In this document: piece after piece, positions 1 through 59,155 of the stretch
Layout of the letters: each line of letters begins with the position of its first letter
How positions within the stretch are numbered: position 1 is the first letter of the stretch
Assembly (NCBI GenBank): GCA_020060215.1
Contig: JAGVAP010000094.1
Location: 1 to 59,155 of the forward strand
Direction of reading: 5' to 3'
Length of the DNA: 59,155 nucleotides
From: Deltaproteobacteria bacterium
GTDB taxonomy: Bacteria; Desulfobacterota; DSM-4660; Desulfatiglandales; HGW-15
The notes under the pieces: model-generated
Seen by the model: only the letters and a program-made list of their open reading frames with translations
The model's database searches: none
What the model was told of the DNA's origin: nothing
Made by a program: the position numbers and the translations under genes

Positions 1-1
1 C

Positions 2-169
2 TGGTCCGCCTTGGAGGGAAACTGGACCTCTCCGACCATGCTGAACGCCCCTTATGCCTATATTCACGGGATCATGGTCATCGGCTCCCTGTTGCTCCTC
101 GTCAGCTTCGTCTGCACCATCATCCTGCAGTTCAGAGGCGAGGAGATCGAACCCACAGGATCTGCCTAG
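2..169 (+). CDS. TRAP transporter small permease (DctQ), C-terminal end only
   Basis: The open frame entering from the left edge ends in TAG at 167-169 and gives 55 residues. It has one hydrophobic segment (about residues 25-43) followed by a short acidic tail, as in the last helix of DctQ subunits. DctQ is the four-helix membrane subunit that pairs with DctM in TRAP transporters. The DctM gene starts 15 bp downstream, which is the usual dctQ-dctM order and supports the call more than the short sequence does. The start and the receptor gene lie outside the window. Confidence 0.75.
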   Translation, partial: WSALEGNWTSPTMLNAPYAYIHGIMVIGSLLLLVSFVCTIILQFRGEEIEPTGSA

Positions 170-184
170 GAAGGAACGCAACTC

Positions 185-1489
185 ATGAGCACCGGCCTGC
201 TTACGATCGTCATGCTGGGTTTGCTGGTCCTGCTGCTGGGGCTGGGGGTGCGGATTGCCTTCTGCCTGGGGATCATCGCGGTGGGAGGCATTCTCGCCTT
301 TCTGGAGCCCGGCGTACTCTACCAGGTCGCCGAAGTCGCTGCGGATACGGGGACGAACATCTTCCTCATCACGCTCCCCCTCTTTATCCTGATGGCCGAA
401 GTCGTCTCCTTCTCGGGCGTGGGAGACGACATGTACACCGCCGCCCATGACTGGCTGAGCTGGCTCCCCGGGGGGCTGGCCATCAGCAGCATCGCGACCT
501 GCACCGGGTTTGCAGCCATCTGCGGATCGAGCCCCGCCACGGCGGCCTCCGTCGGCCTGGTCTCCGTACCGGAGATGATCAAGAGGGGTTACGACAAAAA
601 GCTTGCGGTGGGATCCGTCTCCGTCGGCGGGACCCTGGGCATTCTGATCCCGCCCAGCATCACCATGATCATCTACGGCCTGATCACCGAGACCTCCATC
701 GGGAAGCTCTTCATGGCCGGCATCATCCCGGGCATCGTCATTGCTTTGATCCTCTGCAGCGCCATCGCCGTCGCTGTGCTGGTGTGGCCGGAGCTTGCCC
801 CCCGGATCCAGGGGGTGAGCTGGAGGAAGCGGTTCAGCTCCCTCAAGAGGATCTGGGCCTTCATCGTGCTCGTGATCAGCATCATGGGAAGCATCTACCT
901 GGGCATCGCGACGCCGGAGGAGTCCGCCGCCATCGGCGCGACGACGGCCATCATCATCGCCGTCGCCTATCGGAGACTCAATTTCAAGACCTTCCACTCC
1001 GCCCTGCTGAGAACGGTCGCGGTGACGGCCATGATCATGTTCATGGTCCTGGGGGGGAATGTCTTCGCCTTCATGCTCTCCACGCTCGGCATCCCCCAGT
1101 ACATCACGAATCTCATGGTGGGTCTGGAGGTCTCCCGATGGGTCGTCATGATCATCATCAACATGGTGTTTCTGGCCCTGGGGTGCCTCCTGGATCCCAT
1201 GGCCATCATGGTGATCTGTCTCCCGATCCTTTTCCCGATCGTGACCCAGCTCGGTTTCGATCCCGTGTGGTTCGGGATCGTCGTCACCATCAACGTGGAG
1301 ATGGGGATGATCACCCCTCCGTTCGGCCTCAATCTCTTCATCCTCAAAGCGGCCCTGCGGGACTACACGAGCATGGAAGACATCGTGCGCGGCTCTCTGC
1401 CCTTCATCCTGCTGCTGGTGGTGGGACTGGCGGTCATCATGATCTTTCCCTCCCTGGCCACCTGGCTGCCGGGAAAGATGGGGTTCTAG
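185..1489 (+). CDS. dctM: TRAP transporter large permease (DctM family)
   Basis: This 434-residue protein is hydrophobic throughout, with about 12 membrane segments, and is of usual DctM length. DctM is the ion-coupled channel subunit of TRAP carboxylate transporters in the inner membrane. Visible family features are the TLPLFILMAE region near residue 63, the GSSPATAASVG stretch near 113, the GTLGILIPPSITMIIYG segment near 148, and ATPEESAAIGA near 243. The start at 185 has an AGGAAGG ribosome site 8-14 bp upstream. It completes a DctQ-DctM pair whose receptor is off the left edge. Substrate cannot be read from sequence; context suggests an organic acid. Confidence 0.95.
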   Translation: MSTGLLTIVMLGLLVLLLGLGVRIAFCLGIIAVGGILAFLEPGVLYQVAEVAADTGTNIFLITLPLFILMAEVVSFSGVGDDMYTAAHDWLSWLPGGLAISSIATCTGFAAICGSSPATAASVGLVSVPEMIKRGYDKKLAVGSVSVGGTLGILIPPSITMIIYGLITETSIGKLFMAGIIPGIVIALILCSAIAVAVLVWPELAPRIQGVSWRKRFSSLKRIWAFIVLVISIMGSIYLGIATPEESAAIGATTAIIIAVAYRRLNFKTFHSALLRTVAVTAMIMFMVLGGNVFAFMLSTLGIPQYITNLMVGLEVSRWVVMIIINMVFLALGCLLDPMAIMVICLPILFPIVTQLGFDPVWFGIVVTINVEMGMITPPFGLNLFILKAALRDYTSMEDIVRGSLPFILLLVVGLAVIMIFPSLATWLPGKMGF

Positions 1490-1491
1490 AG

Positions 1492-1586
1492 AATGTCCAA
1501 TGTCCAACGAAGAAGGAAGAAGAATCGCCACGAAGACACCGAAGAGACCAAGAAGAATGAGCTTCGTGACTTGGTGTCTTCGTGGC
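1492..1586 (+). repeat. Intergenic palindromic element (GCCACGAAGACACC arms)
   Basis: A 14-bp arm GCCACGAAGACACC at 1527-1540 has its perfect reverse complement at 1573-1586, 32 bp apart. A short AATGTCCAATGTCCAA tract at about 1493-1508 precedes it; the same word recurs at 15712-15853. The element fills the gap between dctM and the RidA gene, ending shortly before the ribosome site. Related arms occur at 18094-18165 and more loosely at 20862-20949. Confidence 0.7.
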
Positions 1587-1614
1587 AGAATTCGAACTAG
1601 AAAGGAGCACTCTC

Positions 1615-2037
1615 ATGGCCAAGATCGAGCACGTTCACTGGAAAGATGCGCCGAAGGTATGGATGCCGTACGCGCCCGCCATCAAGGTGACGGGAGGGAC
1701 CCTGGTCTTTCTCGCCGGGGTGAATGCGGCCCCCGTGTATCACAGCCACCCTCACATCCCCGAGGAGTTTGCCTCCATGCCGACGGACATGGAAGGACAG
1801 GCGATCGCCACCATGGAAAACCTGAAGAAATCCCTCGAGTCCGTGGGCGGCACATTCGCCCATGTCGTGGTGGCCAACCGGTTTCTCACGGACCTCTCGC
1901 AGCAGGACATCCTGAACAAGGTCTGGAACCGCTACGTCGGCGAGAACAAGCCGACGACGACCACCGTCCAGGTGGTGAAGCTGGCCACGGATCCGCGCTG
2001 CCTGGTGGAGATCAACGCGATTGCGGTCGTGGACTAG
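1615..2037 (+). CDS. RidA/YjgF-family protein, canonical arginine absent
   Basis: This 140-residue protein has the YjgF/RidA fold signature: the GGTLVFLAGVNA strand near residue 27, a central helix with MENLKKSLESVGG, and the C-terminal LVEINAIAVV strand. True RidA proteins hydrolyse reactive enamine/imine intermediates and use an Arg in the segment before the last strands (ARxxVEV). Here that segment reads TTTTVQV, so the substrate-carboxylate Arg is replaced and imine deaminase activity is doubtful. The start at 1615 was chosen because AAAGGAG lies 8 bp upstream; an in-frame ATG at 1582 lies inside the repeat. It sits between a TRAP transporter and an oxidoreductase operon, so it may act on a metabolite of that pathway. 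Confidence 0.8.
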   Translation: MAKIEHVHWKDAPKVWMPYAPAIKVTGGTLVFLAGVNAAPVYHSHPHIPEEFASMPTDMEGQAIATMENLKKSLESVGGTFAHVVVANRFLTDLSQQDILNKVWNRYVGENKPTTTTVQVVKLATDPRCLVEINAIAVVD

Positions 2038-2144
2038 CCTGTTCTCCCCGCGCTCCCCGGCATTCGGGGAAGAACGGCAGACCGGGCTCATTCCACCGGG
2101 ATGACTCTCATGAGGCTTGTCGCCTTTGAAAGAAGAGGTTCAGA

Positions 2145-2969
2145 ATGAGTAGGATGGAAGAGAGCAGGACCGTGTCCGGCGGTTTTGTCCTGACACCGGC
2201 CGCCGGAAAGAAACTGATCGGCCTTGCCGTGGCCGCTCTCCCGGAAGTCCGATACGCCTACAAACATGGGCGGCTGGCGATCGCCAACGGCACCACGACC
2301 GGCTGCGTGATCGAGGCGCTCACCGGACAGCCTGTCCAGAAGTTCGAGTACTGCGTGGGTGTGGTGGCCAACGGGGTCTTCGGGGAAAACCCCGACAACG
2401 ATCATACCCTCATGTATTGGGAAAAGGGCAAGTCGACCAGGCTCCCCTTTCCCCAGTTCCTGCCGGAGCTCCGGAAATTCGAGCGCGGCGATGTCTTCAT
2501 CAAGGGGGCCAATGCCGTGGATCCCCGGGGGTATGCGGGAGGGCTCCAGACCAATCCGAACGGGGGCTCGTGGGCCGATGCATTCGGCCTCATCACGGCG
2601 CGGGGACTCTTCTGTGTGGTGCCCGTGGGGCTCGAGAAGATGATCCCTTCGGTGGTGGAGGCCTCCAGGAAGGCCGGTCAACTGCGGTTGGACTACTGCA
2701 TTGGAAACGCTCCCGGAGTGATCCCCCTCCCCTCCTTCAAGGTGGTCACGGAGATCGAGGCCCTGGAGATCCTGGCCGGGGTCAAGGCGACCGTCATCGC
2801 GGCAGGCGGCATCGGCGGGAGCGAAGGATCCAGGTCGTTCGTCATCGAAGGCACGGAAGCGCAGGTCAAAGAGGCGCTCGCCTATGTGCTGAAGGTGCAC
2901 AAGGAGCCGGCGGTTCAAGTCGCCGGGAAAGTGGAATCCAAGCCCCACCGGCTGCCCGAGGGGCTGTAA
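2145..2969 (+). CDS. Conserved hypothetical soluble protein
   Basis: This 274-residue protein has no family I can name. It has no signal peptide or membrane segment. It contains glycine-rich loops (VVANGVFGENPDNDH near residue 73, NAVDPRGYAGGLQTNPNGGSW near 125) and a C-terminal alternating strand/helix stretch with AAGGIGGSEGS near 225, which might bind a phosphate or cofactor. An AGAAGAGG ribosome site lies 6 bp before the ATG. It lies between the RidA-like gene and the molybdoenzyme operon in the same direction, which suggests a metabolic role there. Coding potential is supported by an uninterrupted frame and consistent codon use. Confidence 0.7.
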   Translation: MSRMEESRTVSGGFVLTPAAGKKLIGLAVAALPEVRYAYKHGRLAIANGTTTGCVIEALTGQPVQKFEYCVGVVANGVFGENPDNDHTLMYWEKGKSTRLPFPQFLPELRKFERGDVFIKGANAVDPRGYAGGLQTNPNGGSWADAFGLITARGLFCVVPVGLEKMIPSVVEASRKAGQLRLDYCIGNAPGVIPLPSFKVVTEIEALEILAGVKATVIAAGGIGGSEGSRSFVIEGTEAQVKEALAYVLKVHKEPAVQVAGKVESKPHRLPEGL

Positions 2970-2983
2970 GGAAGACCGGGTGA

Positions 2984-3066
2984 AATCCAAATGTCAAAGT
3001 ACAAATGACAATGTCATTGGGGCTTTGGCATTGATTTGGGATTGGAGATTTGGGCTTTGACATTCG
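2984..3066 (+). repeat. AT-rich intergenic inverted-repeat element
   Basis: AATGTCAAAG at 2990-2999 is matched by its reverse complement CTTTGACATT at 3055-3064. The interior is made of short related words (CAAATGACAATGTCATTGG, GGCATTGATTTGGGATTGG). The tract is markedly more AT-rich than the genes on both sides and lies upstream of the first molybdoenzyme gene. Confidence 0.6.
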
Positions 3067-3144
3067 ATGGATTTCAGGATGCCCCGCCGTTCCTGGGCCG
3101 GGGAAACCCATGGAATCGTTCCCATAGCGACTAGGAGTATTTCA

Positions 3145-5829
3145 ATGGCTAAGAAAAGGTCCCCCTACGAGGAGGTCCTGGCGGATCTTCGGTCGCGCCG
3201 GGGGTCGTTCGAGCCTTCCCCGTACAAGTGGAAGAAGGTGGATCCCGGCTCCCAAGGGGAGAAGAAAACCCTGTTCGGACTATGCCGGGCGTGCATGCAG
3301 GGAGATTGCGCGACCGTGGTGCATCTCGAAGACGGCGTCGTGGTGAAGGTGGAGGGCAGACCGGACACCCCGCCAAACTGGGGAACCCTCTGCCCCAAGG
3401 GCAACGCGGAGATCATGGGGCTCTACAACCCCTATCGTGTGAAGACCCCCATGATCAGAACGAACCCGGAAAAGGGGCTGGATGTGGATCCCATGTGGAA
3501 AGAGGTCACCTGGGACGAGGCCCTCGATCATACGGCAGCGGAACTGACCAAGATCAGGGAAAAAGACCCCCGGGCCCTCGTGATCTGCGAGGGATGGGGG
3601 CAGCGGGACACCATCCTTCGACAGCCTTTCGGACACGCCTTCGGCACCCCCAATGAAACCGGGTCCCACGGCGCCCTCTGTACGGTCCATTATCCCTCGG
3701 GGCTGGTACACGCCGGATATCCGGTGGCGATCGTCGACCTGGAGTATTGCCAGTACCACGTCACCATGGGGCGATCCCTCGGCCCCAACTTCGGCATCGT
3801 CCCGGGCATGCGACGATTCTCCAAGGCGATCGAGAGGGGAATGAAGCTGGTCGTGGTCGACCCTCGGAGCTCTTACGAGGCATCCAAGGGGGAATGGGTC
3901 CCTATCCGCCCCGGGACCGACCTGGCCTTCCTGCTGGCCATGGCCCACGTCATGCTCCACGAGATCAGGACCTTTGACGAGTGGTTTCTCAAGAACCGGA
4001 CCAATGCTCCTTACCTGATCGACCCCAAGGGGGAGTACTGCAGGGATCCCGAGACCGGGAAGCCGATGATGTGGGACCCTGTCGAGAACCGGGCAAAGCC
4101 CTACCCGGCCGAGTTCGAGGATATCGCGCTGAGCGGCGCTTATACGGTCCGCAGCGTCCTGTGCAAGACCGCCTTCGAGCTGGTGAAGGAGGAATATGTC
4201 CGGTACACGCCCGAGTGGGCGGAGGAGATCACGACGGTCCCTGCGAAGACCGTTCGGAGGATCGCGAAGGAGTTCGTGTCCCACGCCCGCATCGGGAGCA
4301 CCATCGAGATCGACGGATTCACCTTTCCCTTCCGACCGGTTTCGCTCAACGTGGAGCGAAACGTGACCAACCGAAGGGGAGGGACCTATGCGGACCTGGT
4401 CGGCAAGATCATCAATGTCCTGGTGGGCAACATCGAGGTGCCCGGGGGATGCCTGAGCTGCTCGTTCCGCGGGCCCATCATGGGGCCCACCGAAGACGGG
4501 ACCGTGACACCGGACTATGAGGCCGTGCCCAAGCCGTTCAAGTTCCCGCCGGACACCGCCACCCTGCAGGAGTTCTACCCCCATCAGCATACGGCGCCGC
4601 ACATCGCCCTCAACTCGATCCTCCACCCGGAGGAGTGCTATCTCCCCTACCGGGTGGAGGCATGGATGTCCGTCGGTGGAAATCCGATCCGACAGAACGC
4701 CCAGCCCGAAAAGTACGTGGAGGGGTTCCAGAAGCTCTCCTTTGCCGTGGCCATCGCCTTCCACATGGACGAGGTGGCGATCCTCTCGGACGTGCTGCTT
4801 CCGGAGCACAGCGCCCTGGAGAGGCTGAGGGTCGTGCCCTTCTACCTGCAGCACCAGTCCATCGACGACGAGGTGAGCGGGCTGAAGATGATCCAGCTCC
4901 GGGAGCCGGTCCCGACCCTCTTCAACACCAAGAACGCGGACGACATCTTCATGGAGCTGGCGGAGAGGATGGGCATCCTCTATGGAAAAGGGGGCCTCTA
5001 CGACTGCCTGAACCATGCGGTCGACTGGGTGGACAAGACCGACGGCCTCAACATGAACGGCGAATGGAAGCTGGACATCGGGAAGAAGTATACGCTGGAG
5101 GAGATCTTCGACCGGCAGATCCGGGGGTGGCCTTACAGCGGCGGAAAGACCCTCGAGGACCTCAGGGAAAAAGGGCTCATCGAATACCGGAAGCCCAGAA
5201 AAGAGTTCTATCTCTACTACTACTGGCCGGACAACAAAACCAGGCACCCCATCTACCTCATGGGGCTCAAGGAGGTGGGGGATCGCCTCAGGGCCGACCT
5301 CATCAGGCACAACATCCAGTTTCCCATGATCAAGGACATGGATTATATCTTTGATCTTTATCGTCCGATCCCCTACTGGGTGGAGACTTCCGAGTACAGG
5401 GGGCCTTCGGAAGGCTACGATCTGTGGGCCATCAACTGGAAGACCCCTTACATCGGCAACGACGCGAGCAACCTGACCGGCAACCCGTGGCTGGCGGAGA
5501 TCTATGCCAAGGATCCGTGGGAGTCGGTCATCCTGCTCAACCCGGCCACGGCGGCGCGCAAGGAGCTCAAGGACGGGGATACGCTGGTGGTCGAATCGAG
5601 ATACGGGAGGATCGAAGGCCGGCTGAGGATCTCGGAGCTGTTCCATCCCGACGCCGTGGGCGTCGGCGGCAGCTACGGCCTCGGCACCTGCCAGACCAAC
5701 CCCTTGAACAGGATGGGGCCCAACTTCAATGCGCTCCTCTCCATCGATCCACACACCTATGATGGGGTGAGCGGCGGCCAGGACACAGCCCCGGCCGTCC
5801 GGGTGTACAGGAAGGAGGGGGCGCGATGA
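3145..5829 (+). CDS. Mo/W-bisPGD oxidoreductase catalytic subunit (DMSO reductase superfamily)
   Basis: This 894-residue protein is the catalytic subunit of a complex iron-sulfur molybdoenzyme. An N-terminal [4Fe-4S] motif (CRACMQGDC then CPKG, about residues 49-90) precedes the molybdopterin domains. These include VTWDEALDH, and the C-terminal dinucleotide-binding barrel with LKDGDTLVVESRYG and GGSYGLGTCQTNP. The Cys in GSHGALC is a candidate Mo ligand, but this is inference. No Tat signal is seen, so the enzyme probably faces the cytoplasm. I chose ATG 3145 over 3067 because TAGGAG lies 8 bp upstream and the longer version has a non-conserved leader. It overlaps the ferredoxin gene by 4 bp and is followed by NrfD and TorD-like genes. 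The substrate is unknown. Confidence 0.92.
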   Translation: MAKKRSPYEEVLADLRSRRGSFEPSPYKWKKVDPGSQGEKKTLFGLCRACMQGDCATVVHLEDGVVVKVEGRPDTPPNWGTLCPKGNAEIMGLYNPYRVKTPMIRTNPEKGLDVDPMWKEVTWDEALDHTAAELTKIREKDPRALVICEGWGQRDTILRQPFGHAFGTPNETGSHGALCTVHYPSGLVHAGYPVAIVDLEYCQYHVTMGRSLGPNFGIVPGMRRFSKAIERGMKLVVVDPRSSYEASKGEWVPIRPGTDLAFLLAMAHVMLHEIRTFDEWFLKNRTNAPYLIDPKGEYCRDPETGKPMMWDPVENRAKPYPAEFEDIALSGAYTVRSVLCKTAFELVKEEYVRYTPEWAEEITTVPAKTVRRIAKEFVSHARIGSTIEIDGFTFPFRPVSLNVERNVTNRRGGTYADLVGKIINVLVGNIEVPGGCLSCSFRGPIMGPTEDGTVTPDYEAVPKPFKFPPDTATLQEFYPHQHTAPHIALNSILHPEECYLPYRVEAWMSVGGNPIRQNAQPEKYVEGFQKLSFAVAIAFHMDEVAILSDVLLPEHSALERLRVVPFYLQHQSIDDEVSGLKMIQLREPVPTLFNTKNADDIFMELAERMGILYGKGGLYDCLNHAVDWVDKTDGLNMNGEWKLDIGKKYTLEEIFDRQIRGWPYSGGKTLEDLREKGLIEYRKPRKEFYLYYYWPDNKTRHPIYLMGLKEVGDRLRADLIRHNIQFPMIKDMDYIFDLYRPIPYWVETSEYRGPSEGYDLWAINWKTPYIGNDASNLTGNPWLAEIYAKDPWESVILLNPATAARKELKDGDTLVVESRYGRIEGRLRISELFHPDAVGVGGSYGLGTCQTNPLNRMGPNFNALLSIDPHTYDGVSGGQDTAPAVRVYRKEGAR

Positions 5830-6431
5830 GATACGGCATGGTCATCGATCTGCAGAAATGTGTGGGGTGCAACTCGTGCACCGTGGCCTGCCGGGCCGAA
5901 CAGGGCACGCCCGCAGGGATTCATTTCCACAGGGTCGTCAAGTACGAATCGGGGAAGTACCCGAATGCCAGGATGAAGTTTCTCCCCATGCCCTGCATGC
6001 ACTGCCAGGACCCACCCTGTCTGAAGGTCTGCCCCACCGGGGCCACCTACAGGCGTGACGACGGGCCGATCCTCATCGACCACGACCGGTGCATCGGGTG
6101 CAGGGCCTGCATGCTCGCCTGTCCATACGACAGCAGGCAGTTTCTCTGGGACATCCGCAACTACTACGCCGGCCAGCTGCCGACGCCTTATGAGCAGATC
6201 AAGCAGAAGGGCTTTGACAAGGGGACCGTGGTCAAGTGCAACTTCTGCGTGCAGCGGCTGGACAAGAACCGGCTGCCCGCCTGCGTGGAGACATGCCCTG
6301 CGGGGGCGCGCAAATTCGGGGACCTGGAGGACCCGGAGAGCGATGTCTCCCGGCTGATCGTGCTCTACAGGGGAGCGGTCTTCCGGGAGGAAATGGGGAC
6401 GGAGCCGTCGGTGTTTTACATCAAGGGGTAA
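5826..6431 (+). CDS. Four-cluster ferredoxin electron-transfer subunit (DmsB/NrfC/PsrB type)
   Basis: This 201-residue protein carries four Cys groups for four iron-sulfur clusters: CVGCNSCTVAC near the N-terminus, CMHCQDPPCLKVCP, CIGCRACMLACPY, and CNFC with CVETCP. It would pass electrons between the molybdenum subunit and the NrfD-type membrane anchor. Its ATG overlaps the stop of the catalytic gene (ATGA), so the two are translationally coupled. Length and Cys spacing match the family; no C-terminal extra domain is present, unlike the other ferredoxin subunit at 24124-24972. Confidence 0.95.
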   Translation: MRYGMVIDLQKCVGCNSCTVACRAEQGTPAGIHFHRVVKYESGKYPNARMKFLPMPCMHCQDPPCLKVCPTGATYRRDDGPILIDHDRCIGCRACMLACPYDSRQFLWDIRNYYAGQLPTPYEQIKQKGFDKGTVVKCNFCVQRLDKNRLPACVETCPAGARKFGDLEDPESDVSRLIVLYRGAVFREEMGTEPSVFYIKG

Positions 6432-6490
6432 GAGGATCCCACGGATCGGTCCGATCGGTCGGATCCGACGGATCTCACAAGGAGAGGTTC

Positions 6491-7531
6491 ATGATTTCCT
6501 GGGTTGTCGTTGTCGTTGCGCTGCTGGTCTCCGGACTGTGGGCGGTCATGTTTCTCCGGCAGATGACGTCGGGCCTTTCAGACACCGCGCTCGAGGACCG
6601 GTTTGCATGGGGACTCTACGTCCAGGGGTTCTTCTTCTTTTCCGCCCTGGCAGGGGGGATCCTCATCTTCATGTCCGTGGCCACGCTCCTGGAGCTGACC
6701 TCCATCAGGCCCCTGGTCGAGACCGGTTCCGCCGTGGCCCTGGGGTGTCTTGCCGCTGCCGGGCTTCTCCTGGGGTCCGATCTCGGCAAACCCTTTCGCG
6801 GGATCAAGGTCGTGACCGGACAGAACTTTGCGTCCCCTCTCACCTGGGACTTTTACATGCTCACCCTCTGCGGGATCCTCGGCCTGGTCTTTGTCCCAGG
6901 ATGGATTCCGCCGGCCGGACCGCTGGCGATGCTCTGGGCGGTGCTGTGTCTGCTGGCCGCCCTGGGGTATGTGATGATCCACACCCTTTTCTTCCTCTCG
7001 AGGGTGGGGGCAGGATTCAGATCCCAGCCCTTCCTGGGGCTGGATACGCTGGCCCAGAGCCTCTGGGGCGGCACGGCCCTCTTGAACCTGATCGCCCTGT
7101 TCTCAAACATCGACTTCCCGAACGGGGGCAGGCTTCTCCTGGTCCTTGGCTGCCTCACACTCGCTCCGCTCGTGGGAGGGCACATCGCGTCCGTCGGCAT
7201 CAAGAGCAGGGAGCTGGAGGCGAAGAAGGTCATCGGGGTGGACCTCGTGATTCTGGTCGCCCTCGTCCTGATCCTGGCCTTCGCCCCGGGGAACAGGTTC
7301 CTGACGGGCTTGGTTTCGATCTCCGTTCTCGTGGCGGTCTTCCTGGAGAAGTCCCACCTGATGAAGCAGTACCAGACCAGACCCACGCTCCCCCTGCCCT
7401 ACAGCCGATATGATGAGTCTCCCGAGTACTCCCCTTCGGCCAGTGAGTGGATCCTGGCCGCGGGCAGTGTGGGTGTTTGCGTCTTCCTGAGCACGCTGAT
7501 CATCAACCTGAAGGTCTTGGTCCTGGGATGA
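6491..7531 (+). CDS. nrfD: NrfD/PsrC-family quinone-interacting membrane anchor
   Basis: This 346-residue protein has about eight to nine membrane helices and starts directly with a hydrophobic helix (MISWVVVVVALL). NrfD/PsrC subunits exchange electrons with the quinone pool. The WGLYVQGFFFFSALAGG region near residue 40 corresponds to the conserved first helical pair of the family. The start at 6491 has GGAGAGG 3-9 bp upstream, and upstream in-frame sequence overlaps the ferredoxin gene without support. It overlaps the chaperone gene by 4 bp. Its presence ties this molybdoenzyme to respiration or reverse electron flow. Confidence 0.9.
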   Translation: MISWVVVVVALLVSGLWAVMFLRQMTSGLSDTALEDRFAWGLYVQGFFFFSALAGGILIFMSVATLLELTSIRPLVETGSAVALGCLAAAGLLLGSDLGKPFRGIKVVTGQNFASPLTWDFYMLTLCGILGLVFVPGWIPPAGPLAMLWAVLCLLAALGYVMIHTLFFLSRVGAGFRSQPFLGLDTLAQSLWGGTALLNLIALFSNIDFPNGGRLLLVLGCLTLAPLVGGHIASVGIKSRELEAKKVIGVDLVILVALVLILAFAPGNRFLTGLVSISVLVAVFLEKSHLMKQYQTRPTLPLPYSRYDESPEYSPSASEWILAAGSVGVCVFLSTLIINLKVLVLG

Positions 7532-8241
7532 GGAGGAAGCTGGAAATCTCCGGTGAGATGCGGGCCGATGTGGCCTCAGGGCGGGCCACGCTCTATGAGC
7601 TCCTGGTGGCGGCGTTCAGGCGTCTGCCCGACATGGCCCTGCTGGGGTCCATCGGGAAGGGGGAGTATCAGCGGCACCTGGCCCGTTTGGCCGAACTGGA
7701 CAACGACCGGATCCATTCAGGGATACAGCGCCTGATCTCCTATCGCTCCCGGATCCAAGGGACAAGGGATGAAGACGTGTTGACGGAGCTTTCCGTGGAT
7801 CGGACCAGGATCCTCAGGGGTACCGGCCATCCGGATCTGATGCCGCCCTATGAAGGACTTTACAGGCGCCGGAAGGGGGCAGGAGAGTCCGTCCTGGAGA
7901 TCAGGAGCTTCTACCGCCGGGCCGGCCTGTTGCCCGATGAGTCCAACCAGGAAGCGGCCGACTATCTGTTCGTGGAGCTGGATTTCATGAGGGAGCTCTG
8001 TCTACGGGAGGAAGAGCAGTGGGCCCATGACGGCGCGGTTGAAGAGACCCTGTCCGACGAAAGGGAATTCCTGGAGGAGCACCTCGGACGTTGGGTCGGC
8101 GATTACTGCACCGCCGTGGAGAAGCATGCGGAGACCGATTTCTACAGGGGTTTCTCTCTCATCATGGACGGTTTCATCGAGGCTGAAAAGGAATGGATCT
8201 CCCGACTCTCCCGGGAGATGGGAAAAAGGAAGAAGGGATGA
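7528..8241 (+). CDS. TorD/DmsD-like molybdoenzyme maturation chaperone
   Basis: This 237-residue, largely helical protein shows the TorD-family pattern of a PPYEGLYR motif (about residues 109-116), followed by DESNQEAADYLFVELDFMRELC near residue 140. Such chaperones bind the apo catalytic subunit during cofactor insertion. The ATG overlaps the stop of the NrfD gene (ATGA). It closes the four-gene operon, and its dedicated client is presumably the protein encoded at 3145-5829. No Tat signal is visible on that client, so a role in cofactor loading rather than export proofreading is likelier. Confidence 0.85.
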   Translation: MRRKLEISGEMRADVASGRATLYELLVAAFRRLPDMALLGSIGKGEYQRHLARLAELDNDRIHSGIQRLISYRSRIQGTRDEDVLTELSVDRTRILRGTGHPDLMPPYEGLYRRRKGAGESVLEIRSFYRRAGLLPDESNQEAADYLFVELDFMRELCLREEEQWAHDGAVEETLSDEREFLEEHLGRWVGDYCTAVEKHAETDFYRGFSLIMDGFIEAEKEWISRLSREMGKRKKG

Positions 8242-8263
8242 ATCGAACGGGGGGAGAAGGGGA

Positions 8264-8341
8264 CGAACGTCGAATATCGAGCGTCCAACGTCGAACGTCG
8301 AGTGAAAAGGGGACGAACATCGAACAGTCGAACATCGACCG
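8264..8341 (+). repeat. AT-rich intergenic repeat tract (GTCGAA words)
   Basis: The tract is a chain of imperfect copies of GAACGTCGAATATCGA-like words (GTCGAATATCGA, CGTCGAACGTCGA, CATCGAACAGTCGAACATCGA). It fills most of the gap between the TorD-like gene and the amidohydrolase gene. It belongs with the other short-word elements found ahead of genes in this island. Confidence 0.55.
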
Positions 8342-8411
8342 GGAAGAGACCAAACCATTTCGACGTTCCTTCGTTTCAGGTGAGAAAAGGAAAATTGGGG
8401 AGGTGTAAACC

Positions 8412-9434
8412 ATGAAGATCATTGACCTAGAGGCCCACTTCTACACGAAGGAGTATCTCGATTATCTCCGCTCCAGGAAGACTCCTCCCAGGGAGGAGGT
8501 CCGAGAAAAGAACATTCACCTCCACATGAGCGATGTGCTTCGGGTGCCCAGGAGCTTTCAGCTGGAGGATAAGCTGCTCGACGTGGGCGAGAAGAGGCTC
8601 GCCGAGATGGACGAGTCAGGGGTGGATATCCAGGTGCTGAGCCTCTGCGTCCCGGGCTGCGAGCAGTTCGAGGCCTCCGACGGCGCGGTCATGGCGCGGA
8701 AGGCCAACGACGAGCTGGCCGGGGTGATCCGGAAACACCCGGATCGATATGTGGGGCTCGCGGCGCTTGCGCCCCAGGATCCCGTGGGCGCAGCGAATGA
8801 GCTGGAGCGCGCGGTCAAGGAGCTGGGAATGAGGGGGGCCAAGCTGAACTCCCATGTACAGGGGGAGTACCTGGACAATCAGAAGTACTGGCCGGTCTTT
8901 GAAGTGGCGGAGAAGCTGGATGTGCCCCTCTACCTGCACCCCACCATCCCGTCCCCGGCCATCCTGAAGGGGTTCGAGGATTACGGGTTTCCGCTGGCCG
9001 GCCCCCCTTTCGGCTTCGGCGCAGACACATCCCTCCACGCCATGCGCCTGATCTACAGCGGGCTCTTCGACCGTTTTCCCCGACTGAAGATCGTCCTGGG
9101 CCACATGGGAGAGGGGCTTCCCTTCTGGCTGTACCGGGTCGACTTCTACTGGCTGAAGCCGTGGGTGGACCCGGGGCTCAAGCCCAAGTGCAGCCAGAAG
9201 CCCAGCTACTACATTCACCGGAACTTCCTCTTCACCTCGAGCGGCATGCACTACCTGCCGGCCTTTATCTGTGCCTACATGGCGGTGGGCGGAGACGTGA
9301 TCGCCTTCGGTGCAGACCATCCCTTCGAGACCAGCAAGGACACGCTGGAGCGCCTGGGTATCCTGCCGATCTGCGAAGCGGACAAGGAGAAGTTCTATCA
9401 CGGCAACGCCGAGAAACTCCTGAAGCTGAGCTGA
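8412..9434 (+). CDS. Amidohydrolase-2 family metalloenzyme, gamma-resorcylate decarboxylase/ACMSD-like
   Basis: This 340-residue TIM-barrel enzyme shows the metal-binding pattern of the family: IDLEAHF at residues 4-10, LYLHPT near 177, LGHMGEGLP near 228, and FGADHPFE near 300. The E-x-H start (rather than H-x-H) is typical of nonoxidative decarboxylases such as 2,6-dihydroxybenzoate decarboxylase, though hydrolases in the family look similar. GGAGG lies 8 bp before the ATG. It stands alone between the molybdoenzyme operon and the TAXI transporter. If the island handles hydroxybenzoates, decarboxylation by this enzyme would feed the transhydroxylase-like enzyme downstream; this is inference. 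Confidence 0.88.
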   Translation: MKIIDLEAHFYTKEYLDYLRSRKTPPREEVREKNIHLHMSDVLRVPRSFQLEDKLLDVGEKRLAEMDESGVDIQVLSLCVPGCEQFEASDGAVMARKANDELAGVIRKHPDRYVGLAALAPQDPVGAANELERAVKELGMRGAKLNSHVQGEYLDNQKYWPVFEVAEKLDVPLYLHPTIPSPAILKGFEDYGFPLAGPPFGFGADTSLHAMRLIYSGLFDRFPRLKIVLGHMGEGLPFWLYRVDFYWLKPWVDPGLKPKCSQKPSYYIHRNFLFTSSGMHYLPAFICAYMAVGGDVIAFGADHPFETSKDTLERLGILPICEADKEKFYHGNAEKLLKLS

Positions 9435-9563
9435 ATGGTTCAGGGGTGATGAGTGGGCGGCCTTCCGATCCCCGGCTTCGCCCCATTCCTTCAAGGGAGG
9501 TGGGGGGGACCGAAAGGATTCGGACTCAAACCGTTAATCCATATGAAGGACAGGAGGACCAAG

Positions 9564-10574
9564 ATGAAGAAGATCGTAGTGACATGTCTTTTGATTGCGG
9601 CATTGGGTCTCGTGCCGGCGGGCGGCGCTTCAGCGGCGCAGCAGCCTCTGCGGATGGGGACGGCTTCGGTCGGCGCCCTCTTTTACGTCTTCGGCGCGGC
9701 CATATCCGAGGTGGTCGGCAAGCATGCCGGCATGAAGATAGAGGTCCTGCCCCAGGGGAACATCATGACCCTGCCGCTCATGGCGTCTCACGAGGTGGAT
9801 CTCATCATGCTGGCCAACGACGAACTGGAATATGCCTACCTCGGCAAGGGAATCTTCCAGAAGCAGACCAGGGGCAAAGGGTATGATGTCCGACTGCTGA
9901 TGCTCGGGATGCGGAATGCCGCGAGCCAACTGGTGACAGGGGATTCGGGAATCAAGAACTACGAGGACCTGAGAGGCAAAAAGGTGGTGCTCGACCATGG
10001 GACCCAGCAGGCCCTGAACCTGGGCTCCAGGGCCTCCCTGGTCGCGGGCGGTCTCACGGAAAAGGACGTGGTCGTCATCAAGGCCTCCGACATCCCCGAA
10101 GCGGTCAGGCTGGTGACGGAAGGCAAGGCGGATGCCTGTTTCGGGGGCATCGGGGTCCCGGCCTTCCGAGAGCTGGCAGCGGCGAGGGGCGGCATCCGCT
10201 ACCTGGAGGCGGGGGACAAGCATTGGCCTCAGGTGCACGAGATCTCCAAGGCATACTTCCCCATGACCGTCAAGAAGGGTCCCCTCGGCATCGAACGGGA
10301 TACCGTGCTCGTGACGCGCAACTTCGACCTGGTGGCCCGGACCGACCTCTCTGAAGACGCCGCCTACACCATCGTCAAGACCATCTGGGAGCACGATGCA
10401 GAACTGGCCCCGCACCACCCTCAGCTCAAGGACTGGGTGAAGGATCGGTTCGTGGGCGAGCAGGCCACTGCTCCTTACCATCCGGGTGCAATCAAGTGGT
10501 ACAAGGAAAAGGGGGTATGGACCGAGAAGATGCAGGCCCATCAGGACGCGCTGCTCAAGATGAAAAAGAAATAA
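9564..10574 (+). CDS. TAXI-family TRAP transporter solute receptor
   Basis: This 336-residue protein has a Sec signal peptide (MKKIVVTCLLIAALGLVPAGG, cleavage near ASAA) and the TAXI receptor pattern: RMGTASVGALFYVFGAAIS, then LPLMASHEVDLIMLANDE, and DLRGKKVVLDHG near residue 135. It binds the substrate in the periplasm and delivers it to the fused permease downstream. I chose ATG 9564 because GGAGG is 7 bp upstream and the signal peptide starts there. A hairpin follows the gene before the permease. Confidence 0.92.
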   Translation: MKKIVVTCLLIAALGLVPAGGASAAQQPLRMGTASVGALFYVFGAAISEVVGKHAGMKIEVLPQGNIMTLPLMASHEVDLIMLANDELEYAYLGKGIFQKQTRGKGYDVRLLMLGMRNAASQLVTGDSGIKNYEDLRGKKVVLDHGTQQALNLGSRASLVAGGLTEKDVVVIKASDIPEAVRLVTEGKADACFGGIGVPAFRELAAARGGIRYLEAGDKHWPQVHEISKAYFPMTVKKGPLGIERDTVLVTRNFDLVARTDLSEDAAYTIVKTIWEHDAELAPHHPQLKDWVKDRFVGEQATAPYHPGAIKWYKEKGVWTEKMQAHQDALLKMKKK

Positions 10575-10600
10575 GGGTCCTGTTCGGATCCTCTCAACCG

Positions 10601-10630
10601 GAGCGGGCCCCGTATGAGCGGCGCCCGCTC
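10601..10630 (+). promoter_or_regulatory. Intercistronic hairpin between TAXI receptor and permease
   Basis: GAGCGGGC at 10601-10608 pairs with GCCCGCTC at 10623-10630. No U-run follows, so it is not a typical terminator. A hairpin here could stabilise the upstream receptor mRNA, a common way to get more receptor than permease. It covers an alternative ATG at 10614. Confidence 0.5.
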
Positions 10631-10655
10631 AGGAGTTCCATACAGGTGGTGTGAT

Positions 10656-12608
10656 ATGAGCAAACCCAAGAAGGCGGGAGGAAAGTTCCGAACCCTGGAT
10701 GGTTTCAGCGAGGGTGTGGCCAAGACCTTCCTGACCCTGATCCCGATCGGCTGCATTCTCTATGTGACCGATATCCAGACGTACCTCGGCCTGGCGATCT
10801 ACAAGGAACAATACCTGGGGCTCTTCATCGCGTTGTTCCTCTCTTCTGCTTTTCTCAAGGTGCCTGCGACCAAGTCCTCCCCGCGCGACCGGGTGCCCTG
10901 GTACGACTGGGTCCTGGTGGCGTTTTCTCTCGTGATCTTCGGAAACGTGATGCTCTTCTACCGGGACCTGGTCATCATGGTGGGCTTCGCGGCCCCTCCG
11001 GAGGTCATCATGGGGTTCCTGGCCGTCTTCCTTCTGTTCGAGGCCGCCAGGAGGATCATCGGAATCCCGCTCATCACCATCGGCCTGGTGCTCGTGTTGT
11101 ATGCCCGTTTCGCATACCTCTTTCCCGGGCTGTTGAATGCCAGGGGGGTATCCTGGAAACGGCTTTTCACGATGCTTTACCTGGACCCCAACAGTATCCT
11201 CGGCGTCCCGAGCAGTGTGGCCGGAACCATGGTGGTGGCCTTCCTCCTGTTCGGGGTCTGCCTTTTCCTCGTGGGCGGGGGAGAGTTTCTCTCGGACATC
11301 GCCATGGCCCTGATGGGCCGGCAGAGGGGAGGGGCGGCGAAGGTCGCGGTCATCGCGAGCGGTCTCTTCGGCTCCCTTTCCGGGAGCGCCTCGGCCAATG
11401 TGGCGGTGACGGGGGCCGTGACGATCCCCCTGATGAAGAAGACCGGGTACAGTCCACCCTTTTCGGCTGCCGTCGAGGCGGTCGCCTCCACCGGGGGTCT
11501 CGTCATGCCTCCGGTCATGGGCATCACCGCCTTCATGATGGCCGAGTTCCTCGGCATGCCCTATTACGAGGTGGCCCTGGCGGCCGCCATCCCCGCCATC
11601 CTCTACTACGTCGCCCTGCTGGTGCAGGTGCACTGGGAGGCCGTGGCAGGCGGGATCGAGGGGTTGCCCGCCGAGAGTCTGCCGCGCCTGAAGGATGTCC
11701 TGAAAAGGGGGTGGTTCTACTCCATTCCCGTGGCCGGTCTCCTCTACTTTCTCTTCGTGATGCATGCGGACCCGAGTACGGCGGCCGTGTATGCGAGCGG
11801 CATGATGCTGGCGGTCGGGCTTTTCAAGAAAGAGGTGCGGACCGGGTTCTGGTCCAAGCTGATGGGGGCCTTCCAGGAGACCGGCCTGCAGGTCCTGGTG
11901 GTGGGGTCGGCCTGCGCCATGGCCGGGGTCGTCATCGGCTCGGTCTCGCTGACCAATCTCGGTCTCAACCTGTCCAATACCCTGATTGCGGTCTCCGGCG
12001 GAAGCTCTCTTCTTCTGCTCTTCCTGGCCGCCATCGGCTCCATTGTCCTGGGCATGGGAATGCCCATTGCCGCAACCTATATCATGCTCGTGATCCTGAT
12101 TGCGCCGGCCATGACCCATGCGGGCATCCCGGCCGTGGCGGCCCACATGTTCATGAACTTCTTCGCCGCCATGTCCTTTGTGACCCCGCCGGTGGCCATA
12201 GCGGCCTACGTGGCGGCGGGCATCGCGCAGTGCGAGCCCATGAAGGCGGGCTTCATCGCCACCCGCCTGGGGATCGGCGCCTATCTGGTGCCGTTCTGCT
12301 TCTGCTACTCCCCCGGACTCCTGCTCATCGGCAGCGCGGCCGGGATCGTTTACTCCGTTTTCCATGCCACCTTCGGGGTCCTGGCCGCAGCGATCTGTCT
12401 GTCCGGGTTTTTGTTCAGGAGATTGGGACTGGTGGAAAAGGTCGTCTTCGGCATCAGCGCGGCCGGACTTCTTTCCCCTGTCTATGCCTTGCAGGGGGTA
12501 GGCTTTTTCCTGTTTGCAGGTGGAATCCTGTGGTCCTGGTGGAAGAGGCGAGCCGCGACGGGGAGCGTGCCCCAGGCCGCCGGAGCACAAACTCCTGCAG
12601 CGAAGTAG
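10656..12608 (+). CDS. TRAP transporter fused 4TM/12TM permease (TAXI type)
   Basis: This roughly 650-residue protein has many membrane helices and joins the small (DctQ-like, about residues 25-150) and large (DctM-like, residues 160-640) subunits in one chain, as is usual for TAXI systems. Core motifs include GLFGSLSGSASANVAVTGAV and ASTGGLVMPPVMG in the first half of the large domain and GMGMPIAATYIML in the second. The start at 10656 gives the usual MSKPK-type leader; the ATG at 10614 is possible but lies in the hairpin. It partners with the receptor at 9564-10574. Confidence 0.93.
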   Translation: MSKPKKAGGKFRTLDGFSEGVAKTFLTLIPIGCILYVTDIQTYLGLAIYKEQYLGLFIALFLSSAFLKVPATKSSPRDRVPWYDWVLVAFSLVIFGNVMLFYRDLVIMVGFAAPPEVIMGFLAVFLLFEAARRIIGIPLITIGLVLVLYARFAYLFPGLLNARGVSWKRLFTMLYLDPNSILGVPSSVAGTMVVAFLLFGVCLFLVGGGEFLSDIAMALMGRQRGGAAKVAVIASGLFGSLSGSASANVAVTGAVTIPLMKKTGYSPPFSAAVEAVASTGGLVMPPVMGITAFMMAEFLGMPYYEVALAAAIPAILYYVALLVQVHWEAVAGGIEGLPAESLPRLKDVLKRGWFYSIPVAGLLYFLFVMHADPSTAAVYASGMMLAVGLFKKEVRTGFWSKLMGAFQETGLQVLVVGSACAMAGVVIGSVSLTNLGLNLSNTLIAVSGGSSLLLLFLAAIGSIVLGMGMPIAATYIMLVILIAPAMTHAGIPAVAAHMFMNFFAAMSFVTPPVAIAAYVAAGIAQCEPMKAGFIATRLGIGAYLVPFCFCYSPGLLLIGSAAGIVYSVFHATFGVLAAAICLSGFLFRRLGLVEKVVFGISAAGLLSPVYALQGVGFFLFAGGILWSWWKRRAATGSVPQAAGAQTPAAK

Positions 12609-12659
12609 CGTCGTGGGGGTCTTACAACCGAAAACCGCTCATCCAAAAAGGAGGCAAAC

Positions 12660-13688
12660 ATGAAAAAGGGAATTGTGGTTTTTTTTGCGGTCACCCTGAT
12701 CCTCTCCGGGATCTGTCTGTCCCCGGCCCCGGCACGATCGGAAACGATCGAGCTGAGCCTCAGCCTGATGATCCCGCCGAAGCACCTTCGAAACATCCAC
12801 CTGTTCGAGCCGTGGATCAAGATGGTGGACGAGCGCACGAAAGGGAAGGTGAAGATCAAGCCCTTCTTCTCCTCGACCCTGGCTCAACCTCAGGAGACCT
12901 TCGACGCCGTCTCCTCGGGGATCTGCGACATGGGTGAGTCGTATACCTTCGGAAATCCCGGCCGGTTCATGCTCACCGAGACCCTGATGCTGCCGGAGCA
13001 GGGGTTCCCCACCTCCCTGAGCTGCAGCAAGGCGCTTTGGCACCTGTATAAGACGTTCCCCGAGGTCCAAAACGAGTACAAGGGCGTGAAGCTGCTGTTT
13101 CTCCACGCCACCCCCGGCGCGGTGGTGAATACCAAGAAAAAACCGGTCAAGACCCTGGAGGATCTCAAGGGCATGAAGATCGCGGTCTCCGGCGCCACCA
13201 TGGTGAAGGTGGGGAAGGCCCTCGGCCTTTCCCCGGTGACGATGTCCACCAACGATCTCTATGAGGCCGGGGACAAGGGGGTGATCGACGGTTTTGTCAG
13301 GCCGGTGGAACTCCTGATCTCCAGGAGGCTGGCCGAGGTGGCCAAATACGTGACCGATATCGACCTCGGCCACGACCTCTTCTTCGTCGCCATGAATCAG
13401 AAGAAATGGGACTCCCTCCCGCCGGATGTGAAGAAGGTGTTCGAGGAGCTGAGCGGAGACTGGGCCGTGGATTTTGCGGGCAAGGCGTGGGACCAATTCG
13501 ACACGGATGCCAGGAAGGATGTGAAGGCCAAGGGGATCGAGATCTACAACCTGCCGGATGAGGAAAAGGCGAGATGGAAAAAGCTCATGGCCCCCATCGG
13601 GGAGGAGTACGCGGCTGACCTGGAAGCCAAGAAGATGCCCGGAAAGAAGATCCTGGAGGAGCTGAAGAAGATCTCAGCGAAGAAATAA
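12660..13688 (+). CDS. dctP: TRAP transporter DctP-type solute receptor
   Basis: This 342-residue protein has a Sec signal peptide (about residues 1-26, ending near PARS). The mature part has the DctP pattern with FEPWIKMVDERTKGKVKIK, LEDLKGMKIAVSG near residue 165, and VIDGFVRPVELL near 205. It captures the ligand in the periplasm for the DctQ-DctM pair downstream. Family members bind carboxylates through an Arg in the segment after strand six; I cannot assign it here with certainty. AGGAGG lies 6-12 bp before the ATG. A strong hairpin separates it from dctQ. Confidence 0.93.
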   Translation: MKKGIVVFFAVTLILSGICLSPAPARSETIELSLSLMIPPKHLRNIHLFEPWIKMVDERTKGKVKIKPFFSSTLAQPQETFDAVSSGICDMGESYTFGNPGRFMLTETLMLPEQGFPTSLSCSKALWHLYKTFPEVQNEYKGVKLLFLHATPGAVVNTKKKPVKTLEDLKGMKIAVSGATMVKVGKALGLSPVTMSTNDLYEAGDKGVIDGFVRPVELLISRRLAEVAKYVTDIDLGHDLFFVAMNQKKWDSLPPDVKKVFEELSGDWAVDFAGKAWDQFDTDARKDVKAKGIEIYNLPDEEKARWKKLMAPIGEEYAADLEAKKMPGKKILEELKKISAKK

Positions 13689-13722
13689 CCCCGGGTTGAA
13701 GCGCGGCTTCGAACCCTCCAAC

Positions 13723-13754
13723 GCCTGGATCTCCCCGCCACGGGAGATCCAGGC
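13723..13754 (+). promoter_or_regulatory. Perfect 13-bp hairpin in the dctP-dctQ gap
   Basis: GCCTGGATCTCCC at 13723-13735 pairs perfectly with GGGAGATCCAGGC at 13742-13754 around a 6-base loop CGCCAC. No U-run follows. In TRAP and ABC operons such hairpins after the receptor gene protect upstream mRNA from 3' decay and raise receptor level; that role here is inference. Confidence 0.75.
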
Positions 13755-13812
13755 CTGTCGATTCCATGTCCACAAATTCAAGGGAGAGCTCCAAGACGGG
13801 GTTCATGAGACC

Positions 13813-14328
13813 ATGAGGAAGATCTTGTTGCGGGTGGAAAAGGGGATGCTGGTCGTGGGCATCACGGCCCTGTTCATCATGATGGGTCTCACCACGGTGG
13901 ATGCGATGTGCCGGTATCTGCTGAACGTCCCTATTGTCGGGGCCTATGAGGTTACCGAAAAGTACCTCATGCTGTTCAGTATCTTCCTCGGCCTGAGCTA
14001 TACCTACAGGGGTTCCGGGCTCATCCGGGTGACGATTCTGATGGACCGCCTCCCCAGATCGGTGAAGATGCCGATCAACCACTTTGCCCAGCTCTTCTCG
14101 ATCGTCTACTGCGCGATCCTGATCATAGGCACATACCAGTATGCGACCCGTCTGCATGATTACGGCACCACCCTGGGATCCCTGTTTTCGTTCCCCCTCT
14201 GGATCGGAGCCGCGGTTGTCCCCATAGGATTCCTGCTCATGGGGCTCTTTCTGCTCGCCGATTTCCCCAAGGTGCGAAGAGGCGAGTCAGCCCTTTTCCG
14301 GGAGGAGGAAGGTCCGACCGCTTCGTGA
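13813..14328 (+). CDS. dctQ: TRAP transporter small permease (DctQ)
   Basis: This 171-residue protein has four predicted membrane helices. It carries the family-typical DAMCRYLLNVPIVGAYEVTEKYLM stretch near residues 30-53 and a MPINHFAQLFSIVYC helix. It associates with DctM to form the membrane part of the transporter. The ATG at 13813 starts a normal cytosolic leader (MRKILLRVEKGM); upstream in-frame codons fall in the hairpin region. The ribosome site is weak, which fits low expression relative to the receptor. Confidence 0.9.
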   Translation: MRKILLRVEKGMLVVGITALFIMMGLTTVDAMCRYLLNVPIVGAYEVTEKYLMLFSIFLGLSYTYRGSGLIRVTILMDRLPRSVKMPINHFAQLFSIVYCAILIIGTYQYATRLHDYGTTLGSLFSFPLWIGAAVVPIGFLLMGLFLLADFPKVRRGESALFREEEGPTAS

Positions 14329-14408
14329 GGGCGGAGCCGCAGGGATATCCCCCGAGGACTTGGCGGCGAGCGCTCCGGTCTTCGCGGCCGTTTCAGCAAA
14401 GGGCATTT

Positions 14409-15704
14409 ATGGAGATTTCAGTTCCCTTTTTCATCCTGGTGACGCTTCTCCTCCTGGGGATCCCTATCGGGTTCGCCCTGGGGGGCGCCGGCCTGCTGGG
14501 CATATGGATCGTCAAAGACAGCTGGGCCGTGGCCATGGCCACTTTGAAGGCGGTCCCCTTCAATACGGTAGGAGACTACAATCTGACGACCGTCCCCATG
14601 TTCATCCTGATGGCGTATTTCTCCTCGTCCAGCGGCCTGGCCCGCGATCTCTACAAGGCGGCGGCCAACTGGCTGTCGCACATTCGGGGGGGGCTTGCCA
14701 TCGCCACCGTGTTTGCCTGCGGCATCTTCGGGGCCATGTCCGGGGCAAGCGTGGCCGCCGCAGCGGTCATGTCGAACGTGGCCCTGCCGAACATGCGCCG
14801 CTACGGATATTCCGATGTGCTCGGGGCCGGTGCGGTCGGCGTGGGCGCCACCCTGACCATCCTGATCCCCCCGAGCGTGCCCATGGTCATCTACGGGGTC
14901 GCCACCCAGACATCGATCGGCGCTCTGCTCATCGCCGGGGTGGTGCCCGGCATCGTCCTCGCCATCCTGCTGGCCTCGTGCATCATGGTATGGGTGACGG
15001 TCAGTCCCAGCCATGCCCCGGAGACCATACGGACGCCCTGGGCCGAGCGGTGGAAGAGCGTCGGGCGGATCTGGTCGAGCCTGTTGCTCATCCTCATCGT
15101 CCTGGTGCTCCTCTACAGCGGGATCGCCACGCCCACCGAGGTGGGGGCGGTAGGCGCCGCCGCCGCCCTGATCATCGGCGTGGTCCTGAAAAGGCTTTCC
15201 TTTCCGAGTATGGTTCATGCCCTCCGGGAGACGATCAAGACCTCTTCCATGATCTTCATCATCATGATCGGGGCAAACCTCTTCGGGTACTTCATGACCA
15301 TGAGCCAGGTCCCCCAGCATCTGGTAGAGACCGTGATGGGGATGCAGATCAACCGGTGGGTCATCATCATCGGCATCGTGGTGGGGTATTTCGTCATCAG
15401 CATGTTCATGGACGAGATCCCGCTGCTGCTGCTGACGCTTCCCCTGACCTTTCCGCTGATCACGGCGGCCAAGTTCGACCCCGTCTGGTTCGGGGTGCTC
15501 TCCACCCTGATGGTGGCCATGGGTCTCGTGTTTCCGCCGGTCGGGATGTGCGCCTTCGTGGTGGCGGCCACGGCCAAGGTGGACCTGATGAAGGTCTTTC
15601 GAGGCACGGGGATCCTGATCATCGCCGTGTTCATCACAACGATCCTGGTCATGATCTTTCCGGAGATCGCGCTGTGGCTCCCGAACAGCATGAGGAAAGG
15701 CTGA
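14409..15704 (+). CDS. dctM: TRAP transporter large permease (DctM)
   Basis: This 431-residue protein has about 12 helices and clear DctM landmarks: TTVPMFILMAYF near residue 61, GAMSGASVAAAAVM near 109, GATLTILIPPSVPMVIYG near 146, ATPTEVGAVGA near 240 and DEIPLLLLTLPLTFP in the second half. It is a paralogue of the DctM at 185-1489 with the same length and layout. I chose ATG 14409, with AAAGGG 7-8 bp upstream; the longer frame overlaps dctQ. It completes a DctPQM transporter that feeds the same island. Confidence 0.93.
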   Translation: MEISVPFFILVTLLLLGIPIGFALGGAGLLGIWIVKDSWAVAMATLKAVPFNTVGDYNLTTVPMFILMAYFSSSSGLARDLYKAAANWLSHIRGGLAIATVFACGIFGAMSGASVAAAAVMSNVALPNMRRYGYSDVLGAGAVGVGATLTILIPPSVPMVIYGVATQTSIGALLIAGVVPGIVLAILLASCIMVWVTVSPSHAPETIRTPWAERWKSVGRIWSSLLLILIVLVLLYSGIATPTEVGAVGAAAALIIGVVLKRLSFPSMVHALRETIKTSSMIFIIMIGANLFGYFMTMSQVPQHLVETVMGMQINRWVIIIGIVVGYFVISMFMDEIPLLLLTLPLTFPLITAAKFDPVWFGVLSTLMVAMGLVFPPVGMCAFVVAATAKVDLMKVFRGTGILIIAVFITTILVMIFPEIALWLPNSMRKG

Positions 15705-15710
15705 TCCATT

Positions 15711-15855
15711 TCCAATGTCCAATGATGAATGTCCAATGCCCAAGGAAGAGGAAGGAATAGGAATATCAAACAATAGAACATTGAATGCCCGAATAATGTC
15801 GGTGGGGTTTCACCTGGAAATTGGAGATCCTACATTGGACATTGGACATTCATAC
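15711..15855 (+). repeat. MITE-like element with TGTCCAATG inverted ends
   Basis: ATGAATGTCCAATG at 15725-15738 has a perfect reverse complement at 15840-15853. The outer words (CCAATGTCCAATG at 15712-15724 and its complement at 15833-15845) extend the match. The interior (about 95 bp) is AT-rich and non-coding. The element fills the dctM to flavoprotein gap and ends about 10 bp before the flavoprotein start. Confidence 0.7.
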
Positions 15856-15863
15856 GGGGGTCA

Positions 15864-17537
15864 ATGATGGAAGTTGAGAAAAACACGATATCGATCGACC
15901 TGCTGGTTGCCGGAGGCGGTATCGCAGGGCTGATGGCCGCCATCAGTGCGGCGGACGAAGGCGCAAACGTGCTGGTGGTCGAAAAGGCCAATACCAGGAG
16001 GAGCGGATCCGGCGCCACCGGGAACGACCACTTCTGCTGCTATATCCCCGAGGTGCACGGGAAGGACATCGCGCCGATCCTGTGGGAGGACCTCCACAGC
16101 CTCCACGGCGACTTCCAGGATCCCTCCCTGGCTTTGCGCTTCCTCAAGCAGAGCTATGATCGAGTCAGGGACTGGGACGCCTGGGGCATCTCCATGAGGC
16201 CTCGCGGCCACTGGGACTTCTCCGGCCATGCCTACCCGGGCAGGCCGAGGATCTTTCTCAAGTATGCCGGCTACAACCAGAAGCCGGTCCTTACGGCCCA
16301 GGCGAAGAAGAGGGGAGTCAAGATCGCCAACCACATGGTCGTCACGGACGTGATCGTCGACCAGGGCCAAGTGATCGGCGCCATCGCCGTGACCACGGCG
16401 GATAAACCGGTGATGAAGGTCATCCGTGCCAAATCCGTGCTCCTGGCCACGGGTTCGACCACCAGGCTGTATCCCTCGACCACCCCCGGGTGGATGTTCA
16501 ACATCCCCTTCTGCCCGGCGTGCACCGGCAGCGGGAGGGCCATGGCGTACAGGGCGGGGGCCAAACTCGTCAACATGGAGATCCCGAATCGGCATGCGGG
16601 CCCGAAATTCCTGGCCCGGTGCGGAAAGGCGACCTGGATCGGCCTGTACAAGGATCCCCACGGCCGGGTGGTAGGCCCCTTCGTCACGAAGCCGACCAGG
16701 GATCTGGGCGACATCACGGCCGATGTCTGGAACTCGGTGTTCACGGACATGTTCAAGTCCGGGCAAGGTCCCGTCTATATCGACTGCTCGGAGACGGCGC
16801 AGGAAGACATCGACTACATGATGTGGGGCCTTGTGCATGAAGGCAACACGGGCATGCTCGATTACATGAAGAAAGAGGGGATCGATGTCCGGAAACACCG
16901 GGTCGAGTTCAGGCAGTATGAGCCGTTTTTGATCGGCAGCAGGGGGATCGAGATCGACGAGAAGGCGGAGACGAGCGTCCCCGGCCTGTACGCGGCCGGA
17001 GACGACGTCGGGAACTTCCGCGCCGACCTCTCCGGGGCGGCCACCTTCGGGTGGATCGCGGGCAAGAGCGCTTCCCGGCGGGCCCGAAAGGTAAAGGCGT
17101 TCAGGAACGCGGAGCGGTCCGACCTGGTGGAGCGGAGGGCTTCCCTGTATTCCCGTCTCCTCCGGAGAAAGGAAGGCGCCGGCTGGAAGGAGGCCAACCT
17201 GGCCCTGCAGCAGATCATGCAGGACTATGCAGGGGTGGATGGGGTCAGGTCCGAGAGCCTGTTGAATGCGGGGTTGCAGTACCTGGGCCGCTTGCGCGAA
17301 AGGACGCTGGAGAGCCTTTCCGTGAGGAACGGCCACGAGTTGATGAGAGGGTTGGAGACCCTCGACCTGATGCAATGCGGGGAGGCGATCTTCCACGCCG
17401 CCCTGGAGAGAAAGGAAACCAGAGGGATGCACAGGCGCTCGGATTTCCCTTTCACCAACCCCCTGCTCCAGGACAAGTTCCTGACCATCCGCAGGCAAGA
17501 GGGAAAGGTGGTCACGGAATGGCGCGAAAAGAAATAA
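15864..17537 (+). CDS. FAD-dependent oxidoreductase, AprA/fumarate reductase-like flavoprotein (copy 1)
   Basis: This 557-residue flavoprotein opens with a dinucleotide-binding site (LLVAGGGIAGLMAAISAADEG, residues about 13-33) and an acidic end of strand two (VVEKAN). A second FAD contact, VPGLYAAGDDVGNFRADLSG, lies near residue 372. The family includes adenylylsulfate reductase alpha, fumarate reductase and L-aspartate oxidase. The motif GSGATGNDHFCC near residue 48 is shared with its paralogue at 18180-19853, with the same length and about two thirds identity by eye. A two-cluster ferredoxin gene lies between the two. It has no signal peptide. The substrate is unknown; it may oxidise or reduce a pathway intermediate with electrons passing through the ferredoxin. 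Confidence 0.88.
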   Translation: MMEVEKNTISIDLLVAGGGIAGLMAAISAADEGANVLVVEKANTRRSGSGATGNDHFCCYIPEVHGKDIAPILWEDLHSLHGDFQDPSLALRFLKQSYDRVRDWDAWGISMRPRGHWDFSGHAYPGRPRIFLKYAGYNQKPVLTAQAKKRGVKIANHMVVTDVIVDQGQVIGAIAVTTADKPVMKVIRAKSVLLATGSTTRLYPSTTPGWMFNIPFCPACTGSGRAMAYRAGAKLVNMEIPNRHAGPKFLARCGKATWIGLYKDPHGRVVGPFVTKPTRDLGDITADVWNSVFTDMFKSGQGPVYIDCSETAQEDIDYMMWGLVHEGNTGMLDYMKKEGIDVRKHRVEFRQYEPFLIGSRGIEIDEKAETSVPGLYAAGDDVGNFRADLSGAATFGWIAGKSASRRARKVKAFRNAERSDLVERRASLYSRLLRRKEGAGWKEANLALQQIMQDYAGVDGVRSESLLNAGLQYLGRLRERTLESLSVRNGHELMRGLETLDLMQCGEAIFHAALERKETRGMHRRSDFPFTNPLLQDKFLTIRRQEGKVVTEWREKK

Positions 17538-17542
17538 GCATT

Positions 17543-17731
17543 TTTTGACAGGATAACAGGATGAACAGGATTACGGTGCATATAGAAGGAACGCGAGGCG
17601 GAATCCCGTTCGCCTGTAGTCTGCCGGAAACCAGTCCGACATGCCCTGAAGAAGAACCGAGACCGTTGCAGGGTGAACAGTGCTCTTCGTTCTTCCCTCA
17701 GATCCTGTTGATCCTGTTATCCTGTCTAAAC
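17543..17731 (+). repeat. MITE-like element with GACAGGATAACAGGAT inverted ends
   Basis: The left end at about 17543-17572 (TTTTGACAGGATAACAGGAT and on) is nearly the reverse complement of the right end at about 17699-17731 (GATCCTGTTATCCTGTCTAAA). About 125 bp of non-coding DNA lies between. The element ends about 7 bp before the AAGGAGG ribosome site of the ferredoxin gene. A single end of the same family occurs at 49132-49160. Confidence 0.75.
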
Positions 17732-17749
17732 TCTTAAGGAGGAAAAAAC

Positions 17750-17989
17750 ATGCCACCGGTCATCCATATGGACAAATGCAACGGCTGCGGTATCTGCGCA
17801 GATATCTGCCCCACGGACGTCTTCTGTATGACGGAGAAGAAGAAGCCGCCCGTCATCCGGTATCCGGAGGAGTGCTGGCACTGCAACTCCTGCGTCCTGG
17901 ACTGCAAGAGGACGGCCATCGAGCTTCGCATTCCGCTGCCGGCAATGATGCTCTACGTGGATGCACCCGCAAAAAAAAGCGGGAGTTGA
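17750..17989 (+). CDS. Two-cluster [4Fe-4S] ferredoxin (AprB-like)
   Basis: This 79-residue protein has two classical cluster motifs: CNGCGICADICP at about residues 8-19 and CWHCNSCVLDCK at about 43-54. The layout resembles the ferredoxin part of AprB, the partner of adenylylsulfate reductase alpha, but the AprB C-terminal tail is absent. A strong AAGGAGG ribosome site lies 8-14 bp upstream. It sits between two paralogous AprA-like flavoproteins and probably serves as electron partner to one or both. Confidence 0.92.
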   Translation: MPPVIHMDKCNGCGICADICPTDVFCMTEKKKPPVIRYPEECWHCNSCVLDCKRTAIELRIPLPAMMLYVDAPAKKSGS

Positions 17990-18093
17990 AGACGAACTGG
18001 CCACCCGTGAAGAAACCGAGGGACGACCGCTCACGCCAGGATGACGGACGAAAAAGGCAAGAGGTCGGAGGTGAGGGGCCGGTCTCCCGTCGC

Positions 18094-18165
18094 TGCCACG
18101 CAGAAAGACCCAAAGACACCAAGGTGCCCCGGGGAGCAGATGATTCCTCGTGCCTTGGTGGCAGG
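18094..18165 (+). repeat. Imperfect palindromic intergenic element (CACCAAGG arms)
   Basis: GCCACGCAGAAAGACCCAAAGACACCAAGGTGCC at the left faces TGCCTTGGTGGCAGG at the right, forming an imperfect inverted repeat. It is related to the element at 1527-1586 (shared GCCACG...AAGACACC words). It ends just before the GGAGG ribosome site of the second flavoprotein. Confidence 0.55.
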
Positions 18166-18179
18166 AATGGAGGAATGAG

Positions 18180-19853
18180 ATGATTCGAATGGATAAGAAA
18201 CCGCTCGATACGGATGTGCTGGTGGTGGGGGGCGGCATTGCCGGCCTCATGGCCGCCATCAGCGCGGCCGAGCAGGGCGTGAGCGTCATGGTCGCGGAGA
18301 AGGCGAACACGAAGAGGAGCGGTTCGGGCGCCACGGGGAACGATCATTTCTGCTGTTTCATCCCCGAGATTCACGGGGACGACATGGCCCCGATCCTGCA
18401 GGAATACCGAAACAGCCTGGTGGGCGGCTATGCCGACGACACGCTCGTGAAGAAGTTCCTGCTGCAGACCTTTGACCGCGTAAAGGATTGGGACTCGTGG
18501 GGGATATCCATGAGGCCCACCGGGAAATGGGAGTTCATCGGCCACGCGTTTCCGGGCCGCCCCCGCATCTGGCTGAAGTACGCAGGGCACAACCAGAAAG
18601 GGGTGTTGACCGCCCAGGCCAGGAAGAGGGGCGTCCGCATCGAGAACCATATGCCTGTCTCGGACGTCCTGGTGGAGGACGGCCGGGCCATCGGCGCCCT
18701 CGCCGTCAGCATCCGCAAAAACGAGCCGGAGCTCAAGGTCATCCGGGCCAAGAGCGTGATCCTGGCGACAGGGTCCGCCAGCAGACTCTACCCGCCTGCA
18801 CCCACCCCGGGGTGGCTTTTCAACACCGCTTTTTGCCCGAGCTGCACGGGCGCCGCCCACGGCGCCGCCTTCCGCGCGGGAGCGGCCCTGGTCAACATGG
18901 AATTCCCGAACAGACATGCCGGACCCAAATTCATGGCACGTTGCGGCAAGGCCACATGGATCGGCGTCGTGGCCGACCCCGCCGGCAGACCGGTCGGTCC
19001 CTTTGTGAGTAAACCGACCAAAGAGCTGGGCGACATCACGGCGGACGTCTGGAATACGGTCTTCACCGACTACATGGATTCCGGAAGAGGTCCGGCCTAC
19101 ATGGACTGTAGCGGCACCAGTGAAGAGGACATCCGGTACATGATGTGGGGCCTCAAGAGCGAGGGAAACACCGCCATGCTCGACTATATGAAGAAGGAAG
19201 GGATCGATGTCCGGAAGCACATGGTGGAGTTCATGCAGTACGAGCCCCACCTGATCGGCAGGGGAATCGAGATCGACCTGGACGGCGAGACCCGTGTGCC
19301 CGGGCTCTTCGCCGCCGGAGACCCCGTGGGCAATTTCAGGGCGGACATTGCGGGTGCAGCCACCTATGGGTGGATCGCCGGGGAAAGCGCCGCGAGGAAG
19401 GCCAAGGGGATCAGGACGCTGGAGAAGGCGGAGCAGAGCGCCGCGGTGGACGCGAGGGCGAGCCTTTACGGCAGATTCATGAGCAGGGAAATCGGCCCCG
19501 ACTGGAGGGAGTCGAACCTGGCCCTGCAGCAGGTCATGAAGGATTACGCGGGCGTCATGGTGCGCTCGGAGACCCTCCTGAATGCCGGCTTGAAGTACTT
19601 CGAGCGCTTGAAGGAGCAGGTCCTGGAGACGATGGTTGCGGACAACGCCCACACCCTGATGAGGTGTCTCGAGGTCCTGGATCTCATGGAGTGTGCCGAG
19701 GCGATCTTCCTGACCGCCCTGGAGCGGAAAGAGACGCGCGCCCAGCACAAGCGTTCCGACTTTCCTTTCACGAACCCCCTTCTTGCGGACAAGTTCCTGA
19801 CCGTCCGCAGGGAGAAGGGGCAGCCGATCCTGGAGTGGCGCGCAAGGGCATAG
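18180..19853 (+). CDS. FAD-dependent oxidoreductase, AprA/fumarate reductase-like flavoprotein (copy 2)
   Basis: This 557-residue paralogue of the protein at 15864-17537 has the same layout. VLVVGGGIAGLMAAISAAEQG binds the FAD ADP part, GSGATGNDHFCC follows near residue 48, and VPGLFAAGDPVGNFRADIAG lies near 371. The C-terminal block KRSDFPFTNPLLADKFLTVRR is nearly identical in both copies, which indicates a duplication. ATG 18180 has GGAGG 7 bp upstream. The pair may form a heteromeric flavoprotein with the intervening ferredoxin, or act on related substrates. Catalytic residues cannot be assigned without an alignment to AprA. Confidence 0.88.
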   Translation: MIRMDKKPLDTDVLVVGGGIAGLMAAISAAEQGVSVMVAEKANTKRSGSGATGNDHFCCFIPEIHGDDMAPILQEYRNSLVGGYADDTLVKKFLLQTFDRVKDWDSWGISMRPTGKWEFIGHAFPGRPRIWLKYAGHNQKGVLTAQARKRGVRIENHMPVSDVLVEDGRAIGALAVSIRKNEPELKVIRAKSVILATGSASRLYPPAPTPGWLFNTAFCPSCTGAAHGAAFRAGAALVNMEFPNRHAGPKFMARCGKATWIGVVADPAGRPVGPFVSKPTKELGDITADVWNTVFTDYMDSGRGPAYMDCSGTSEEDIRYMMWGLKSEGNTAMLDYMKKEGIDVRKHMVEFMQYEPHLIGRGIEIDLDGETRVPGLFAAGDPVGNFRADIAGAATYGWIAGESAARKAKGIRTLEKAEQSAAVDARASLYGRFMSREIGPDWRESNLALQQVMKDYAGVMVRSETLLNAGLKYFERLKEQVLETMVADNAHTLMRCLEVLDLMECAEAIFLTALERKETRAQHKRSDFPFTNPLLADKFLTVRREKGQPILEWRARA

Positions 19854-19991
19854 GCTCCGCCGGCGCTTGAACCGCTTCACAAGGGCGGCCACGGGGGAAC
19901 CTCTTCCGCCGTGCCGCCCTTTGCCTCCCATGGTCTCCTCCCGGACCCCCCGTCCGCGGCGACCATGTACAGGTCCCTTTGGAAAAGACGC

Positions 19992-20019
19992 TTGACAAAT
20001 CCTCGAGGAGGGCCATAAT
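19992..20019 (+). promoter_or_regulatory. Sigma-70-type promoter for the IclR gene
   Basis: TTGACA (19992-19997) and CATAAT (20014-20019) are separated by 16 bp, followed about 35 bp later by the IclR start codon. This is the best promoter match noticed in the left half of the window. Confidence 0.65.
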
Positions 20020-20043
20020 GGATGTATCATAATGCAATATCAA

Positions 20044-20060
20044 ATCTCGTTATATGAGAT
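20044..20060 (+). promoter_or_regulatory. Candidate IclR operator palindrome overlapping the start codon
   Basis: ATCTC (20044-20048) and GAGAT (20056-20060) form an inverted repeat around GTTATAT, overlapping the ATG at 20054. It lies just downstream of the promoter, so binding of the IclR product could repress its own gene. Confidence 0.4.
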
Positions 20061-20827
20061 CAAAGCCTCCGGAAGCCAATGCGGTCGACAAGACCCTGAT
20101 CATCCTTTCCTCCTTCGCCCCCGATAATCACGAGTGGGGCACGATCGAGCTCAGCCAGGAGCTCGGACTTCACAAAGCCACCGTCTCGCGTATCCTCCTG
20201 ACGCTGAGCCGGCACGGCTTTCTCACCCAGAATCCGAGAACCAAGAAATTCACCCTCGGCCCGGAGGTCATGAAGCTGTCGAGGGCCCTCCGACAATCCC
20301 TGAGGACGAACCTCGTCCAGGTGGCCAAGCCGTTCGTGGATGAACTTCGGGACAGGATCAAAGAGACGGTCATCCTGGAGCTGCTCTCCCGGAACGGATC
20401 CTTCATGGCCTACATTGCCGAAGGTCCCCGCATGGTCCGCCTGGCCGGAAGCATCGGGGATCAGGTTCCCATCCATGCGGCAGCGGGTGGGAAGGCCATC
20501 CTGGCCTTTCTGCCTGAAGAGAAGAGGAAGAGCCTTCTGCAGGGGAAGCTCGAGCGATTCACCGGGAATACGATCACGAGCAGGAGACGCCTGGAGAGGG
20601 AGCTCGAGTCCATCAGGGAAAGCGGCGTCGCCTATGACCGGGAGGAGCTCGACGAGGGGACGGGGGCCGTTTCCTGTCCCATTTTCAACCATGAGGGAAG
20701 GTCGGTCGCCTCCGTGGTGGTGGCCGGCCCGCATCAGAGAATCCAGGAGATCTGTGAGGATCGGATCGTGCCTGCATTGAAGGCGGCGGCGGCAAGGATA
20801 TCCGCTTCTCTTCTTGCGGAGGAGTGA
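20054..20827 (+). CDS. IclR-family transcriptional regulator
   Basis: This 257-residue protein has the two IclR parts. The N-terminal winged helix (residues about 8-70) includes SQELGLHKATVSRILLTLSRHGFL, and the C-terminal effector domain includes GDQVPIHAAAGGKAILAFLPEE near residue 136 and ESGVAYDREELDEGTGAVSCPIF near 195. IclR proteins often control aromatic or organic acid catabolism in response to a pathway intermediate. It lies between the flavoprotein block and the transhydroxylase-like operon, all on the same strand, and has its own promoter. It is the only classical DNA-binding regulator in the island and the likely controller. Confidence 0.93.
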   Translation: MRSKPPEANAVDKTLIILSSFAPDNHEWGTIELSQELGLHKATVSRILLTLSRHGFLTQNPRTKKFTLGPEVMKLSRALRQSLRTNLVQVAKPFVDELRDRIKETVILELLSRNGSFMAYIAEGPRMVRLAGSIGDQVPIHAAAGGKAILAFLPEEKRKSLLQGKLERFTGNTITSRRRLERELESIRESGVAYDREELDEGTGAVSCPIFNHEGRSVASVVVAGPHQRIQEICEDRIVPALKAAAARISASLLAEE

Positions 20828-20861
20828 AGGTCCGCTGACTCATGAATCCGAAGCCGTGCTT

Positions 20862-20949
20862 TTCATGAACGATTTGTCGCCTTCGTGAGCTTCTTCGTGA
20901 GTAAGGAAAGACGCGTTCAACCACGAAGCGCATGAAAGACACGAGGGCG
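20862..20949 (+). repeat. Weak palindromic intergenic element (CTTCGTG/CACGAAG)
   Basis: CTTCGTGAGCTTCTTCGTGAG on the left faces CCACGAAGCGCATGAAAGACACGAG on the right, and CTTCGTG pairs with CACGAAG. It resembles a decayed copy of the elements at 1527-1586 and 18094-18165 and again lies directly upstream of an operon gene. Confidence 0.4.
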
Positions 20950-20965
20950 TAGCAGGGGTTGAGCC

Positions 20966-23920
20966 ATGGCACTTGAAAGAACGCAGTTTGCCGTCATCCT
21001 GATGGGTCTGGACAAGCTGATGAACTTTACGGCCAGGAGGAGTCCTTCCTTCCGGGAGCGCTTGAAGGGAAAGGATCTGGTCGCCCAGATCAAGCTCCAG
21101 GACAACTCCCAGGGAAGGACCTTCTTCTTCAGCAAGGGCAGGGTCCGGTCCAGGGGCGGCATCCATCCCGCCCCCCAGATCACCATCACCTACAGCTCTC
21201 CGGAGCTGGCGGTCCGTCTCATGAGGCCGAACCGGAGCCAGCTGGAGCAGATCAACGCCATGAAGAACTTCCAGATCGGGCTCGAGGGGCCGGACGAGCT
21301 GACTTCATGGTTCATGGAGACCCTCAGCCTGATGCTCTCCGCAGGCCTGCGTTACGGCACGGACATGGGGAAGGGGGTCAGGAGGTACACCAGCAATACC
21401 AACGGCGGGCCCGTGTTCGTCTACGTGAAGAACGGGAAGATCATCCGCGTGACGCCGATCGATTTCGACGAGGACGATGCGGCGCCGTGGACCATCGAGG
21501 CCAGGGGCAGGAGGTTCACCCCGCCTCGAAAGGCGACGGTGTCCCCTTATACCTTCGGGTGGAAGTCCATGATCTACTCGAAGGATCGGCTCCTCTATCC
21601 CATGAAACGCGTGGACTTCGACCCGGAGGGGCGGAGAAACTGCGGGAACCGGGGGATTTCCGGGTACGAGCGGATCTCCTGGGACCAGGCCCTCGACATG
21701 GTGGCGAACGAGATCAAACGGGTGAAGCGGGAGTATGGACCCGGCGCCATCATGAACGGGAGCGGATCCCACCACACGTGGGGCACCCTGGGATACTGGC
21801 TCAGCGCCAGGATCCGGTTCTTCAACTCCATCGGCTTCACCCCGGTGGTCCACAACCCCGACAGCTGGGAAGGCTGGTACTGGGGCGCCATGCACCACTG
21901 GGGCCAGAGCATGCGGCTGGGAGGTTCCGAAGCCTATGGGACCGTGGAGGACTGTTTGAAAAACTGCGAGATGGTGGTCTTCTGGTCCAGCGACCCCGAG
22001 GCGACCAGCGGGGTTTACGGGGCGTTCGAGGGGACGGTCCGGCGTCAGTGGCTCAAGGAACTGGGGATCCAGCTGGTCCACATCGATCCCTACTACAACC
22101 ATACGGCCGCGCTGCTCGGGGGCAAGTGGCTGGCCCCCAGGCCCGCCACGGGCAACGCCCTTGCCCTAGCCATCGCCTATGTATGGATCACCGAGGGTTT
22201 CTATGACCGGGAGTACGTGGAAAAGCGGACGACCGGTTTCGAGAGGTGGCGGGACTATATCCTGGGCAAGGAAGATGGAGTCGCAAAGACGCCGGAGTGG
22301 CAGGAGCAGGAGTCGGGCATCCCGGCCAAGGACGTGAGGGCGCTGGCCAGGGAATGGGGGAGCAGGAAGACCTATCTGGCTGCGGGAGGGATCACCGGGT
22401 TCGGGAGCGCGTGCCGCTGCGCCACCGGCAGCGAGTGGGCGAGGTCCATGGTCTGCCTCATGGGTATGCAGGGGCTGGGGAAGCCCGGTGTGAACATGGG
22501 GGGCATGCAGCAGGGGGCGCCGGTCGATCACCGGTTCTTCTTTCCCGGATACGCCGAAGGCGGCCTCTCGGGGGATCTCCAGGGCACGGCCCTGGCCGTG
22601 AACATGTACCAGCGGATGCCCCAGCTGGCCACCGTCAACACGGTCATGCAGCGGGTGCCGAGGCTCAGGATCCCGGAGGCGATCCTGGAGGGGCGCACCG
22701 AGGGGTATCCTACGGATCCCAAGACGATCGAAGGGCAGTTCCTGAAGTTCGACTATCCTGCGCCCGGCCATGCGCCGGTCAAACTCTACTACAAGTACGG
22801 CGGCTCCCACTTCGGCACCATGTGCGACACGAACCGCTACGCCAGGGCCTACCGGTCCGAGAACCTGGAGTGCGTGGTCAACCAGTCCATCTGGTTCGAA
22901 GGGGAGGCGAAGTTCGCGGATATCCTGCTGCCTGCGTGCACGAGCTTCGAGCGCTGGGACATCGGTGAGTTCGCGAACTGCGGCGGGTACATCCAGCACA
23001 GCTTCAATCAGTGCAACCACCGGATCGCCGTGCTGCAGCACAAATGCATCGAGCCCCTCGGGGAGTCGCGGTCGGACTTTCAGATCTTTGCGGACCTCTC
23101 GAAGAGGCTTGGCCTCTACGCCCTCTTCTCGGAGGGCGTTACGGAGCTGGACTGGTGCAAGCGGCTCTTCGAGGCCACGGATCTGCCCAACCACGTCTCC
23201 TGGAGGTCGTTCCTCCGGAAGGGCTACTTCGTCATCCCGAACCCGCCCGAGTCGATGAGAGCGCCTGTTTCGTTCCGGTGGTTTGCCGAAGGAAGATCCA
23301 AGGATACCCCCGAGCTGGCCCCGCTCCCCGCGGACTATACGGAAACGTTCGGGAGCGGCCTGCAGACCCAGTCCGGAAAGCTGGAGTTCGAGTGCGCCAG
23401 TCTGAAGCGCTTCGCCCCGGACGATCCGGAGCGGCCGGTGATCACCAAGTACATCCCCGCCTGGGAGGGGCACCACACCCGGGAGTTGATGCAGAAATAC
23501 CCCCTCCAGCTCATCTCGCCCCATCCCCGGTTCAGTTTTCACACCATGGGGGACGGGAAGGACAGCATCGTCAACGACGTGAAGGATCACCGGGTCTTGA
23601 TCGGTGGATACTACTACTGGATCGTCAGGATCCACGCAGCGGACGCGGCGGCCAGGGACATCCGGGAAGGGGACCTGGTGAGGGTCTTCAACGACCGGGG
23701 CGCTGTGATCTGCGCCGCGCAGGTGACGCAAAGGGTGCGGCCGGGGACCGTCCACTCCTATGAGTCCTCCGCGGTCTACGACCCGCTGGGGGAGCCGGGC
23801 GGTTCCCCCGATCGCGGCGGGTGCATCAACCAGCTCACTCCGAGCAGGACGATGATCGCGAAGTCTCACAGCCACGCGGCCAATTCCTGCCTCGTGCAGA
23901 TCGAGCGGTGGAGGGGTTAG
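20966..23920 (+). CDS. Transhydroxylase-type molybdopterin large subunit with extra N-terminal SCP2-like domain
   Basis: Residues from about 140 to 984 closely follow the large subunit of Pelobacter acidigallici pyrogallol-phloroglucinol transhydroxylase (about 875 residues), as I recall that sequence. Shared blocks include [51 protein letters not shown] and DRGGCIN near the C-terminus. No N-terminal Cys cluster motif is present, as in that family. The residues known there as His144, Tyr152, Asp174 and the Mo ligand Ser175 correspond to His269, Tyr277, Asp299 and Ser300 at one constant offset of 125. The first ~130 residues are extra; their pattern ([16 protein letters not shown], then a GLEGPDEL turn) resembles an SCP2 lipid-binding fold, which is my inference. 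The small subunit follows. The substrate is probably a hydroxylated aromatic. Confidence 0.9.
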
Positions 23921-24080
23921 AGGAGAGTGTCCAGGGTTCGGCGTTCAGGTTTCCGGATTGCCGAAATCTTGTGACGTCATTTCGACCGAAGGGGTCCGGG
24001 CTAACCGGAGCGAGTCAGATTTCTCGGTCGCTTCGCTCCTTCGAAAGGGCGCCCATCTTTGAGGGTGCTTGTCATTTGCC

Positions 24081-24105
24081 TGAACACCGAACGCTGAACA
24101 CCGAA
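24081..24105 (+). repeat. Short direct repeat TGAACACCGAA
   Basis: TGAACACCGAA occurs at 24081-24091 and again at 24095-24105. It sits in the 203-bp gap before the small-subunit gene, another short-word tract like those at 8264-8341. Confidence 0.5.
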
Positions 24106-24123
24106 AACGAATGGAGCATTCCC

Positions 24124-24972
24124 ATGACCCGATGGCATATGATCATCGATGTGGAAAAATGCGAGGACTGCAACAACTGCTTCCTCAGCTGCAAGGATGA
24201 GCACGTGGAGAACGACTGGCCCGGCTACGCCCTGGCACAGCCGCGCCACGGCCACCGGTGGATGAACATCATGCGCAGGGAGCGGGGGCAGTTCCCGCTC
24301 ATCGATGTGGCGTACCGCCCGACCCCGTGCATGCACTGCGATTCCGCCCCCTGCATCCGCGCCGCAAAGGACGGGGCCGTGTACAAGCGGGAGGACGGGA
24401 TCGTGATCATCGATCCGGTGAAGGCCGCAGGGCAAAGGGACATCGTGAAGACCTGCCCCTACGGGGCCGTCTGGTGGAATGAGGAGAGGAAGGTCGCACA
24501 GAAATGCACGTTCTGCGCCCACCTCCTGGACGAAGGATGGAAGGCGCCGAGGTGCGTCCAGGCATGCCCCACGGGCGCCCTAAAGGTGGTGGCGTGCGAC
24601 GAGCGGGAGATGGAAGGGCTCGCCCGCAGGGAAGGGCTGGCGGTCCTCCATCCCGAACTCAGAACCAAGCCGCGGGTCTACTACAGGAACCTCCACCGGT
24701 ATGAACGCTGTTTCGTGGCAGGCAGTGTGGCCGTGGAGAGGCAGGGATTGAAGGATTGTGTGAAGGGCGCCTCCGTCTCCCTCCGCGGGGCTGAGGGCAG
24801 GATCGGGGAAACGGTCTCCGATCCGTTCGGCGATTTCAAGCTGGACGGGCTGGAAGAGAACAGCGGCCGGTACTTCCTGGAGATCAGCCATCCGGAGTTC
24901 GGTCGCAAGGAGATCGAGGTGGAGGTGACCGCCAGCGTCAACGTGGGTACCGTCTACCTCACGTCGATTTGA
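24124..24972 (+). CDS. Transhydroxylase-type iron-sulfur small subunit with C-terminal beta-barrel domain
   Basis: This 282-residue protein has ferredoxin-like Cys groups: CEDCNNCFLSC near residue 14, CMHCDSAPC near 66, a TCPYG segment, CTFC near 128, and CVQACP near 145. A C-terminal all-beta domain (about residues 195-282) follows, with VKGASVSLRG and DPFGDFKLDGL. The P. acidigallici transhydroxylase small subunit (about 275 residues) has this layout, including the NYRPTPCMHC-like block and the KPRVYYKNL-like linker, which here reads TKPRVYYRNLHRYE. The ATG at 24124 has GGAG upstream. It would form a heterodimer with the product of 20966-23920. Confidence 0.92.
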   Translation: MTRWHMIIDVEKCEDCNNCFLSCKDEHVENDWPGYALAQPRHGHRWMNIMRRERGQFPLIDVAYRPTPCMHCDSAPCIRAAKDGAVYKREDGIVIIDPVKAAGQRDIVKTCPYGAVWWNEERKVAQKCTFCAHLLDEGWKAPRCVQACPTGALKVVACDEREMEGLARREGLAVLHPELRTKPRVYYRNLHRYERCFVAGSVAVERQGLKDCVKGASVSLRGAEGRIGETVSDPFGDFKLDGLEENSGRYFLEISHPEFGRKEIEVEVTASVNVGTVYLTSI

Positions 24973-25002
24973 GCTACGCCTCCCCCGCCCCCTCCCTTCC
25001 GT

Positions 25003-27165
25003 TTACCTCTGATCGCCTTCATCCCGCACCTTCTCCACCTGGCACAAGAGGGACTTGAACCCCGGATAGGCCGACAGGGGATCCAGGTAGTCGGGCGGTA
25101 CGAGCAGGTTGGCATCCGCCTCGGGCCAGGCATGGTAGAAGTTGACGACCCCCGGACCGACGACCTCGGTCAGATGGGCCCGGACCCTGAGCGAGCCCCG
25201 CGGCGTGGAAAGGGAGATCCAGTCCCCGTCCGAGATGGACCGCGAAGCACCGTCCGCCGGGTTGATGTCGGCGCTCGGGTCTTTCCGCAAACCCCTGGTC
25301 CAGCCGAGCCTGAACGTCCTCGAGTGCACATACATGGGCAGCCGCGCACCCGTGGTCAGGATCAGGGGGAATCTCTCCGCCACCTCGGGCGTCGATCGGG
25401 GGCTCAACTTCGGCTCCCGGTAGCGAGGAAGGGGGTCGTGGCCGGCCTCCTTCAGGATGGTGGAGGTGAATTCCATCTTCCCGGAAGGCGTGGGAAAGCC
25501 CGTCTTCTCGTACTTCCTGAAAGGCGGCATCCTGAACCCCTTCAGGTGCAGCCCGGCCGGGTGCTCCTTCAACTTCGCCACCGTGAGGCCGGAGGGCTTC
25601 AGGATCCAGTCCACGGAATGCTCGTACCCCTTTTGCATGAGGCCGTCGTCCGGCAGCATCCTGCGGGCCAGTTCAAAGATGATCTCGGCGTCCGATCGCG
25701 ACTGATAAAGGGGCTCGATGACCGGCTGCGACCACATAACGTAGTTCTGGGCCCAGAACCGCAGCTCGCTCCGCTCGAAGGTGGTGCAGGCGGGCAGCAC
25801 CACATCCGCCATCCTGCAGGTCTCGGTCATGAAGAGGTCCACGTTCACGACAAAGTCCAGTTTCCTGAGACTATCGAGCATGAAATCCGAGCCGGGCCAC
25901 ATGCGGTATCTCATGCCGAAGGCCAGCATGGCCCGGATCGGATAGGGTTTTCCGCTGCGGATCTGGAAAGGGAGGTGGACGGCCTGCGCCTCGGGCACGA
26001 GCCTGCACCAGACAGGGTAGAGCTCCTCCCCGACCCGCGGGGGCATGTCCTTCCATGCCCGGACCTGCTTGTACTGCTCCTCCCGGAGGGTGGCCGCGGT
26101 CGGGATGTTCAGCCAGGTCGGCGGCACCACGTAGTTCCCGCCCGGCCGGTCGAAGTTCCCGGTAAGACCGATCAGTGCCGTGAGGGCCCTGTGATTCTGG
26201 ACGCCGTTGGTATGGTGGACGGTGGGGCTGGCGCTCGTCATCAGGGCGGCCGGCCGGGTGGTGGCATAGAGCCTTGCGGCCTCCACCATCAACCCGGCCG
26301 GGACCCCCGTGATCTCCTCGGTCGCCGAGGGGGTGAACTCGCCTGCGTACCGCTGGAACTCCTCAAAACCGAGGGTCCATCGGTCCACGAACTCACGGTC
26401 GTAGATCCCTTCCCGGATCATCACGTTGGCCATGCCCATGGCCAGGGCGCCCGAGGTGCCGGGCCGGATTCGAAGATGGACCGCGGCATGGCGGGTCATG
26501 GGCGTGAGGAGGGGCCCCACCTCGATGATCTTCAGCCCCTGGTCGACGGCATCCATGAGCCTTCGCGTGACGGCGGTGTTCGAATAGAAAGGGTTCTGGC
26601 TCCACACCAGCAGACAACGGGCGTTCCGCAGGTCCGGGGCCCCGAAACAACCGTAATTGAGCTTGGCCGCCATGGCGGTCGCCTGGTGGCAGGTGCTGGA
26701 CTCGGTGCAGTAGTTGGGGGAACCGAAGCTGTGGGCCAGACGCTTGAGGAAGGGGCGGAACCACTTCGAGTATCCGGCATAGAAGACCACGGATTCCGGC
26801 CCTGTCTCCGCCTTGACGGCGAGGAGCCTCCGGGAGATCGTGTCGAGGGCCTCTTCCCATGAAACCGGCGCGAAATCGCCCGATCCCCTCTCCCCCTTCC
26901 GTACGAGAGGTGTCCGGATCCGGTCCTTGTGGTAGATGTACTGCCTGCTCGCAGATCCTTTCGAACAGAGCGCCCCCTGGTTGTGGGGATGGCTCTCGCT
27001 CCCCTCCACCCGGACCACCACGCCATCCTTCACATAGGCATCGATCCCGCAATGCGTGGGGGCATTGCAGATGGAGCAAAACGTCTTGTGGACTCGTATG
27101 CCGGTTCCCTCACCGGGGATCTTCCCGGTTGCCGGACCGTGCGGTTTCACACCCTTGTTCATCAT
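25003..27165 (-). CDS. Third Mo/W-bisPGD oxidoreductase (DMSO reductase superfamily)
   Basis: This roughly 720-residue protein carries an N-terminal [4Fe-4S] motif (CSICNAPTHC followed by LCSKG, residues about 27-65). The molybdopterin domains include PVSWEEALDTISRRL, NFDRPGGNYV and a C-terminal barrel with ISDGDWISLSTPRGSLRVRA. The Cys in SSTCHQAT is a candidate Mo ligand. No Tat signal is apparent. The start at 27165 (ATGATG, GAGG upstream) is preferred because the longer in-frame version to 27654 runs through the divergent promoter region. No ferredoxin or membrane subunit is adjacent, so electrons must go to a partner encoded elsewhere. It is convergent with the transhydroxylase-like operon, 30 bp away. 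The substrate is unknown. Confidence 0.9.
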   Translation of the reverse strand: MMNKGVKPHGPATGKIPGEGTGIRVHKTFCSICNAPTHCGIDAYVKDGVVVRVEGSESHPHNQGALCSKGSASRQYIYHKDRIRTPLVRKGERGSGDFAPVSWEEALDTISRRLLAVKAETGPESVVFYAGYSKWFRPFLKRLAHSFGSPNYCTESSTCHQATAMAAKLNYGCFGAPDLRNARCLLVWSQNPFYSNTAVTRRLMDAVDQGLKIIEVGPLLTPMTRHAAVHLRIRPGTSGALAMGMANVMIREGIYDREFVDRWTLGFEEFQRYAGEFTPSATEEITGVPAGLMVEAARLYATTRPAALMTSASPTVHHTNGVQNHRALTALIGLTGNFDRPGGNYVVPPTWLNIPTAATLREEQYKQVRAWKDMPPRVGEELYPVWCRLVPEAQAVHLPFQIRSGKPYPIRAMLAFGMRYRMWPGSDFMLDSLRKLDFVVNVDLFMTETCRMADVVLPACTTFERSELRFWAQNYVMWSQPVIEPLYQSRSDAEIIFELARRMLPDDGLMQKGYEHSVDWILKPSGLTVAKLKEHPAGLHLKGFRMPPFRKYEKTGFPTPSGKMEFTSTILKEAGHDPLPRYREPKLSPRSTPEVAERFPLILTTGARLPMYVHSRTFRLGWTRGLRKDPSADINPADGASRSISDGDWISLSTPRGSLRVRAHLTEVVGPGVVNFYHAWPEADANLLVPPDYLDPLSAYPGFKSLLCQVEKVRDEGDQR

Positions 27166-27595
27166 CCATCCTCGTCCCCGGGGTTGCAGCGGCGGAACCC
27201 CCACCCCGCATGAAGTCTCCTGCCCGATCATTCTGGCCGCCTCACGCCGTGCAAGCGCCGGCGCTGCGGGGCGGCGGCAAGCGGGCCTGCCGACCACTGG
27301 ATGGAGCCCCGCAGGACTCACGGGGAGAACCATCTTAAGCCATTTGGTCCGAGAAAGCGAGCCGCTTTTCGCCGGAAAAGGTTCTCCTTCGCATTCCCAA
27401 GGGGGCTGGTCCCGCATATCTGAGCTTGTCAAGGTAGCGTGTTGTGTGTATGAATATCGATTGATCGGTGGAATGGGGCTTTTGCAGGTGCGGAGGGTTT
27501 TCAGCAGCCTCGGTTTCAGGTTTCTCAGGAAAAGGCCGATGATTTCTATTGGATCCTGTTCAATGGCGGAGGTTTCCTGAAGGAGAGCGCGCCCG
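27166..27595. other. 430-bp divergent intergenic region
   Basis: This stretch separates the third molybdoenzyme (- strand) from the PhcB-like gene (+ strand). I see no convincing gene in it. A possible promoter for the PhcB-like operon is TTGTCA (27426-27431) with TATGAA (27449-27454), 17 bp apart, in a locally AT-rich patch. Confidence 0.5.
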
Positions 27596-29017
27596 ATGTC
27601 CAGACCTGACCCCAGAATGAGAGCCCTTACCGAAAGCCTCGTGATGTTTCGCAATTCTCAGGGAGTGGAGGCACGGGGCACCCTGATCCACCTCACCCGA
27701 AACATCGCGGTCTTCGAAGTCTACAACCCCTACTCCATTGTCCAGTTGAGCGAGGTTTTGCAGGATCTTCGGATCCTGAGAGGCGAGCGCACCATTTACA
27801 ACGGCCGGGCGGTCGTGAGCAACCTCCTGCCTACAGGATTGATGGTGATCTGTTCGGCCACCCTGGTCGATCCATGGTCCGAGCTGGCCGACCTCGTTCC
27901 CGGTCACGGCCTCCGGGAAGAGTTGGATCGATTCGTGCAGGAATGGTCGACGACCCAGACCATCGCCTCTCCCTTCCGCCTTGCCGTCGGTGATCTGAAG
28001 TCCTTCCTCGGGGAAGTGAGCCGGCTTCTCCAGCAGGTGGATGTCGCCCTGCAGACCACCCCGACGGAATCCGCGCCCCAACCAGGGGAGTTGCTGGAGA
28101 CCATCGTTCCACCCATCGCTCCCAAGTTTCAAGAGCTCCTCGACGCCTTCGAGTACGAGGCGGGCCGAATCGACCCGGGGGTCGCGGCCCCCCACAAGAT
28201 GTTTGCGCGGAACGAGCTCCATCCCTTTTTGTTGTGCTCCCCGTTCATCCACCGGATTTATGCGAAGCCCCTGGGATATGCGGGAGACTACATCATGGTC
28301 AAGATGATCATGGATGTTGCGTTCGAGGGCGCGAATACCTATGCCAAGCTCGTGAATCACTTCTATCTGGATCAGCCGCCTGCGCGCGCACACCGCAACC
28401 GTATCGCGATCCTCGTCAATGCCCTTCACGGGGAAGCGGTCCGTGTCTCCGGAGCGGAAAGGAAGTTGAGGGTCTTGAATATCGGCTGCGGCCCGGCCGT
28501 GGAGGTCGAGAGGTTCATCCGGAAGGATGCGTTGTCGGAAAGGTGTGAGTTCCACCTCCTCGATTTCAACCGGGAGACCCTGGAGTATGCGAGGGAAACG
28601 GTTGAAAACGTGAGCAGAGAAGTCGGAAGGAGTCCGAGCGTCGTTTTTATCCACCAGTCCATCCACGATCTCCTCAGAGAGGCGGCGACTCGCCATCACC
28701 AACCGAACCATCCGTCCTTTGACCTGATCTACTGCGCCGGGCTGTTCGATTACCTTGGGGACCGGGTCTGCAGGCGGTTGATGCAGTTGTTTTACAACCG
28801 CGTGGTTCCAGGGGGGTTGCTGATCGCTACCAATGTCCACCCCCGTAATCCCACGCGATACTTCATGGAACACATTGCCGAATGGCATCTGGTGTATCGT
28901 GACGAAGCCGAGATGAAGTCCCTCTCGCCCCGAACGGACTGCCGGACATACGTGGATCCGACAGGCGTGAACGTGTTTCTGGAAATCCGAAAGGAAAAGG
29001 AAGAAGGTGGGCAGTGA
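27596..29017 (+). CDS. PhcB-like SAM-dependent methyltransferase (3-hydroxy fatty acid methyl ester synthase family)
   Basis: This 473-residue protein has three parts. An N-terminal PilZ-like beta region (residues about 15-100) comes first, followed by a helical middle. The class I methyltransferase domain (about 270-470) has the SAM loop LNIGCGPAVEVERF and the acidic strand end LLDFN. PhcB of Ralstonia makes 3-hydroxypalmitate or 3-hydroxymyristate methyl ester as a quorum signal and is about the same length. The two following genes encode kinase and receiver proteins in the Phc order, which strengthens the call. AAGGAG lies 10 bp upstream of the ATG. The next gene overlaps it by 11 bp. That the product makes a fatty acid methyl ester is inferred from family and context. 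Confidence 0.8.
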   Translation: MSRPDPRMRALTESLVMFRNSQGVEARGTLIHLTRNIAVFEVYNPYSIVQLSEVLQDLRILRGERTIYNGRAVVSNLLPTGLMVICSATLVDPWSELADLVPGHGLREELDRFVQEWSTTQTIASPFRLAVGDLKSFLGEVSRLLQQVDVALQTTPTESAPQPGELLETIVPPIAPKFQELLDAFEYEAGRIDPGVAAPHKMFARNELHPFLLCSPFIHRIYAKPLGYAGDYIMVKMIMDVAFEGANTYAKLVNHFYLDQPPARAHRNRIAILVNALHGEAVRVSGAERKLRVLNIGCGPAVEVERFIRKDALSERCEFHLLDFNRETLEYARETVENVSREVGRSPSVVFIHQSIHDLLREAATRHHQPNHPSFDLIYCAGLFDYLGDRVCRRLMQLFYNRVVPGGLLIATNVHPRNPTRYFMEHIAEWHLVYRDEAEMKSLSPRTDCRTYVDPTGVNVFLEIRKEKEEGGQ

Positions 29018-31607
29018 TACGGTAGCGACTGTTCTCGCCGCTGAGTACGCTCGATATGATCGGAACCTGCGCTTTACCCGGTTTCGGATCGTCGGCATCC
29101 TCTCCCTCGTGTTGATGCTCGCAGGGGTGAGTCTCGATTTCTTCGTCTATCCCGATCTCCTTCGTGCCCTTTTCTGGATCCGGGTGCTCTGCGACGTGGC
29201 TACGGCCGTTCTCCTGGCGTTCTCCTTCTCGTCCCTCGGGCAGCGGATGATCACCCCTCTGGGCCATGCCGTGATGCTGGTACCCGTGGTCTTCATGACC
29301 ATGATGATCTATGTCTCCGAAGGGGCCATGTCTCCTTATTATGCCGGGCTGAACCTGGTTTTTCTCGGGGTGGGCGTCCTCATGCCCTGGAGCGTAAAAG
29401 AGACGCTGGGGTTCTGCCTGGTCACCATCCTGATCTACTCGGCCGCGTGCCTCCTCCACCGCCAGACCGATATCTACTGGCACACGCTTTTCAACAACCT
29501 CTATTTCCTGACACTGACGGCCGTTGTCTGCATCACCGCCAGCTACTACATCTCCCGCAGAAGGTTTGAGGAATTCCGGCTCCGCCATGAACTGGGCCGC
29601 CGCAACGAGGAGCTGGCCCGATCCAATGAGCAACTGGAGGAGCTGGATCGGCTCAAATCCGAGTTCTTCGCCAATGTCAGCCATGAGCTGCGCACACCGA
29701 TCACCCTGATCATCTCCCCCCTCCAGGATGCCATCCGCAACGCCGACCTCCCATCCGCCACCCGGGGTATCCTGAGGATCGCCCTGGACCATTCCATGCG
29801 ACTGTTGAAGCTGATGAACGATCTGCTCGATCTCATCCGCGTCGGAAAGGGAAAGGCCGAGTACAAGATGCAGCCGATCGATCTCTCCTCCTTTGTGCCG
29901 GGCATCGTGGATTCACTGGGTTATCTTGCCCGGTTGAAGAGGCAGCAGATCTCCTGCCGGGGGCAAAACGGACCCCTCATGGTGCAGGGGGACCCGGACA
30001 AGCTCGAGAAGGTGCTGCTCAACCTCCTCACCAACTCCATGAAGTTCACCCCGACGGGCGGCACCATCACGGCCCGTCTGCACCGGGACGGATCCAAGGC
30101 GGTCGTCGAGGTCGAAGACACCGGCATCGGTATCCCTGCGAAGGATCTCCCCTTCATCTTCGACCGGTTTCGCCAGGTGGACGGGTCGTCGACCAGGAGG
30201 TTTCAGGGGCTCGGCATCGGACTGGCCCTGGCCAGGGCGATCGTCGAGGAACACAAAGGGGTGATGCGCGCCCAGAGCGAACAGGGGAAAGGCTCCATCC
30301 TCAGGGTCGAGCTCCCGCTGTGTGAGGGAAAGGCGCCGCAAGGGGATGCAAAGAGCGGGGAGGAGAATCTCGATCCTTTGTCGGAGATCTACGCGGCGGC
30401 CGACCGGAAGCTCTCCATCCGGATCGAAGAGGGGCAGGGGGAGATGGCCGCAGTCGGGACCGGGGAGGTCTCCATCCTGGTGGTCGAGGACGAGCCGGAC
30501 ATGCGGCGATTCCTGGTCTCTCTCTTTTCCGACGAGTTCAAGGTGCTGCAGGCGGTAGACGGACTCTCCGGGCTCGCCACGGCCCGAAAGCATCAACCCG
30601 ATCTCGCGCTCCTTGACCTGATGCTTCCCGGCATGGACGGACTTGAACTGTGCAAGGCCATCAAGATGGATCCTGCAACCTCGAACATGAAGGTGGTGCT
30701 CCTTACGGCCCGTGTGGACGAGGAGTCCAAGATCTCGGCTTTGGAGCGGGGGGCGGACGATTTCATCACCAAGCCGTTCAGCACCACGGAACTGAGGGTG
30801 AGGCTCTCCAATCTGCTTCGCGCAGCTCAGCTGGAGGAGAAGGTCAGGAAGAGGAACGTGGAGCTGGAAGACACCCTCAGACGACTGAAGGAAACCGAGG
30901 CCCAGCTCGTTCAGAGTGAAAAGATGAACGCGCTTGGGAATCTCTCCGCAGGGCTGATTCACGAGATCAACAACCCCCTGAACTTCACGCTCACCGCGAT
31001 TCAGGTGGCGGTGAAGGAGGCGCAGAGCGGCTCTCCGGATCTGAAGGAGACCCTCGAGGATATCGGTCAGGGGATGACCCGCATACGGGACATCATTTCC
31101 GATCTCCGGGCGTTCGTCCATCCGACCGGGGAGATCCGCAGGCAGCCTTTCCGCATCTCCGAGGCCATAGAGACCGCCCTCCACCTGGTCTCCCATGAAC
31201 TGAGGGACCTGCAGGTGGCCAAACCGGCGGCAAGCGAGCGGGTGAGCGGCTCGAAAAACCAGGTCATCCAGGTCTTTGTCAACCTCTTGGTCAATTCGTC
31301 CCAGGCCTTGCGATCGCTGCCGCCGGATGAAACCCGTTCGCCTCAGATCCGGATCTCCACGGACAGGCAGGACGGACGTCTTCTTGTAAAGGTCTGGGAC
31401 AACGGCATCGGCATCGACCCGAAGCATCTTACGAGGGTGTGTGATCCGTTTTTCACCACCCGCGACGTCGGAAAGGGAATGGGCCTGGGTTTGAGCATAT
31501 GCCACACGATCATCGGGAACCACCAGGGGAAGATCACCATTGAAAGCAGGCAAGGCGAATGGACCGAGGTCTCATTCGACCTTCCCCTTGCCGACCAGGA
31601 GGATTAG
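29007..31607 (+). CDS. Hybrid sensor kinase: PhcS-like membrane kinase fused to PhcR-like receiver-kinase
   Basis: This 866-residue protein starts at GTG 29007, inside the end of the methyltransferase gene. An N-terminal set of about six membrane helices (residues 27-182) leads through a coiled coil to the first kinase core: His226 in FFANVSHELRTP, N-box LLTNSMKF near 340, DTGIGIP near 371, GLGIGL near 401. A receiver domain (about 488-605) has Asp537 and Lys589. A second kinase core follows (His652 in IHEINNPLN, DNGIGID, GKGMGLGLS). In Ralstonia the first half (PhcS) and the receiver-kinase half (PhcR) are separate proteins. Here they are one chain, which would make phosphotransfer internal. 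The likely input is the methyl ester signal at the membrane. Confidence 0.85.
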   Translation: MGSDTVATVLAAEYARYDRNLRFTRFRIVGILSLVLMLAGVSLDFFVYPDLLRALFWIRVLCDVATAVLLAFSFSSLGQRMITPLGHAVMLVPVVFMTMMIYVSEGAMSPYYAGLNLVFLGVGVLMPWSVKETLGFCLVTILIYSAACLLHRQTDIYWHTLFNNLYFLTLTAVVCITASYYISRRRFEEFRLRHELGRRNEELARSNEQLEELDRLKSEFFANVSHELRTPITLIISPLQDAIRNADLPSATRGILRIALDHSMRLLKLMNDLLDLIRVGKGKAEYKMQPIDLSSFVPGIVDSLGYLARLKRQQISCRGQNGPLMVQGDPDKLEKVLLNLLTNSMKFTPTGGTITARLHRDGSKAVVEVEDTGIGIPAKDLPFIFDRFRQVDGSSTRRFQGLGIGLALARAIVEEHKGVMRAQSEQGKGSILRVELPLCEGKAPQGDAKSGEENLDPLSEIYAAADRKLSIRIEEGQGEMAAVGTGEVSILVVEDEPDMRRFLVSLFSDEFKVLQAVDGLSGLATARKHQPDLALLDLMLPGMDGLELCKAIKMDPATSNMKVVLLTARVDEESKISALERGADDFITKPFSTTELRVRLSNLLRAAQLEEKVRKRNVELEDTLRRLKETEAQLVQSEKMNALGNLSAGLIHEINNPLNFTLTAIQVAVKEAQSGSPDLKETLEDIGQGMTRIRDIISDLRAFVHPTGEIRRQPFRISEAIETALHLVSHELRDLQVAKPAASERVSGSKNQVIQVFVNLLVNSSQALRSLPPDETRSPQIRISTDRQDGRLLVKVWDNGIGIDPKHLTRVCDPFFTTRDVGKGMGLGLSICHTIIGNHQGKITIESRQGEWTEVSFDLPLADQED

Positions 31608-31609
31608 CC

Positions 31610-32851
31610 GTGTACGATTACAGGAAGTTTCACATTCTGTACGTGGATGACGAAGAGCAGTCGCTCAAGTACTTCAAGAAGGCGTTCCAGGAGGAGTTCT
31701 CCATCCTCACCTCGCCGGATGTCCGGGAAGCCGAAGAGATCCTGGAGCGCGAGAGTAACCGGATCGGGATCCTGATCACCGATCAGCGCATGCCCGGCCG
31801 TACAGGAGTCGACCTCCTCGGCCACGTGCGCAGGATGCAGCCGAGGATCGTCCGCATGCTCACGACGGCCTACTCCGATCTGGACAGCGCAATCGAGGCG
31901 GTGAACTCCGGGGCGATCTTCAAGTACATCATGAAACCCTGGAACCTTCAGGACCTGCGCGGATGCCTCCTCCGCGGCATGGAGTTCTTCCTGGTGCAAA
32001 TGGAAAGGGACGCCCTCCTCAGGGAAAAGATGAGCATCCTTCAGCGGTTGATCGTCATGGATCGGGTGCGCAGCCTGGCCATCATGGCCGCCGGGCTTTC
32101 CCACCAGATCCGCAATCCCCTGACGGCCCTCAAGACCTTTCTCGACCTCACCCCCAGGAAATTGAGAGAAGAGTTGAATGAAAACGTCCGGCTCAAGAGC
32201 CCGGACTTCTGGGAAGACTTCTGGTCCATTGCAGAGCAGGAGAGCGCCCGGATCCTCAAGATCATCGATCAGGTCGGAAGGATGGTCGTAGTGCCCACGA
32301 CCCGTTTCTCGGGCCCTTACCCGATCCGGGACCTGGTCCGAGGGGCGAGGGCTTACGCCGAGAGACAGGCATCCGGCTCCGTCGAAGTGGACCTGCTCGA
32401 TACACTCCCCCCGGTGAAGGCGGACGCACAGATGGTGGAGCAGCTCTTCCAGATCCTGGTGAAGTGGATGATCGCGATGACCCCAGGCCGGGAGATCCTG
32501 ATCGAGGCCAAAGAAACGGCTCGCATCTGGGGTGTGGAAGGGGTGAGAATACGGATCCTGAGCAAGGGGCCGGTGTGGACGGAGATCCGCGTCTCCTCCC
32601 TTTTCACCGCCTTCTCGATCGTGGACGAGGATCTGCAGGATCCCGGAATGGACCTGCTGCCCGCCTTTTTTATCATCCATCACCACGGCGGAGAGATCCT
32701 GATTCACAAGTCCCCCCCGGAGGGGCCGGGCCTGGAGGTCATTCTGCCGATCGATCCGGAAAGCGTGAACCTGCCGTTGAAGGAGGACGATCTCCTCCAG
32801 AAGATCATGGCCTATTCGGAGATATGGGAGGACATCCAGGCGAACTTCTAG
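31610..32851 (+). CDS. PhcQ-like response regulator with degenerate kinase-like C-terminal half
   Basis: This 413-residue protein starts at GTG 31610, with AGGAGG 8-13 bp upstream and only 2 bp after the kinase stop. The receiver domain (residues about 5-125) has acidic Asp13/Asp14, phospho-acceptor Asp58 and Lys109. A dimerisation-type helix with His165 in GLSHQIRNPLTAL follows. The rest resembles an ATPase fold but lacks a clear N-box and the glycine-rich G1/G2 boxes, so it probably does not bind ATP. PhcQ of Ralstonia is a receiver protein in the same operon position. No DNA-binding domain is present, so output would be by protein contact. Confidence 0.8.
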   Translation: MYDYRKFHILYVDDEEQSLKYFKKAFQEEFSILTSPDVREAEEILERESNRIGILITDQRMPGRTGVDLLGHVRRMQPRIVRMLTTAYSDLDSAIEAVNSGAIFKYIMKPWNLQDLRGCLLRGMEFFLVQMERDALLREKMSILQRLIVMDRVRSLAIMAAGLSHQIRNPLTALKTFLDLTPRKLREELNENVRLKSPDFWEDFWSIAEQESARILKIIDQVGRMVVVPTTRFSGPYPIRDLVRGARAYAERQASGSVEVDLLDTLPPVKADAQMVEQLFQILVKWMIAMTPGREILIEAKETARIWGVEGVRIRILSKGPVWTEIRVSSLFTAFSIVDEDLQDPGMDLLPAFFIIHHHGGEILIHKSPPEGPGLEVILPIDPESVNLPLKEDDLLQKIMAYSEIWEDIQANF

Positions 32852-33816
32852 ACCCCTCGGATATAGTCCGTCACCACCCAGATGAGGGACGCGGCCACGA
32901 GCGAAATCAGGGTGACCAGGACCGCCTTGTAAACACGATCGCCGGTCCTCGAAACCGCGATGGCGGGCACCACACGGGCGGCGGTCAGCGCAAGACTCAG
33001 GTGGCAGACCGCGTCAAGCAGATTTCGATTCAGATGGTGATTTTTTGACAGCAGCAGGGCGATGCGCCGGTCGCCGATCACGATTCCGGAAGACCTGCTC
33101 ATCAGCCGGCTTTCCGCCTGTTCGTTCAGCAGATCGAGCTCCCGCTTCAGTTCCTCGAAGCGCTTGAGGACCTCCCCGTCCGAAAGAAGATCCATGGCCC
33201 TCTCCTTATCCGCCGCCCATGCATGTACATCGGAAAGAGCGAGTTCGAGCTTCCTGGAAAGGATCGGCCTGTATCCGTGGGGCATCCGGCTTTCCAAGGA
33301 GAAACCCGCGCCCATCTTGAGCATGAGACCGAGCCCCAGGGGGCGATCGTGAAAAATGTTGACCCTGAGACCGACCTCCCGGCTGTCCTCGTCGGTCATG
33401 GGGGAAAAGGCCAGCACGAGACCGTTGTGCTTCACCCTGAAATACGGACCGCACCCAAAGAGCGTTACCGCACCGAAACCCCCGGGGAAACCCCATTTCC
33501 TCTCCAGAACCCATCCCATTTCACGGCTGATGGAGGTCAACCACTCGACCGGTCGTCTGCTTCTGAGGAATGAAAGGAAAAGGGCGGCCGCGATGAAGAG
33601 GCCGATGCACACGGCGATCCAGGAGAAACGGGCATCGATCAAGCGGATCAGGGACTCCATCAGGCCGGGTCGGGGCCCTGCCAGCAGGAAGTAGGCGACG
33701 AGACCCAGAAAGAGCGCATCCGAGACGACGAGCACGGGCCAGAGCCACGGGAGCGGTTTTTTCCTGCTGCCGGCCCCCTGCCCGCCGGGAGCGGTTTTTT
33801 CCTCATGGGCAAACAT
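32848..33816 (-). CDS. Hypothetical membrane protein
   Basis: This 322-residue protein has two N-terminal helices (residues about 24-46 and 65-84) and a soluble middle with a charged helix containing LKRFEELKRELDLLNEQ. Two C-terminal hydrophobic segments follow, ending in AVLVTLISLVAASLIWVVTDYI. I do not recognise a family. ATG 33816 has GGAGGG 6 bp upstream; ATG 33822 abuts that site. Its stop codon overlaps the stop of the convergent PhcQ-like gene (shared bases 32848-32851). Confidence 0.7.
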   Translation of the reverse strand: MFAHEEKTAPGGQGAGSRKKPLPWLWPVLVVSDALFLGLVAYFLLAGPRPGLMESLIRLIDARFSWIAVCIGLFIAAALFLSFLRSRRPVEWLTSISREMGWVLERKWGFPGGFGAVTLFGCGPYFRVKHNGLVLAFSPMTDEDSREVGLRVNIFHDRPLGLGLMLKMGAGFSLESRMPHGYRPILSRKLELALSDVHAWAADKERAMDLLSDGEVLKRFEELKRELDLLNEQAESRLMSRSSGIVIGDRRIALLLSKNHHLNRNLLDAVCHLSLALTAARVVPAIAVSRTGDRVYKAVLVTLISLVAASLIWVVTDYIRGV

Positions 33817-34035
33817 GGACATCCCTCCGCATCCGGATTCGGTATGGGGGTTTGGGGAAGCCGTTGGACCACAGGATCCACTCACCGTTTCCGGGCAAAC
33901 GGATCCCTTTTCGCAGCTGCTGCTGATAGGTCAGCAATTTTTGTGCCACCTGCAAAAGGGCTTGACTTTTTCTCGGATATGGCCGAAATAGGGCTCCCGT
34001 AACCAACCCCGAACAGATGACCAAGCAGCAGACCC

Positions 34036-34521
34036 ATGGATCAGTCATACCACTTTACCGTCTATGCCGGTTACCATCAGTTCTATCTGAGCAGCGATGA
34101 GGAATCGCTGGTAGGATCAGGGGCCGACAGTTTCTGGACAGGAGAGAACATCCGGAGACTCCTTGCCACGGGCCCCGGGCTGGTGGGAATCGGGACCGGG
34201 ACCTACGGAGAAGTCCCTGTGTCGATACACCTTGCAGGGCGTCGCCCGGCTGAGGAGGTCGATCCATGGGACCACGTAGCGGAGACCTGCATCGATCTCA
34301 GCACGGGGTTCCTCCATGTGACGGGCTGTCCTGACGGACATGCGGGGGTCGTCAAGGTCGAGCCGGGGACGTACAGGGTCCGGGTCTATGCCGGAAAACT
34401 GGACACGGTGGAAAACGAGCAAGGCGAGGACTATTATCGTATCGTGCTCTGGAACGACACGCCCTGTTCCCCTCGTGTGCTGAAGCAATGGCCCACGGCG
34501 TTGAGATTTGAATGCGATTGA
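34036..34521 (+). CDS. Hypothetical small soluble protein
   Basis: This 161-residue acidic protein appears beta-rich, with FTVYAGYHQFYL at the start and YRVRVYAGKLDT near residue 115 and YRIVLWNDTPC near 138. There is no signal peptide or membrane segment. The pattern recalls a widespread uncharacterised family whose members end in a YRVRVY...YRIxLW pair, but I cannot name it. It is followed 10 bp later by the dipeptidase fusion gene. The ribosome site is weak. Confidence 0.65.
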   Translation: MDQSYHFTVYAGYHQFYLSSDEESLVGSGADSFWTGENIRRLLATGPGLVGIGTGTYGEVPVSIHLAGRRPAEEVDPWDHVAETCIDLSTGFLHVTGCPDGHAGVVKVEPGTYRVRVYAGKLDTVENEQGEDYYRIVLWNDTPCSPRVLKQWPTALRFECD

Positions 34522-34531
34522 GGACCCTTCC

Positions 34532-36247
34532 TTGAAAAGGTTTCTTCCGCTCATCGCTGTCTTCTGCCTGTCGTCGCTTGCCGTCGCACAGGAGACCCCG
34601 CCTAGGGAAGAAGGTGGCTTCCGCAGCCCGCACCTGGTCGAACTCCTGCGCCTTGACCCGACGTTCAAGCTCGACATCCGGTACGCGACCGGAAACAACT
34701 TCCTCGGACAGCCTGTGTACGAAGAGGCAAGGGCGTTTCTGCAGGCCCCTGCAGCGGCGGCCCTCGTCCGCGTCCATCGCAGGCTGAAGGAGAAAGGGTA
34801 CGGCCTCGTCATCTTGGACGGGTATCGGCCGTGGTATGTGACCAAGTTGTTCTGGGACAGGTTTCCCCGGTTCAGGGAGTATCTCGCAGATCCGGCCCAG
34901 GGCTCCCGCCACAACCGCGGCTGCGCGGTGGACCTGACGCTCTACGACCTGAAGACGGGCGAGGAAGTGGCCATGCCGAGCCCCTTTGACGATTTCACGG
35001 AACGCGCCCACCCCGAGTACAAAGGCGGGAAGGCCGAAGAACGGGCGGCGCGCGATCTGCTCCGTTCCGCGATGGAGTCCGAAGGGTTTACGGTCTACAA
35101 AAACGAGTGGTGGCATTTCGACTATCAGAACTGGCGCCAGTATCCTATCCTCAACCTGAGGTTCTCCGAAATCCGGGAAGAGACCATGGCCACATTCGCA
35201 TCGGTGGAGGAAGGAGGGCAAATCCTCGGCTCCGTGGATGAATATATCGAGCGCATGAGCCCCCTCGACCGATCCATTCGGATGAAGACGGATCGGCCGG
35301 TCTCGAAGGAGGAGTTCACGGCGTTTCTCCGCTCCAATGTGCTGCCGTGGGAAGCGGGGGAAGAGGCCAAGATCGGAGCCGTCCTCGGGGAACTCCGGGA
35401 CGGGCTGGAAAAGGCGTCGGTTCCCGACCTCGGAACCATCACTTTGATCAAGACGACAGGGGAGGAAGAGGGCAACGGGGCCTACACGCGCGGCAGGTCG
35501 ATCGTTCTTCCGCAGGCCATGATTCGGCGTCCCGAGGGTTTCTTGAAGAGACTGCTCGCTCATGAGCTGTTCCACCTCCTCTCCCGCGACCACCCTGCTT
35601 TGCGCAACGCATTGTATGAAACGATCGGGTTTCGGTATTGCGGCGAGGTGGCGTTTCCGGAGGAACTCGTCCCGCGCAAGATCACCAATCCGGATGCGGT
35701 GAAAAACGAGCACTTCATTGTGGTAAGGGCGGAGGACCGACCGGTCCCGGTGGTCCCCATCGTCTATTCCACGGCGGCGAGATACGACCCCGGGAGCAGG
35801 AAGGGGCTGTTCGATTACATGGAGCTTTTCCTGATGGCCGTAGATCCGGGTTCCGCCGCCCCGTTAGGAACGAAGGGAGCCGGGGGACCGCTGCTCTTCC
35901 GTGTAGACCAGGTCTCGGGTTTCTTTGAGCAGGTGGGTCGGAATACGGACTACATCCTCCATCCGGAGGAGATCCTGGCGGAGAACTTCGCCCTGCTTGT
36001 GCTGGGGGAGCGAGACATCCCCTCCCCGGAGATCCCTGCCGGGATCGGGAAAACGCTTGCAGCCTTCGCTCCCGGCAGCAACCTGCTAGAGGATCTCCAC
36101 CTGCTCCAGCCTTCGCGGCCTTGTGGCCAGGGGTTTCCCGGTGCGGAGACCGTCTTCGAAGAGCTCTTGGCCGAGGAGCGCGGCGCCCAGGGCGCCCGTG
36201 ATGAGCGGCTCGGGTGGGATGGCGAGCCCGCAGCCGAGCTGCTCTGA
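34532..36247 (+). CDS. Secreted VanX-type D-Ala-D-Ala dipeptidase fused to HExxH metalloprotease-like domain
   Basis: This roughly 571-residue protein starts at TTG 34532 with GAGGA 7 bp upstream, giving a clean signal peptide (KRFLPLIAVFCLSSLAVA). The first domain (mature residues to about 200) is a VanX/DdpX dipeptidase, with the zinc site SRHNRGCAVD and the catalytic EWWHFDY motif. The second domain has HELFH near residue 348, a possible second zinc site. VanX enzymes are normally about 200 residues, so this is a two-enzyme fusion. It probably acts on cell-wall peptides in the periplasm. The last ~50 residues are antisense to the convergent activator gene (162-bp overlap) and look unconstrained. 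Confidence 0.8.
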   Translation: MKRFLPLIAVFCLSSLAVAQETPPREEGGFRSPHLVELLRLDPTFKLDIRYATGNNFLGQPVYEEARAFLQAPAAAALVRVHRRLKEKGYGLVILDGYRPWYVTKLFWDRFPRFREYLADPAQGSRHNRGCAVDLTLYDLKTGEEVAMPSPFDDFTERAHPEYKGGKAEERAARDLLRSAMESEGFTVYKNEWWHFDYQNWRQYPILNLRFSEIREETMATFASVEEGGQILGSVDEYIERMSPLDRSIRMKTDRPVSKEEFTAFLRSNVLPWEAGEEAKIGAVLGELRDGLEKASVPDLGTITLIKTTGEEEGNGAYTRGRSIVLPQAMIRRPEGFLKRLLAHELFHLLSRDHPALRNALYETIGFRYCGEVAFPEELVPRKITNPDAVKNEHFIVVRAEDRPVPVVPIVYSTAARYDPGSRKGLFDYMELFLMAVDPGSAAPLGTKGAGGPLLFRVDQVSGFFEQVGRNTDYILHPEEILAENFALLVLGERDIPSPEIPAGIGKTLAAFAPGSNLLEDLHLLQPSRPCGQGFPGAETVFEELLAEERGAQGARDERLGWDGEPAAELL

Positions 36248-36928
36248 GAGGGCGTGGACAAGCCCTGCGTTCTTGGCACCGCCCCCGGTAAGGACCACCT
36301 CCTTCTCCACCTTCAACCTGTTGGCCATCCTCGCCACCCGTTCGGCCAGGGACTTGTGGACGCCGGCCACGAGGTCCGGCACCGGAACGCCCTCGGCGAG
36401 CCTGGAGGCGACCTCCTGCTGGGCCCAGATGGTGCAGATGTTGCTGATCCGGGCGGGGTTCCTGCTCCTGAGGGAGACCTCGCCCACTTCCTCCAGTCTG
36501 AGGCCGAGGGTGTCCGCGATGACCTCGATGAACCGCCCGCTCCCGGCGGCGCACTTGTCGTTCATGATGAAATCGACGGGCTTTCCCGAGGGGCCGAGCT
36601 TGATGGCCTTGCTGTCCTGGCCGCCCACGTCGATAACGGTCCGAGCCTTCGGGATGAGGCGGGCGATCCCCCTTGCATGACAACTGATCTCCGTGACCTG
36701 CTTGTCCGCGAAGGGGACATTGATGCGGCCATACCCGGTGGAGACGACGGACGCAATGGATTCGAAGGGGACCGCGGCGAGCCGAAGGGTTTCTTCCATG
36801 ACCCTGCTGGCGAGCCTCCTCTGTTCCGCCCCGGTCGGCCCGATAACCGTGGCGACGATCGCTTCACCTTCAACGATCACCGCCTTCGTCATGGTGGAGC
36901 CGATATCGATTCCGGCGAAATAGGCCAT
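36086..36928 (-). CDS. BadF/BadG/HgdC-type ATP-dependent activator of dehydratase/reductase (copy 1)
   Basis: This 280-residue ATPase shows the ASKHA nucleotide-binding site GIDIGSTMTKAV at the N-terminus, DVGGQDSKAI near residue 98, and VLTGGGAKN near 215. Two Cys residues for a bridging [4Fe-4S] cluster of the homodimer lie in NDKCAAGSGRF and ISNICTIWAQQE. Such activators use ATP to push an electron into 2-hydroxyacyl-CoA dehydratases or benzoyl-CoA reductases. It lies downstream of two genes for exactly those subunits on the same strand. ATG 36928 was chosen because the conserved domain starts there. Its 3' end overlaps the convergent peptidase gene by 162 bp. Confidence 0.92.
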   Translation of the reverse strand: MAYFAGIDIGSTMTKAVIVEGEAIVATVIGPTGAEQRRLASRVMEETLRLAAVPFESIASVVSTGYGRINVPFADKQVTEISCHARGIARLIPKARTVIDVGGQDSKAIKLGPSGKPVDFIMNDKCAAGSGRFIEVIADTLGLRLEEVGEVSLRSRNPARISNICTIWAQQEVASRLAEGVPVPDLVAGVHKSLAERVARMANRLKVEKEVVLTGGGAKNAGLVHALSEQLGCGLAIPPEPLITGALGAALLGQELFEDGLRTGKPLATRPRRLEQVEIL

Positions 36929-37106
36929 AAGAAGAGTTTCAGACAGGGTAACCTGCCTGCGCCAAGGCTTCGGCAAGGCCAGGCAGGATCTACAGGATGA
37001 AAAGACAAAGGCGGGGGGTCAAAATGACGGAGTATGTTTCCCCTTTCATCAATCCGCCTCAGTTGCCAGCGGCCGGGCTGACCTCTCCCATGCAACGTCA
37101 TCCCCC

Positions 37107-37174
37107 GTAGGAGCAAGCTCCTGCTTGCGATTCATTCAACTCCGAAGAGATCGCAAGCAGGAGCTTGCTCCTAC
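37107..37174 (+). repeat. REP-like inverted repeat, perfect 24-bp arms
   Basis: GTAGGAGCAAGCTCCTGCTTGCGA at 37107-37130 is repeated in reverse complement at 37151-37174. Each arm is itself partly palindromic (GAGCAAGCTC). It lies in the gap between the activator and the reductase-type subunit gene. Relatives occur at 43644-43706, 46899-46970, 53382-53406 and 58254-58305. Confidence 0.85.
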
Positions 37175-37210
37175 AGAAGGAAAAACCGCGATTCAACGCC
37201 CTCTGCCTTC

Positions 37211-38608
37211 CTAAGCGGCCTTCGACTCCCTGATCGACTCGAGGGTGTCGATGAAGGCGTCGATCTTGTTCCTCGTATCCACCTCGGAGTAGGAGGTGAT
37301 GTCGATGATGTCGCTCTCCAGGATCAGGGAGGGGAGCTCGCGATTCGTCTTCCCTTTCTTGCCGTCCTTCCCGAGCATCAAGACCGGGATCGGCTTGTAG
37401 ATCTTCGAGAGCTGATGGATCTGCCAGATGAGCCCCACATGCCATGTCCGGCAGGAAAAGGCCTCATGCATGACCACGCCGTCGATCCGGTAATCCTCGA
37501 TGTAGTTGATCAGCCGCTCGACATCGGGCTCCGACCCGGGCCGCTTTCTCGCCTTGTCGTACCAGAAGGTGAAATACCCCAGCCATCTCCAGGCCAGGTG
37601 CTCCACCGGATCGCGGGTCTCCGGGAGGTCCATCTCATCGAGGGGCGCCACCATCCTGTAGGTGGTCTCCACGGGGAAGGAGGCCCCCTTGCTGTTGAAA
37701 TAGTTGAAGTCGTTCAGGGCGAACCAGGCCGGCAGGCCCCCGCCCCACATGAGGCGGTATCTCTCGTTCTCGACCTCGCCCTCCCCCTTGGCGATCTTTT
37801 CCTTCAGCTCCTTGTGGAGGGCCAGGAAGAAGTCGTATGCCTCCTGGGTTGCCATCTTGAAGCACATGGGGACCATGGTATTCATGGCATCTCCCGTCCC
37901 CATGGGGCAGGGGACGGCCTTGCGGAGCTCGTAGGTCTCGTGGATGAGGTTCCAGGTGCGGTCGCTCAGGTCCACCAGTTCCCTCAACCGATCGTAATCC
38001 ATCTTCTTCCCGGTCTGCCCCTCCACGAACGCGATCAACCCCCTCAGCTCCTGGACGATGTACTTGTGGTAGTAGTCCAGGACCTCGCGGTGGTCCAGGT
38101 CCTTCTCGTACAGGGGGTAGGGCAGGTCCATGTTATAGATGGGGACATCGGGCATGTACTGCTGAGAGGCCTGGTACCACTTGGCTCTCGGATCGCAGAG
38201 GATCTGGCCGCTGGAGATCATGAAGTCGGGCCTGGCCATGCCGCCCCAGGGGGCATCCGGCGGCATCTCTCCGAGCTCCTCTCTCCACTGATCGAACCCG
38301 ATCCCGCAGAGCGCATAGGTGCAGAGCGAGCGGGACAGCCCCAGGGACTCGGCCCTCTGGAGGAATCTCTCCGCATCCCTCTTGGCCCCGCAGATCCCTG
38401 CGAAGTTCTCCGTCCATATGGGCATCACGTCGAGGGCGTGAAGGATCTCCTCGATGTGGCAGACGATAAAGGTGTATGCGAGCTTCCTGGTGCCCTCGGC
38501 CCTGGCGCGGTTGGTCCCTACAAAGAACTCCTTGACCATGGGGCCTATGGAAGCGGCCGCCTGGGTCGCCGTCATCCTCTTTTTCGCTTTCTTCTGCTCC
38601 TCAGCCAT
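37211..38608 (-). CDS. 2-hydroxyacyl-CoA dehydratase/benzoyl-CoA reductase family subunit (BcrB/HgdA-like)
   Basis: This 465-residue protein belongs to the HGD-D family. Candidate iron-sulfur Cys ligands lie in ENFAGICGAK (near residue 72), SGQILCDPRAKW (near 142) and HEAFSCRTWHVG (near 390). Such subunits carry a [4Fe-4S] cluster and reduce or dehydrate CoA thioesters at very low potential. GGAGGAAGG lies 5 bp upstream of the ATG. It is preceded 25 bp upstream by its partner subunit and followed by an activator. The sequence does not tell benzoyl-CoA reductase from a dehydratase, and no third or fourth BCR subunit (two distinct ATPases) is in this operon. Confidence 0.88.
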   Translation of the reverse strand: MAEEQKKAKKRMTATQAAASIGPMVKEFFVGTNRARAEGTRKLAYTFIVCHIEEILHALDVMPIWTENFAGICGAKRDAERFLQRAESLGLSRSLCTYALCGIGFDQWREELGEMPPDAPWGGMARPDFMISSGQILCDPRAKWYQASQQYMPDVPIYNMDLPYPLYEKDLDHREVLDYYHKYIVQELRGLIAFVEGQTGKKMDYDRLRELVDLSDRTWNLIHETYELRKAVPCPMGTGDAMNTMVPMCFKMATQEAYDFFLALHKELKEKIAKGEGEVENERYRLMWGGGLPAWFALNDFNYFNSKGASFPVETTYRMVAPLDEMDLPETRDPVEHLAWRWLGYFTFWYDKARKRPGSEPDVERLINYIEDYRIDGVVMHEAFSCRTWHVGLIWQIHQLSKIYKPIPVLMLGKDGKKGKTNRELPSLILESDIIDITSYSEVDTRNKIDAFIDTLESIRESKAA

Positions 38609-38633
38609 CGCCTTCCTCCCTCTCTCGGATCCG

Positions 38634-39791
38634 TCAGCCGATCATCTCCAGAAATGCCTGGATCCTGGTTCGCAGCTGCCCGATGGTCCCCGCCGAATAA
38701 AGGTCCTCCAGGTACAGCATGGGCACGTTGATCGATTCATAGTAGGCCTTTCTCGCGGGGACCTCGAACCCGAAGGGATCGCAGAACTTGTAGACATACA
38801 GAATCGCGCCGTCCACCTTGAACTCGGATGCGTATCTTCCGATATCCCCGAAACGGGCCTGGATATCGCCCTGGAAACTCCCCGCCCTGTTCTCCCGATA
38901 GGTCTTTGGACAGTTCACCCCGGCCAGGTAGCGGCGCGAAATGGCATCGATCGGATCCCCATCGAGCTTCACCCTCGGGAGGGAATCCCTGGATCCGTTA
39001 CAGGTGGTGTCCATCACCACCTCGGCGCCCAACTCTTCCACGAGGCGGACGAGATCGATGTTGTCCACGCAGGGTCCGTCCAGGAGGATCCTCGGTCCCC
39101 TCCTGGCGCGCGGGCTCTTCCTGCCGCGGACCTCCGTGATCACCTGCTCGAACAGTTCCGTGGACTCCTCGATGGGGAGGCTTGACCCCGCCGTGAGGAC
39201 CTGGGTCAGTTCGACCCCCGAGATGAGGGGAGGATCGGGTTTCCGCAGATCATAAAGGACCCTTGCCTTTTCACGGTTCTCGTTGTGGAGGCGGATCGCA
39301 TCGACCAGATCCTCGTCCGTGATCTTCTTCCCGGTGAATCTCTCCAGGGTCTTGCGGTAGGTGTTGAGCTCGGCGTGGAAGAACCCGAAGGAGGACTCCT
39401 TCACCACGGACGGGATGTTCAGGAAATGAAAATAGGGAAGGTCCAGGGAATACCTCCAGACGCTGTAGCTCCGCACCATGCTGTCGCATCCGTGGGGCAC
39501 CACCATGCCGGAGAGAAAATCATATCGCCCTTTGACGGAGAGGTCGAAACAGCTCCGAATGAAAGGGCAGACAATCGTCTCCAGGAGCGTGTCGCCCCTG
39601 GTGATCGGCTCTCGTATGTCCCCCCGCATGCGGAAGGGCACACAGCCCGCTGCCGTAATCATCTCCAGGGGGACAAAGGAGCAGACATAGCCGATCAGCT
39701 TCCTGCCCTGCTTTTGAAGCTCCCTTGCCCTGAGCCCGTACTCCCTGTAAAGCCTTTCCACTCTTGCCATTGGGTCTTCTTTCTCGCTCAT
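38634..39791 (-). CDS. 2-hydroxyacyl-CoA dehydratase/benzoyl-CoA reductase family subunit (BcrC/HgdB-like)
   Basis: This 385-residue protein is a partner of the next gene. Cys ligands are seen in EMITAAGCVPFRM (near residue 41), VVPHGCDSMVRS (near 93) and YVYKFCDPFGFE (near 325). The chain has the two Rossmann-like halves of the HGD-D family. ATG 39791 has AGGAG 8-12 bp upstream; the longer frame lacks one. With the products of 37211-38608 and 36086-36928 it makes a three-gene enzyme-plus-activator set. The substrate is unknown; neighbouring thiolase and acyl-CoA dehydrogenase genes point to a CoA-thioester degradation path. Confidence 0.88.
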   Translation of the reverse strand: MSEKEDPMARVERLYREYGLRARELQKQGRKLIGYVCSFVPLEMITAAGCVPFRMRGDIREPITRGDTLLETIVCPFIRSCFDLSVKGRYDFLSGMVVPHGCDSMVRSYSVWRYSLDLPYFHFLNIPSVVKESSFGFFHAELNTYRKTLERFTGKKITDEDLVDAIRLHNENREKARVLYDLRKPDPPLISGVELTQVLTAGSSLPIEESTELFEQVITEVRGRKSPRARRGPRILLDGPCVDNIDLVRLVEELGAEVVMDTTCNGSRDSLPRVKLDGDPIDAISRRYLAGVNCPKTYRENRAGSFQGDIQARFGDIGRYASEFKVDGAILYVYKFCDPFGFEVPARKAYYESINVPMLYLEDLYSAGTIGQLRTRIQAFLEMIG

Positions 39792-40003
39792 GGGCTCACT
39801 CCTTTGACGGCCGATCCGGATGGACGCGAAGCCCCCCGAAACCCGATCATGCCGCAGAATCATCCATTCCAGCTCAAAGCATATCTCGTTCGAGGGGAAG
39901 TGTCTACATCATAGCTGTTTCCCGATCCGGGATTTGCCGGGGTCACGACGAGTGGGATCGAGGTTTGCGCTACGGATTTCGAGGGGGGGAGGGCGGACAA
40001 CGC

Positions 40004-41209
40004 TTAGCCGACCTTCAGGATCAAAGCCGCGCCGGCGTCTCCTGCGGCGCAGCCGGTAAAGAGGCCGTACCCGCCGCCGAGGAGGACCAGCTCCTCGGTC
40101 ATTTCCATGATGGCCCTGCCCGCGGTGGGGCCTTGGGGATGGCCGTAGATCAGGGACGATCCGTTGTTGTTCATGTTCATCAGGTCATAGCCGCTCTTCC
40201 GGGCAAAGGCGATATCGTTGACGGCAAAGGGGTTATGGGTCTTGACCGCCTTGATGTCGGTGATCTCCAGCCCGGCGGCCGCCAGGGCCATCTCGGCAGC
40301 GGGGATCGGCGCCTCGGGCATGAACATCGGTCTTACCCTGGAGAAGCCGTAAGAGAGGATCTGGATCTCGATCTTGGGATCGGCGCTCAGTTCCCTGGCC
40401 TTTTCCCGTGTGGTCACGATGACTCCGCAATTGCCGTCGGCAGGGAAGGTCTGGGCCCCGAAGCTGAGGCAGCCGCCCGGCCGCACCGGTTTCAGTCTGG
40501 CCAGTCCTTCGGCCGTGGTGGGCGTCCAGCCCTCGTCTTCCTCCACCAGCTTGGTTTTTTTCCTGTTCACCGTGACCTCCGGCGCAAACATGTAGCGCCG
40601 CTGAAACGCCCTGTCGTTCGCTCGTCCTTCCATGAACTGCTGGAACCGCCGCAGGACCAGTTCATCGCATTCCTCCTTGGTGATGCCCATCTCTCTGGCC
40701 ACGTTCTCGGCCGTCTCCACCATGGCTGCGCGATGGCGCGGATTCCCGCCGAAATTGTCCATGTTCCAGTCTTCCCTGTCCGGCTGGCCTCCGGGGCCCA
40801 GCGGGTCGGCCCAGGTCGTATGGGGTCCGTTGGAGCAGCGGTCGGCCATGAGGCCGAAGCCCAGCGGATACGCGCCCATCTCGATGTCCTTGGCCAGGAG
40901 GTTGACGACGGTGGTGGACGTGGCACAGGCCTGGTTGACAAACAGCCCGGGGAGGTACTTCTTGTCGTCCGTGAGGATGGAGCCGGCCCAGTTGTGGGCG
41001 CAGAACCAGTGATTTTGGGCAACCGTGGCCCCGAAATAGAGGTAGTCGATGACGGTGGGATCGATCTTTTTCTTCTCCAGAAACCATCTTCTTGCCGTGG
41101 TGGCTCCCAGGCTCACCGCATTGTCGTTCTGCATGCTCCCCTGCCAGCGGGTGAACGGGGTTGAGTAGTAGCCGCCGTACGGAATATATACCTTCGTGTA
41201 GCTCTTCAT
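40004..41209 (-). CDS. Thiolase-family protein, SCP-x/acetyl-CoA acetyltransferase-like (copy 1)
   Basis: This 401-residue protein has the thiolase nucleophile Cys in NQACATST (near residue 90), the His motif KTHNPFAVND near 345, and the second active-site Cys in FTGCAAGDAG near the C-terminus. The HNPF version is typical of SCP-x-like thiolases rather than classical biosynthetic ones (which have NEAF). AGGAGG lies 7-12 bp before ATG 41209. A paralogue about 70% identical over its last 80 residues lies at 58406-59155. It probably performs the final thiolytic cleavage in a beta-oxidation-like route. Confidence 0.88.
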   Translation of the reverse strand: MKSYTKVYIPYGGYYSTPFTRWQGSMQNDNAVSLGATTARRWFLEKKKIDPTVIDYLYFGATVAQNHWFCAHNWAGSILTDDKKYLPGLFVNQACATSTTVVNLLAKDIEMGAYPLGFGLMADRCSNGPHTTWADPLGPGGQPDREDWNMDNFGGNPRHRAAMVETAENVAREMGITKEECDELVLRRFQQFMEGRANDRAFQRRYMFAPEVTVNRKKTKLVEEDEGWTPTTAEGLARLKPVRPGGCLSFGAQTFPADGNCGVIVTTREKARELSADPKIEIQILSYGFSRVRPMFMPEAPIPAAEMALAAAGLEITDIKAVKTHNPFAVNDIAFARKSGYDLMNMNNNGSSLIYGHPQGPTAGRAIMEMTEELVLLGGGYGLFTGCAAGDAGAALILKVG

Positions 41210-41321
41210 GAAATAGGCCTCCTTAGGACTCCCTTCGTTCTTGCTGTCGGCGTTGGAACGCTCTTTGCCGAGCTGATAAAATAGAACATCCGGAGCCATG
41301 CGTCAAATGGCAAGACTCGAG

Positions 41322-41894
41322 TCAGTCGATCAATACCAGGCCGCAGATACTGGCCGTCTCGTCTGTAGAAGCGAGGCGCCACTTCCACCCGGCCTGTTCA
41401 TAGAGCCTTGCCACATGAATCCCGAATCCGGACATGGAAGGCCTGGCGAACCGGGGGTGCCTGCATTCTCCTCCCTTCAGCGCGAGGCATTCTGCGCGAT
41501 CATCACAGAAGATCTTCTTGCAGGAGCCTCCTGCGTAGGCTTGTGCATCAGGGAATCCCATCTCAACGGCGGAATTTTCGATCCCGGCCGCGATTTCGTG
41601 GAGCAATTGAAAAAGCCCCCGTCGCTCACTGGAGAAAAGACTCTCGGAAGGGACATCGATCCTGAAGAAAAGGGCTCGACTGAACCCTTTCAGCCGTTCT
41701 CGGAGCCCCGAAGGCCCGGCCACATGAGGGGGGCAGCTCTTCGACAGCCCGTAGTTCTCGCATCGAGGTTGCCGGCATCGATCGGCGAGATCGTCTTCCA
41801 CTACGATGGACCTTGCAGAGATGCTCGCGAGGTCCGTCGCTCCGGCTTTTCGTGCTTCTTCAATCAAGATCCTCAGGTTCTCATCATGGTTCAT
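41322..41894 (-). CDS. DUF2284-family metal-binding protein
   Basis: This 190-residue protein is rich in Cys. CRQPRCENYGLSKSCPPH is near residue 35, KKIFCDDRAECLALKGGECRHP is near 125, and a late Cys lies in TASICGLVLID. This spread matches DUF2284 proteins, which are thought to bind a metal or iron-sulfur cluster; function unknown. The start at 41894 follows a weak ribosome site and comes 28 bp after the small peptide gene on the same strand. DUF2284 genes are often near corrinoid or CoA-reductase systems, as here. Confidence 0.85.
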   Translation of the reverse strand: MNHDENLRILIEEARKAGATDLASISARSIVVEDDLADRCRQPRCENYGLSKSCPPHVAGPSGLRERLKGFSRALFFRIDVPSESLFSSERRGLFQLLHEIAAGIENSAVEMGFPDAQAYAGGSCKKIFCDDRAECLALKGGECRHPRFARPSMSGFGIHVARLYEQAGWKWRLASTDETASICGLVLID

Positions 41895-41922
41895 GTCGTG
41901 CCTTGCATTCCTCTTCAGGGGT

Positions 41923-42039
41923 TCATTGTTTCTTCAGCTCCGCCTCCGCCGCCGACACAGGCCCTGCAAACAGGCAAACGCTTAGTAACAGGCCCAACGC
42001 TCCAGCCGCTCTCAGCAAACTGCATGAAATCAGGCTCAT
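41923..42039 (-). CDS. 38-residue signal-peptide-like small protein
   Basis: A 38-codon frame starts at ATG 42039 with an unusually strong AGGAGGAGG ribosome site 8 bp upstream. The product begins MSLISCSLLRAAGALGLLLS, has a clear hydrophobic core, a likely cleavage site at GPVSAAEA, and ends after a few charged residues (ELKKQ). If cleaved, only about 8 residues remain. It is the first frame upstream of the DUF2284 gene and might be a small membrane or leader peptide. There is no homologue I can name. Confidence 0.5.
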   Translation of the reverse strand: MSLISCSLLRAAGALGLLLSVCLFAGPVSAAEAELKKQ

Positions 42040-42087
42040 TTGGTTTTCCTCCTCCTGTAAGCAAAGACCGACGCCGTGAAGGTTCCT

Positions 42088-42972
42088 CTATTCGTTTCCA
42101 TTCATCCGCGCAAACACATCCTCAAGAGAACCCCGGAAGGGCCCGGGGCTCTCCATCTTGATCGAAGCGAGGGCTGCCGCAAAGTCCAGCGACTCCTTGA
42201 CGTCGTGATCGACCCTCCATGCCAGGTACGCCCCCATGGTGGTATCGCCGCGGCCGGTTCTTCCTTGACCGTTTCGGTTGGAGTACTTCGTAAAGAGAGT
42301 GCGCCCCTTGTGCCGGGCGAACACCCCTTCCGAGCAGGTCAGGAGGGTCTCGACGGCCCCCCACCCTTCCACCATCCCGGCCGCTTCCTCCAGGTTCCGC
42401 GTACCCGTCAGGATCTCAGCCTCGACAATGTCGACTTTCACGGCGCCGCAAAGCTCCACGATCTCCTTCTTGGCCGGCACATCCCTGAAATGGATCACGC
42501 CGGATTCGGGGTCGACCTGGCGCACAAAGCTCTGCATATCCACCGACAGTCGAAATCCCCGGTGTCTCAACTCCTGCATGAATCCCAGGGTGAACTCACG
42601 GTCGGTCAAGGCCCCGAGATGGATCAGACCGGCCTCCATGCGGGGAAAATCCGCAGCCTCGAAGAAACCCGCATCGGCCGTCTGGTAGATCCATCTCTCA
42701 TCGGGATTCCCGGTGGGGTGAACGACACGCATGTGCGTGGTGGAGCGCGACACCTGAAGGTGAACGCCGATCCCGACGGCCTTCATGGGTTCTAGAACGT
42801 GCTTGTCCTCCTCCGCCATCCGGGTGACCACGGCAATGCTCTTCTTGGACCCCCAGGCGGCGTGTGCGCCGAAAAACGGCGCCCCTCCCGGCACCCCGCG
42901 GGCGGAACCCTCCGGCGCTTCGATTTCGTCGATGGTTATATGCCCCACGAACACCACGTCATAGTGCTCCAT
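42088..42972 (-). CDS. PfkB-family carbohydrate/nucleoside kinase
   Basis: This 294-residue protein has the ribokinase fold pattern: an N-terminal GGAPFFGAHAAW glycine region (near residue 31) and the C-terminal catalytic motif, here GRTGRGDTTMGAYLAW (near 240). The Asp of the usual GAGD motif is kept, but the preceding Ala is Arg. PfkB enzymes phosphorylate sugars, nucleosides or similar alcohols with ATP. ATG 42972 lies 5 bp after GGGGGAG; a GTG at 42978 abuts it. It does not fit obviously with the neighbouring CoA genes, and its substrate is unknown. Confidence 0.85.
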   Translation of the reverse strand: MEHYDVVFVGHITIDEIEAPEGSARGVPGGAPFFGAHAAWGSKKSIAVVTRMAEEDKHVLEPMKAVGIGVHLQVSRSTTHMRVVHPTGNPDERWIYQTADAGFFEAADFPRMEAGLIHLGALTDREFTLGFMQELRHRGFRLSVDMQSFVRQVDPESGVIHFRDVPAKKEIVELCGAVKVDIVEAEILTGTRNLEEAAGMVEGWGAVETLLTCSEGVFARHKGRTLFTKYSNRNGQGRTGRGDTTMGAYLAWRVDHDVKESLDFAAALASIKMESPGPFRGSLEDVFARMNGNE

Positions 42973-43048
42973 CTCCACTCCCCCAGTCTCCCCGGCCGCC
43001 GTTGACCCCGCTTACCGCCGGTGGATCGCCCTTCCTTCCTCTTGACCC

Positions 43049-43370
43049 TCAACCATTTCCTCTGAGGGAGATCAGAACACTCATACTCTCCGGCGGTACG
43101 TTCTTGGAGAAATCGCAGCCCACCGTGAGGATGTATCCTCCTGAATCTCCCCATGCGGCCAGGCAGGCCCCGGCCTCCCCGAGGACTTGCTCAGGTTTGC
43201 CGGATAGGAAAGGTCCGGTGGGGGAAACCTTCCCGACCACGCACACCTCGCCGCCGAGCACTTCCCGGGCCGTTTTCAGGTTCACTTTGCTCTCCATGCT
43301 CCAGGCATGGGCCGATCTCCGGGAGGAAAAGGAGATGGTCCAGGTCTGCGCACGACAAAGAGGGCACCCT
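43049..43370 (-). pseudogene. Remnant of a URO-D/corrinoid methyltransferase-family gene
   Basis: Translation of 43309-43049 gives AHAWSMESKVNLK, GEVCVVGKVSPTG and SGGYILTVGCDFSKNVPPE. These match the C-terminal end of uroporphyrinogen decarboxylase-family proteins, which include the MtaA/MtbA methylcobalamin:CoM-type methyltransferases. Just upstream, the preceding part (CADLDHLLFLPEIG) continues in another frame, so at least one frameshift has occurred near 43310. The N-terminal two thirds are missing. The product can no longer be functional. Confidence 0.6.
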
Positions 43371-43643
43371 TCTCCCCGGCGAGAGTGATCCAAGCCTTTG
43401 AACCGAGGTCTTCACCACTGTCATCGCATTTCGATTCTCGACTCGAAATGAAAACCCTCAATGAAGGAATCATCCACTGGCATGCCAGTGGTATGAGCAA
43501 TGGCTATGCCGGTCGATTCGTGCCGGGAACAGAAAAATGTTTCTCCATGGAGCGCCAAATGGATCAAAGGGAAACCCTCACCACGAACCAAGAACCGGCG
43601 GATAAGCTTCAATTTGAATGAATATCGTTGGAGCCCTATTCTT

Positions 43644-43706
43644 GTAGGAGCAAGCTCCTGCTTCCCGATTCTTTTCAGTTCCGAGAGAAGCAGGAGCTTG
43701 CTCCTA
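43644..43706 (+). repeat. REP-like inverted repeat
   Basis: GTAGGAGCAAGCTCCTGCTTC at 43644-43664 faces GAAGCAGGAGCTTGCTCCTA at 43687-43706. The arms are nearly identical to those of the element at 37107-37174, but the terminal TTGCGA part is lost and the inner spacer differs. Confidence 0.85.
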
Positions 43707-43778
43707 AACAGAAGACCACCAGGACTCACTGTTCGATCATTCTTCCCACCTCCGGGGGCAAGCGACCGGGGCTGACCT

Positions 43779-44717
43779 CTATTTAGGCCAAATGATCAAG
43801 AGGTAAACGCCGTATAGGACAAGGAGCGTTGTTCCTTCAAGCCGATGAAGCAATCGCCCCGTGTAAAGCAAAGGGATCAAGAGGACGGTGAAAACAATCA
43901 TCACCGCATAATCAAAGCTCGATATGCCTGGTGCATGAAGCGGTGATATGATGGAAGCCAAACCTAATATCGCAAGAATGTTGAATATGTTCGATCCGAC
44001 AATATTCCCAATGGCAATGTCCGGCTGTTTGCGGGCAGCTGCAACCACAGACGTTGCAAGTTCCGGCATACTCGTTCCGGCGGCCACAATCGTGAGACCG
44101 ATCACCGCTTCGCTCACACCCAAAATCTTGGCCAGAACGACTGAATGATCGACGAGCAGACGTGACCCGAGTACGAGAACGCCCAAGCCCGCCGCAACAA
44201 AGGCAACGTCAATGCCCCAGTGCCGCGAAACCGATGGTGTGGATACATCGCTTGGTTCATCAGTGCCTTCTCTGCGCCCAAGAACGATGCTCATGCAGGT
44301 ATAGATGACCATTCCAGCGATAAGTGCCAAACCCTCGACTCGACCAAGGGTCTGGTTAAGAAGAAAGAAAGGCAACAGGATGGCAAGCCCCATGGCAATC
44401 GGTGCGTCGATCTTGATGACCTGCAAATGAACCGGGATCGGGCACACTAATGCGGTGATGCCAAGAATGATGCCAATGTTGAAGGAATTCGAGCCGACCA
44501 CGTTCCCAACAGAGATATCGCCCTGCTGTGACAGAGCCGCCTTGACGCTCACAACCAATTCAGGAGAACTGGTTCCGAACGCAACAATTGTAAGGCCGAC
44601 CATCAGGCGACTGAGCCCTGCTCGTAGAGCAAGCGATGCGCTGCCTTTCACAAGGGCCTCGGCTCCAGCAAAAAGAAGAACGAGAGCAAGGGCTACATAT
44701 GCGAGGCTAATGATCAT
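43779..44717 (-). CDS. Calcium/sodium:proton antiporter (CaCA family, YrbG-like)
   Basis: This 312-residue membrane protein has about ten helices and two inverted alpha-repeats. The first has GTSSPELVVSVKAA and NVVGSNSFNIG, the second GTSMPELATSVVAA and NIVGSNIFNIL; these carry the acidic ion-binding residues of the CaCA family. It exchanges Na+ or H+ for Ca2+ across the inner membrane. ATG 44717 opens a helix (MIISLAYVALALVLLFAG); the longer frame has an unlikely leader. Its base composition is visibly more AT-rich than its neighbours, which may mean recent transfer. Confidence 0.92.
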   Translation of the reverse strand: MIISLAYVALALVLLFAGAEALVKGSASLALRAGLSRLMVGLTIVAFGTSSPELVVSVKAALSQQGDISVGNVVGSNSFNIGIILGITALVCPIPVHLQVIKIDAPIAMGLAILLPFFLLNQTLGRVEGLALIAGMVIYTCMSIVLGRREGTDEPSDVSTPSVSRHWGIDVAFVAAGLGVLVLGSRLLVDHSVVLAKILGVSEAVIGLTIVAAGTSMPELATSVVAAARKQPDIAIGNIVGSNIFNILAILGLASIISPLHAPGISSFDYAVMIVFTVLLIPLLYTGRLLHRLEGTTLLVLYGVYLLIIWPK

Positions 44718-45103
44718 CTGTAAAGCATGGGCACGCTGTTCAGTTCGATCATGGCGATTTATCCTGCCAACGCCTGGTTGAGCAGCGGGAATGAAGCGCC
44801 AGCGGAATGACCGTCTGCTTGAACCTGTTGTTGGGCAGTTTCTAGTGGTAGTGCAGCATATCACTGACCGTCATGCAGGGTCCCGTGGCGAAAATTCGGC
44901 TATGAGGCGGGATCAATGTATACCTAAGTTGGTCTAAGATCAACAGGTTTTGGAGGGCAGTGCGTCAGGTTGGGTCGAGGTGTCGGTCCCAGGAGACCTC
45001 CGGGAGCGAGAGTGTTTCGCATCGGACAGCGTTCGCTCGGAGGGCAGGGGAAGGAGTTTGAAAGACCGTGCGGACAAAGTAGCCAAGCGGCAAAGATTCT
45101 GGA

Positions 45104-45121
45104 TTCCGGCTTGGGCCGGAA
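45104..45121 (+). repeat. Small palindromic repeat TTCCGGC/GCCGGAA
   Basis: TTCCGGC at 45104-45110 and GCCGGAA at 45115-45121 pair perfectly around TTGG. The wider context (GGATTCCGGCTTGGGCCGGA, then ATGACGGG) resembles a repeat found dispersed in many proteobacterial genomes. Confidence 0.55.
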
Positions 45122-45155
45122 TGACGGGAACGGATTGGTGCAGGGCGTCCACCTA

Positions 45156-45192
45156 AGAAAAAATCGGGGGGCGCTTTCTTGGGCGCCCCCGA
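45156..45192 (-). terminator. Rho-independent terminator of the degP gene
   Basis: Read on the - strand, a GC-rich stem (45192-45164, arms TCGGGGGCGCC and GCGCCCCCCGA) is followed by a T-rich run from the AAGAAAAAA at 45155-45163. It begins about 18 bp after the protease stop codon. Confidence 0.8.
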
Positions 45193-45210
45193 ATAGATTA
45201 GGTTACGAGA

Positions 45211-46653
45211 TCATGCCGAGAGGGCGACGTAGAAGGCCCCTTCGCCCCTTTGCACGAGGAGGAGGAGCGAGTCGGAGTCCTTCATCTTCTCCGCGGCCTC
45301 TTTGGCGGAGCTCACCTTGCTCTGGTTCACCTCGAGAATGACGTCCCCCTGGCGGATGCCGGCGCGGTCCGCGGGGGTCCCGTCCTGGACTCCGGCCACA
45401 GCGACGCCCTCGCCTGCACCGGCCTGCGGGTCCATGTCCCGAAGCATCAACCCCCATTTCCCGGAGGCCGGCTTCCCTTTTTGCCCTTGAGCCGTCTTCT
45501 CGGGCTGGCCCAGGGTGCCGACCAACACCTTCAGGTCCTGCCTGCCGCTGCCGCGGAGCACGGTGAGGACCGCCTCCTTCCCGACTTCGCTCTCGGCCAC
45601 CATGCCGGAGAGGTCTCGGGCCTCTTCCACGGGCTTGTGGTTGTAGGCGACGATCACGTCACTTCTCTTGATCCCCGCCTTCTCGGCCGGGGACCCGGGC
45701 GTAACCCCTGCTACGAGGACGCCCTTGGTCTCCTTCACGTTGAGCGCGCGCGCCAGATCCGGCGTGAGGGACTGGATGTTGACCCCGATGAAGCCGCGCG
45801 TGACCTCTCCCTTTTCAACCAGCTGCGGGATCAGGGGCTTGGCGGTGTTGATCGGGATGGCGAATCCGATCCCCTGTCCCTGGGCGATGATGGCCGTGTT
45901 GATGCCGACCAGTTCCCCCTTCATGTTGTAGAGCGGTCCCCCTGAGTTGCCGGGGTTGATGGAGGCATCGGTCTGGATGAAGTTGTCATAGGGACCGGCT
46001 CCGATGACGCGGCCCTTCGCGCTCACGATGCCGGAGGTGACCGTGTGGCTCAGACCGAAAGGGTTGCCGACCGCCATGACATAGTCACCCACCTGGAGAT
46101 GGTCTGAGTCTCCCATGCCGGCCGCCTGCAGGGGCTTCTTGGGGCTGATCTTGATGACGGCGAGGTCCGTCTTCGGGTCCCGGCCGATCACCTGCCCCGT
46201 GTACTCCTCCTTGTCCGAAAGGGTCACCGTCACTTCCTTTGCGCCCTCCACCACGTGGTTGTTCGTCAGGATGTCGCCGTCTGCGCTGATGATGACCCCG
46301 GAGCCGGCGCCCTGAACGGGCCTGCTCTCCGGCATCATGTTCGGAAACTGCCTGAAGAATGGGCCGAAGGGGCCTTCAGGGATCGGGAAGGGGCCGGACT
46401 TCTCGACCTTGACCACCTTGATGTTCACTACGGTCGGACTCAGCCTCTTGGCCAGGTCGGCCAGGGATCCCATGGGGGCCGGTGTGGCCTGCTGGGCCTG
46501 GAGGGTGGCCGCCTGCGGCCTGCTCTCTGCACCTTTTCCCCAGGGGAAGGCCGATGCGGTCCCGAAACCGGAAAAGATGAGCGATAGGGCAATGGCCGGG
46601 AAAAGGACACCTGAACCTCTGCGGAAACCGGAAAAAATGGATCTCTGAGACAT
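45211..46653 (-). CDS. degP: HtrA/DegP-family periplasmic serine protease (Do-like)
   Basis: This 480-residue protein has a signal peptide (residues about 1-36, ending near TASA), a trypsin-like domain and two PDZ domains. The catalytic triad is visible: His in ILTNNHVVE (near 132), Asp in PKTDLAVIKI (near 162) and Ser in NPGNSGGPL (near 236). PDZ1 (about 280-370) and PDZ2 (about 385-475) follow. It degrades or refolds damaged envelope proteins. AGGAGG lies 8-13 bp before ATG 46653. The adjacent two-component genes on the same strand and the 11-bp-spaced boxes upstream suggest stress control by that system. Confidence 0.95.
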   Translation of the reverse strand: MSQRSIFSGFRRGSGVLFPAIALSLIFSGFGTASAFPWGKGAESRPQAATLQAQQATPAPMGSLADLAKRLSPTVVNIKVVKVEKSGPFPIPEGPFGPFFRQFPNMMPESRPVQGAGSGVIISADGDILTNNHVVEGAKEVTVTLSDKEEYTGQVIGRDPKTDLAVIKISPKKPLQAAGMGDSDHLQVGDYVMAVGNPFGLSHTVTSGIVSAKGRVIGAGPYDNFIQTDASINPGNSGGPLYNMKGELVGINTAIIAQGQGIGFAIPINTAKPLIPQLVEKGEVTRGFIGVNIQSLTPDLARALNVKETKGVLVAGVTPGSPAEKAGIKRSDVIVAYNHKPVEEARDLSGMVAESEVGKEAVLTVLRGSGRQDLKVLVGTLGQPEKTAQGQKGKPASGKWGLMLRDMDPQAGAGEGVAVAGVQDGTPADRAGIRQGDVILEVNQSKVSSAKEAAEKMKDSDSLLLLVQRGEGAFYVALSA

Positions 46654-46736
46654 GGGGATTCCTCCTTTCTTCGCTTCAGTGTCCCGTCTCCGAACGGGAC
46701 CGCTCTTGGATACGGGTTCAAATTAGCAGGCGAAGA

Positions 46737-46773
46737 TTAGAGGGGGCTTAAGGGGAGATTAGAAATTTCTAAT
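46737..46773 (-). promoter_or_regulatory. Candidate response-regulator boxes upstream of degP (11-bp spacing)
   Basis: TTAG (46737), TTAA (46748), TTAG (46759) and TAAT (46770) recur at exact 11-bp steps with G-rich or A/T-rich fillers. OmpR/PhoB-type regulators bind direct repeats one helical turn (11 bp) apart. The site lies about 85-120 bp upstream of the degP start and downstream of the kinase gene. A 6-bp-arm hairpin (GTCCCG/CGGGAC, 46681-46700) lies in the predicted 5' leader. Confidence 0.5.
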
Positions 46774-46898
46774 GGAGGCGAAAGCGATAAGACGATGGGT
46801 TTCGCTTCGCTCCACCCATCCTACGAGTCGGTGAACCCATGAAGCCCTGGAATCAAGAAGGGCCTGAGAGCTGCAATGCACCGCGCGAAGGGAGGCGA

Positions 46899-46970
46899 AG
46901 GAGTCGCAAGCGGGAGCGCGGTTCCACAGAGGTGTTCAGAAGATCGCGAGCGGGAGCTTGCTGCTACAGG
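46899..46970 (+). repeat. Two partial REP-like units in direct orientation
   Basis: TCGCAAGCGGGAGCGCGGTTCCACAG-like sequence (about 46903-46929) and TCGCGAGCGGGAGCTTGCTGCTACAGG-like sequence (about 46944-46970) both match one arm of the element at 37107-37174. Together they form a degenerate pair between the kinase and degP genes. Confidence 0.65.
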
Positions 46971-48352
46971 AGCGGAGGCAGGAGGATGGTGAACCTGCTT
47001 CCGCGGCCGGGTCCGCTCTCGAGTTCAATCCTTCCTCCGTGGGTCTCCACGATGGAGCGGGCGATGCAAAGGCCCAGGCCGTACCCTCCTTCGCCCATGG
47101 AGAGCGCTTCCTGGGAACGGTAGAACCGGTCGAAGATCCGCGCCTGCTCTTCCAGGGGGATGCCGATTCCCGTGTCTTCGATTCCCACGCGGGCCCAGCC
47201 GTCCCTCTGCTCCAGGGAGAGCGTCACGCGGCCTCCGGCCGGGGTGTATTTGACCGCGTTGTCGACGAGGTTCGAGATCGCCCTCTTCAGGAGTGCCTGG
47301 TCCCCTTTGGCGGCGACAGGCTCGGCGGCATCGAGGGAGAGCGTCACGTTCCTGTTGGAGGCCGGCGCAGCGGCCTGCTCATGGACTTCTTCCAGCAGAG
47401 GGAGGAGGTTCACCGTCTTCAGATCCATCTTCAAGGCCCGGGCCTCGGAGCGGGCCAGGAGCAGGAGGCCCTCCACCAGCCGGCTGATGCGGTCGATCTC
47501 TTCCAGGCCGCTCTCCAGGATGCGCCGGTACTCCTCGGTCGATCTGGGCATGCGGAGGGCCACCTCCATCTCGCCCCTGAGGATGGTGAGAGGGGTCTGC
47601 AGCTCGTGGGAGGCGTCCGCGCTGAATTGCCGGACCTGCTGGAAGGAGTTCTCCAGACGGTCCAGCATCTCGTTCAGGGTACGGGCCAGGCGGCTCAGCT
47701 CATCGCCCTTTCCCGGGTCAGCGAGCCGGTCGGCCAGGTTTTCCACGCTGATCCTGCGGGCGGCTTCGGCCATGCGGTCGACCGGCGCCAACGCCCTCCT
47801 GGCCAGGAGCCATCCCCCGCCTGCCGCAAGGAGGAGGGCAATGGGCAGGACGGCCGAAAGGGTGAGGAGGAACATCCGCTTGGTGGAGCGCATGTTCTGG
47901 AGGGACATGCCCACCTGGATCAGGTTGACCAGGCGGCCCGCCCTGATCACCGGCATGGTGAGGAGGCGCACCGGATGCTCGGCAATCCCCTCCACGGTCT
48001 CGAAGGTGAGCCGTCCATCGGCGGCATTCTTCAGGGCCTCAGGGGTCAGTCTGAGCTTGCCCGAGCCCGTATCCATGCGGCCCCCGGGGTCGAAGAGACC
48101 GAAGTACCTCTCCCAGGGGGAGAACCCGAAGAACCTCCTGAAGATCTCGTCGACGTCCGACGGCGGGAAGGAACCCCTGGCGCGGGACCTCTCTTCCAGC
48201 ACCCGGGCAACGCTCCGGAGCGACGCGTCCACATCCCTCTCCAGGCTGTAGGAGAGGAGCCCGTACGAGACCCCGCCCAGCAGAAACAGGGTGAGTGCAA
48301 GGAGGCTGCTGTACCAGAGGGTCAACCTCGCCCGTATGGTAAGGATGCGCAT
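46964..48352 (-). CDS. Membrane sensor histidine kinase (CusS/heavy-metal-like)
   Basis: This 462-residue kinase has helix 1 (residues about 9-31), a periplasmic sensor region of about 135 residues, helix 2 (about 166-188), and a HAMP linker. The core has the H-box FSADASHELQTPL (His near 250), N-box LVDNAVKYT, G1 DTGIGIP, F-box FDRFYR and G2 GYGLGL, all intact. It would phosphorylate the response regulator encoded 4 bp upstream. Its start follows a strong AAGGAGG at the end of that gene. The degP gene downstream suggests that it senses envelope stress or metal. Confidence 0.93.
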   Translation of the reverse strand: MRILTIRARLTLWYSSLLALTLFLLGGVSYGLLSYSLERDVDASLRSVARVLEERSRARGSFPPSDVDEIFRRFFGFSPWERYFGLFDPGGRMDTGSGKLRLTPEALKNAADGRLTFETVEGIAEHPVRLLTMPVIRAGRLVNLIQVGMSLQNMRSTKRMFLLTLSAVLPIALLLAAGGGWLLARRALAPVDRMAEAARRISVENLADRLADPGKGDELSRLARTLNEMLDRLENSFQQVRQFSADASHELQTPLTILRGEMEVALRMPRSTEEYRRILESGLEEIDRISRLVEGLLLLARSEARALKMDLKTVNLLPLLEEVHEQAAAPASNRNVTLSLDAAEPVAAKGDQALLKRAISNLVDNAVKYTPAGGRVTLSLEQRDGWARVGIEDTGIGIPLEEQARIFDRFYRSQEALSMGEGGYGLGLCIARSIVETHGGRIELESGPGRGSRFTILLPPLL

Positions 48353-48356
48353 GGGT

Positions 48357-49028
48357 TCACCCCTCCTTCAGCACATAGCCGGCGCCCCGGACCGTGTGGA
48401 TGAGCTTCGTCTCCCGGTCGGCGTCGATCTTCTTCCGGAGATAGTTGACATACACATCGATGACGTTCGTCTCCGGGTCGAAATCGTAGTCCCAGACGCG
48501 GTCCAGGATCATGGTGCGGGTCAGCACACGCTCCGGGTTGCGGAGGAAGAACTCCAGGAGGGCAAACTCCCTGGCCGTGAGATCGACCTTCGTATCCCCT
48601 CGGAACACCGCCCTGCGCGCAGGGTCCAGGGTAAGGTCCGCATACCGGAGGAGGGCCGGTCCCGCCTCACCGCCCCTTCGAAGCAAGGCCCTGATCCTTG
48701 CGACCAGCTCCTGGAATGCAAACGGTTTGGTCAGGTAGTCGTCGGCCCCGGCATCCAGGCCGAGCACCTTGTCCTCGATAGCGGCGCGCACCGTGAGCAG
48801 GAGCACCGGCATCCCCACCTTCTCCTGCCGCAGGCCCCGCAGGACCTGCAGTCCATCCATCTTCGGGAGAGAGATGTCGAGGATGATCAGGTCATGCACC
48901 CGGTCGAGGCCCATCCGCAGACCTTCCTCGCCGTCGTGGGCGACGTCCACGGCATACCCTTCCTCCTCGAGCCCCTGCTTGATGAACCGGGCCACCTTTT
49001 TCTCGTCTTCCACGACAAGGAGCCGCAC
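48357..49028 (-). CDS. OmpR-family response regulator
   Basis: This 223-residue protein has a receiver domain (residues about 1-115) with acidic Asp8/Glu9, phospho-acceptor Asp51 and Lys101. It also has an OmpR-type winged helix (about 128-222) with LTAREFALLEFFLRNPERVLTR and VRGAGYVL. It starts at GTG 49028 with GGGAGGG about 6 bp upstream. It is the partner of the kinase 4 bp downstream. The most likely target nearby is the degP promoter with its 11-bp-spaced boxes. Confidence 0.94.
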   Translation of the reverse strand: MRLLVVEDEKKVARFIKQGLEEEGYAVDVAHDGEEGLRMGLDRVHDLIILDISLPKMDGLQVLRGLRQEKVGMPVLLLTVRAAIEDKVLGLDAGADDYLTKPFAFQELVARIRALLRRGGEAGPALLRYADLTLDPARRAVFRGDTKVDLTAREFALLEFFLRNPERVLTRTMILDRVWDYDFDPETNVIDVYVNYLRKKIDADRETKLIHTVRGAGYVLKEG

Positions 49029-49131
49029 GGGGAACCCTCCCGGACAGGATCAGATCACCACCAATGTACAGGATCGATGAGAGGGTTGGCAAGGTGTCGG
49101 CGAAAGATGAGCGTTCAGCGACAGATAGGAA

Positions 49132-49160
49132 TTTGACAGGATAACAGGATCAACGGGATT
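49132..49160 (+). repeat. Single end of the GACAGGATAACAGGAT repeat family
   Basis: TTTGACAGGATAACAGGATCAACGGGATT matches the left end of the element at 17543-17731 almost exactly. No second end is seen nearby, so this is a solo copy. Confidence 0.7.
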
Positions 49161-49270
49161 CGTGGAATGGGGGCTGAGAAGGAAATGGAGCGGGAGGATA
49201 AGCTTTTGCCGACGCCTGACCGCGGACCGCCGATGTGCCGTGATCAGAAGCAGGTCAAGCAGGCCGGCCG

Positions 49271-50158
49271 CTAATCGATCCTCCGGTACCGGTCGGCCGA
49301 CAGGGTGATCCGCCCCTGTTCAAGGAGCATCTTCAGGTGTTTTTTCATCAGCGCCCGTTCGCCCCATTCGAAGAACGCCTTGGGCTCCCTGGCCCTTCCG
49401 TAGACGATCCATGCGCCCACGACCTCTTCCAGGCTCCTGGGCTGCTCCAGGAAGGCGAGGAGCTTTTCCTCCCGCTTCGAGATCACGCCGAGATACCGGT
49501 CCCATATCTCGCCCGGATTCTGCTCGAACAGACCGGCCTCGTGACCGGTGAGCCATACCCGGGCCGGATAACTCCTCAGCCGGTTCACCGATTCGATGGT
49601 CTGCGCGATGCTCGATTCCCTGTCGCCGTACCAGGGGCCGAACCTGGAGAGATCGTAGTCCCCCAGGAAGAGCACGCCCGGCTCCCTGAAAAAGAAGGAG
49701 AGGTGGCCCGGGGTATGGCCCGGGGTGGAGATGACCTCGACGGCGACCTGATCGAACCGAAGGACATCGCCCTCCTTCAAGAAGCCCGAGGGCTCCCTGG
49801 GCTCGAAATGGAAATCCCTCTTGAGGATCGAGCGCCAGTGTTCCCGATCCTCCTCGAACTCCATCCCGTAGGCATCCAGGAAGGCCTCGACGCCGGAGAG
49901 CGCGGCGGCGTCCCGCTCGCTCATCAGGAGTGGGATGTCGTCGAAGAGGTCCAGGTGCGTGATATGATCCTCATGCCAGTGACTGAGCCAGATCGTGTTC
50001 ACCCCCGGCTCTTCCCGAAGCTGCATTAACCGGTTCCGGTCCGAAGCCGGGTCGATCAGTATCCCCGGGCCTTCGATATATACCGAGTGGCAGAAGGGAT
50101 ATCTCCCCCCCGTTTCCCCTGGGATAAACCAGACCGGTCCGAAATGTCTTTCTTCCAC
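49271..50158 (-). CDS. MBL-fold metallohydrolase (LACTB2/glyoxalase II-like)
   Basis: This roughly 295-residue protein has the metallo-beta-lactamase metal site: SHWHEDHIT (HxHxDH), GHTPGHLSFFF (His) and a later Asp in FLGDYDLS. A C-terminal winged-helix-like tail (ALMKKHLKMLLEQGRITL) is as in LACTB2-type hydrolases. GTG 50158 was chosen because AGAGG lies 4-5 bp upstream; a TTG at 50209 would give a 312-residue version with no clear ribosome site. The substrate is unknown. It follows the dikinase gene on the - strand with a hairpin between them. Confidence 0.82.
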   Translation of the reverse strand: MEERHFGPVWFIPGETGGRYPFCHSVYIEGPGILIDPASDRNRLMQLREEPGVNTIWLSHWHEDHITHLDLFDDIPLLMSERDAAALSGVEAFLDAYGMEFEEDREHWRSILKRDFHFEPREPSGFLKEGDVLRFDQVAVEVISTPGHTPGHLSFFFREPGVLFLGDYDLSRFGPWYGDRESSIAQTIESVNRLRSYPARVWLTGHEAGLFEQNPGEIWDRYLGVISKREEKLLAFLEQPRSLEEVVGAWIVYGRAREPKAFFEWGERALMKKHLKMLLEQGRITLSADRYRRID

Positions 50159-50215
50159 GGAACCTCTGTTTGCGTCCTGTAAGAAAAGCCGAGTCGCCTT
50201 CGGTGGCAAGCAGAA

Positions 50216-50240
50216 GGGGATTCAGCCTCGCTGAATCCCC
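50216..50240 (-). terminator. Perfect 11-bp hairpin after the dikinase gene
   Basis: GGGGATTCAGC (50216-50226) pairs with GCTGAATCCCC (50230-50240) around CTC. On the - strand it follows the dikinase stop by about 20 bp. The T-run is weak (TTCTGCTTG), so it is a terminator candidate or an mRNA 3' barrier. Confidence 0.55.
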
Positions 50241-50261
50241 GCTGTCTTGAAACTCAACCCG

Positions 50262-53201
50262 CTATCGCTTGGTCTTCTTGCCGGAGGCCGCCCTCCCGGC
50301 CGCCGGCCTCTTCGGGGTCGCCTTTTTCGGGGCCGGTTTCTTCGGGGCCGGCTTCCTGGCAACCTTTTTTACCGCCGCGGGCCTGGAGGCACGCTTCGGG
50401 TTCGACGTCTTCCTGGCGGGGACCGCCCTCAGGGCGCTCTTCTTCGGGGCCGCCTCCGGCTTCTCCTTCCCGGCCGCATCCTCGATGGCGGCCTGGGCCG
50501 CTGCCAGTCTCGCAATGGGGACGCGGAAAGGCGAGCAGGAGACGTAATCCATCCCGACCCGGTGGCAGAACTTGACCGACTCCGCATCGCCGCCGTGCTC
50601 TCCGCAGATCCCCACCTTCAGGTTGGCCCGGGTAGCGCGGCCGCGGTCGATGCCGAAGCGGATCAGTTCGCCGATCCCTTCCTGGTCGATGGTCTGGAAA
50701 GGATCGTCCGGCAGGAGCTTGCTGTTGATGTAGTCGGGCAGGAAGGAGCCGATGTCGTCCCGGCTGAAGCCGAAGCCCATCTGGGTCAGGTCGTTGGTCC
50801 CGAAGGAGAAGAACTCCGCGGTCCGGGCCATCCGGCCGGCCGTGAGCGCGGCGCGCGGGATCTCGATCATGGTCCCGTACAGGTAGGGAATCTTCTTCAG
50901 GGCGAGCTTGGCCAGCACTTCCCTGTACACCCGGTCCACCAGCACCTTCTGGTTGTCCATCTCGCTCACCGTGCAGGTCACGGGCACCATGATCTCCGGG
51001 AAGGCCTTCCTGCCCTCCCGGATGAGCTCCCCTGCGGCCTCCAGGATGGCGCGGACCTGCATCTCGGTCACCTCGGGATAGGTGACGCCCAAGCGCACGC
51101 CGCGGTGTCCGAGCATGGGGTTGTTCTCGCGCAGCCCCTCGGCGCGCTTCTCCAGCTCGTCCATGCTGATCCCCAGGTCCTGGGCCAGGTGCTCCAGCTT
51201 TTCCCGGCTGTGCGGGACGAACTCGTGGAGCGGAGGATCCAGGAGACGGATGGTGACCGGGCGGCCGTTCATCACCTCCATGGTGGCCTTGACGTCCTTT
51301 TTCACGAAGGGGAACAGGTCGTCGAGGGCCCTGCGCCGCTCGTCGAGGGTCTTGCTCATGATCATCTTCCGGAGCAGGAAGAGCGGGGCGTCGCTCCCCT
51401 CGCCGTAGAACATGTGCTCGGTGCGGAAGAGGCCGATCCCCTCGGCGCCGAACTCGATCGCCTTGGCCGCGTCGCGGGGCGTATCGGCATTGGTGCGCAC
51501 CTTGAGCTTCCGGAACCGGTCCACGAGCTTCTGCAGGTCGGAGTAGCTCTTATTGTGCTCCAGGTCCACATCCACCAGGGGCATCTCGCCCGAGTAGACG
51601 AGCCCCTTGGTGCCGTTCAGGGAGACCCAGTCCCCCTCGCAGACCACGACTCCGCTCCTGGTGGTGAAGGACTTGTTGTCCTTGGCCACCTCTATGTCCG
51701 AGCAGCCGACGACGCAGCACTTGCCCCAGCCGCGGGCGACCAGCGCCGCATGGGAGGTCATGCCGCCCTTGGCGGTCAGGATGGCCTGGGACTTGTGCAT
51801 GCCGTCCACGTCTTCCGGGGACGTCTCCTCCCGGACCAGGATGACCTTCTCACCCCTTCCGGCCCACTCCACCGCCGACTCGCTCGTGAAGACCACTCGA
51901 CCTTTCGCACCGCCCGGACCCGCAGGCAGCCCCTTTGCGATCGGCCTGGTGGTCTGCTCGGCCTTGGGGTCGATCATGGGCAGGAGCAGCTCGACCAGCT
52001 GGTTGGGCTGCACGCGCGAAACGGCCGTGGCCGCATCGATCAGACGCTCCTTGAACATCTCGGTGGCCATCCGCACGGCGGCGACCCCGTTGCGCTTGCC
52101 CACGCGGCACTGCAGCATGTAGAGGACGCCCCGTTCGATGGTGAACTCGATGTCCAGGAGGTCCCTGTAATGCTTCTCGAGCCTGCGCTGCATATCGAAG
52201 AGCTGCTTGTAGAGCGTGGGCATGAATTCCTCGAGGGTCGGCAGGTGGCGGCTCTGGTCGTTCCTGGAGAACTCGTTGATCGGCGCCGGCGTACGGATCC
52301 CGGCCACCACGTCCTCGCCCTGGGCGTTCACCAGGTATTCGCCGTAGAAGTGGTTCTCGCCGGAGCCCGGGTCGCGGGTAAAGGCCACCCCCGTGGCCGA
52401 ATCGTCCCCCATGTTCCCGAAGACCATGGCCTGTACATTGACGGCGGTGCCCCAGTCGTTGGGGATCTTCTCGATGCGGCGATACTCCACGGCCCGCTTG
52501 CCGTTCCAGCTCATGAACACGGCCCCGATTCCACCCCAGAGCTGCTCCATCGGCTCCTCGGGGAAGGGCTTGCCCAGGACGTCCCTGACGATCTGCTTGA
52601 AATCCAGCACCAGCTGCTGGAGATCCTCCACGGTGAGCTCGGTGTCGTTCTTGTAGCCCTTTTCCTTCTTGACATGATCCATCCGCTCGTCGAGCACCTT
52701 GCGGATCCCCTTTCCGTCCCTGGGCTCGATCCCTTCGGCCTTCTCCATCACCACGTCCGCGTACATCATGATGAGGCGACGATAGGCGTCGTAGGCGAAG
52801 CGCGGGTTGCTGGTGTTCGCGATGAGTCCCTGGATGGTATCGTCGTTCAGCCCCAGATTCAGCACGGTATCCATCATGCCGGGCATGGACCTGCGGGCCC
52901 CGGAGCGCACGGAGACCAGCAGCGGGTTCTCCCTGCCGCCGAAGGTCTTGCCCATGAGTCTCTCCACCCTCTTGAGGGCGTCCTCCACCTGGGTTTTGAG
53001 CTCTTTGGGATACTTGCGGCCCCGCTCGTAATAGAGGTTGCACATCTCGGTGGTGATGGTGAAGCCCGGAGGCACCGGCAGACGCAGGGCAGGATGTCCG
53101 GCCATCTCGGCCAGGTTGGCGCCCTTTCCTCCCAGCAGGTTCTTCATGGACTCATTACCGTCGGCCTTACCACCTCCGAAAAAATAGACGTACTTTGGCA
53201 T
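50262..53201 (-). CDS. ppdK: Pyruvate phosphate dikinase with basic Lys/Pro/Ala-rich C-terminal tail
   Basis: This roughly 979-residue enzyme interconverts pyruvate, ATP and Pi with PEP, AMP and PPi. The N-terminal ATP-grasp part has LLGGKGANLAEMA and ARRSMPGMMDTVLNLG. The central phospho-His is in GGMTSHAALVARGWG (residues near 460), and the C-terminal PEP barrel has GICGEHGGD and SCSPFRVPIARL. PPDK is normally about 880-900 residues. Here 69 extra C-terminal residues (17 Lys, 8 Arg, many Pro/Ala) form a histone-H1-like tail. ATG 53201 or 53204 follow GGAGGG; the longer frame to 53297 is unlikely. PPDK suits gluconeogenic growth on pyruvate or acetyl-CoA-yielding substrates. Confidence 0.95.
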   Translation of the reverse strand: MPKYVYFFGGGKADGNESMKNLLGGKGANLAEMAGHPALRLPVPPGFTITTEMCNLYYERGRKYPKELKTQVEDALKRVERLMGKTFGGRENPLLVSVRSGARRSMPGMMDTVLNLGLNDDTIQGLIANTSNPRFAYDAYRRLIMMYADVVMEKAEGIEPRDGKGIRKVLDERMDHVKKEKGYKNDTELTVEDLQQLVLDFKQIVRDVLGKPFPEEPMEQLWGGIGAVFMSWNGKRAVEYRRIEKIPNDWGTAVNVQAMVFGNMGDDSATGVAFTRDPGSGENHFYGEYLVNAQGEDVVAGIRTPAPINEFSRNDQSRHLPTLEEFMPTLYKQLFDMQRRLEKHYRDLLDIEFTIERGVLYMLQCRVGKRNGVAAVRMATEMFKERLIDAATAVSRVQPNQLVELLLPMIDPKAEQTTRPIAKGLPAGPGGAKGRVVFTSESAVEWAGRGEKVILVREETSPEDVDGMHKSQAILTAKGGMTSHAALVARGWGKCCVVGCSDIEVAKDNKSFTTRSGVVVCEGDWVSLNGTKGLVYSGEMPLVDVDLEHNKSYSDLQKLVDRFRKLKVRTNADTPRDAAKAIEFGAEGIGLFRTEHMFYGEGSDAPLFLLRKMIMSKTLDERRRALDDLFPFVKKDVKATMEVMNGRPVTIRLLDPPLHEFVPHSREKLEHLAQDLGISMDELEKRAEGLRENNPMLGHRGVRLGVTYPEVTEMQVRAILEAAGELIREGRKAFPEIMVPVTCTVSEMDNQKVLVDRVYREVLAKLALKKIPYLYGTMIEIPRAALTAGRMARTAEFFSFGTNDLTQMGFGFSRDDIGSFLPDYINSKLLPDDPFQTIDQEGIGELIRFGIDRGRATRANLKVGICGEHGGDAESVKFCHRVGMDYVSCSPFRVPIARLAAAQAAIEDAAGKEKPEAAPKKSALRAVPARKTSNPKRASRPAAVKKVARKPAPKKPAPKKATPKRPAAGRAASGKKTKR

Positions 53202-53381
53202 CATGCCCTCCACATCTGATGTTTGATTGTTCGGAAAAGAAGACGATATCCGGGTAAAATATTTCTTTTGATCCCTTTTATCAAGCATCACGTTCACTTA
53301 TTTTCAAGTACGGAGCGGGACTTTACGCCGGGAAGCAGGACTGAAATACCACAAATGCGACCTTCTCGGGGTCCAGTGAAT

Positions 53382-53406
53382 CACAAGCGGGAGCTTGCTC
53401 CTGCAG
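53382..53406 (+). repeat. REP-like half-element
   Basis: CACAAGCGGGAGCTTGCTCCTGCAG matches the right arm of the 37107-37174 element. No second arm is seen, so it is a solo copy between the dikinase gene and the activator gene. Confidence 0.65.
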
Positions 53407-53439
53407 ATGATCAGCTCTCATCGTACCGCTCCGGGCAAT

Positions 53440-54225
53440 TCATCCTCCCCTCGACAGGCCGGCCGCCGCAATGCGCGCAGCCCCCAGGGCGCCGGTCAGG
53501 CCCGGCTCGGGAGGTACCAGGATCCGATGGCCCCGGATCTCTTCGATCGCCTTGAGCAACCCCTTGTCCATGGCACCCCCGCCCACGACCCCAAGCTCCA
53601 TTTCGACGCCGACCCTCTCCGCGAGGCTGTTCAGCTGCGCCGCAAGGGCCCTGTGGATTCCCGCAAGCAGGTCTTCTTTGGCGGCCCCTTCGGCAATCCT
53701 GGAGACGGCCTCGGATTCCGCGAAGACGACGCATCCGGTGCTGAACTCGACCCTGTGCCGCGACTTCAGGGAGAGTTCGCCGATCTCTTCCACCTTGACC
53801 TGGAGGACCCTGGAGATCACCTGGAGCAGCCTGCCGCTCCCGCCCGCGCATTTCCCGCTGAGGAGGAACTGCACCACGTTCCCCCTCTCGTCGATGCGGA
53901 AGACCTTGCTGTAGAGATCCCCCACGTCGATCACGGTCCGGACGGACGGCAGCAGGGCCGCGACACCCTTGGCGTGGCAGGAGAGGTCGGTCTTCGTCTC
54001 GTCTGCGTATGCAACCTGCTGCGACCCGTATCCGGTCGCTACGGTTCGCGAGATCGAGCGGGAGGAGAGACCGGAGCTCCGAAGCAGGGTCTCTCTGACC
54101 TTTTCGGCCGTCATGCGAAAGTTCCCGCCGGAAGGGCAAGTGAAGGAGCCGAGGACCTTCTCCTCATTCAGAAGGACCCCCTTGGAGTTCATGGAACCGA
54201 TATCAATCCCGATTACGTAAGCCAT
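53440..54225 (-). CDS. BadF/BadG/HgdC-type activator ATPase (copy 2), variant motif
   Basis: This 261-residue ATPase has GIDIGSMNSKGV at the N-terminus and VVGGGAMDKG near residue 212. Cluster Cys candidates are in SGKCAGGSGRL and STGCVVFAESE. The usual DxGGQDxK motif reads DVGDLYSKVF, so the second phosphate loop is altered. Known activators donate electrons to CoA dehydratases or reductases, but here no such enzyme subunit is adjacent. Its start overlaps the end of the YkgJ-type gene by 23 bp, so the two are coupled. It may be a diverged relative with a different client. Confidence 0.86.
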   Translation of the reverse strand: MAYVIGIDIGSMNSKGVLLNEEKVLGSFTCPSGGNFRMTAEKVRETLLRSSGLSSRSISRTVATGYGSQQVAYADETKTDLSCHAKGVAALLPSVRTVIDVGDLYSKVFRIDERGNVVQFLLSGKCAGGSGRLLQVISRVLQVKVEEIGELSLKSRHRVEFSTGCVVFAESEAVSRIAEGAAKEDLLAGIHRALAAQLNSLAERVGVEMELGVVGGGAMDKGLLKAIEEIRGHRILVPPEPGLTGALGAARIAAAGLSRGG

Positions 54226-54904
54226 CCCTGCAATCTTCTCCGGAACGTTTCAGGGGGGTCAGGAGGAATGCGCCGGACTGCTCGACCACCTGGAGCCCGA
54301 ACCTGCGGATGGTCTGAACCAGCGGCCTGCCGAAGAGAAAATCCATCTCCGATGGCTCCATCCCCAGCCTTTCCGAGGCCAGGGGCCTCAGGCGATAATC
54401 GAACTGGAGCATCTTCAGGATCTCCTGCACGGGACCCTCTCCATCCTCCTGTATCCGGGCGACAAGATCCTCGAGGGCCTTGTAGCCGCATCTCTTCTCA
54501 TGCTCTGCGGCCAGCGCCAGGGCGGCCCCCGGGGAAAGGATGTGCTCCCTTCCGAGCTTCGGCGTCCGGTGGAGCTCCATGAAATCGGAAGGGTCCCAGC
54601 ACCGGAGGGCCGAGCATTGCGCCGGCCTGTAACGATAGATCATGCAGCCCCTCCCCCGATCATCGTAAAAGATGCAGGCCCTGGAGCCTTCTTTCTCCTT
54701 TACCTTGATCATCTCCCGGTCGGCAACCGTAATCCGGCCTTCGACATTGTCCCAGACCGCTTCCCCCTTCCGGACCGTAAAGAGGGTTTTCCCGGCAAGG
54801 ATTCCCCGGTCCACGAGTTGGAGGTCCTGCAGGTGCAGGGAGGGAGTCGATCGCATGCAGCATTCGCCGCAGCGGATGCAATGGTCTCTCTGTTCGGAGG
54901 ACAT
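54203..54904 (-). CDS. YkgJ-family Cys-cluster protein
   Basis: This 233-residue protein has the YkgJ signature CIRCGECC near residue 10, followed by CIFYDDRGRGCMIYRYRPAQC near 95, which together suit an iron-sulfur or zinc site. A helical C-terminal half follows with no recognisable domain. The family function is not established. Overlap with the activator gene suggests that they act together, perhaps in cluster handling or electron delivery. Confidence 0.85.
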   Translation of the reverse strand: MSSEQRDHCIRCGECCMRSTPSLHLQDLQLVDRGILAGKTLFTVRKGEAVWDNVEGRITVADREMIKVKEKEGSRACIFYDDRGRGCMIYRYRPAQCSALRCWDPSDFMELHRTPKLGREHILSPGAALALAAEHEKRCGYKALEDLVARIQEDGEGPVQEILKMLQFDYRLRPLASERLGMEPSEMDFLFGRPLVQTIRRFGLQVVEQSGAFLLTPLKRSGEDCRDGLRNRD

Positions 54905-55260
54905 GATGAGGCGCCCTTCAGAGTATTCCCGAAGATTCTAGCCAAACCCCGGATCGAGTTCCAGCGAAAGTTCCAGCAAAAAAAGCTTGACTTGGGTTGT
55001 GAATGGGTGATTGGTATCACCCCACGGGTCTCGATCATACAGCGTCTGAAAGACGGGATACTGGAGTGGAACATTGGGGAGGCCTCAGACGGGGAGGGTG
55101 TACTGCCGGGTCCTGCTTTCGCTCTCTGGGACCCGGGATTCCAACGTTTTCCTTTTCCATCGTTCCAAGGGATTCTTCTCGGCCGAGCCAACGGTCTCTG
55201 ACCTGGTCCCCAGGACCAGGTTCTCCGCGGTGAAATCTTGAGAGCAAAGGGGGGGGCGGC
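54905..55260. other. 356-bp divergent intergenic region
   Basis: This gap separates the YkgJ gene (- strand) from the acyl-CoA dehydrogenase gene (+ strand). I see no supported gene. An A-rich patch with a TTGACT word (about 54990) might be part of a promoter, but no -10 at proper spacing was found. Confidence 0.45.
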
Positions 55261-56466
55261 ATGGATTTCAACCTGTCTAAGGAGCAGCGGGACATCAAGA
55301 AGGCGGCGGCGGAGTTTGCCCGGGGCGAATTCAAGCCGGAGCTGGCCCATGAGTGCGAGCTGAATCATCGTTTCCCACGGGAGTTGTACAAGAAGGCTGG
55401 AGAGCTGGGGTTCATCGGCCTCGATTATCCCGAGGAAGTGGGGGGCGGAGGGATGGGGGTCCTCGAGAATGTCCTCGTCATCGAGGAGTTCTGCAAGGCG
55501 GACTCCGGGCTCGGCATGGCCGTGCACCTCGGTTTCCTGCCCGCGAAGATCGTGCGGATCTTCGGAACTCCGGAGCAGCGCAGGAAGGTCCTTTCGCCCC
55601 TGACCCAGGGGAAGTGGGTGTCGGCCATTTCCCTCACCGAGCCGAACCACGGAAGCGACCTCACCAGCATGGAGACCACCATGGAAGAGAGAGCCGACGG
55701 GTTCGTGCTGAGGGGCACCAAGATATTCACCACCAATGCCTCTTACGCGGACTTCTTTGTCGTGCTCGCCCAGGACCGGCGCGAAGCCGGGCCGGGGAAG
55801 GGCATGACGACCATCCTGGTGGAGCGGGACCCCTCCACATGGCTCGGGGGGTCGCTGGAGATCAACGAGATTCCCCACAAGATGGGGATCAGGACGACGT
55901 CCAGCGGGGAGCTCGTCTTTCACGACCTCAAGGTACCGAAGCAGAACGTCCTCGGCGAGAGGGGCCGGGGACTCCTCAATGTGCTCGACTTTCTGGACGA
56001 GAGCCGGATCGAGATCGGCGCACAGGCCCTGGGAAATGCGGAAGGGGCGTTCCTGAAGGCTTTGAAGCACGCAAGGGAGCGGACCCAGTTCCAGAGACCG
56101 ATCATCGACTTCCAGGCCATCGGCCACAAACTCTGCAGGCTGTGGAGCCGGCTCATGTCCGTCAAGTATCTCACCTACTTTGCAGCATGGATGTGCGATC
56201 ACAGGGATCAGAGGCGGGACGGGACCCTTCCGCTCTTCACCTCCATGGTCAAGCACCACGTGCCGGAGACGGCCAAGTCGATCATCGACGAGACCATCAC
56301 GGTCTTCGGCGGCTATGGGTATTTCCTGGAACAGGACGTGGAGAGGAGGTATCGCGACAACCGGATCGTGGAGATCTACGAAGGCACGGTGGAGGTCCAG
56401 TTGAACACCATGGTGCGGATCCTGAAGAAACTGAATCTCGATTTTATCGATTCCACCCTGCTCTGA
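55261..56466 (+). CDS. Acyl-CoA dehydrogenase
   Basis: This 401-residue flavoenzyme has the family landmarks: AISLTEPNHGSDLTSMET near residue 121, GTKIFTTNASYADFFVV near 155, and the C-terminal VFGGYGYFLEQDVERRYRD with the catalytic Glu in IYEGTVEVQ. It forms the alpha,beta-double bond in acyl-CoA thioesters with FAD; electrons usually go to ETF. A G-rich ribosome site precedes ATG 55261. The next gene encodes an acyl-CoA synthetase-type protein in the same direction, so the two may activate and oxidise one acid. Confidence 0.95.
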   Translation: MDFNLSKEQRDIKKAAAEFARGEFKPELAHECELNHRFPRELYKKAGELGFIGLDYPEEVGGGGMGVLENVLVIEEFCKADSGLGMAVHLGFLPAKIVRIFGTPEQRRKVLSPLTQGKWVSAISLTEPNHGSDLTSMETTMEERADGFVLRGTKIFTTNASYADFFVVLAQDRREAGPGKGMTTILVERDPSTWLGGSLEINEIPHKMGIRTTSSGELVFHDLKVPKQNVLGERGRGLLNVLDFLDESRIEIGAQALGNAEGAFLKALKHARERTQFQRPIIDFQAIGHKLCRLWSRLMSVKYLTYFAAWMCDHRDQRRDGTLPLFTSMVKHHVPETAKSIIDETITVFGGYGYFLEQDVERRYRDNRIVEIYEGTVEVQLNTMVRILKKLNLDFIDSTLL

Positions 56467-56556
56467 ACCGCCGATACGCAAGGGAGTGCGCCGTTGGAGA
56501 TACGGGTGTGAGTGGAGCGGAGGAAAAGAGGCCGAAAGGATCAGAACGGAGCGGAG

Positions 56557-57975
56557 ATGGAGCATTCGACGGACCTGACCCCCTTCTTTGAACCAAGAAA
56601 CCTGGCGATCATAGGCTCTTTCAAAGAGGGGCTGTTCGGGGGGCACGTGGCGATTCAGTCTCTGAAGCGCTGCGGATTCAAGGGCGGGATCTTTCCGGTC
56701 AACCCCTCCAGCCGAGAGGTCCTGGGGCTGAAGGTCCATGCCGCCGTGAAGGACCTCCCGGAACCGGTGGATCTGGCTATGGTCATGATCAACGGCCGTT
56801 CGGTGCCTTCCATCATCCCCGAATGCGCGGCCGGGGGCGCCCGCGGAATCATCCTGGTATCGGACGGGTTTGCGGAAAGAGACCAGGAGGGAGCGCGGCT
56901 CCAGGATGAGGTCGTAAAGATAGCCGGCTCCCGCGGAATACGGATCCTAGGGCCGAATACCGCGGGTGTGGTCAACACCGCGAACGGTTTCAATCCATGC
57001 CCCTACAGCGGAGGCGGCTACCCTGTCAAGAGAGGAACCGTTGCCGTCTGCGCGCAGACCGGGATGATCAATCCCCAGGCCGTCCCCTACCGCAGGCTGG
57101 GGATCAGCAAGGTATGCGATTTCGGGAACCGCTGCGATGTGGATGAAAGCGACGTGCTGTCGTATCTGGAGAACGACCCCGACACGGAAGTGATCAGCAT
57201 GTATCTCGAGAGCATCCGGGACGGGAGAGGCTTTTTGGATGCCTCCCGAAGGGTCGGTGGACGGAAGCCCATTCTGGTCCTGAAGTCCGGAAGGACCCGC
57301 GAAGGGGCTGCCGCCTCCGCTTCCCACACCGGTTCAATGGCTATGGACGACGAGATCTTCGATGCCTTCTGCGCGCAGGCGGGCGTGTTGCGCCTGGAGG
57401 AGTTCGGAGAGGTCTTCGAGATGCCCAAGATCTTCGCGGCCGGACGCCGGGCCTCCGGCGGCAGGCTCGGAATCGTCACCTTCACGGGATGCGTGGCCGT
57501 TCTGGCGATCGATGAGGGGGCAAGACGCGGCCTCCACCTGGCGGGGATCTCCGCCCGCACCCGGAGCTTCCTCGATGGGATTTTTCCGGGCCTGGGGAAG
57601 ATGCCGGTGGATATCGGTCCTGCCATGGCTGCGGTCAAGGATACCTTCGATCGGTACCCTGAGATCCTGAAAACGGTTCTCCAAGACCACGAGGTGGACT
57701 GCCTCTTCAATGTGGTATGGGCGAATCCCGACGAGCGCATCCTCCGATGTTACTTCGAGGCCTATGAAGGCCTGGCGTCGATTTCGGGAAAACCGGTGGC
57801 CACCTGGGTCTATGGACCGGACCCGGAGGTGATCGCCGAGACCGCCGAACGGATCGAGGAGAGGGGGTTCCCGACCTTCAGCACTCCGGAAAGGGCCGTC
57901 AAGGCCCTGGGGCTGGCCGCGAGGTACGGGACCGGAAAAGACCACCCGGGCCGTTCCCGCGCCCCCTCGTCTTGA
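56557..57975 (+). CDS. ADP-forming acyl-CoA synthetase alpha-type protein
   Basis: This 472-residue protein has a CoA-binding Rossmann domain (residues about 8-135, with NLAIIGSFKEGLFGG and GPNTAGVVN). Two succinyl-CoA ligase-like domains follow, with the phospho-His candidate in SASHTGSMAMDDE near residue 262. No ATP-grasp beta domain is present, so it needs a separate beta subunit, or it may be a regulator-like relative. The enzyme class links acyl-CoA hydrolysis to ATP synthesis or the reverse. ATG 56557 was chosen over 56512 because GGAG lies 5 bp upstream and the domain starts right after it. Confidence 0.87.
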   Translation: MEHSTDLTPFFEPRNLAIIGSFKEGLFGGHVAIQSLKRCGFKGGIFPVNPSSREVLGLKVHAAVKDLPEPVDLAMVMINGRSVPSIIPECAAGGARGIILVSDGFAERDQEGARLQDEVVKIAGSRGIRILGPNTAGVVNTANGFNPCPYSGGGYPVKRGTVAVCAQTGMINPQAVPYRRLGISKVCDFGNRCDVDESDVLSYLENDPDTEVISMYLESIRDGRGFLDASRRVGGRKPILVLKSGRTREGAAASASHTGSMAMDDEIFDAFCAQAGVLRLEEFGEVFEMPKIFAAGRRASGGRLGIVTFTGCVAVLAIDEGARRGLHLAGISARTRSFLDGIFPGLGKMPVDIGPAMAAVKDTFDRYPEILKTVLQDHEVDCLFNVVWANPDERILRCYFEAYEGLASISGKPVATWVYGPDPEVIAETAERIEERGFPTFSTPERAVKALGLAARYGTGKDHPGRSRAPSS

Positions 57976-58184
57976 CATTTCATGAGTAACAGCCGCGAGA
58001 AGGTGCAAGCGCAGGGGCTTTCCCGACATTGACCTATGGGGCTGCTACCGCTCCGCTCGATGTGGCAATCATTCGCGGGGGATGTAATGATCGGTTGTGG
58101 AAGACGCGCCCTCCTCGAAGACCACCCCCAGGTGCGGCTCCCCGGCGCAGTCCAAGTCCCTTGATTCCTCCATAGAAGGTATTG

Positions 58185-58214
58185 ATCGTTCCCCGGCTCC
58201 CGCGTGGGAACGAT
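58185..58214 (+). repeat. Palindromic repeat ATCGTTCCC/GGGAACGAT
   Basis: ATCGTTCCC at 58185-58193 pairs with GGGAACGAT at 58206-58214 around a GC-rich 12-base loop. This word pair resembles a repeat dispersed in many bacterial genomes. Confidence 0.65.
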
Positions 58215-58253
58215 GAGAATCTCCCCACCATTCAATGCCCGCCCGACTCTCCT

Positions 58254-58305
58254 TTGCAGGAGCAACCTCCCGGTTGCGATTCCTCTTGCTCCCACAGGAA
58301 TGCAT
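58254..58305 (+). repeat. Diverged REP-like element
   Basis: TTTGCAGGAGCAACCTCCCGGTTGCGATTC (58254-58283) matches the left arm of the 37107-37174 family with several changes. CTTGCTCCCACAGGAATGC follows as a degenerate right arm. Confidence 0.55.
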
Positions 58306-58344
58306 CGGAGCAGGAGACGTGCGGCCTAAAAGAGGTCTCTCGGC

Positions 58345-58382
58345 AAAAAAAACCGCCTCGTCTTATCTTGAAGACGAAGCGG
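58345..58382 (-). terminator. Rho-independent terminator of the second thiolase gene
   Basis: CCGCCTCGTCTT (58353-58364) and AAGACGAAGCGG (58371-58382) form a 12-bp stem with one mismatch and a 6-base loop. The A8 run at 58345-58352 gives a U-run on the - strand, about 23 bp after the thiolase stop. Confidence 0.9.
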
Positions 58383-58405
58383 CCTTTTGGCGGTCTATGG
58401 GATGA

Positions 58406-59155
58406 CTAGCCGACCTTGAAGACCATGGCGGCCCCGGTGTCCCCGGCGGCGCATCCCGCCCAGAGCCCGTAGCCCCCGCCCAGCATCGTGAGCTCCTCCA
58501 GGAGCTCCGCGATCAGCCTGCCCGCCGTCGGTCCCTGCGGGTGGCCGTAGACCAGGGAGCAGCCGTAGTTGTTCATCTTCATCACGTCGTTGCCCATCTT
58601 CTTGGCCATGTAGATGTCGTTGACGATGAAGGGGTTGTGGGTCTTGATCGCCTTCATGTCGCTGACCTTCAGACCCGCGTTCTTGAGGGCCATCTCGGCC
58701 GCCGGCACCGGTGCCGCGGCCATGAAGCCCCTCTTTTCCCTGGAGAAGCCGTAGGAGACGATCTGTATCTCCACCTTGGGATCCGCGCTCATCGCCTTGG
58801 CCCTGTCCCGCGTGGTGATGATGAACCCGCAGTTGCCGTCCGCCGGGTGGGTCTGGGCCCCGAAGCTGATCACCCCGCCCGGCTCCACAGGTTTCAGCTT
58901 GGCGAGACCTTCGGCCGTCGTGGGGGTAATGCCCTCGTCCGTTTCGACCAGGAGGGTCTTCTTCTTGGAGAGGACGACCTCGGCCGGGAACATGTACCGC
59001 TTCTGGAAGGCCCTGTCGTTTGCGATCGCCTCGTCGTACTGCTGGTATCGGCGCAGCGTCACCGCGTCGCACTCCTCCTTGGTGATCCCCGCCTGCTTGG
59101 CCACATTCTCCGCCGTCTGGATCATCTTGAACCCGGCGTTCGGATCGCGGTTGAA
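58406..59155 (-). CDS. Thiolase-family protein (copy 2), N-terminal part beyond window
   Basis: This 249-residue C-terminal part of a thiolase is open to the right edge. It parallels the protein at 40004-41209 block by block. TAENVAKQAGITKEECDAV is near its start, followed by KTHNPFIVND (active-site His) and WAGCAAGDTGAA (second active-site Cys). The nucleophile Cys region is off the window. By eye the two copies are about 70% identical over the last 80 residues, so they are probably paralogues with related substrates. A good terminator follows. Confidence 0.9.
   Translation of the reverse strand, partial: FNRDPNAGFKMIQTAENVAKQAGITKEECDAVTLRRYQQYDEAIANDRAFQKRYMFPAEVVLSKKKTLLVETDEGITPTTAEGLAKLKPVEPGGVISFGAQTHPADGNCGFIITTRDRAKAMSADPKVEIQIVSYGFSREKRGFMAAAPVPAAEMALKNAGLKVSDMKAIKTHNPFIVNDIYMAKKMGNDVMKMNNYGCSLVYGHPQGPTAGRLIAELLEELTMLGGGYGLWAGCAAGDTGAAMVFKVG

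What the first reader, a model, noticed from the sequence alone, without database searches (positions are those of the whole stretch)
27596..32851. Phc-type fatty acid methyl ester quorum-sensing operon in a probable Desulfobacterota genome
Three overlapping or abutting genes encode, in order, a PhcB-like methyltransferase, PhcS/PhcR-like kinase parts and a PhcQ-like receiver, matching the Ralstonia phcBSRQ order. Phc signalling is described in Ralstonia/Cupriavidus; in a strict anaerobe with no nearby PhcA gene it would be a new setting with unknown output.
Basis: partly seen in the sequence, partly recalled or inferred. Interest (0 to 1): 0.82.

Follow-up and report, generated by a model that had tools for sequence, protein, structure and literature searches.

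The report
Widespread relative of Phc quorum sensing
A three-gene cassette in a probably anaerobic bacterium is a genuine relative of the Ralstonia/Cupriavidus cell-to-cell signalling genes, and comparison suggests that the well-studied version is a trimmed-down offshoot of a signalling cassette present in several bacterial phyla.

Summary
The operon is real. Gene 1 is a full-length PhcB homologue (45-47% identical to Cupriavidus gilardii PhcB). Gene 2 is one protein: the PhcS membrane part and PhcS kinase with an extra kinase-receiver module (HK1-REC) between them. It is not a PhcS/PhcR fusion, and no PhcR gene is present. Gene 3 is the PhcQ counterpart: a receiver plus a degenerate kinase fold. 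Genome searches rank PhcS first of 92 matches in C. gilardii and, in reverse, the hybrid kinase first of 129 in the nearest MAG. The layout is not peculiar to this organism: PhcB - hybrid PhcS - PhcQ stands in 58 of 63 assessable loci outside Burkholderiales (Planctomycetota, Verrucomicrobiota, Alpha- and Gammaproteobacteria, others), and the hybrid in 0 of 5 inside. Burkholderiales rows are nested among hybrid-bearing rows in two trees, so the known Phc system looks like a reduced derivative. In the nearest MAG's phylum, full-length PhcB was found in 1 of 395 genomes, that MAG itself. PhcB's N-terminal barrel may descend from a PilZ domain. Most likely function: making and sensing a fatty-acid (or other carboxylic-acid) methyl ester, output through PhcQ to an unknown partner. 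Homology is shown; signal and output are inferred.

The parts
27596..29017 (+). phcB-like gene, 473 aa; ribosome-binding-like AAGGAGAG at 27580
27635..27865 (+). N-terminal six-strand domain of PhcB (residues 14-90), possibly PilZ-derived, without the PilZ motifs
   Evidence: strands in the model; full-length profile alignment to PilZ-methyltransferases; Pfam PilZ over cut-off in three of those relatives; front part alone weak
28241..29005 (+). class I SAM-dependent methyltransferase domain of PhcB (about residues 216-470)
29007..31607 (+). hybrid PhcS gene, 866 aa (GTG start, overlaps gene 1 by 11 bases)
29007..29606 (+). membrane sensor part of gene 2 (residues 1-200), homologous to the PhcS membrane part
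   Evidence: 28% to C. gilardii PhcS (E 6e-21), 33% to P. graminis (E 3e-28); MASE8 below cut-off
29634..30326 (+). HK1 of gene 2, H226 in SHELRTP; absent from the 5 Burkholderiales PhcS examined
30474..30806 (+). receiver of gene 2, acceptor D537 in DLMLP; absent from the 5 Burkholderiales PhcS examined
30885..31598 (+). HK2 of gene 2 = PhcS kinase; H652 in LIHEINNP corresponds to the autophosphorylated PhcS histidine
   Evidence: (43% over 252 aa, E 8e-68); H230 from PMC11960443
31610..32851 (+). phcQ-like gene, 413 aa from GTG 31610
31634..31960 (+). receiver of the PhcQ-like protein; acceptor Asp = residue 75 counted from 31559, D in 88 of 88 aligned receiver proteins
32084..32275 (+). HisKA-like helices of PhcQ with His (residue 182 counted from 31559)
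32324..32758 (+). degenerate ATPase region of PhcQ: no N, G1 or G2 box by motif scan, no Pfam HATPase match
27166..27595 (.). approximate region between the divergent molybdoenzyme gene (start about 27165, by comparison with L004) and phcB; likely control region, no promoter consensus found

Best explanation
The operon is a signal-synthesis and sensing cassette homologous to PhcB-PhcS-PhcQ. PhcB uses SAM to methylate the carboxyl group of a fatty acid, most likely a 3-hydroxy acid, giving a diffusible methyl ester (inferred from PhcB). The membrane part of the hybrid PhcS binds the ester; HK2 autophosphorylates on H652 and passes phosphate to the aspartate of PhcQ. HK1 and the internal receiver form an added module that gates HK2 (inferred from architecture only). 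PhcQ is not an active kinase: its receiver plus degenerate kinase fold works as a phosphorylation-switched adaptor that binds an output protein, as Ralstonia PhcQ binds PhcA. The partner here is unknown. The Burkholderiales system is a derived branch that lost HK1-REC. Shown: homology, gene order, conserved phospho-sites, tree position. Inferred: substrate, ligand, phosphate flow, adaptor role.
For: PhcB: hits named '3-hydroxypalmitic acid methyl ester biosynthesis protein' by JGI, e.g. P0002 (79%), P0015 (57%), P0021 (55%); 47% to C. gilardii PhcB; 42 columns invariant over 80 sequences including it; in the tree 14 Burkholderiales rows are one clade (100/100) inside 25 Pseudomonadota rows (100/100), window with L004 (100/100) outside. 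PhcS: best kinase hits in both directions; HK2 is 43% to PhcS, 23% to the window's own HK1; in the HK2 tree Burkholderiales are one clade (100) among hybrid rows. PhcQ: receiver 46% to C. gilardii PhcQ; path 1.27-1.78 to 10 proteobacterial Q, 1.66-2.59 to 9 R. Operon in 58 of 63 loci; hybrid in 0 of 5 Burkholderiales. PhcQ binds and stabilises PhcA (PMC13320629, abstract and discussion read).
Against: No product, ligand or phosphotransfer was measured. Gene 3's receiver is as similar to PhcR's as to PhcQ's by identity (both 46%), and the tree distances to Q and R overlap slightly. The Pseudomonadota set of 25 was named after seeing an earlier tree; two other proteobacterial MAG rows, L026 and L070, lie elsewhere. 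In the HK2 tree Burkholderiales do not fall with the other Pseudomonadota; nearby forks are weak (19-56) and grouping them is not rejected (p-AU 0.106). No PhcA-like output was found. No Ralstonia sequence was compared by name; C. gilardii and P. graminis stood in.
Confidence: 0.7

Rival explanations
1. Same circuit, different signal: the methyltransferase esterifies another carboxylic acid, for example an aromatic or dicarboxylic acid, and the cassette reports metabolic state rather than cell number.
For: Benzoyl-CoA-reductase-type and pyrogallol-hydroxytransferase-like genes lie within 10 kb of the operon; substrate residues are unknown; divergent relatives carry other sensor domains in front.
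Against: Of nine neighbouring window genes tested, four have clear counterparts in L004's 19.4 kb (60-76% identity) but not the benzoyl-CoA-type ones, and none matches in L005's 12.9 kb, where the operon is kept. The methyltransferase is strongly conserved with Cupriavidus PhcB.
Confidence: 0.18
2. The methyltransferase modifies a protein (CheR-like adaptation of the kinase) and no diffusible signal is made.
For: Two of three divergent PilZ-methyltransferases match Pfam CheR over its cut-off (L151, L152).
Against: The window protein does not reach Pfam CheR at E 0.001, C. gilardii PhcB only below cut-off, and Ralstonia PhcB is reported to make the ester (PMC8578825, abstract and introduction read).
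Confidence: 0.07
3. A Ralstonia-type phcBSRQ operon recently transferred into this anaerobe, with PhcS and PhcR fused.
For: Order B-S-Q; rarity in the phylum, 1 of 395 genomes.
Against: Window PhcB lies outside the Burkholderiales clade and the set of 25 Pseudomonadota rows; the HK1-REC module is shared by Planctomycetota, Verrucomicrobiota and others and its receiver shows no match to PhcR's. Transfer from some other phylum is not excluded.
Confidence: 0.03

Closest known systems
PhcBSRQ of Ralstonia/Cupriavidus (3-OH PAME / 3-OH MAME quorum sensing)
   Same: Homologous PhcB along its length, PhcS membrane and kinase parts, PhcQ receiver; order B-S-Q; PhcS H230 corresponds to H652
   Different: Extra HK1-REC inside PhcS, no PhcR, PhcQ keeps a longer degenerate kinase part with its histidine, no PhcA found, other phylum, output unknown
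LvrA/LvrB of Leptospira
   Same: Hybrid kinase (NCBIfam LvrA, 304 bits) and receiver-controlled kinase; LvrB is the best Foldseek match of gene 3 (E 5e-15, TM 0.29)
   Different: Score far under the LvrA cut-off of 1200; LvrB is an active kinase (abstract of PMC13269768), gene 3 lacks the ATP-binding boxes; whether a methyltransferase lies by lvrAB was not looked at
PilZ- and cNMP-domain methyltransferases of the same phylum (L150-L155)
   Same: Homologous methyltransferase; in 4 of 6 loci a kinase similar to the PhcS kinase lies next to it or within 2.3 kb
   Different: Recognisable PilZ or cyclic-nucleotide domain in front instead of the PhcB N-terminus; no separate PhcQ-like protein in those 6 loci at E 1e-4

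Membership tests
Phc quorum-sensing system | PhcB methyltransferase homologous over full length | tested here: met
Phc quorum-sensing system | PhcS: membrane sensor part plus kinase with conserved phospho-histidine | tested here: met
   with an inserted HK1-REC module
Phc quorum-sensing system | PhcR (separate REC-HK protein) | tested here: not met
   no such gene in the operon; gene 3 lies nearer Q. phcR deletion left phenotypes largely unchanged in strain OE1-1 (PMC8578825 abstract)
Phc quorum-sensing system | PhcQ: receiver protein without DNA-binding domain | tested here: met
Phc quorum-sensing system | LysR regulator PhcA as output | tested here: inconclusive
   no whole genome for the window; 2 LysR in the nearest MAG, both nearest the selenium-metabolism model but below its cut-off; no PhcA reference sequence at hand
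Phc quorum-sensing system | production of a 3-hydroxy fatty acid methyl ester | not testable with these tools
   needs chemistry
Phc quorum-sensing system | density-dependent signalling | not testable with these tools
   needs cultures
LvrA (NCBIfam NF047465) | score over curated cut-off 1200 | tested here: not met
   304.4 bits
PilZ domain (PF07238) | Pfam match of the PhcB N-terminus | tested here: not met
   no match in the window protein (E up to 0.001) or C. gilardii PhcB (E up to 0.05); homology only through intermediates
PilZ domain (PF07238) | PilZ fold of the N-terminal part | tested here: inconclusive
   six strands in the model; fold search hardly tested this part

The most novel reading that the evidence does not exclude
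Phc signalling is an old, multi-phylum system whose original form is PhcB - hybrid PhcS - PhcQ, and PhcB evolved from methyltransferases with a regulatory second-messenger domain: relatives in the same phylum carry PilZ domains with a c-di-GMP-type motif, or cyclic-nucleotide domains, in front of the same enzyme. Ester-signal synthesis was then, and in those relatives still is, gated by intracellular second messengers; PhcB kept the barrel but lost the motif.
Probability: 0.45. Interest if true: 0.75.

Novelty: new variant of a known kind. Interest (0 to 1): 0.62.

Why it matters
A 2023 orthologue survey of 6,937 representative Proteobacteria genomes describes the phc cluster as of more restricted distribution, in Betaproteobacteria (PMC10653808, passages read). 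The same core cassette is present in contigs labelled Planctomycetota, Verrucomicrobiota, Alpha- and Gammaproteobacteria and a deltaproteobacterial lineage, among them records that bear strain names, so probably cultured: Salinisphaera hydrothermalis C41B8, Brevifollis gellanilyticus NBRC 108608, Coraliomargarita sp. SDUM461004. That makes ester signalling testable outside plant pathogens, gives an evolutionary reading of PhcQ (a decayed receiver-kinase turned adaptor), and asks what takes PhcA's place.

Tried and rejected
PhcS-PhcR fusion: rejected. The inserted receiver gave no match to PhcR's receiver and 28% to C. gilardii PhcQ's.

Phage or plasmid origin: viral contigs gave 37 pattern matches, none a relative; plasmids gave 97 records, 1 covering at least 80% of the query, Paraburkholderia graminis.

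PDB by sequence: nothing for PhcB at E 0.001. Fold search with the whole PhcB model hardly tests anything outside residues 216-468; no PilZ structure is in the lists shown, and the N-terminal part was not predicted and searched alone. N-termini compared alone: local probability 23%, E 9e-4; global 0.5%, E 0.06. The full-length profile alignment (run with a setting that lengthens alignments) covers the N-terminus, but the methyltransferase part anchors it; in a plain hmmsearch 6 of 8 PilZ-type sequences align from model position 6-12, L091 from 45 and L095 from 90.

Trees were discarded because several rows were translated on the wrong strand; one search is the corrected one (19 near-duplicate loci of 82 left out, 16 genome-search loci added). 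In one search L038 and L044 count as 'short' only because their PhcS is split over two frames. Searches left out 22 of 82 loci, and 8 more had no HK2 match over 100 bits. One search left out 18 loci, 70 of 88 sequences kept.

Literature: (ester or phcB with Verrucomicrobia or Planctomycetes) found 0 papers; some searches listed 2, 6 and 7 papers and I saw none there that reports phc genes in those phyla, from titles and abstract starts, with passages read in PMC10653808. One search (PhcB with PilZ) listed 4; in two I read the PilZ passages, which do not concern PhcB, the other two are off topic by title. Only an open-access library is held.

Full report
What is there. The window holds three same-strand genes: 27596-29017 (473 aa), 29007-31607 (866 aa) and 31610-32851 (413 aa from a GTG behind a CAGGAGG-like site; the ORF finder's longer start is 31559). 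No promoter consensus was found upstream. The operon lies between a divergent molybdopterin oxidoreductase gene and a convergent gene without Pfam match. Locus L004, from the metagenome-assembled genome Deltaproteobacteria bacterium HGW-Deltaproteobacteria-15, aligns over 27593-33747 at 73% DNA identity; the proteins are 70% (B), 72% (S) and 78% (Q) identical, and four of nine further neighbours have clear counterparts (60-76%; a fifth, the first molybdoenzyme, matches only at 25%). So the window is probably from a relative of that organism. 'Desulfobacterota' is inferred; NCBI lists HGW-15 as unclassified Deltaproteobacteria.

Gene 1. Pfam sees only a generic methyltransferase. The database search scored 7,997 candidates; 4,966 pass E 0.001 and the best 120 are listed, several bearing JGI's name '3-hydroxypalmitic acid methyl ester biosynthesis protein'. 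C. gilardii PhcB is 47% identical. In a tree of 79 sequences rooted on seven divergent methyltransferases, 14 Burkholderiales sequences are one clade (100/100) within a set of 25 Pseudomonadota sequences (100/100), and window plus L004 are sisters (100/100) outside it. Two further rows labelled proteobacterial, L026 and L070, lie among Opitutaceae and FCPU426 rows, so MAG labels or transfers blur the picture.

Gene 2. Cut into parts and compared with C. gilardii and P. graminis proteins: residues 1-200 match the PhcS membrane part (28 and 33%), residues 613-866 the PhcS kinase (43 and 44%); HK1 (201-450) matches the PhcS kinase only at kinase-background level (27%, against 23% for HK1 with HK2), and the inserted receiver has no PhcR match. 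With the whole protein the C. gilardii genome gave 92 matches: the PhcS kinase is first (189 bits); second is another kinase matching HK1-REC (139); the next match reaching into HK2 has 94. With C. gilardii PhcS the HGW-15 genome gave 129 matches: the hybrid gene is first (190 bits) and second (154, its front half); the best other kinase has 112. PhcS histidine 230, needed in R. pseudosolanacearum (PMC11960443, passages read), corresponds to the histidine in LLHEVNNP of C. gilardii (residue 231) and LIHEINNP here (H652); the correspondence with Ralstonia numbering is inferred.

Gene 3. The receiver matches PhcQ and PhcR of C. gilardii equally by identity (46%), but in a tree of 70 receivers the window is nearer ten proteobacterial Q (1.27-1.78) than nine R (1.66-2.59). 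The acceptor aspartate is kept in 88 of 88 aligned receiver proteins. Behind it lies a kinase-like fold: Pfam finds HisKA but no HATPase. A motif scan finds none of the three ATP-binding boxes in the window, L004 or L005 proteins; among the other Q proteins single boxes appear in L057, L063, L065, L076 and L079. The eight R-type proteins with a kinase part have at least one box, and five additional receiver-kinases (L017, L020, L024, L038, L040) two or three. The histidine is present here, but at that column only 49 of 88 sequences have it; C. gilardii PhcQ does not. The model (mean pLDDT 82) is most like receiver-controlled kinase LvrB. I read PhcQ as a decayed receiver-kinase that became an adaptor; binding of PhcQ to PhcA is reported (PMC13320629).

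How widespread. Of 77 non-Burkholderiales loci (window included), 63 have at least 4.3 kb behind PhcB; 60 of 63 have the complete hybrid PhcS in one frame and 58 of 63 also PhcQ behind it. Exceptions: L038 and L044 (PhcS split over two frames, Q present), L039 (no Q found), L051 (no Q downstream; two Q/R-like genes upstream) and L073 (neither). None of 5 Burkholderiales loci has the hybrid. Gammaproteobacteria such as L016, L036 and L047 have hybrid PhcS plus an R-like and a Q-like gene. Genome samples at E up to 1e-30: phylum of HGW-15, 30 of 395, only the centre genome full length, the other 29 at 109-225 bits (model A1); Burkholderiaceae 32 of 150 (A1); phylum of L065 (Verrucomicrobiota) 13 of 240, 10 above 580 bits (A4); phylum of L008 (Planctomycetota) 15 of 246, 6 above 560 bits (A4). 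Each sample includes its centre genome, chosen because it carries the gene.

Direction of change. With the divergent methyltransferases (PhcB tree) or HK1 domains (HK2 tree) as outgroup, the Burkholderiales rows (14 and 5) form one clade among rows with hybrid PhcS, so loss of HK1-REC is simpler than many gains. The HK2 tree does not place Burkholderiales with the other Pseudomonadota; its nearby forks are weak (19-56), and holding them together is not rejected (p-AU 0.106).

A second layer. The weaker relatives in the same phylum have other front domains: of six examined, three have a PilZ domain over Pfam's cut-off (one by 0.1 bit), three a cyclic-nucleotide domain. PilZ-type front parts read RRDxRY or similar, then D(Y/F)SRTG, resembling the c-di-GMP motif of PilZ (motif recalled). 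Profile alignment of PhcB with the PilZ-type family covers window residues 5-472 (E 1.9e-54), and the PhcB model has six strands at 14-90 (10-residue block means 73-95). PhcB reads LIHLTRNIA where the others have the motif. The front-only comparison is weak, so this is a hypothesis. A Ralstonia PhcB mutation outside the methyltransferase domain, R22C, is among mutations described under the heading 'decrease responsiveness' (PMC6989110, passages read), which would fit a regulatory front part; I could not map R22 on a Ralstonia sequence.

Mechanism proposed. Ester synthesis by PhcB, sensing by the PhcS membrane part, phosphate to PhcQ, partner binding; HK1-REC adds a second input or a gate. Order of events, ligand and output are inferred. 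The nearest MAG has two LysR proteins over the Pfam cut-off, both nearest a selenium-metabolism LysR model and below its cut-off, so a PhcA equivalent seems unlikely there, though the MAG may be incomplete.

Verdict. Real, homologous to Phc, not a full member by gene content (no PhcR; PhcA not found), and more interesting for what it says about the origin of Phc than for its single host.

Noticed in passing
window 20966-24972 and 25003-27654: Two molybdopterin oxidoreductases and a 4Fe-4S protein; the first resembles pyrogallol hydroxytransferase large subunit. The second is divergent from phcB in both the window and L004.
   Followed up: partly
window 36086-41299: BadF/BcrD-type ATPase, two 2-hydroxyglutaryl-CoA dehydratase/benzoyl-CoA reductase-type subunits and a thiolase: an anaerobic CoA-thioester cluster.
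   Followed up: no
window 185-15704: Three TRAP DctM transporter genes, DctP and NMT1-like binding proteins, a molybdoenzyme with iron-sulfur and delta subunits, an amidohydrolase.
   Followed up: no
window 20054-20827: IclR-family regulator, the only DNA-binding regulator among the 33 window proteins scanned.
   Followed up: no
L150-L155: PhcB-like methyltransferases fused to PilZ (L150-L152) or cyclic-nucleotide domains (L153-L155); a kinase stands next to it in L153-L155 and 2.2 kb away in L152, with a receiver in the three scanned (L152-L154).
   Followed up: partly
L019, L021, L025, L033, L046, L049: Verrucomicrobial loci with two further receiver proteins behind the operon, possible extra outputs.
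   Followed up: no
L001 10727-11131: Paraburkholderia graminis plasmid operon has a receiver-only protein where PhcR would stand, possibly a PhcR without kinase part.
   Followed up: no
L038, L044: Hybrid PhcS split over two reading frames; sequencing error or real split not decided.
   Followed up: no
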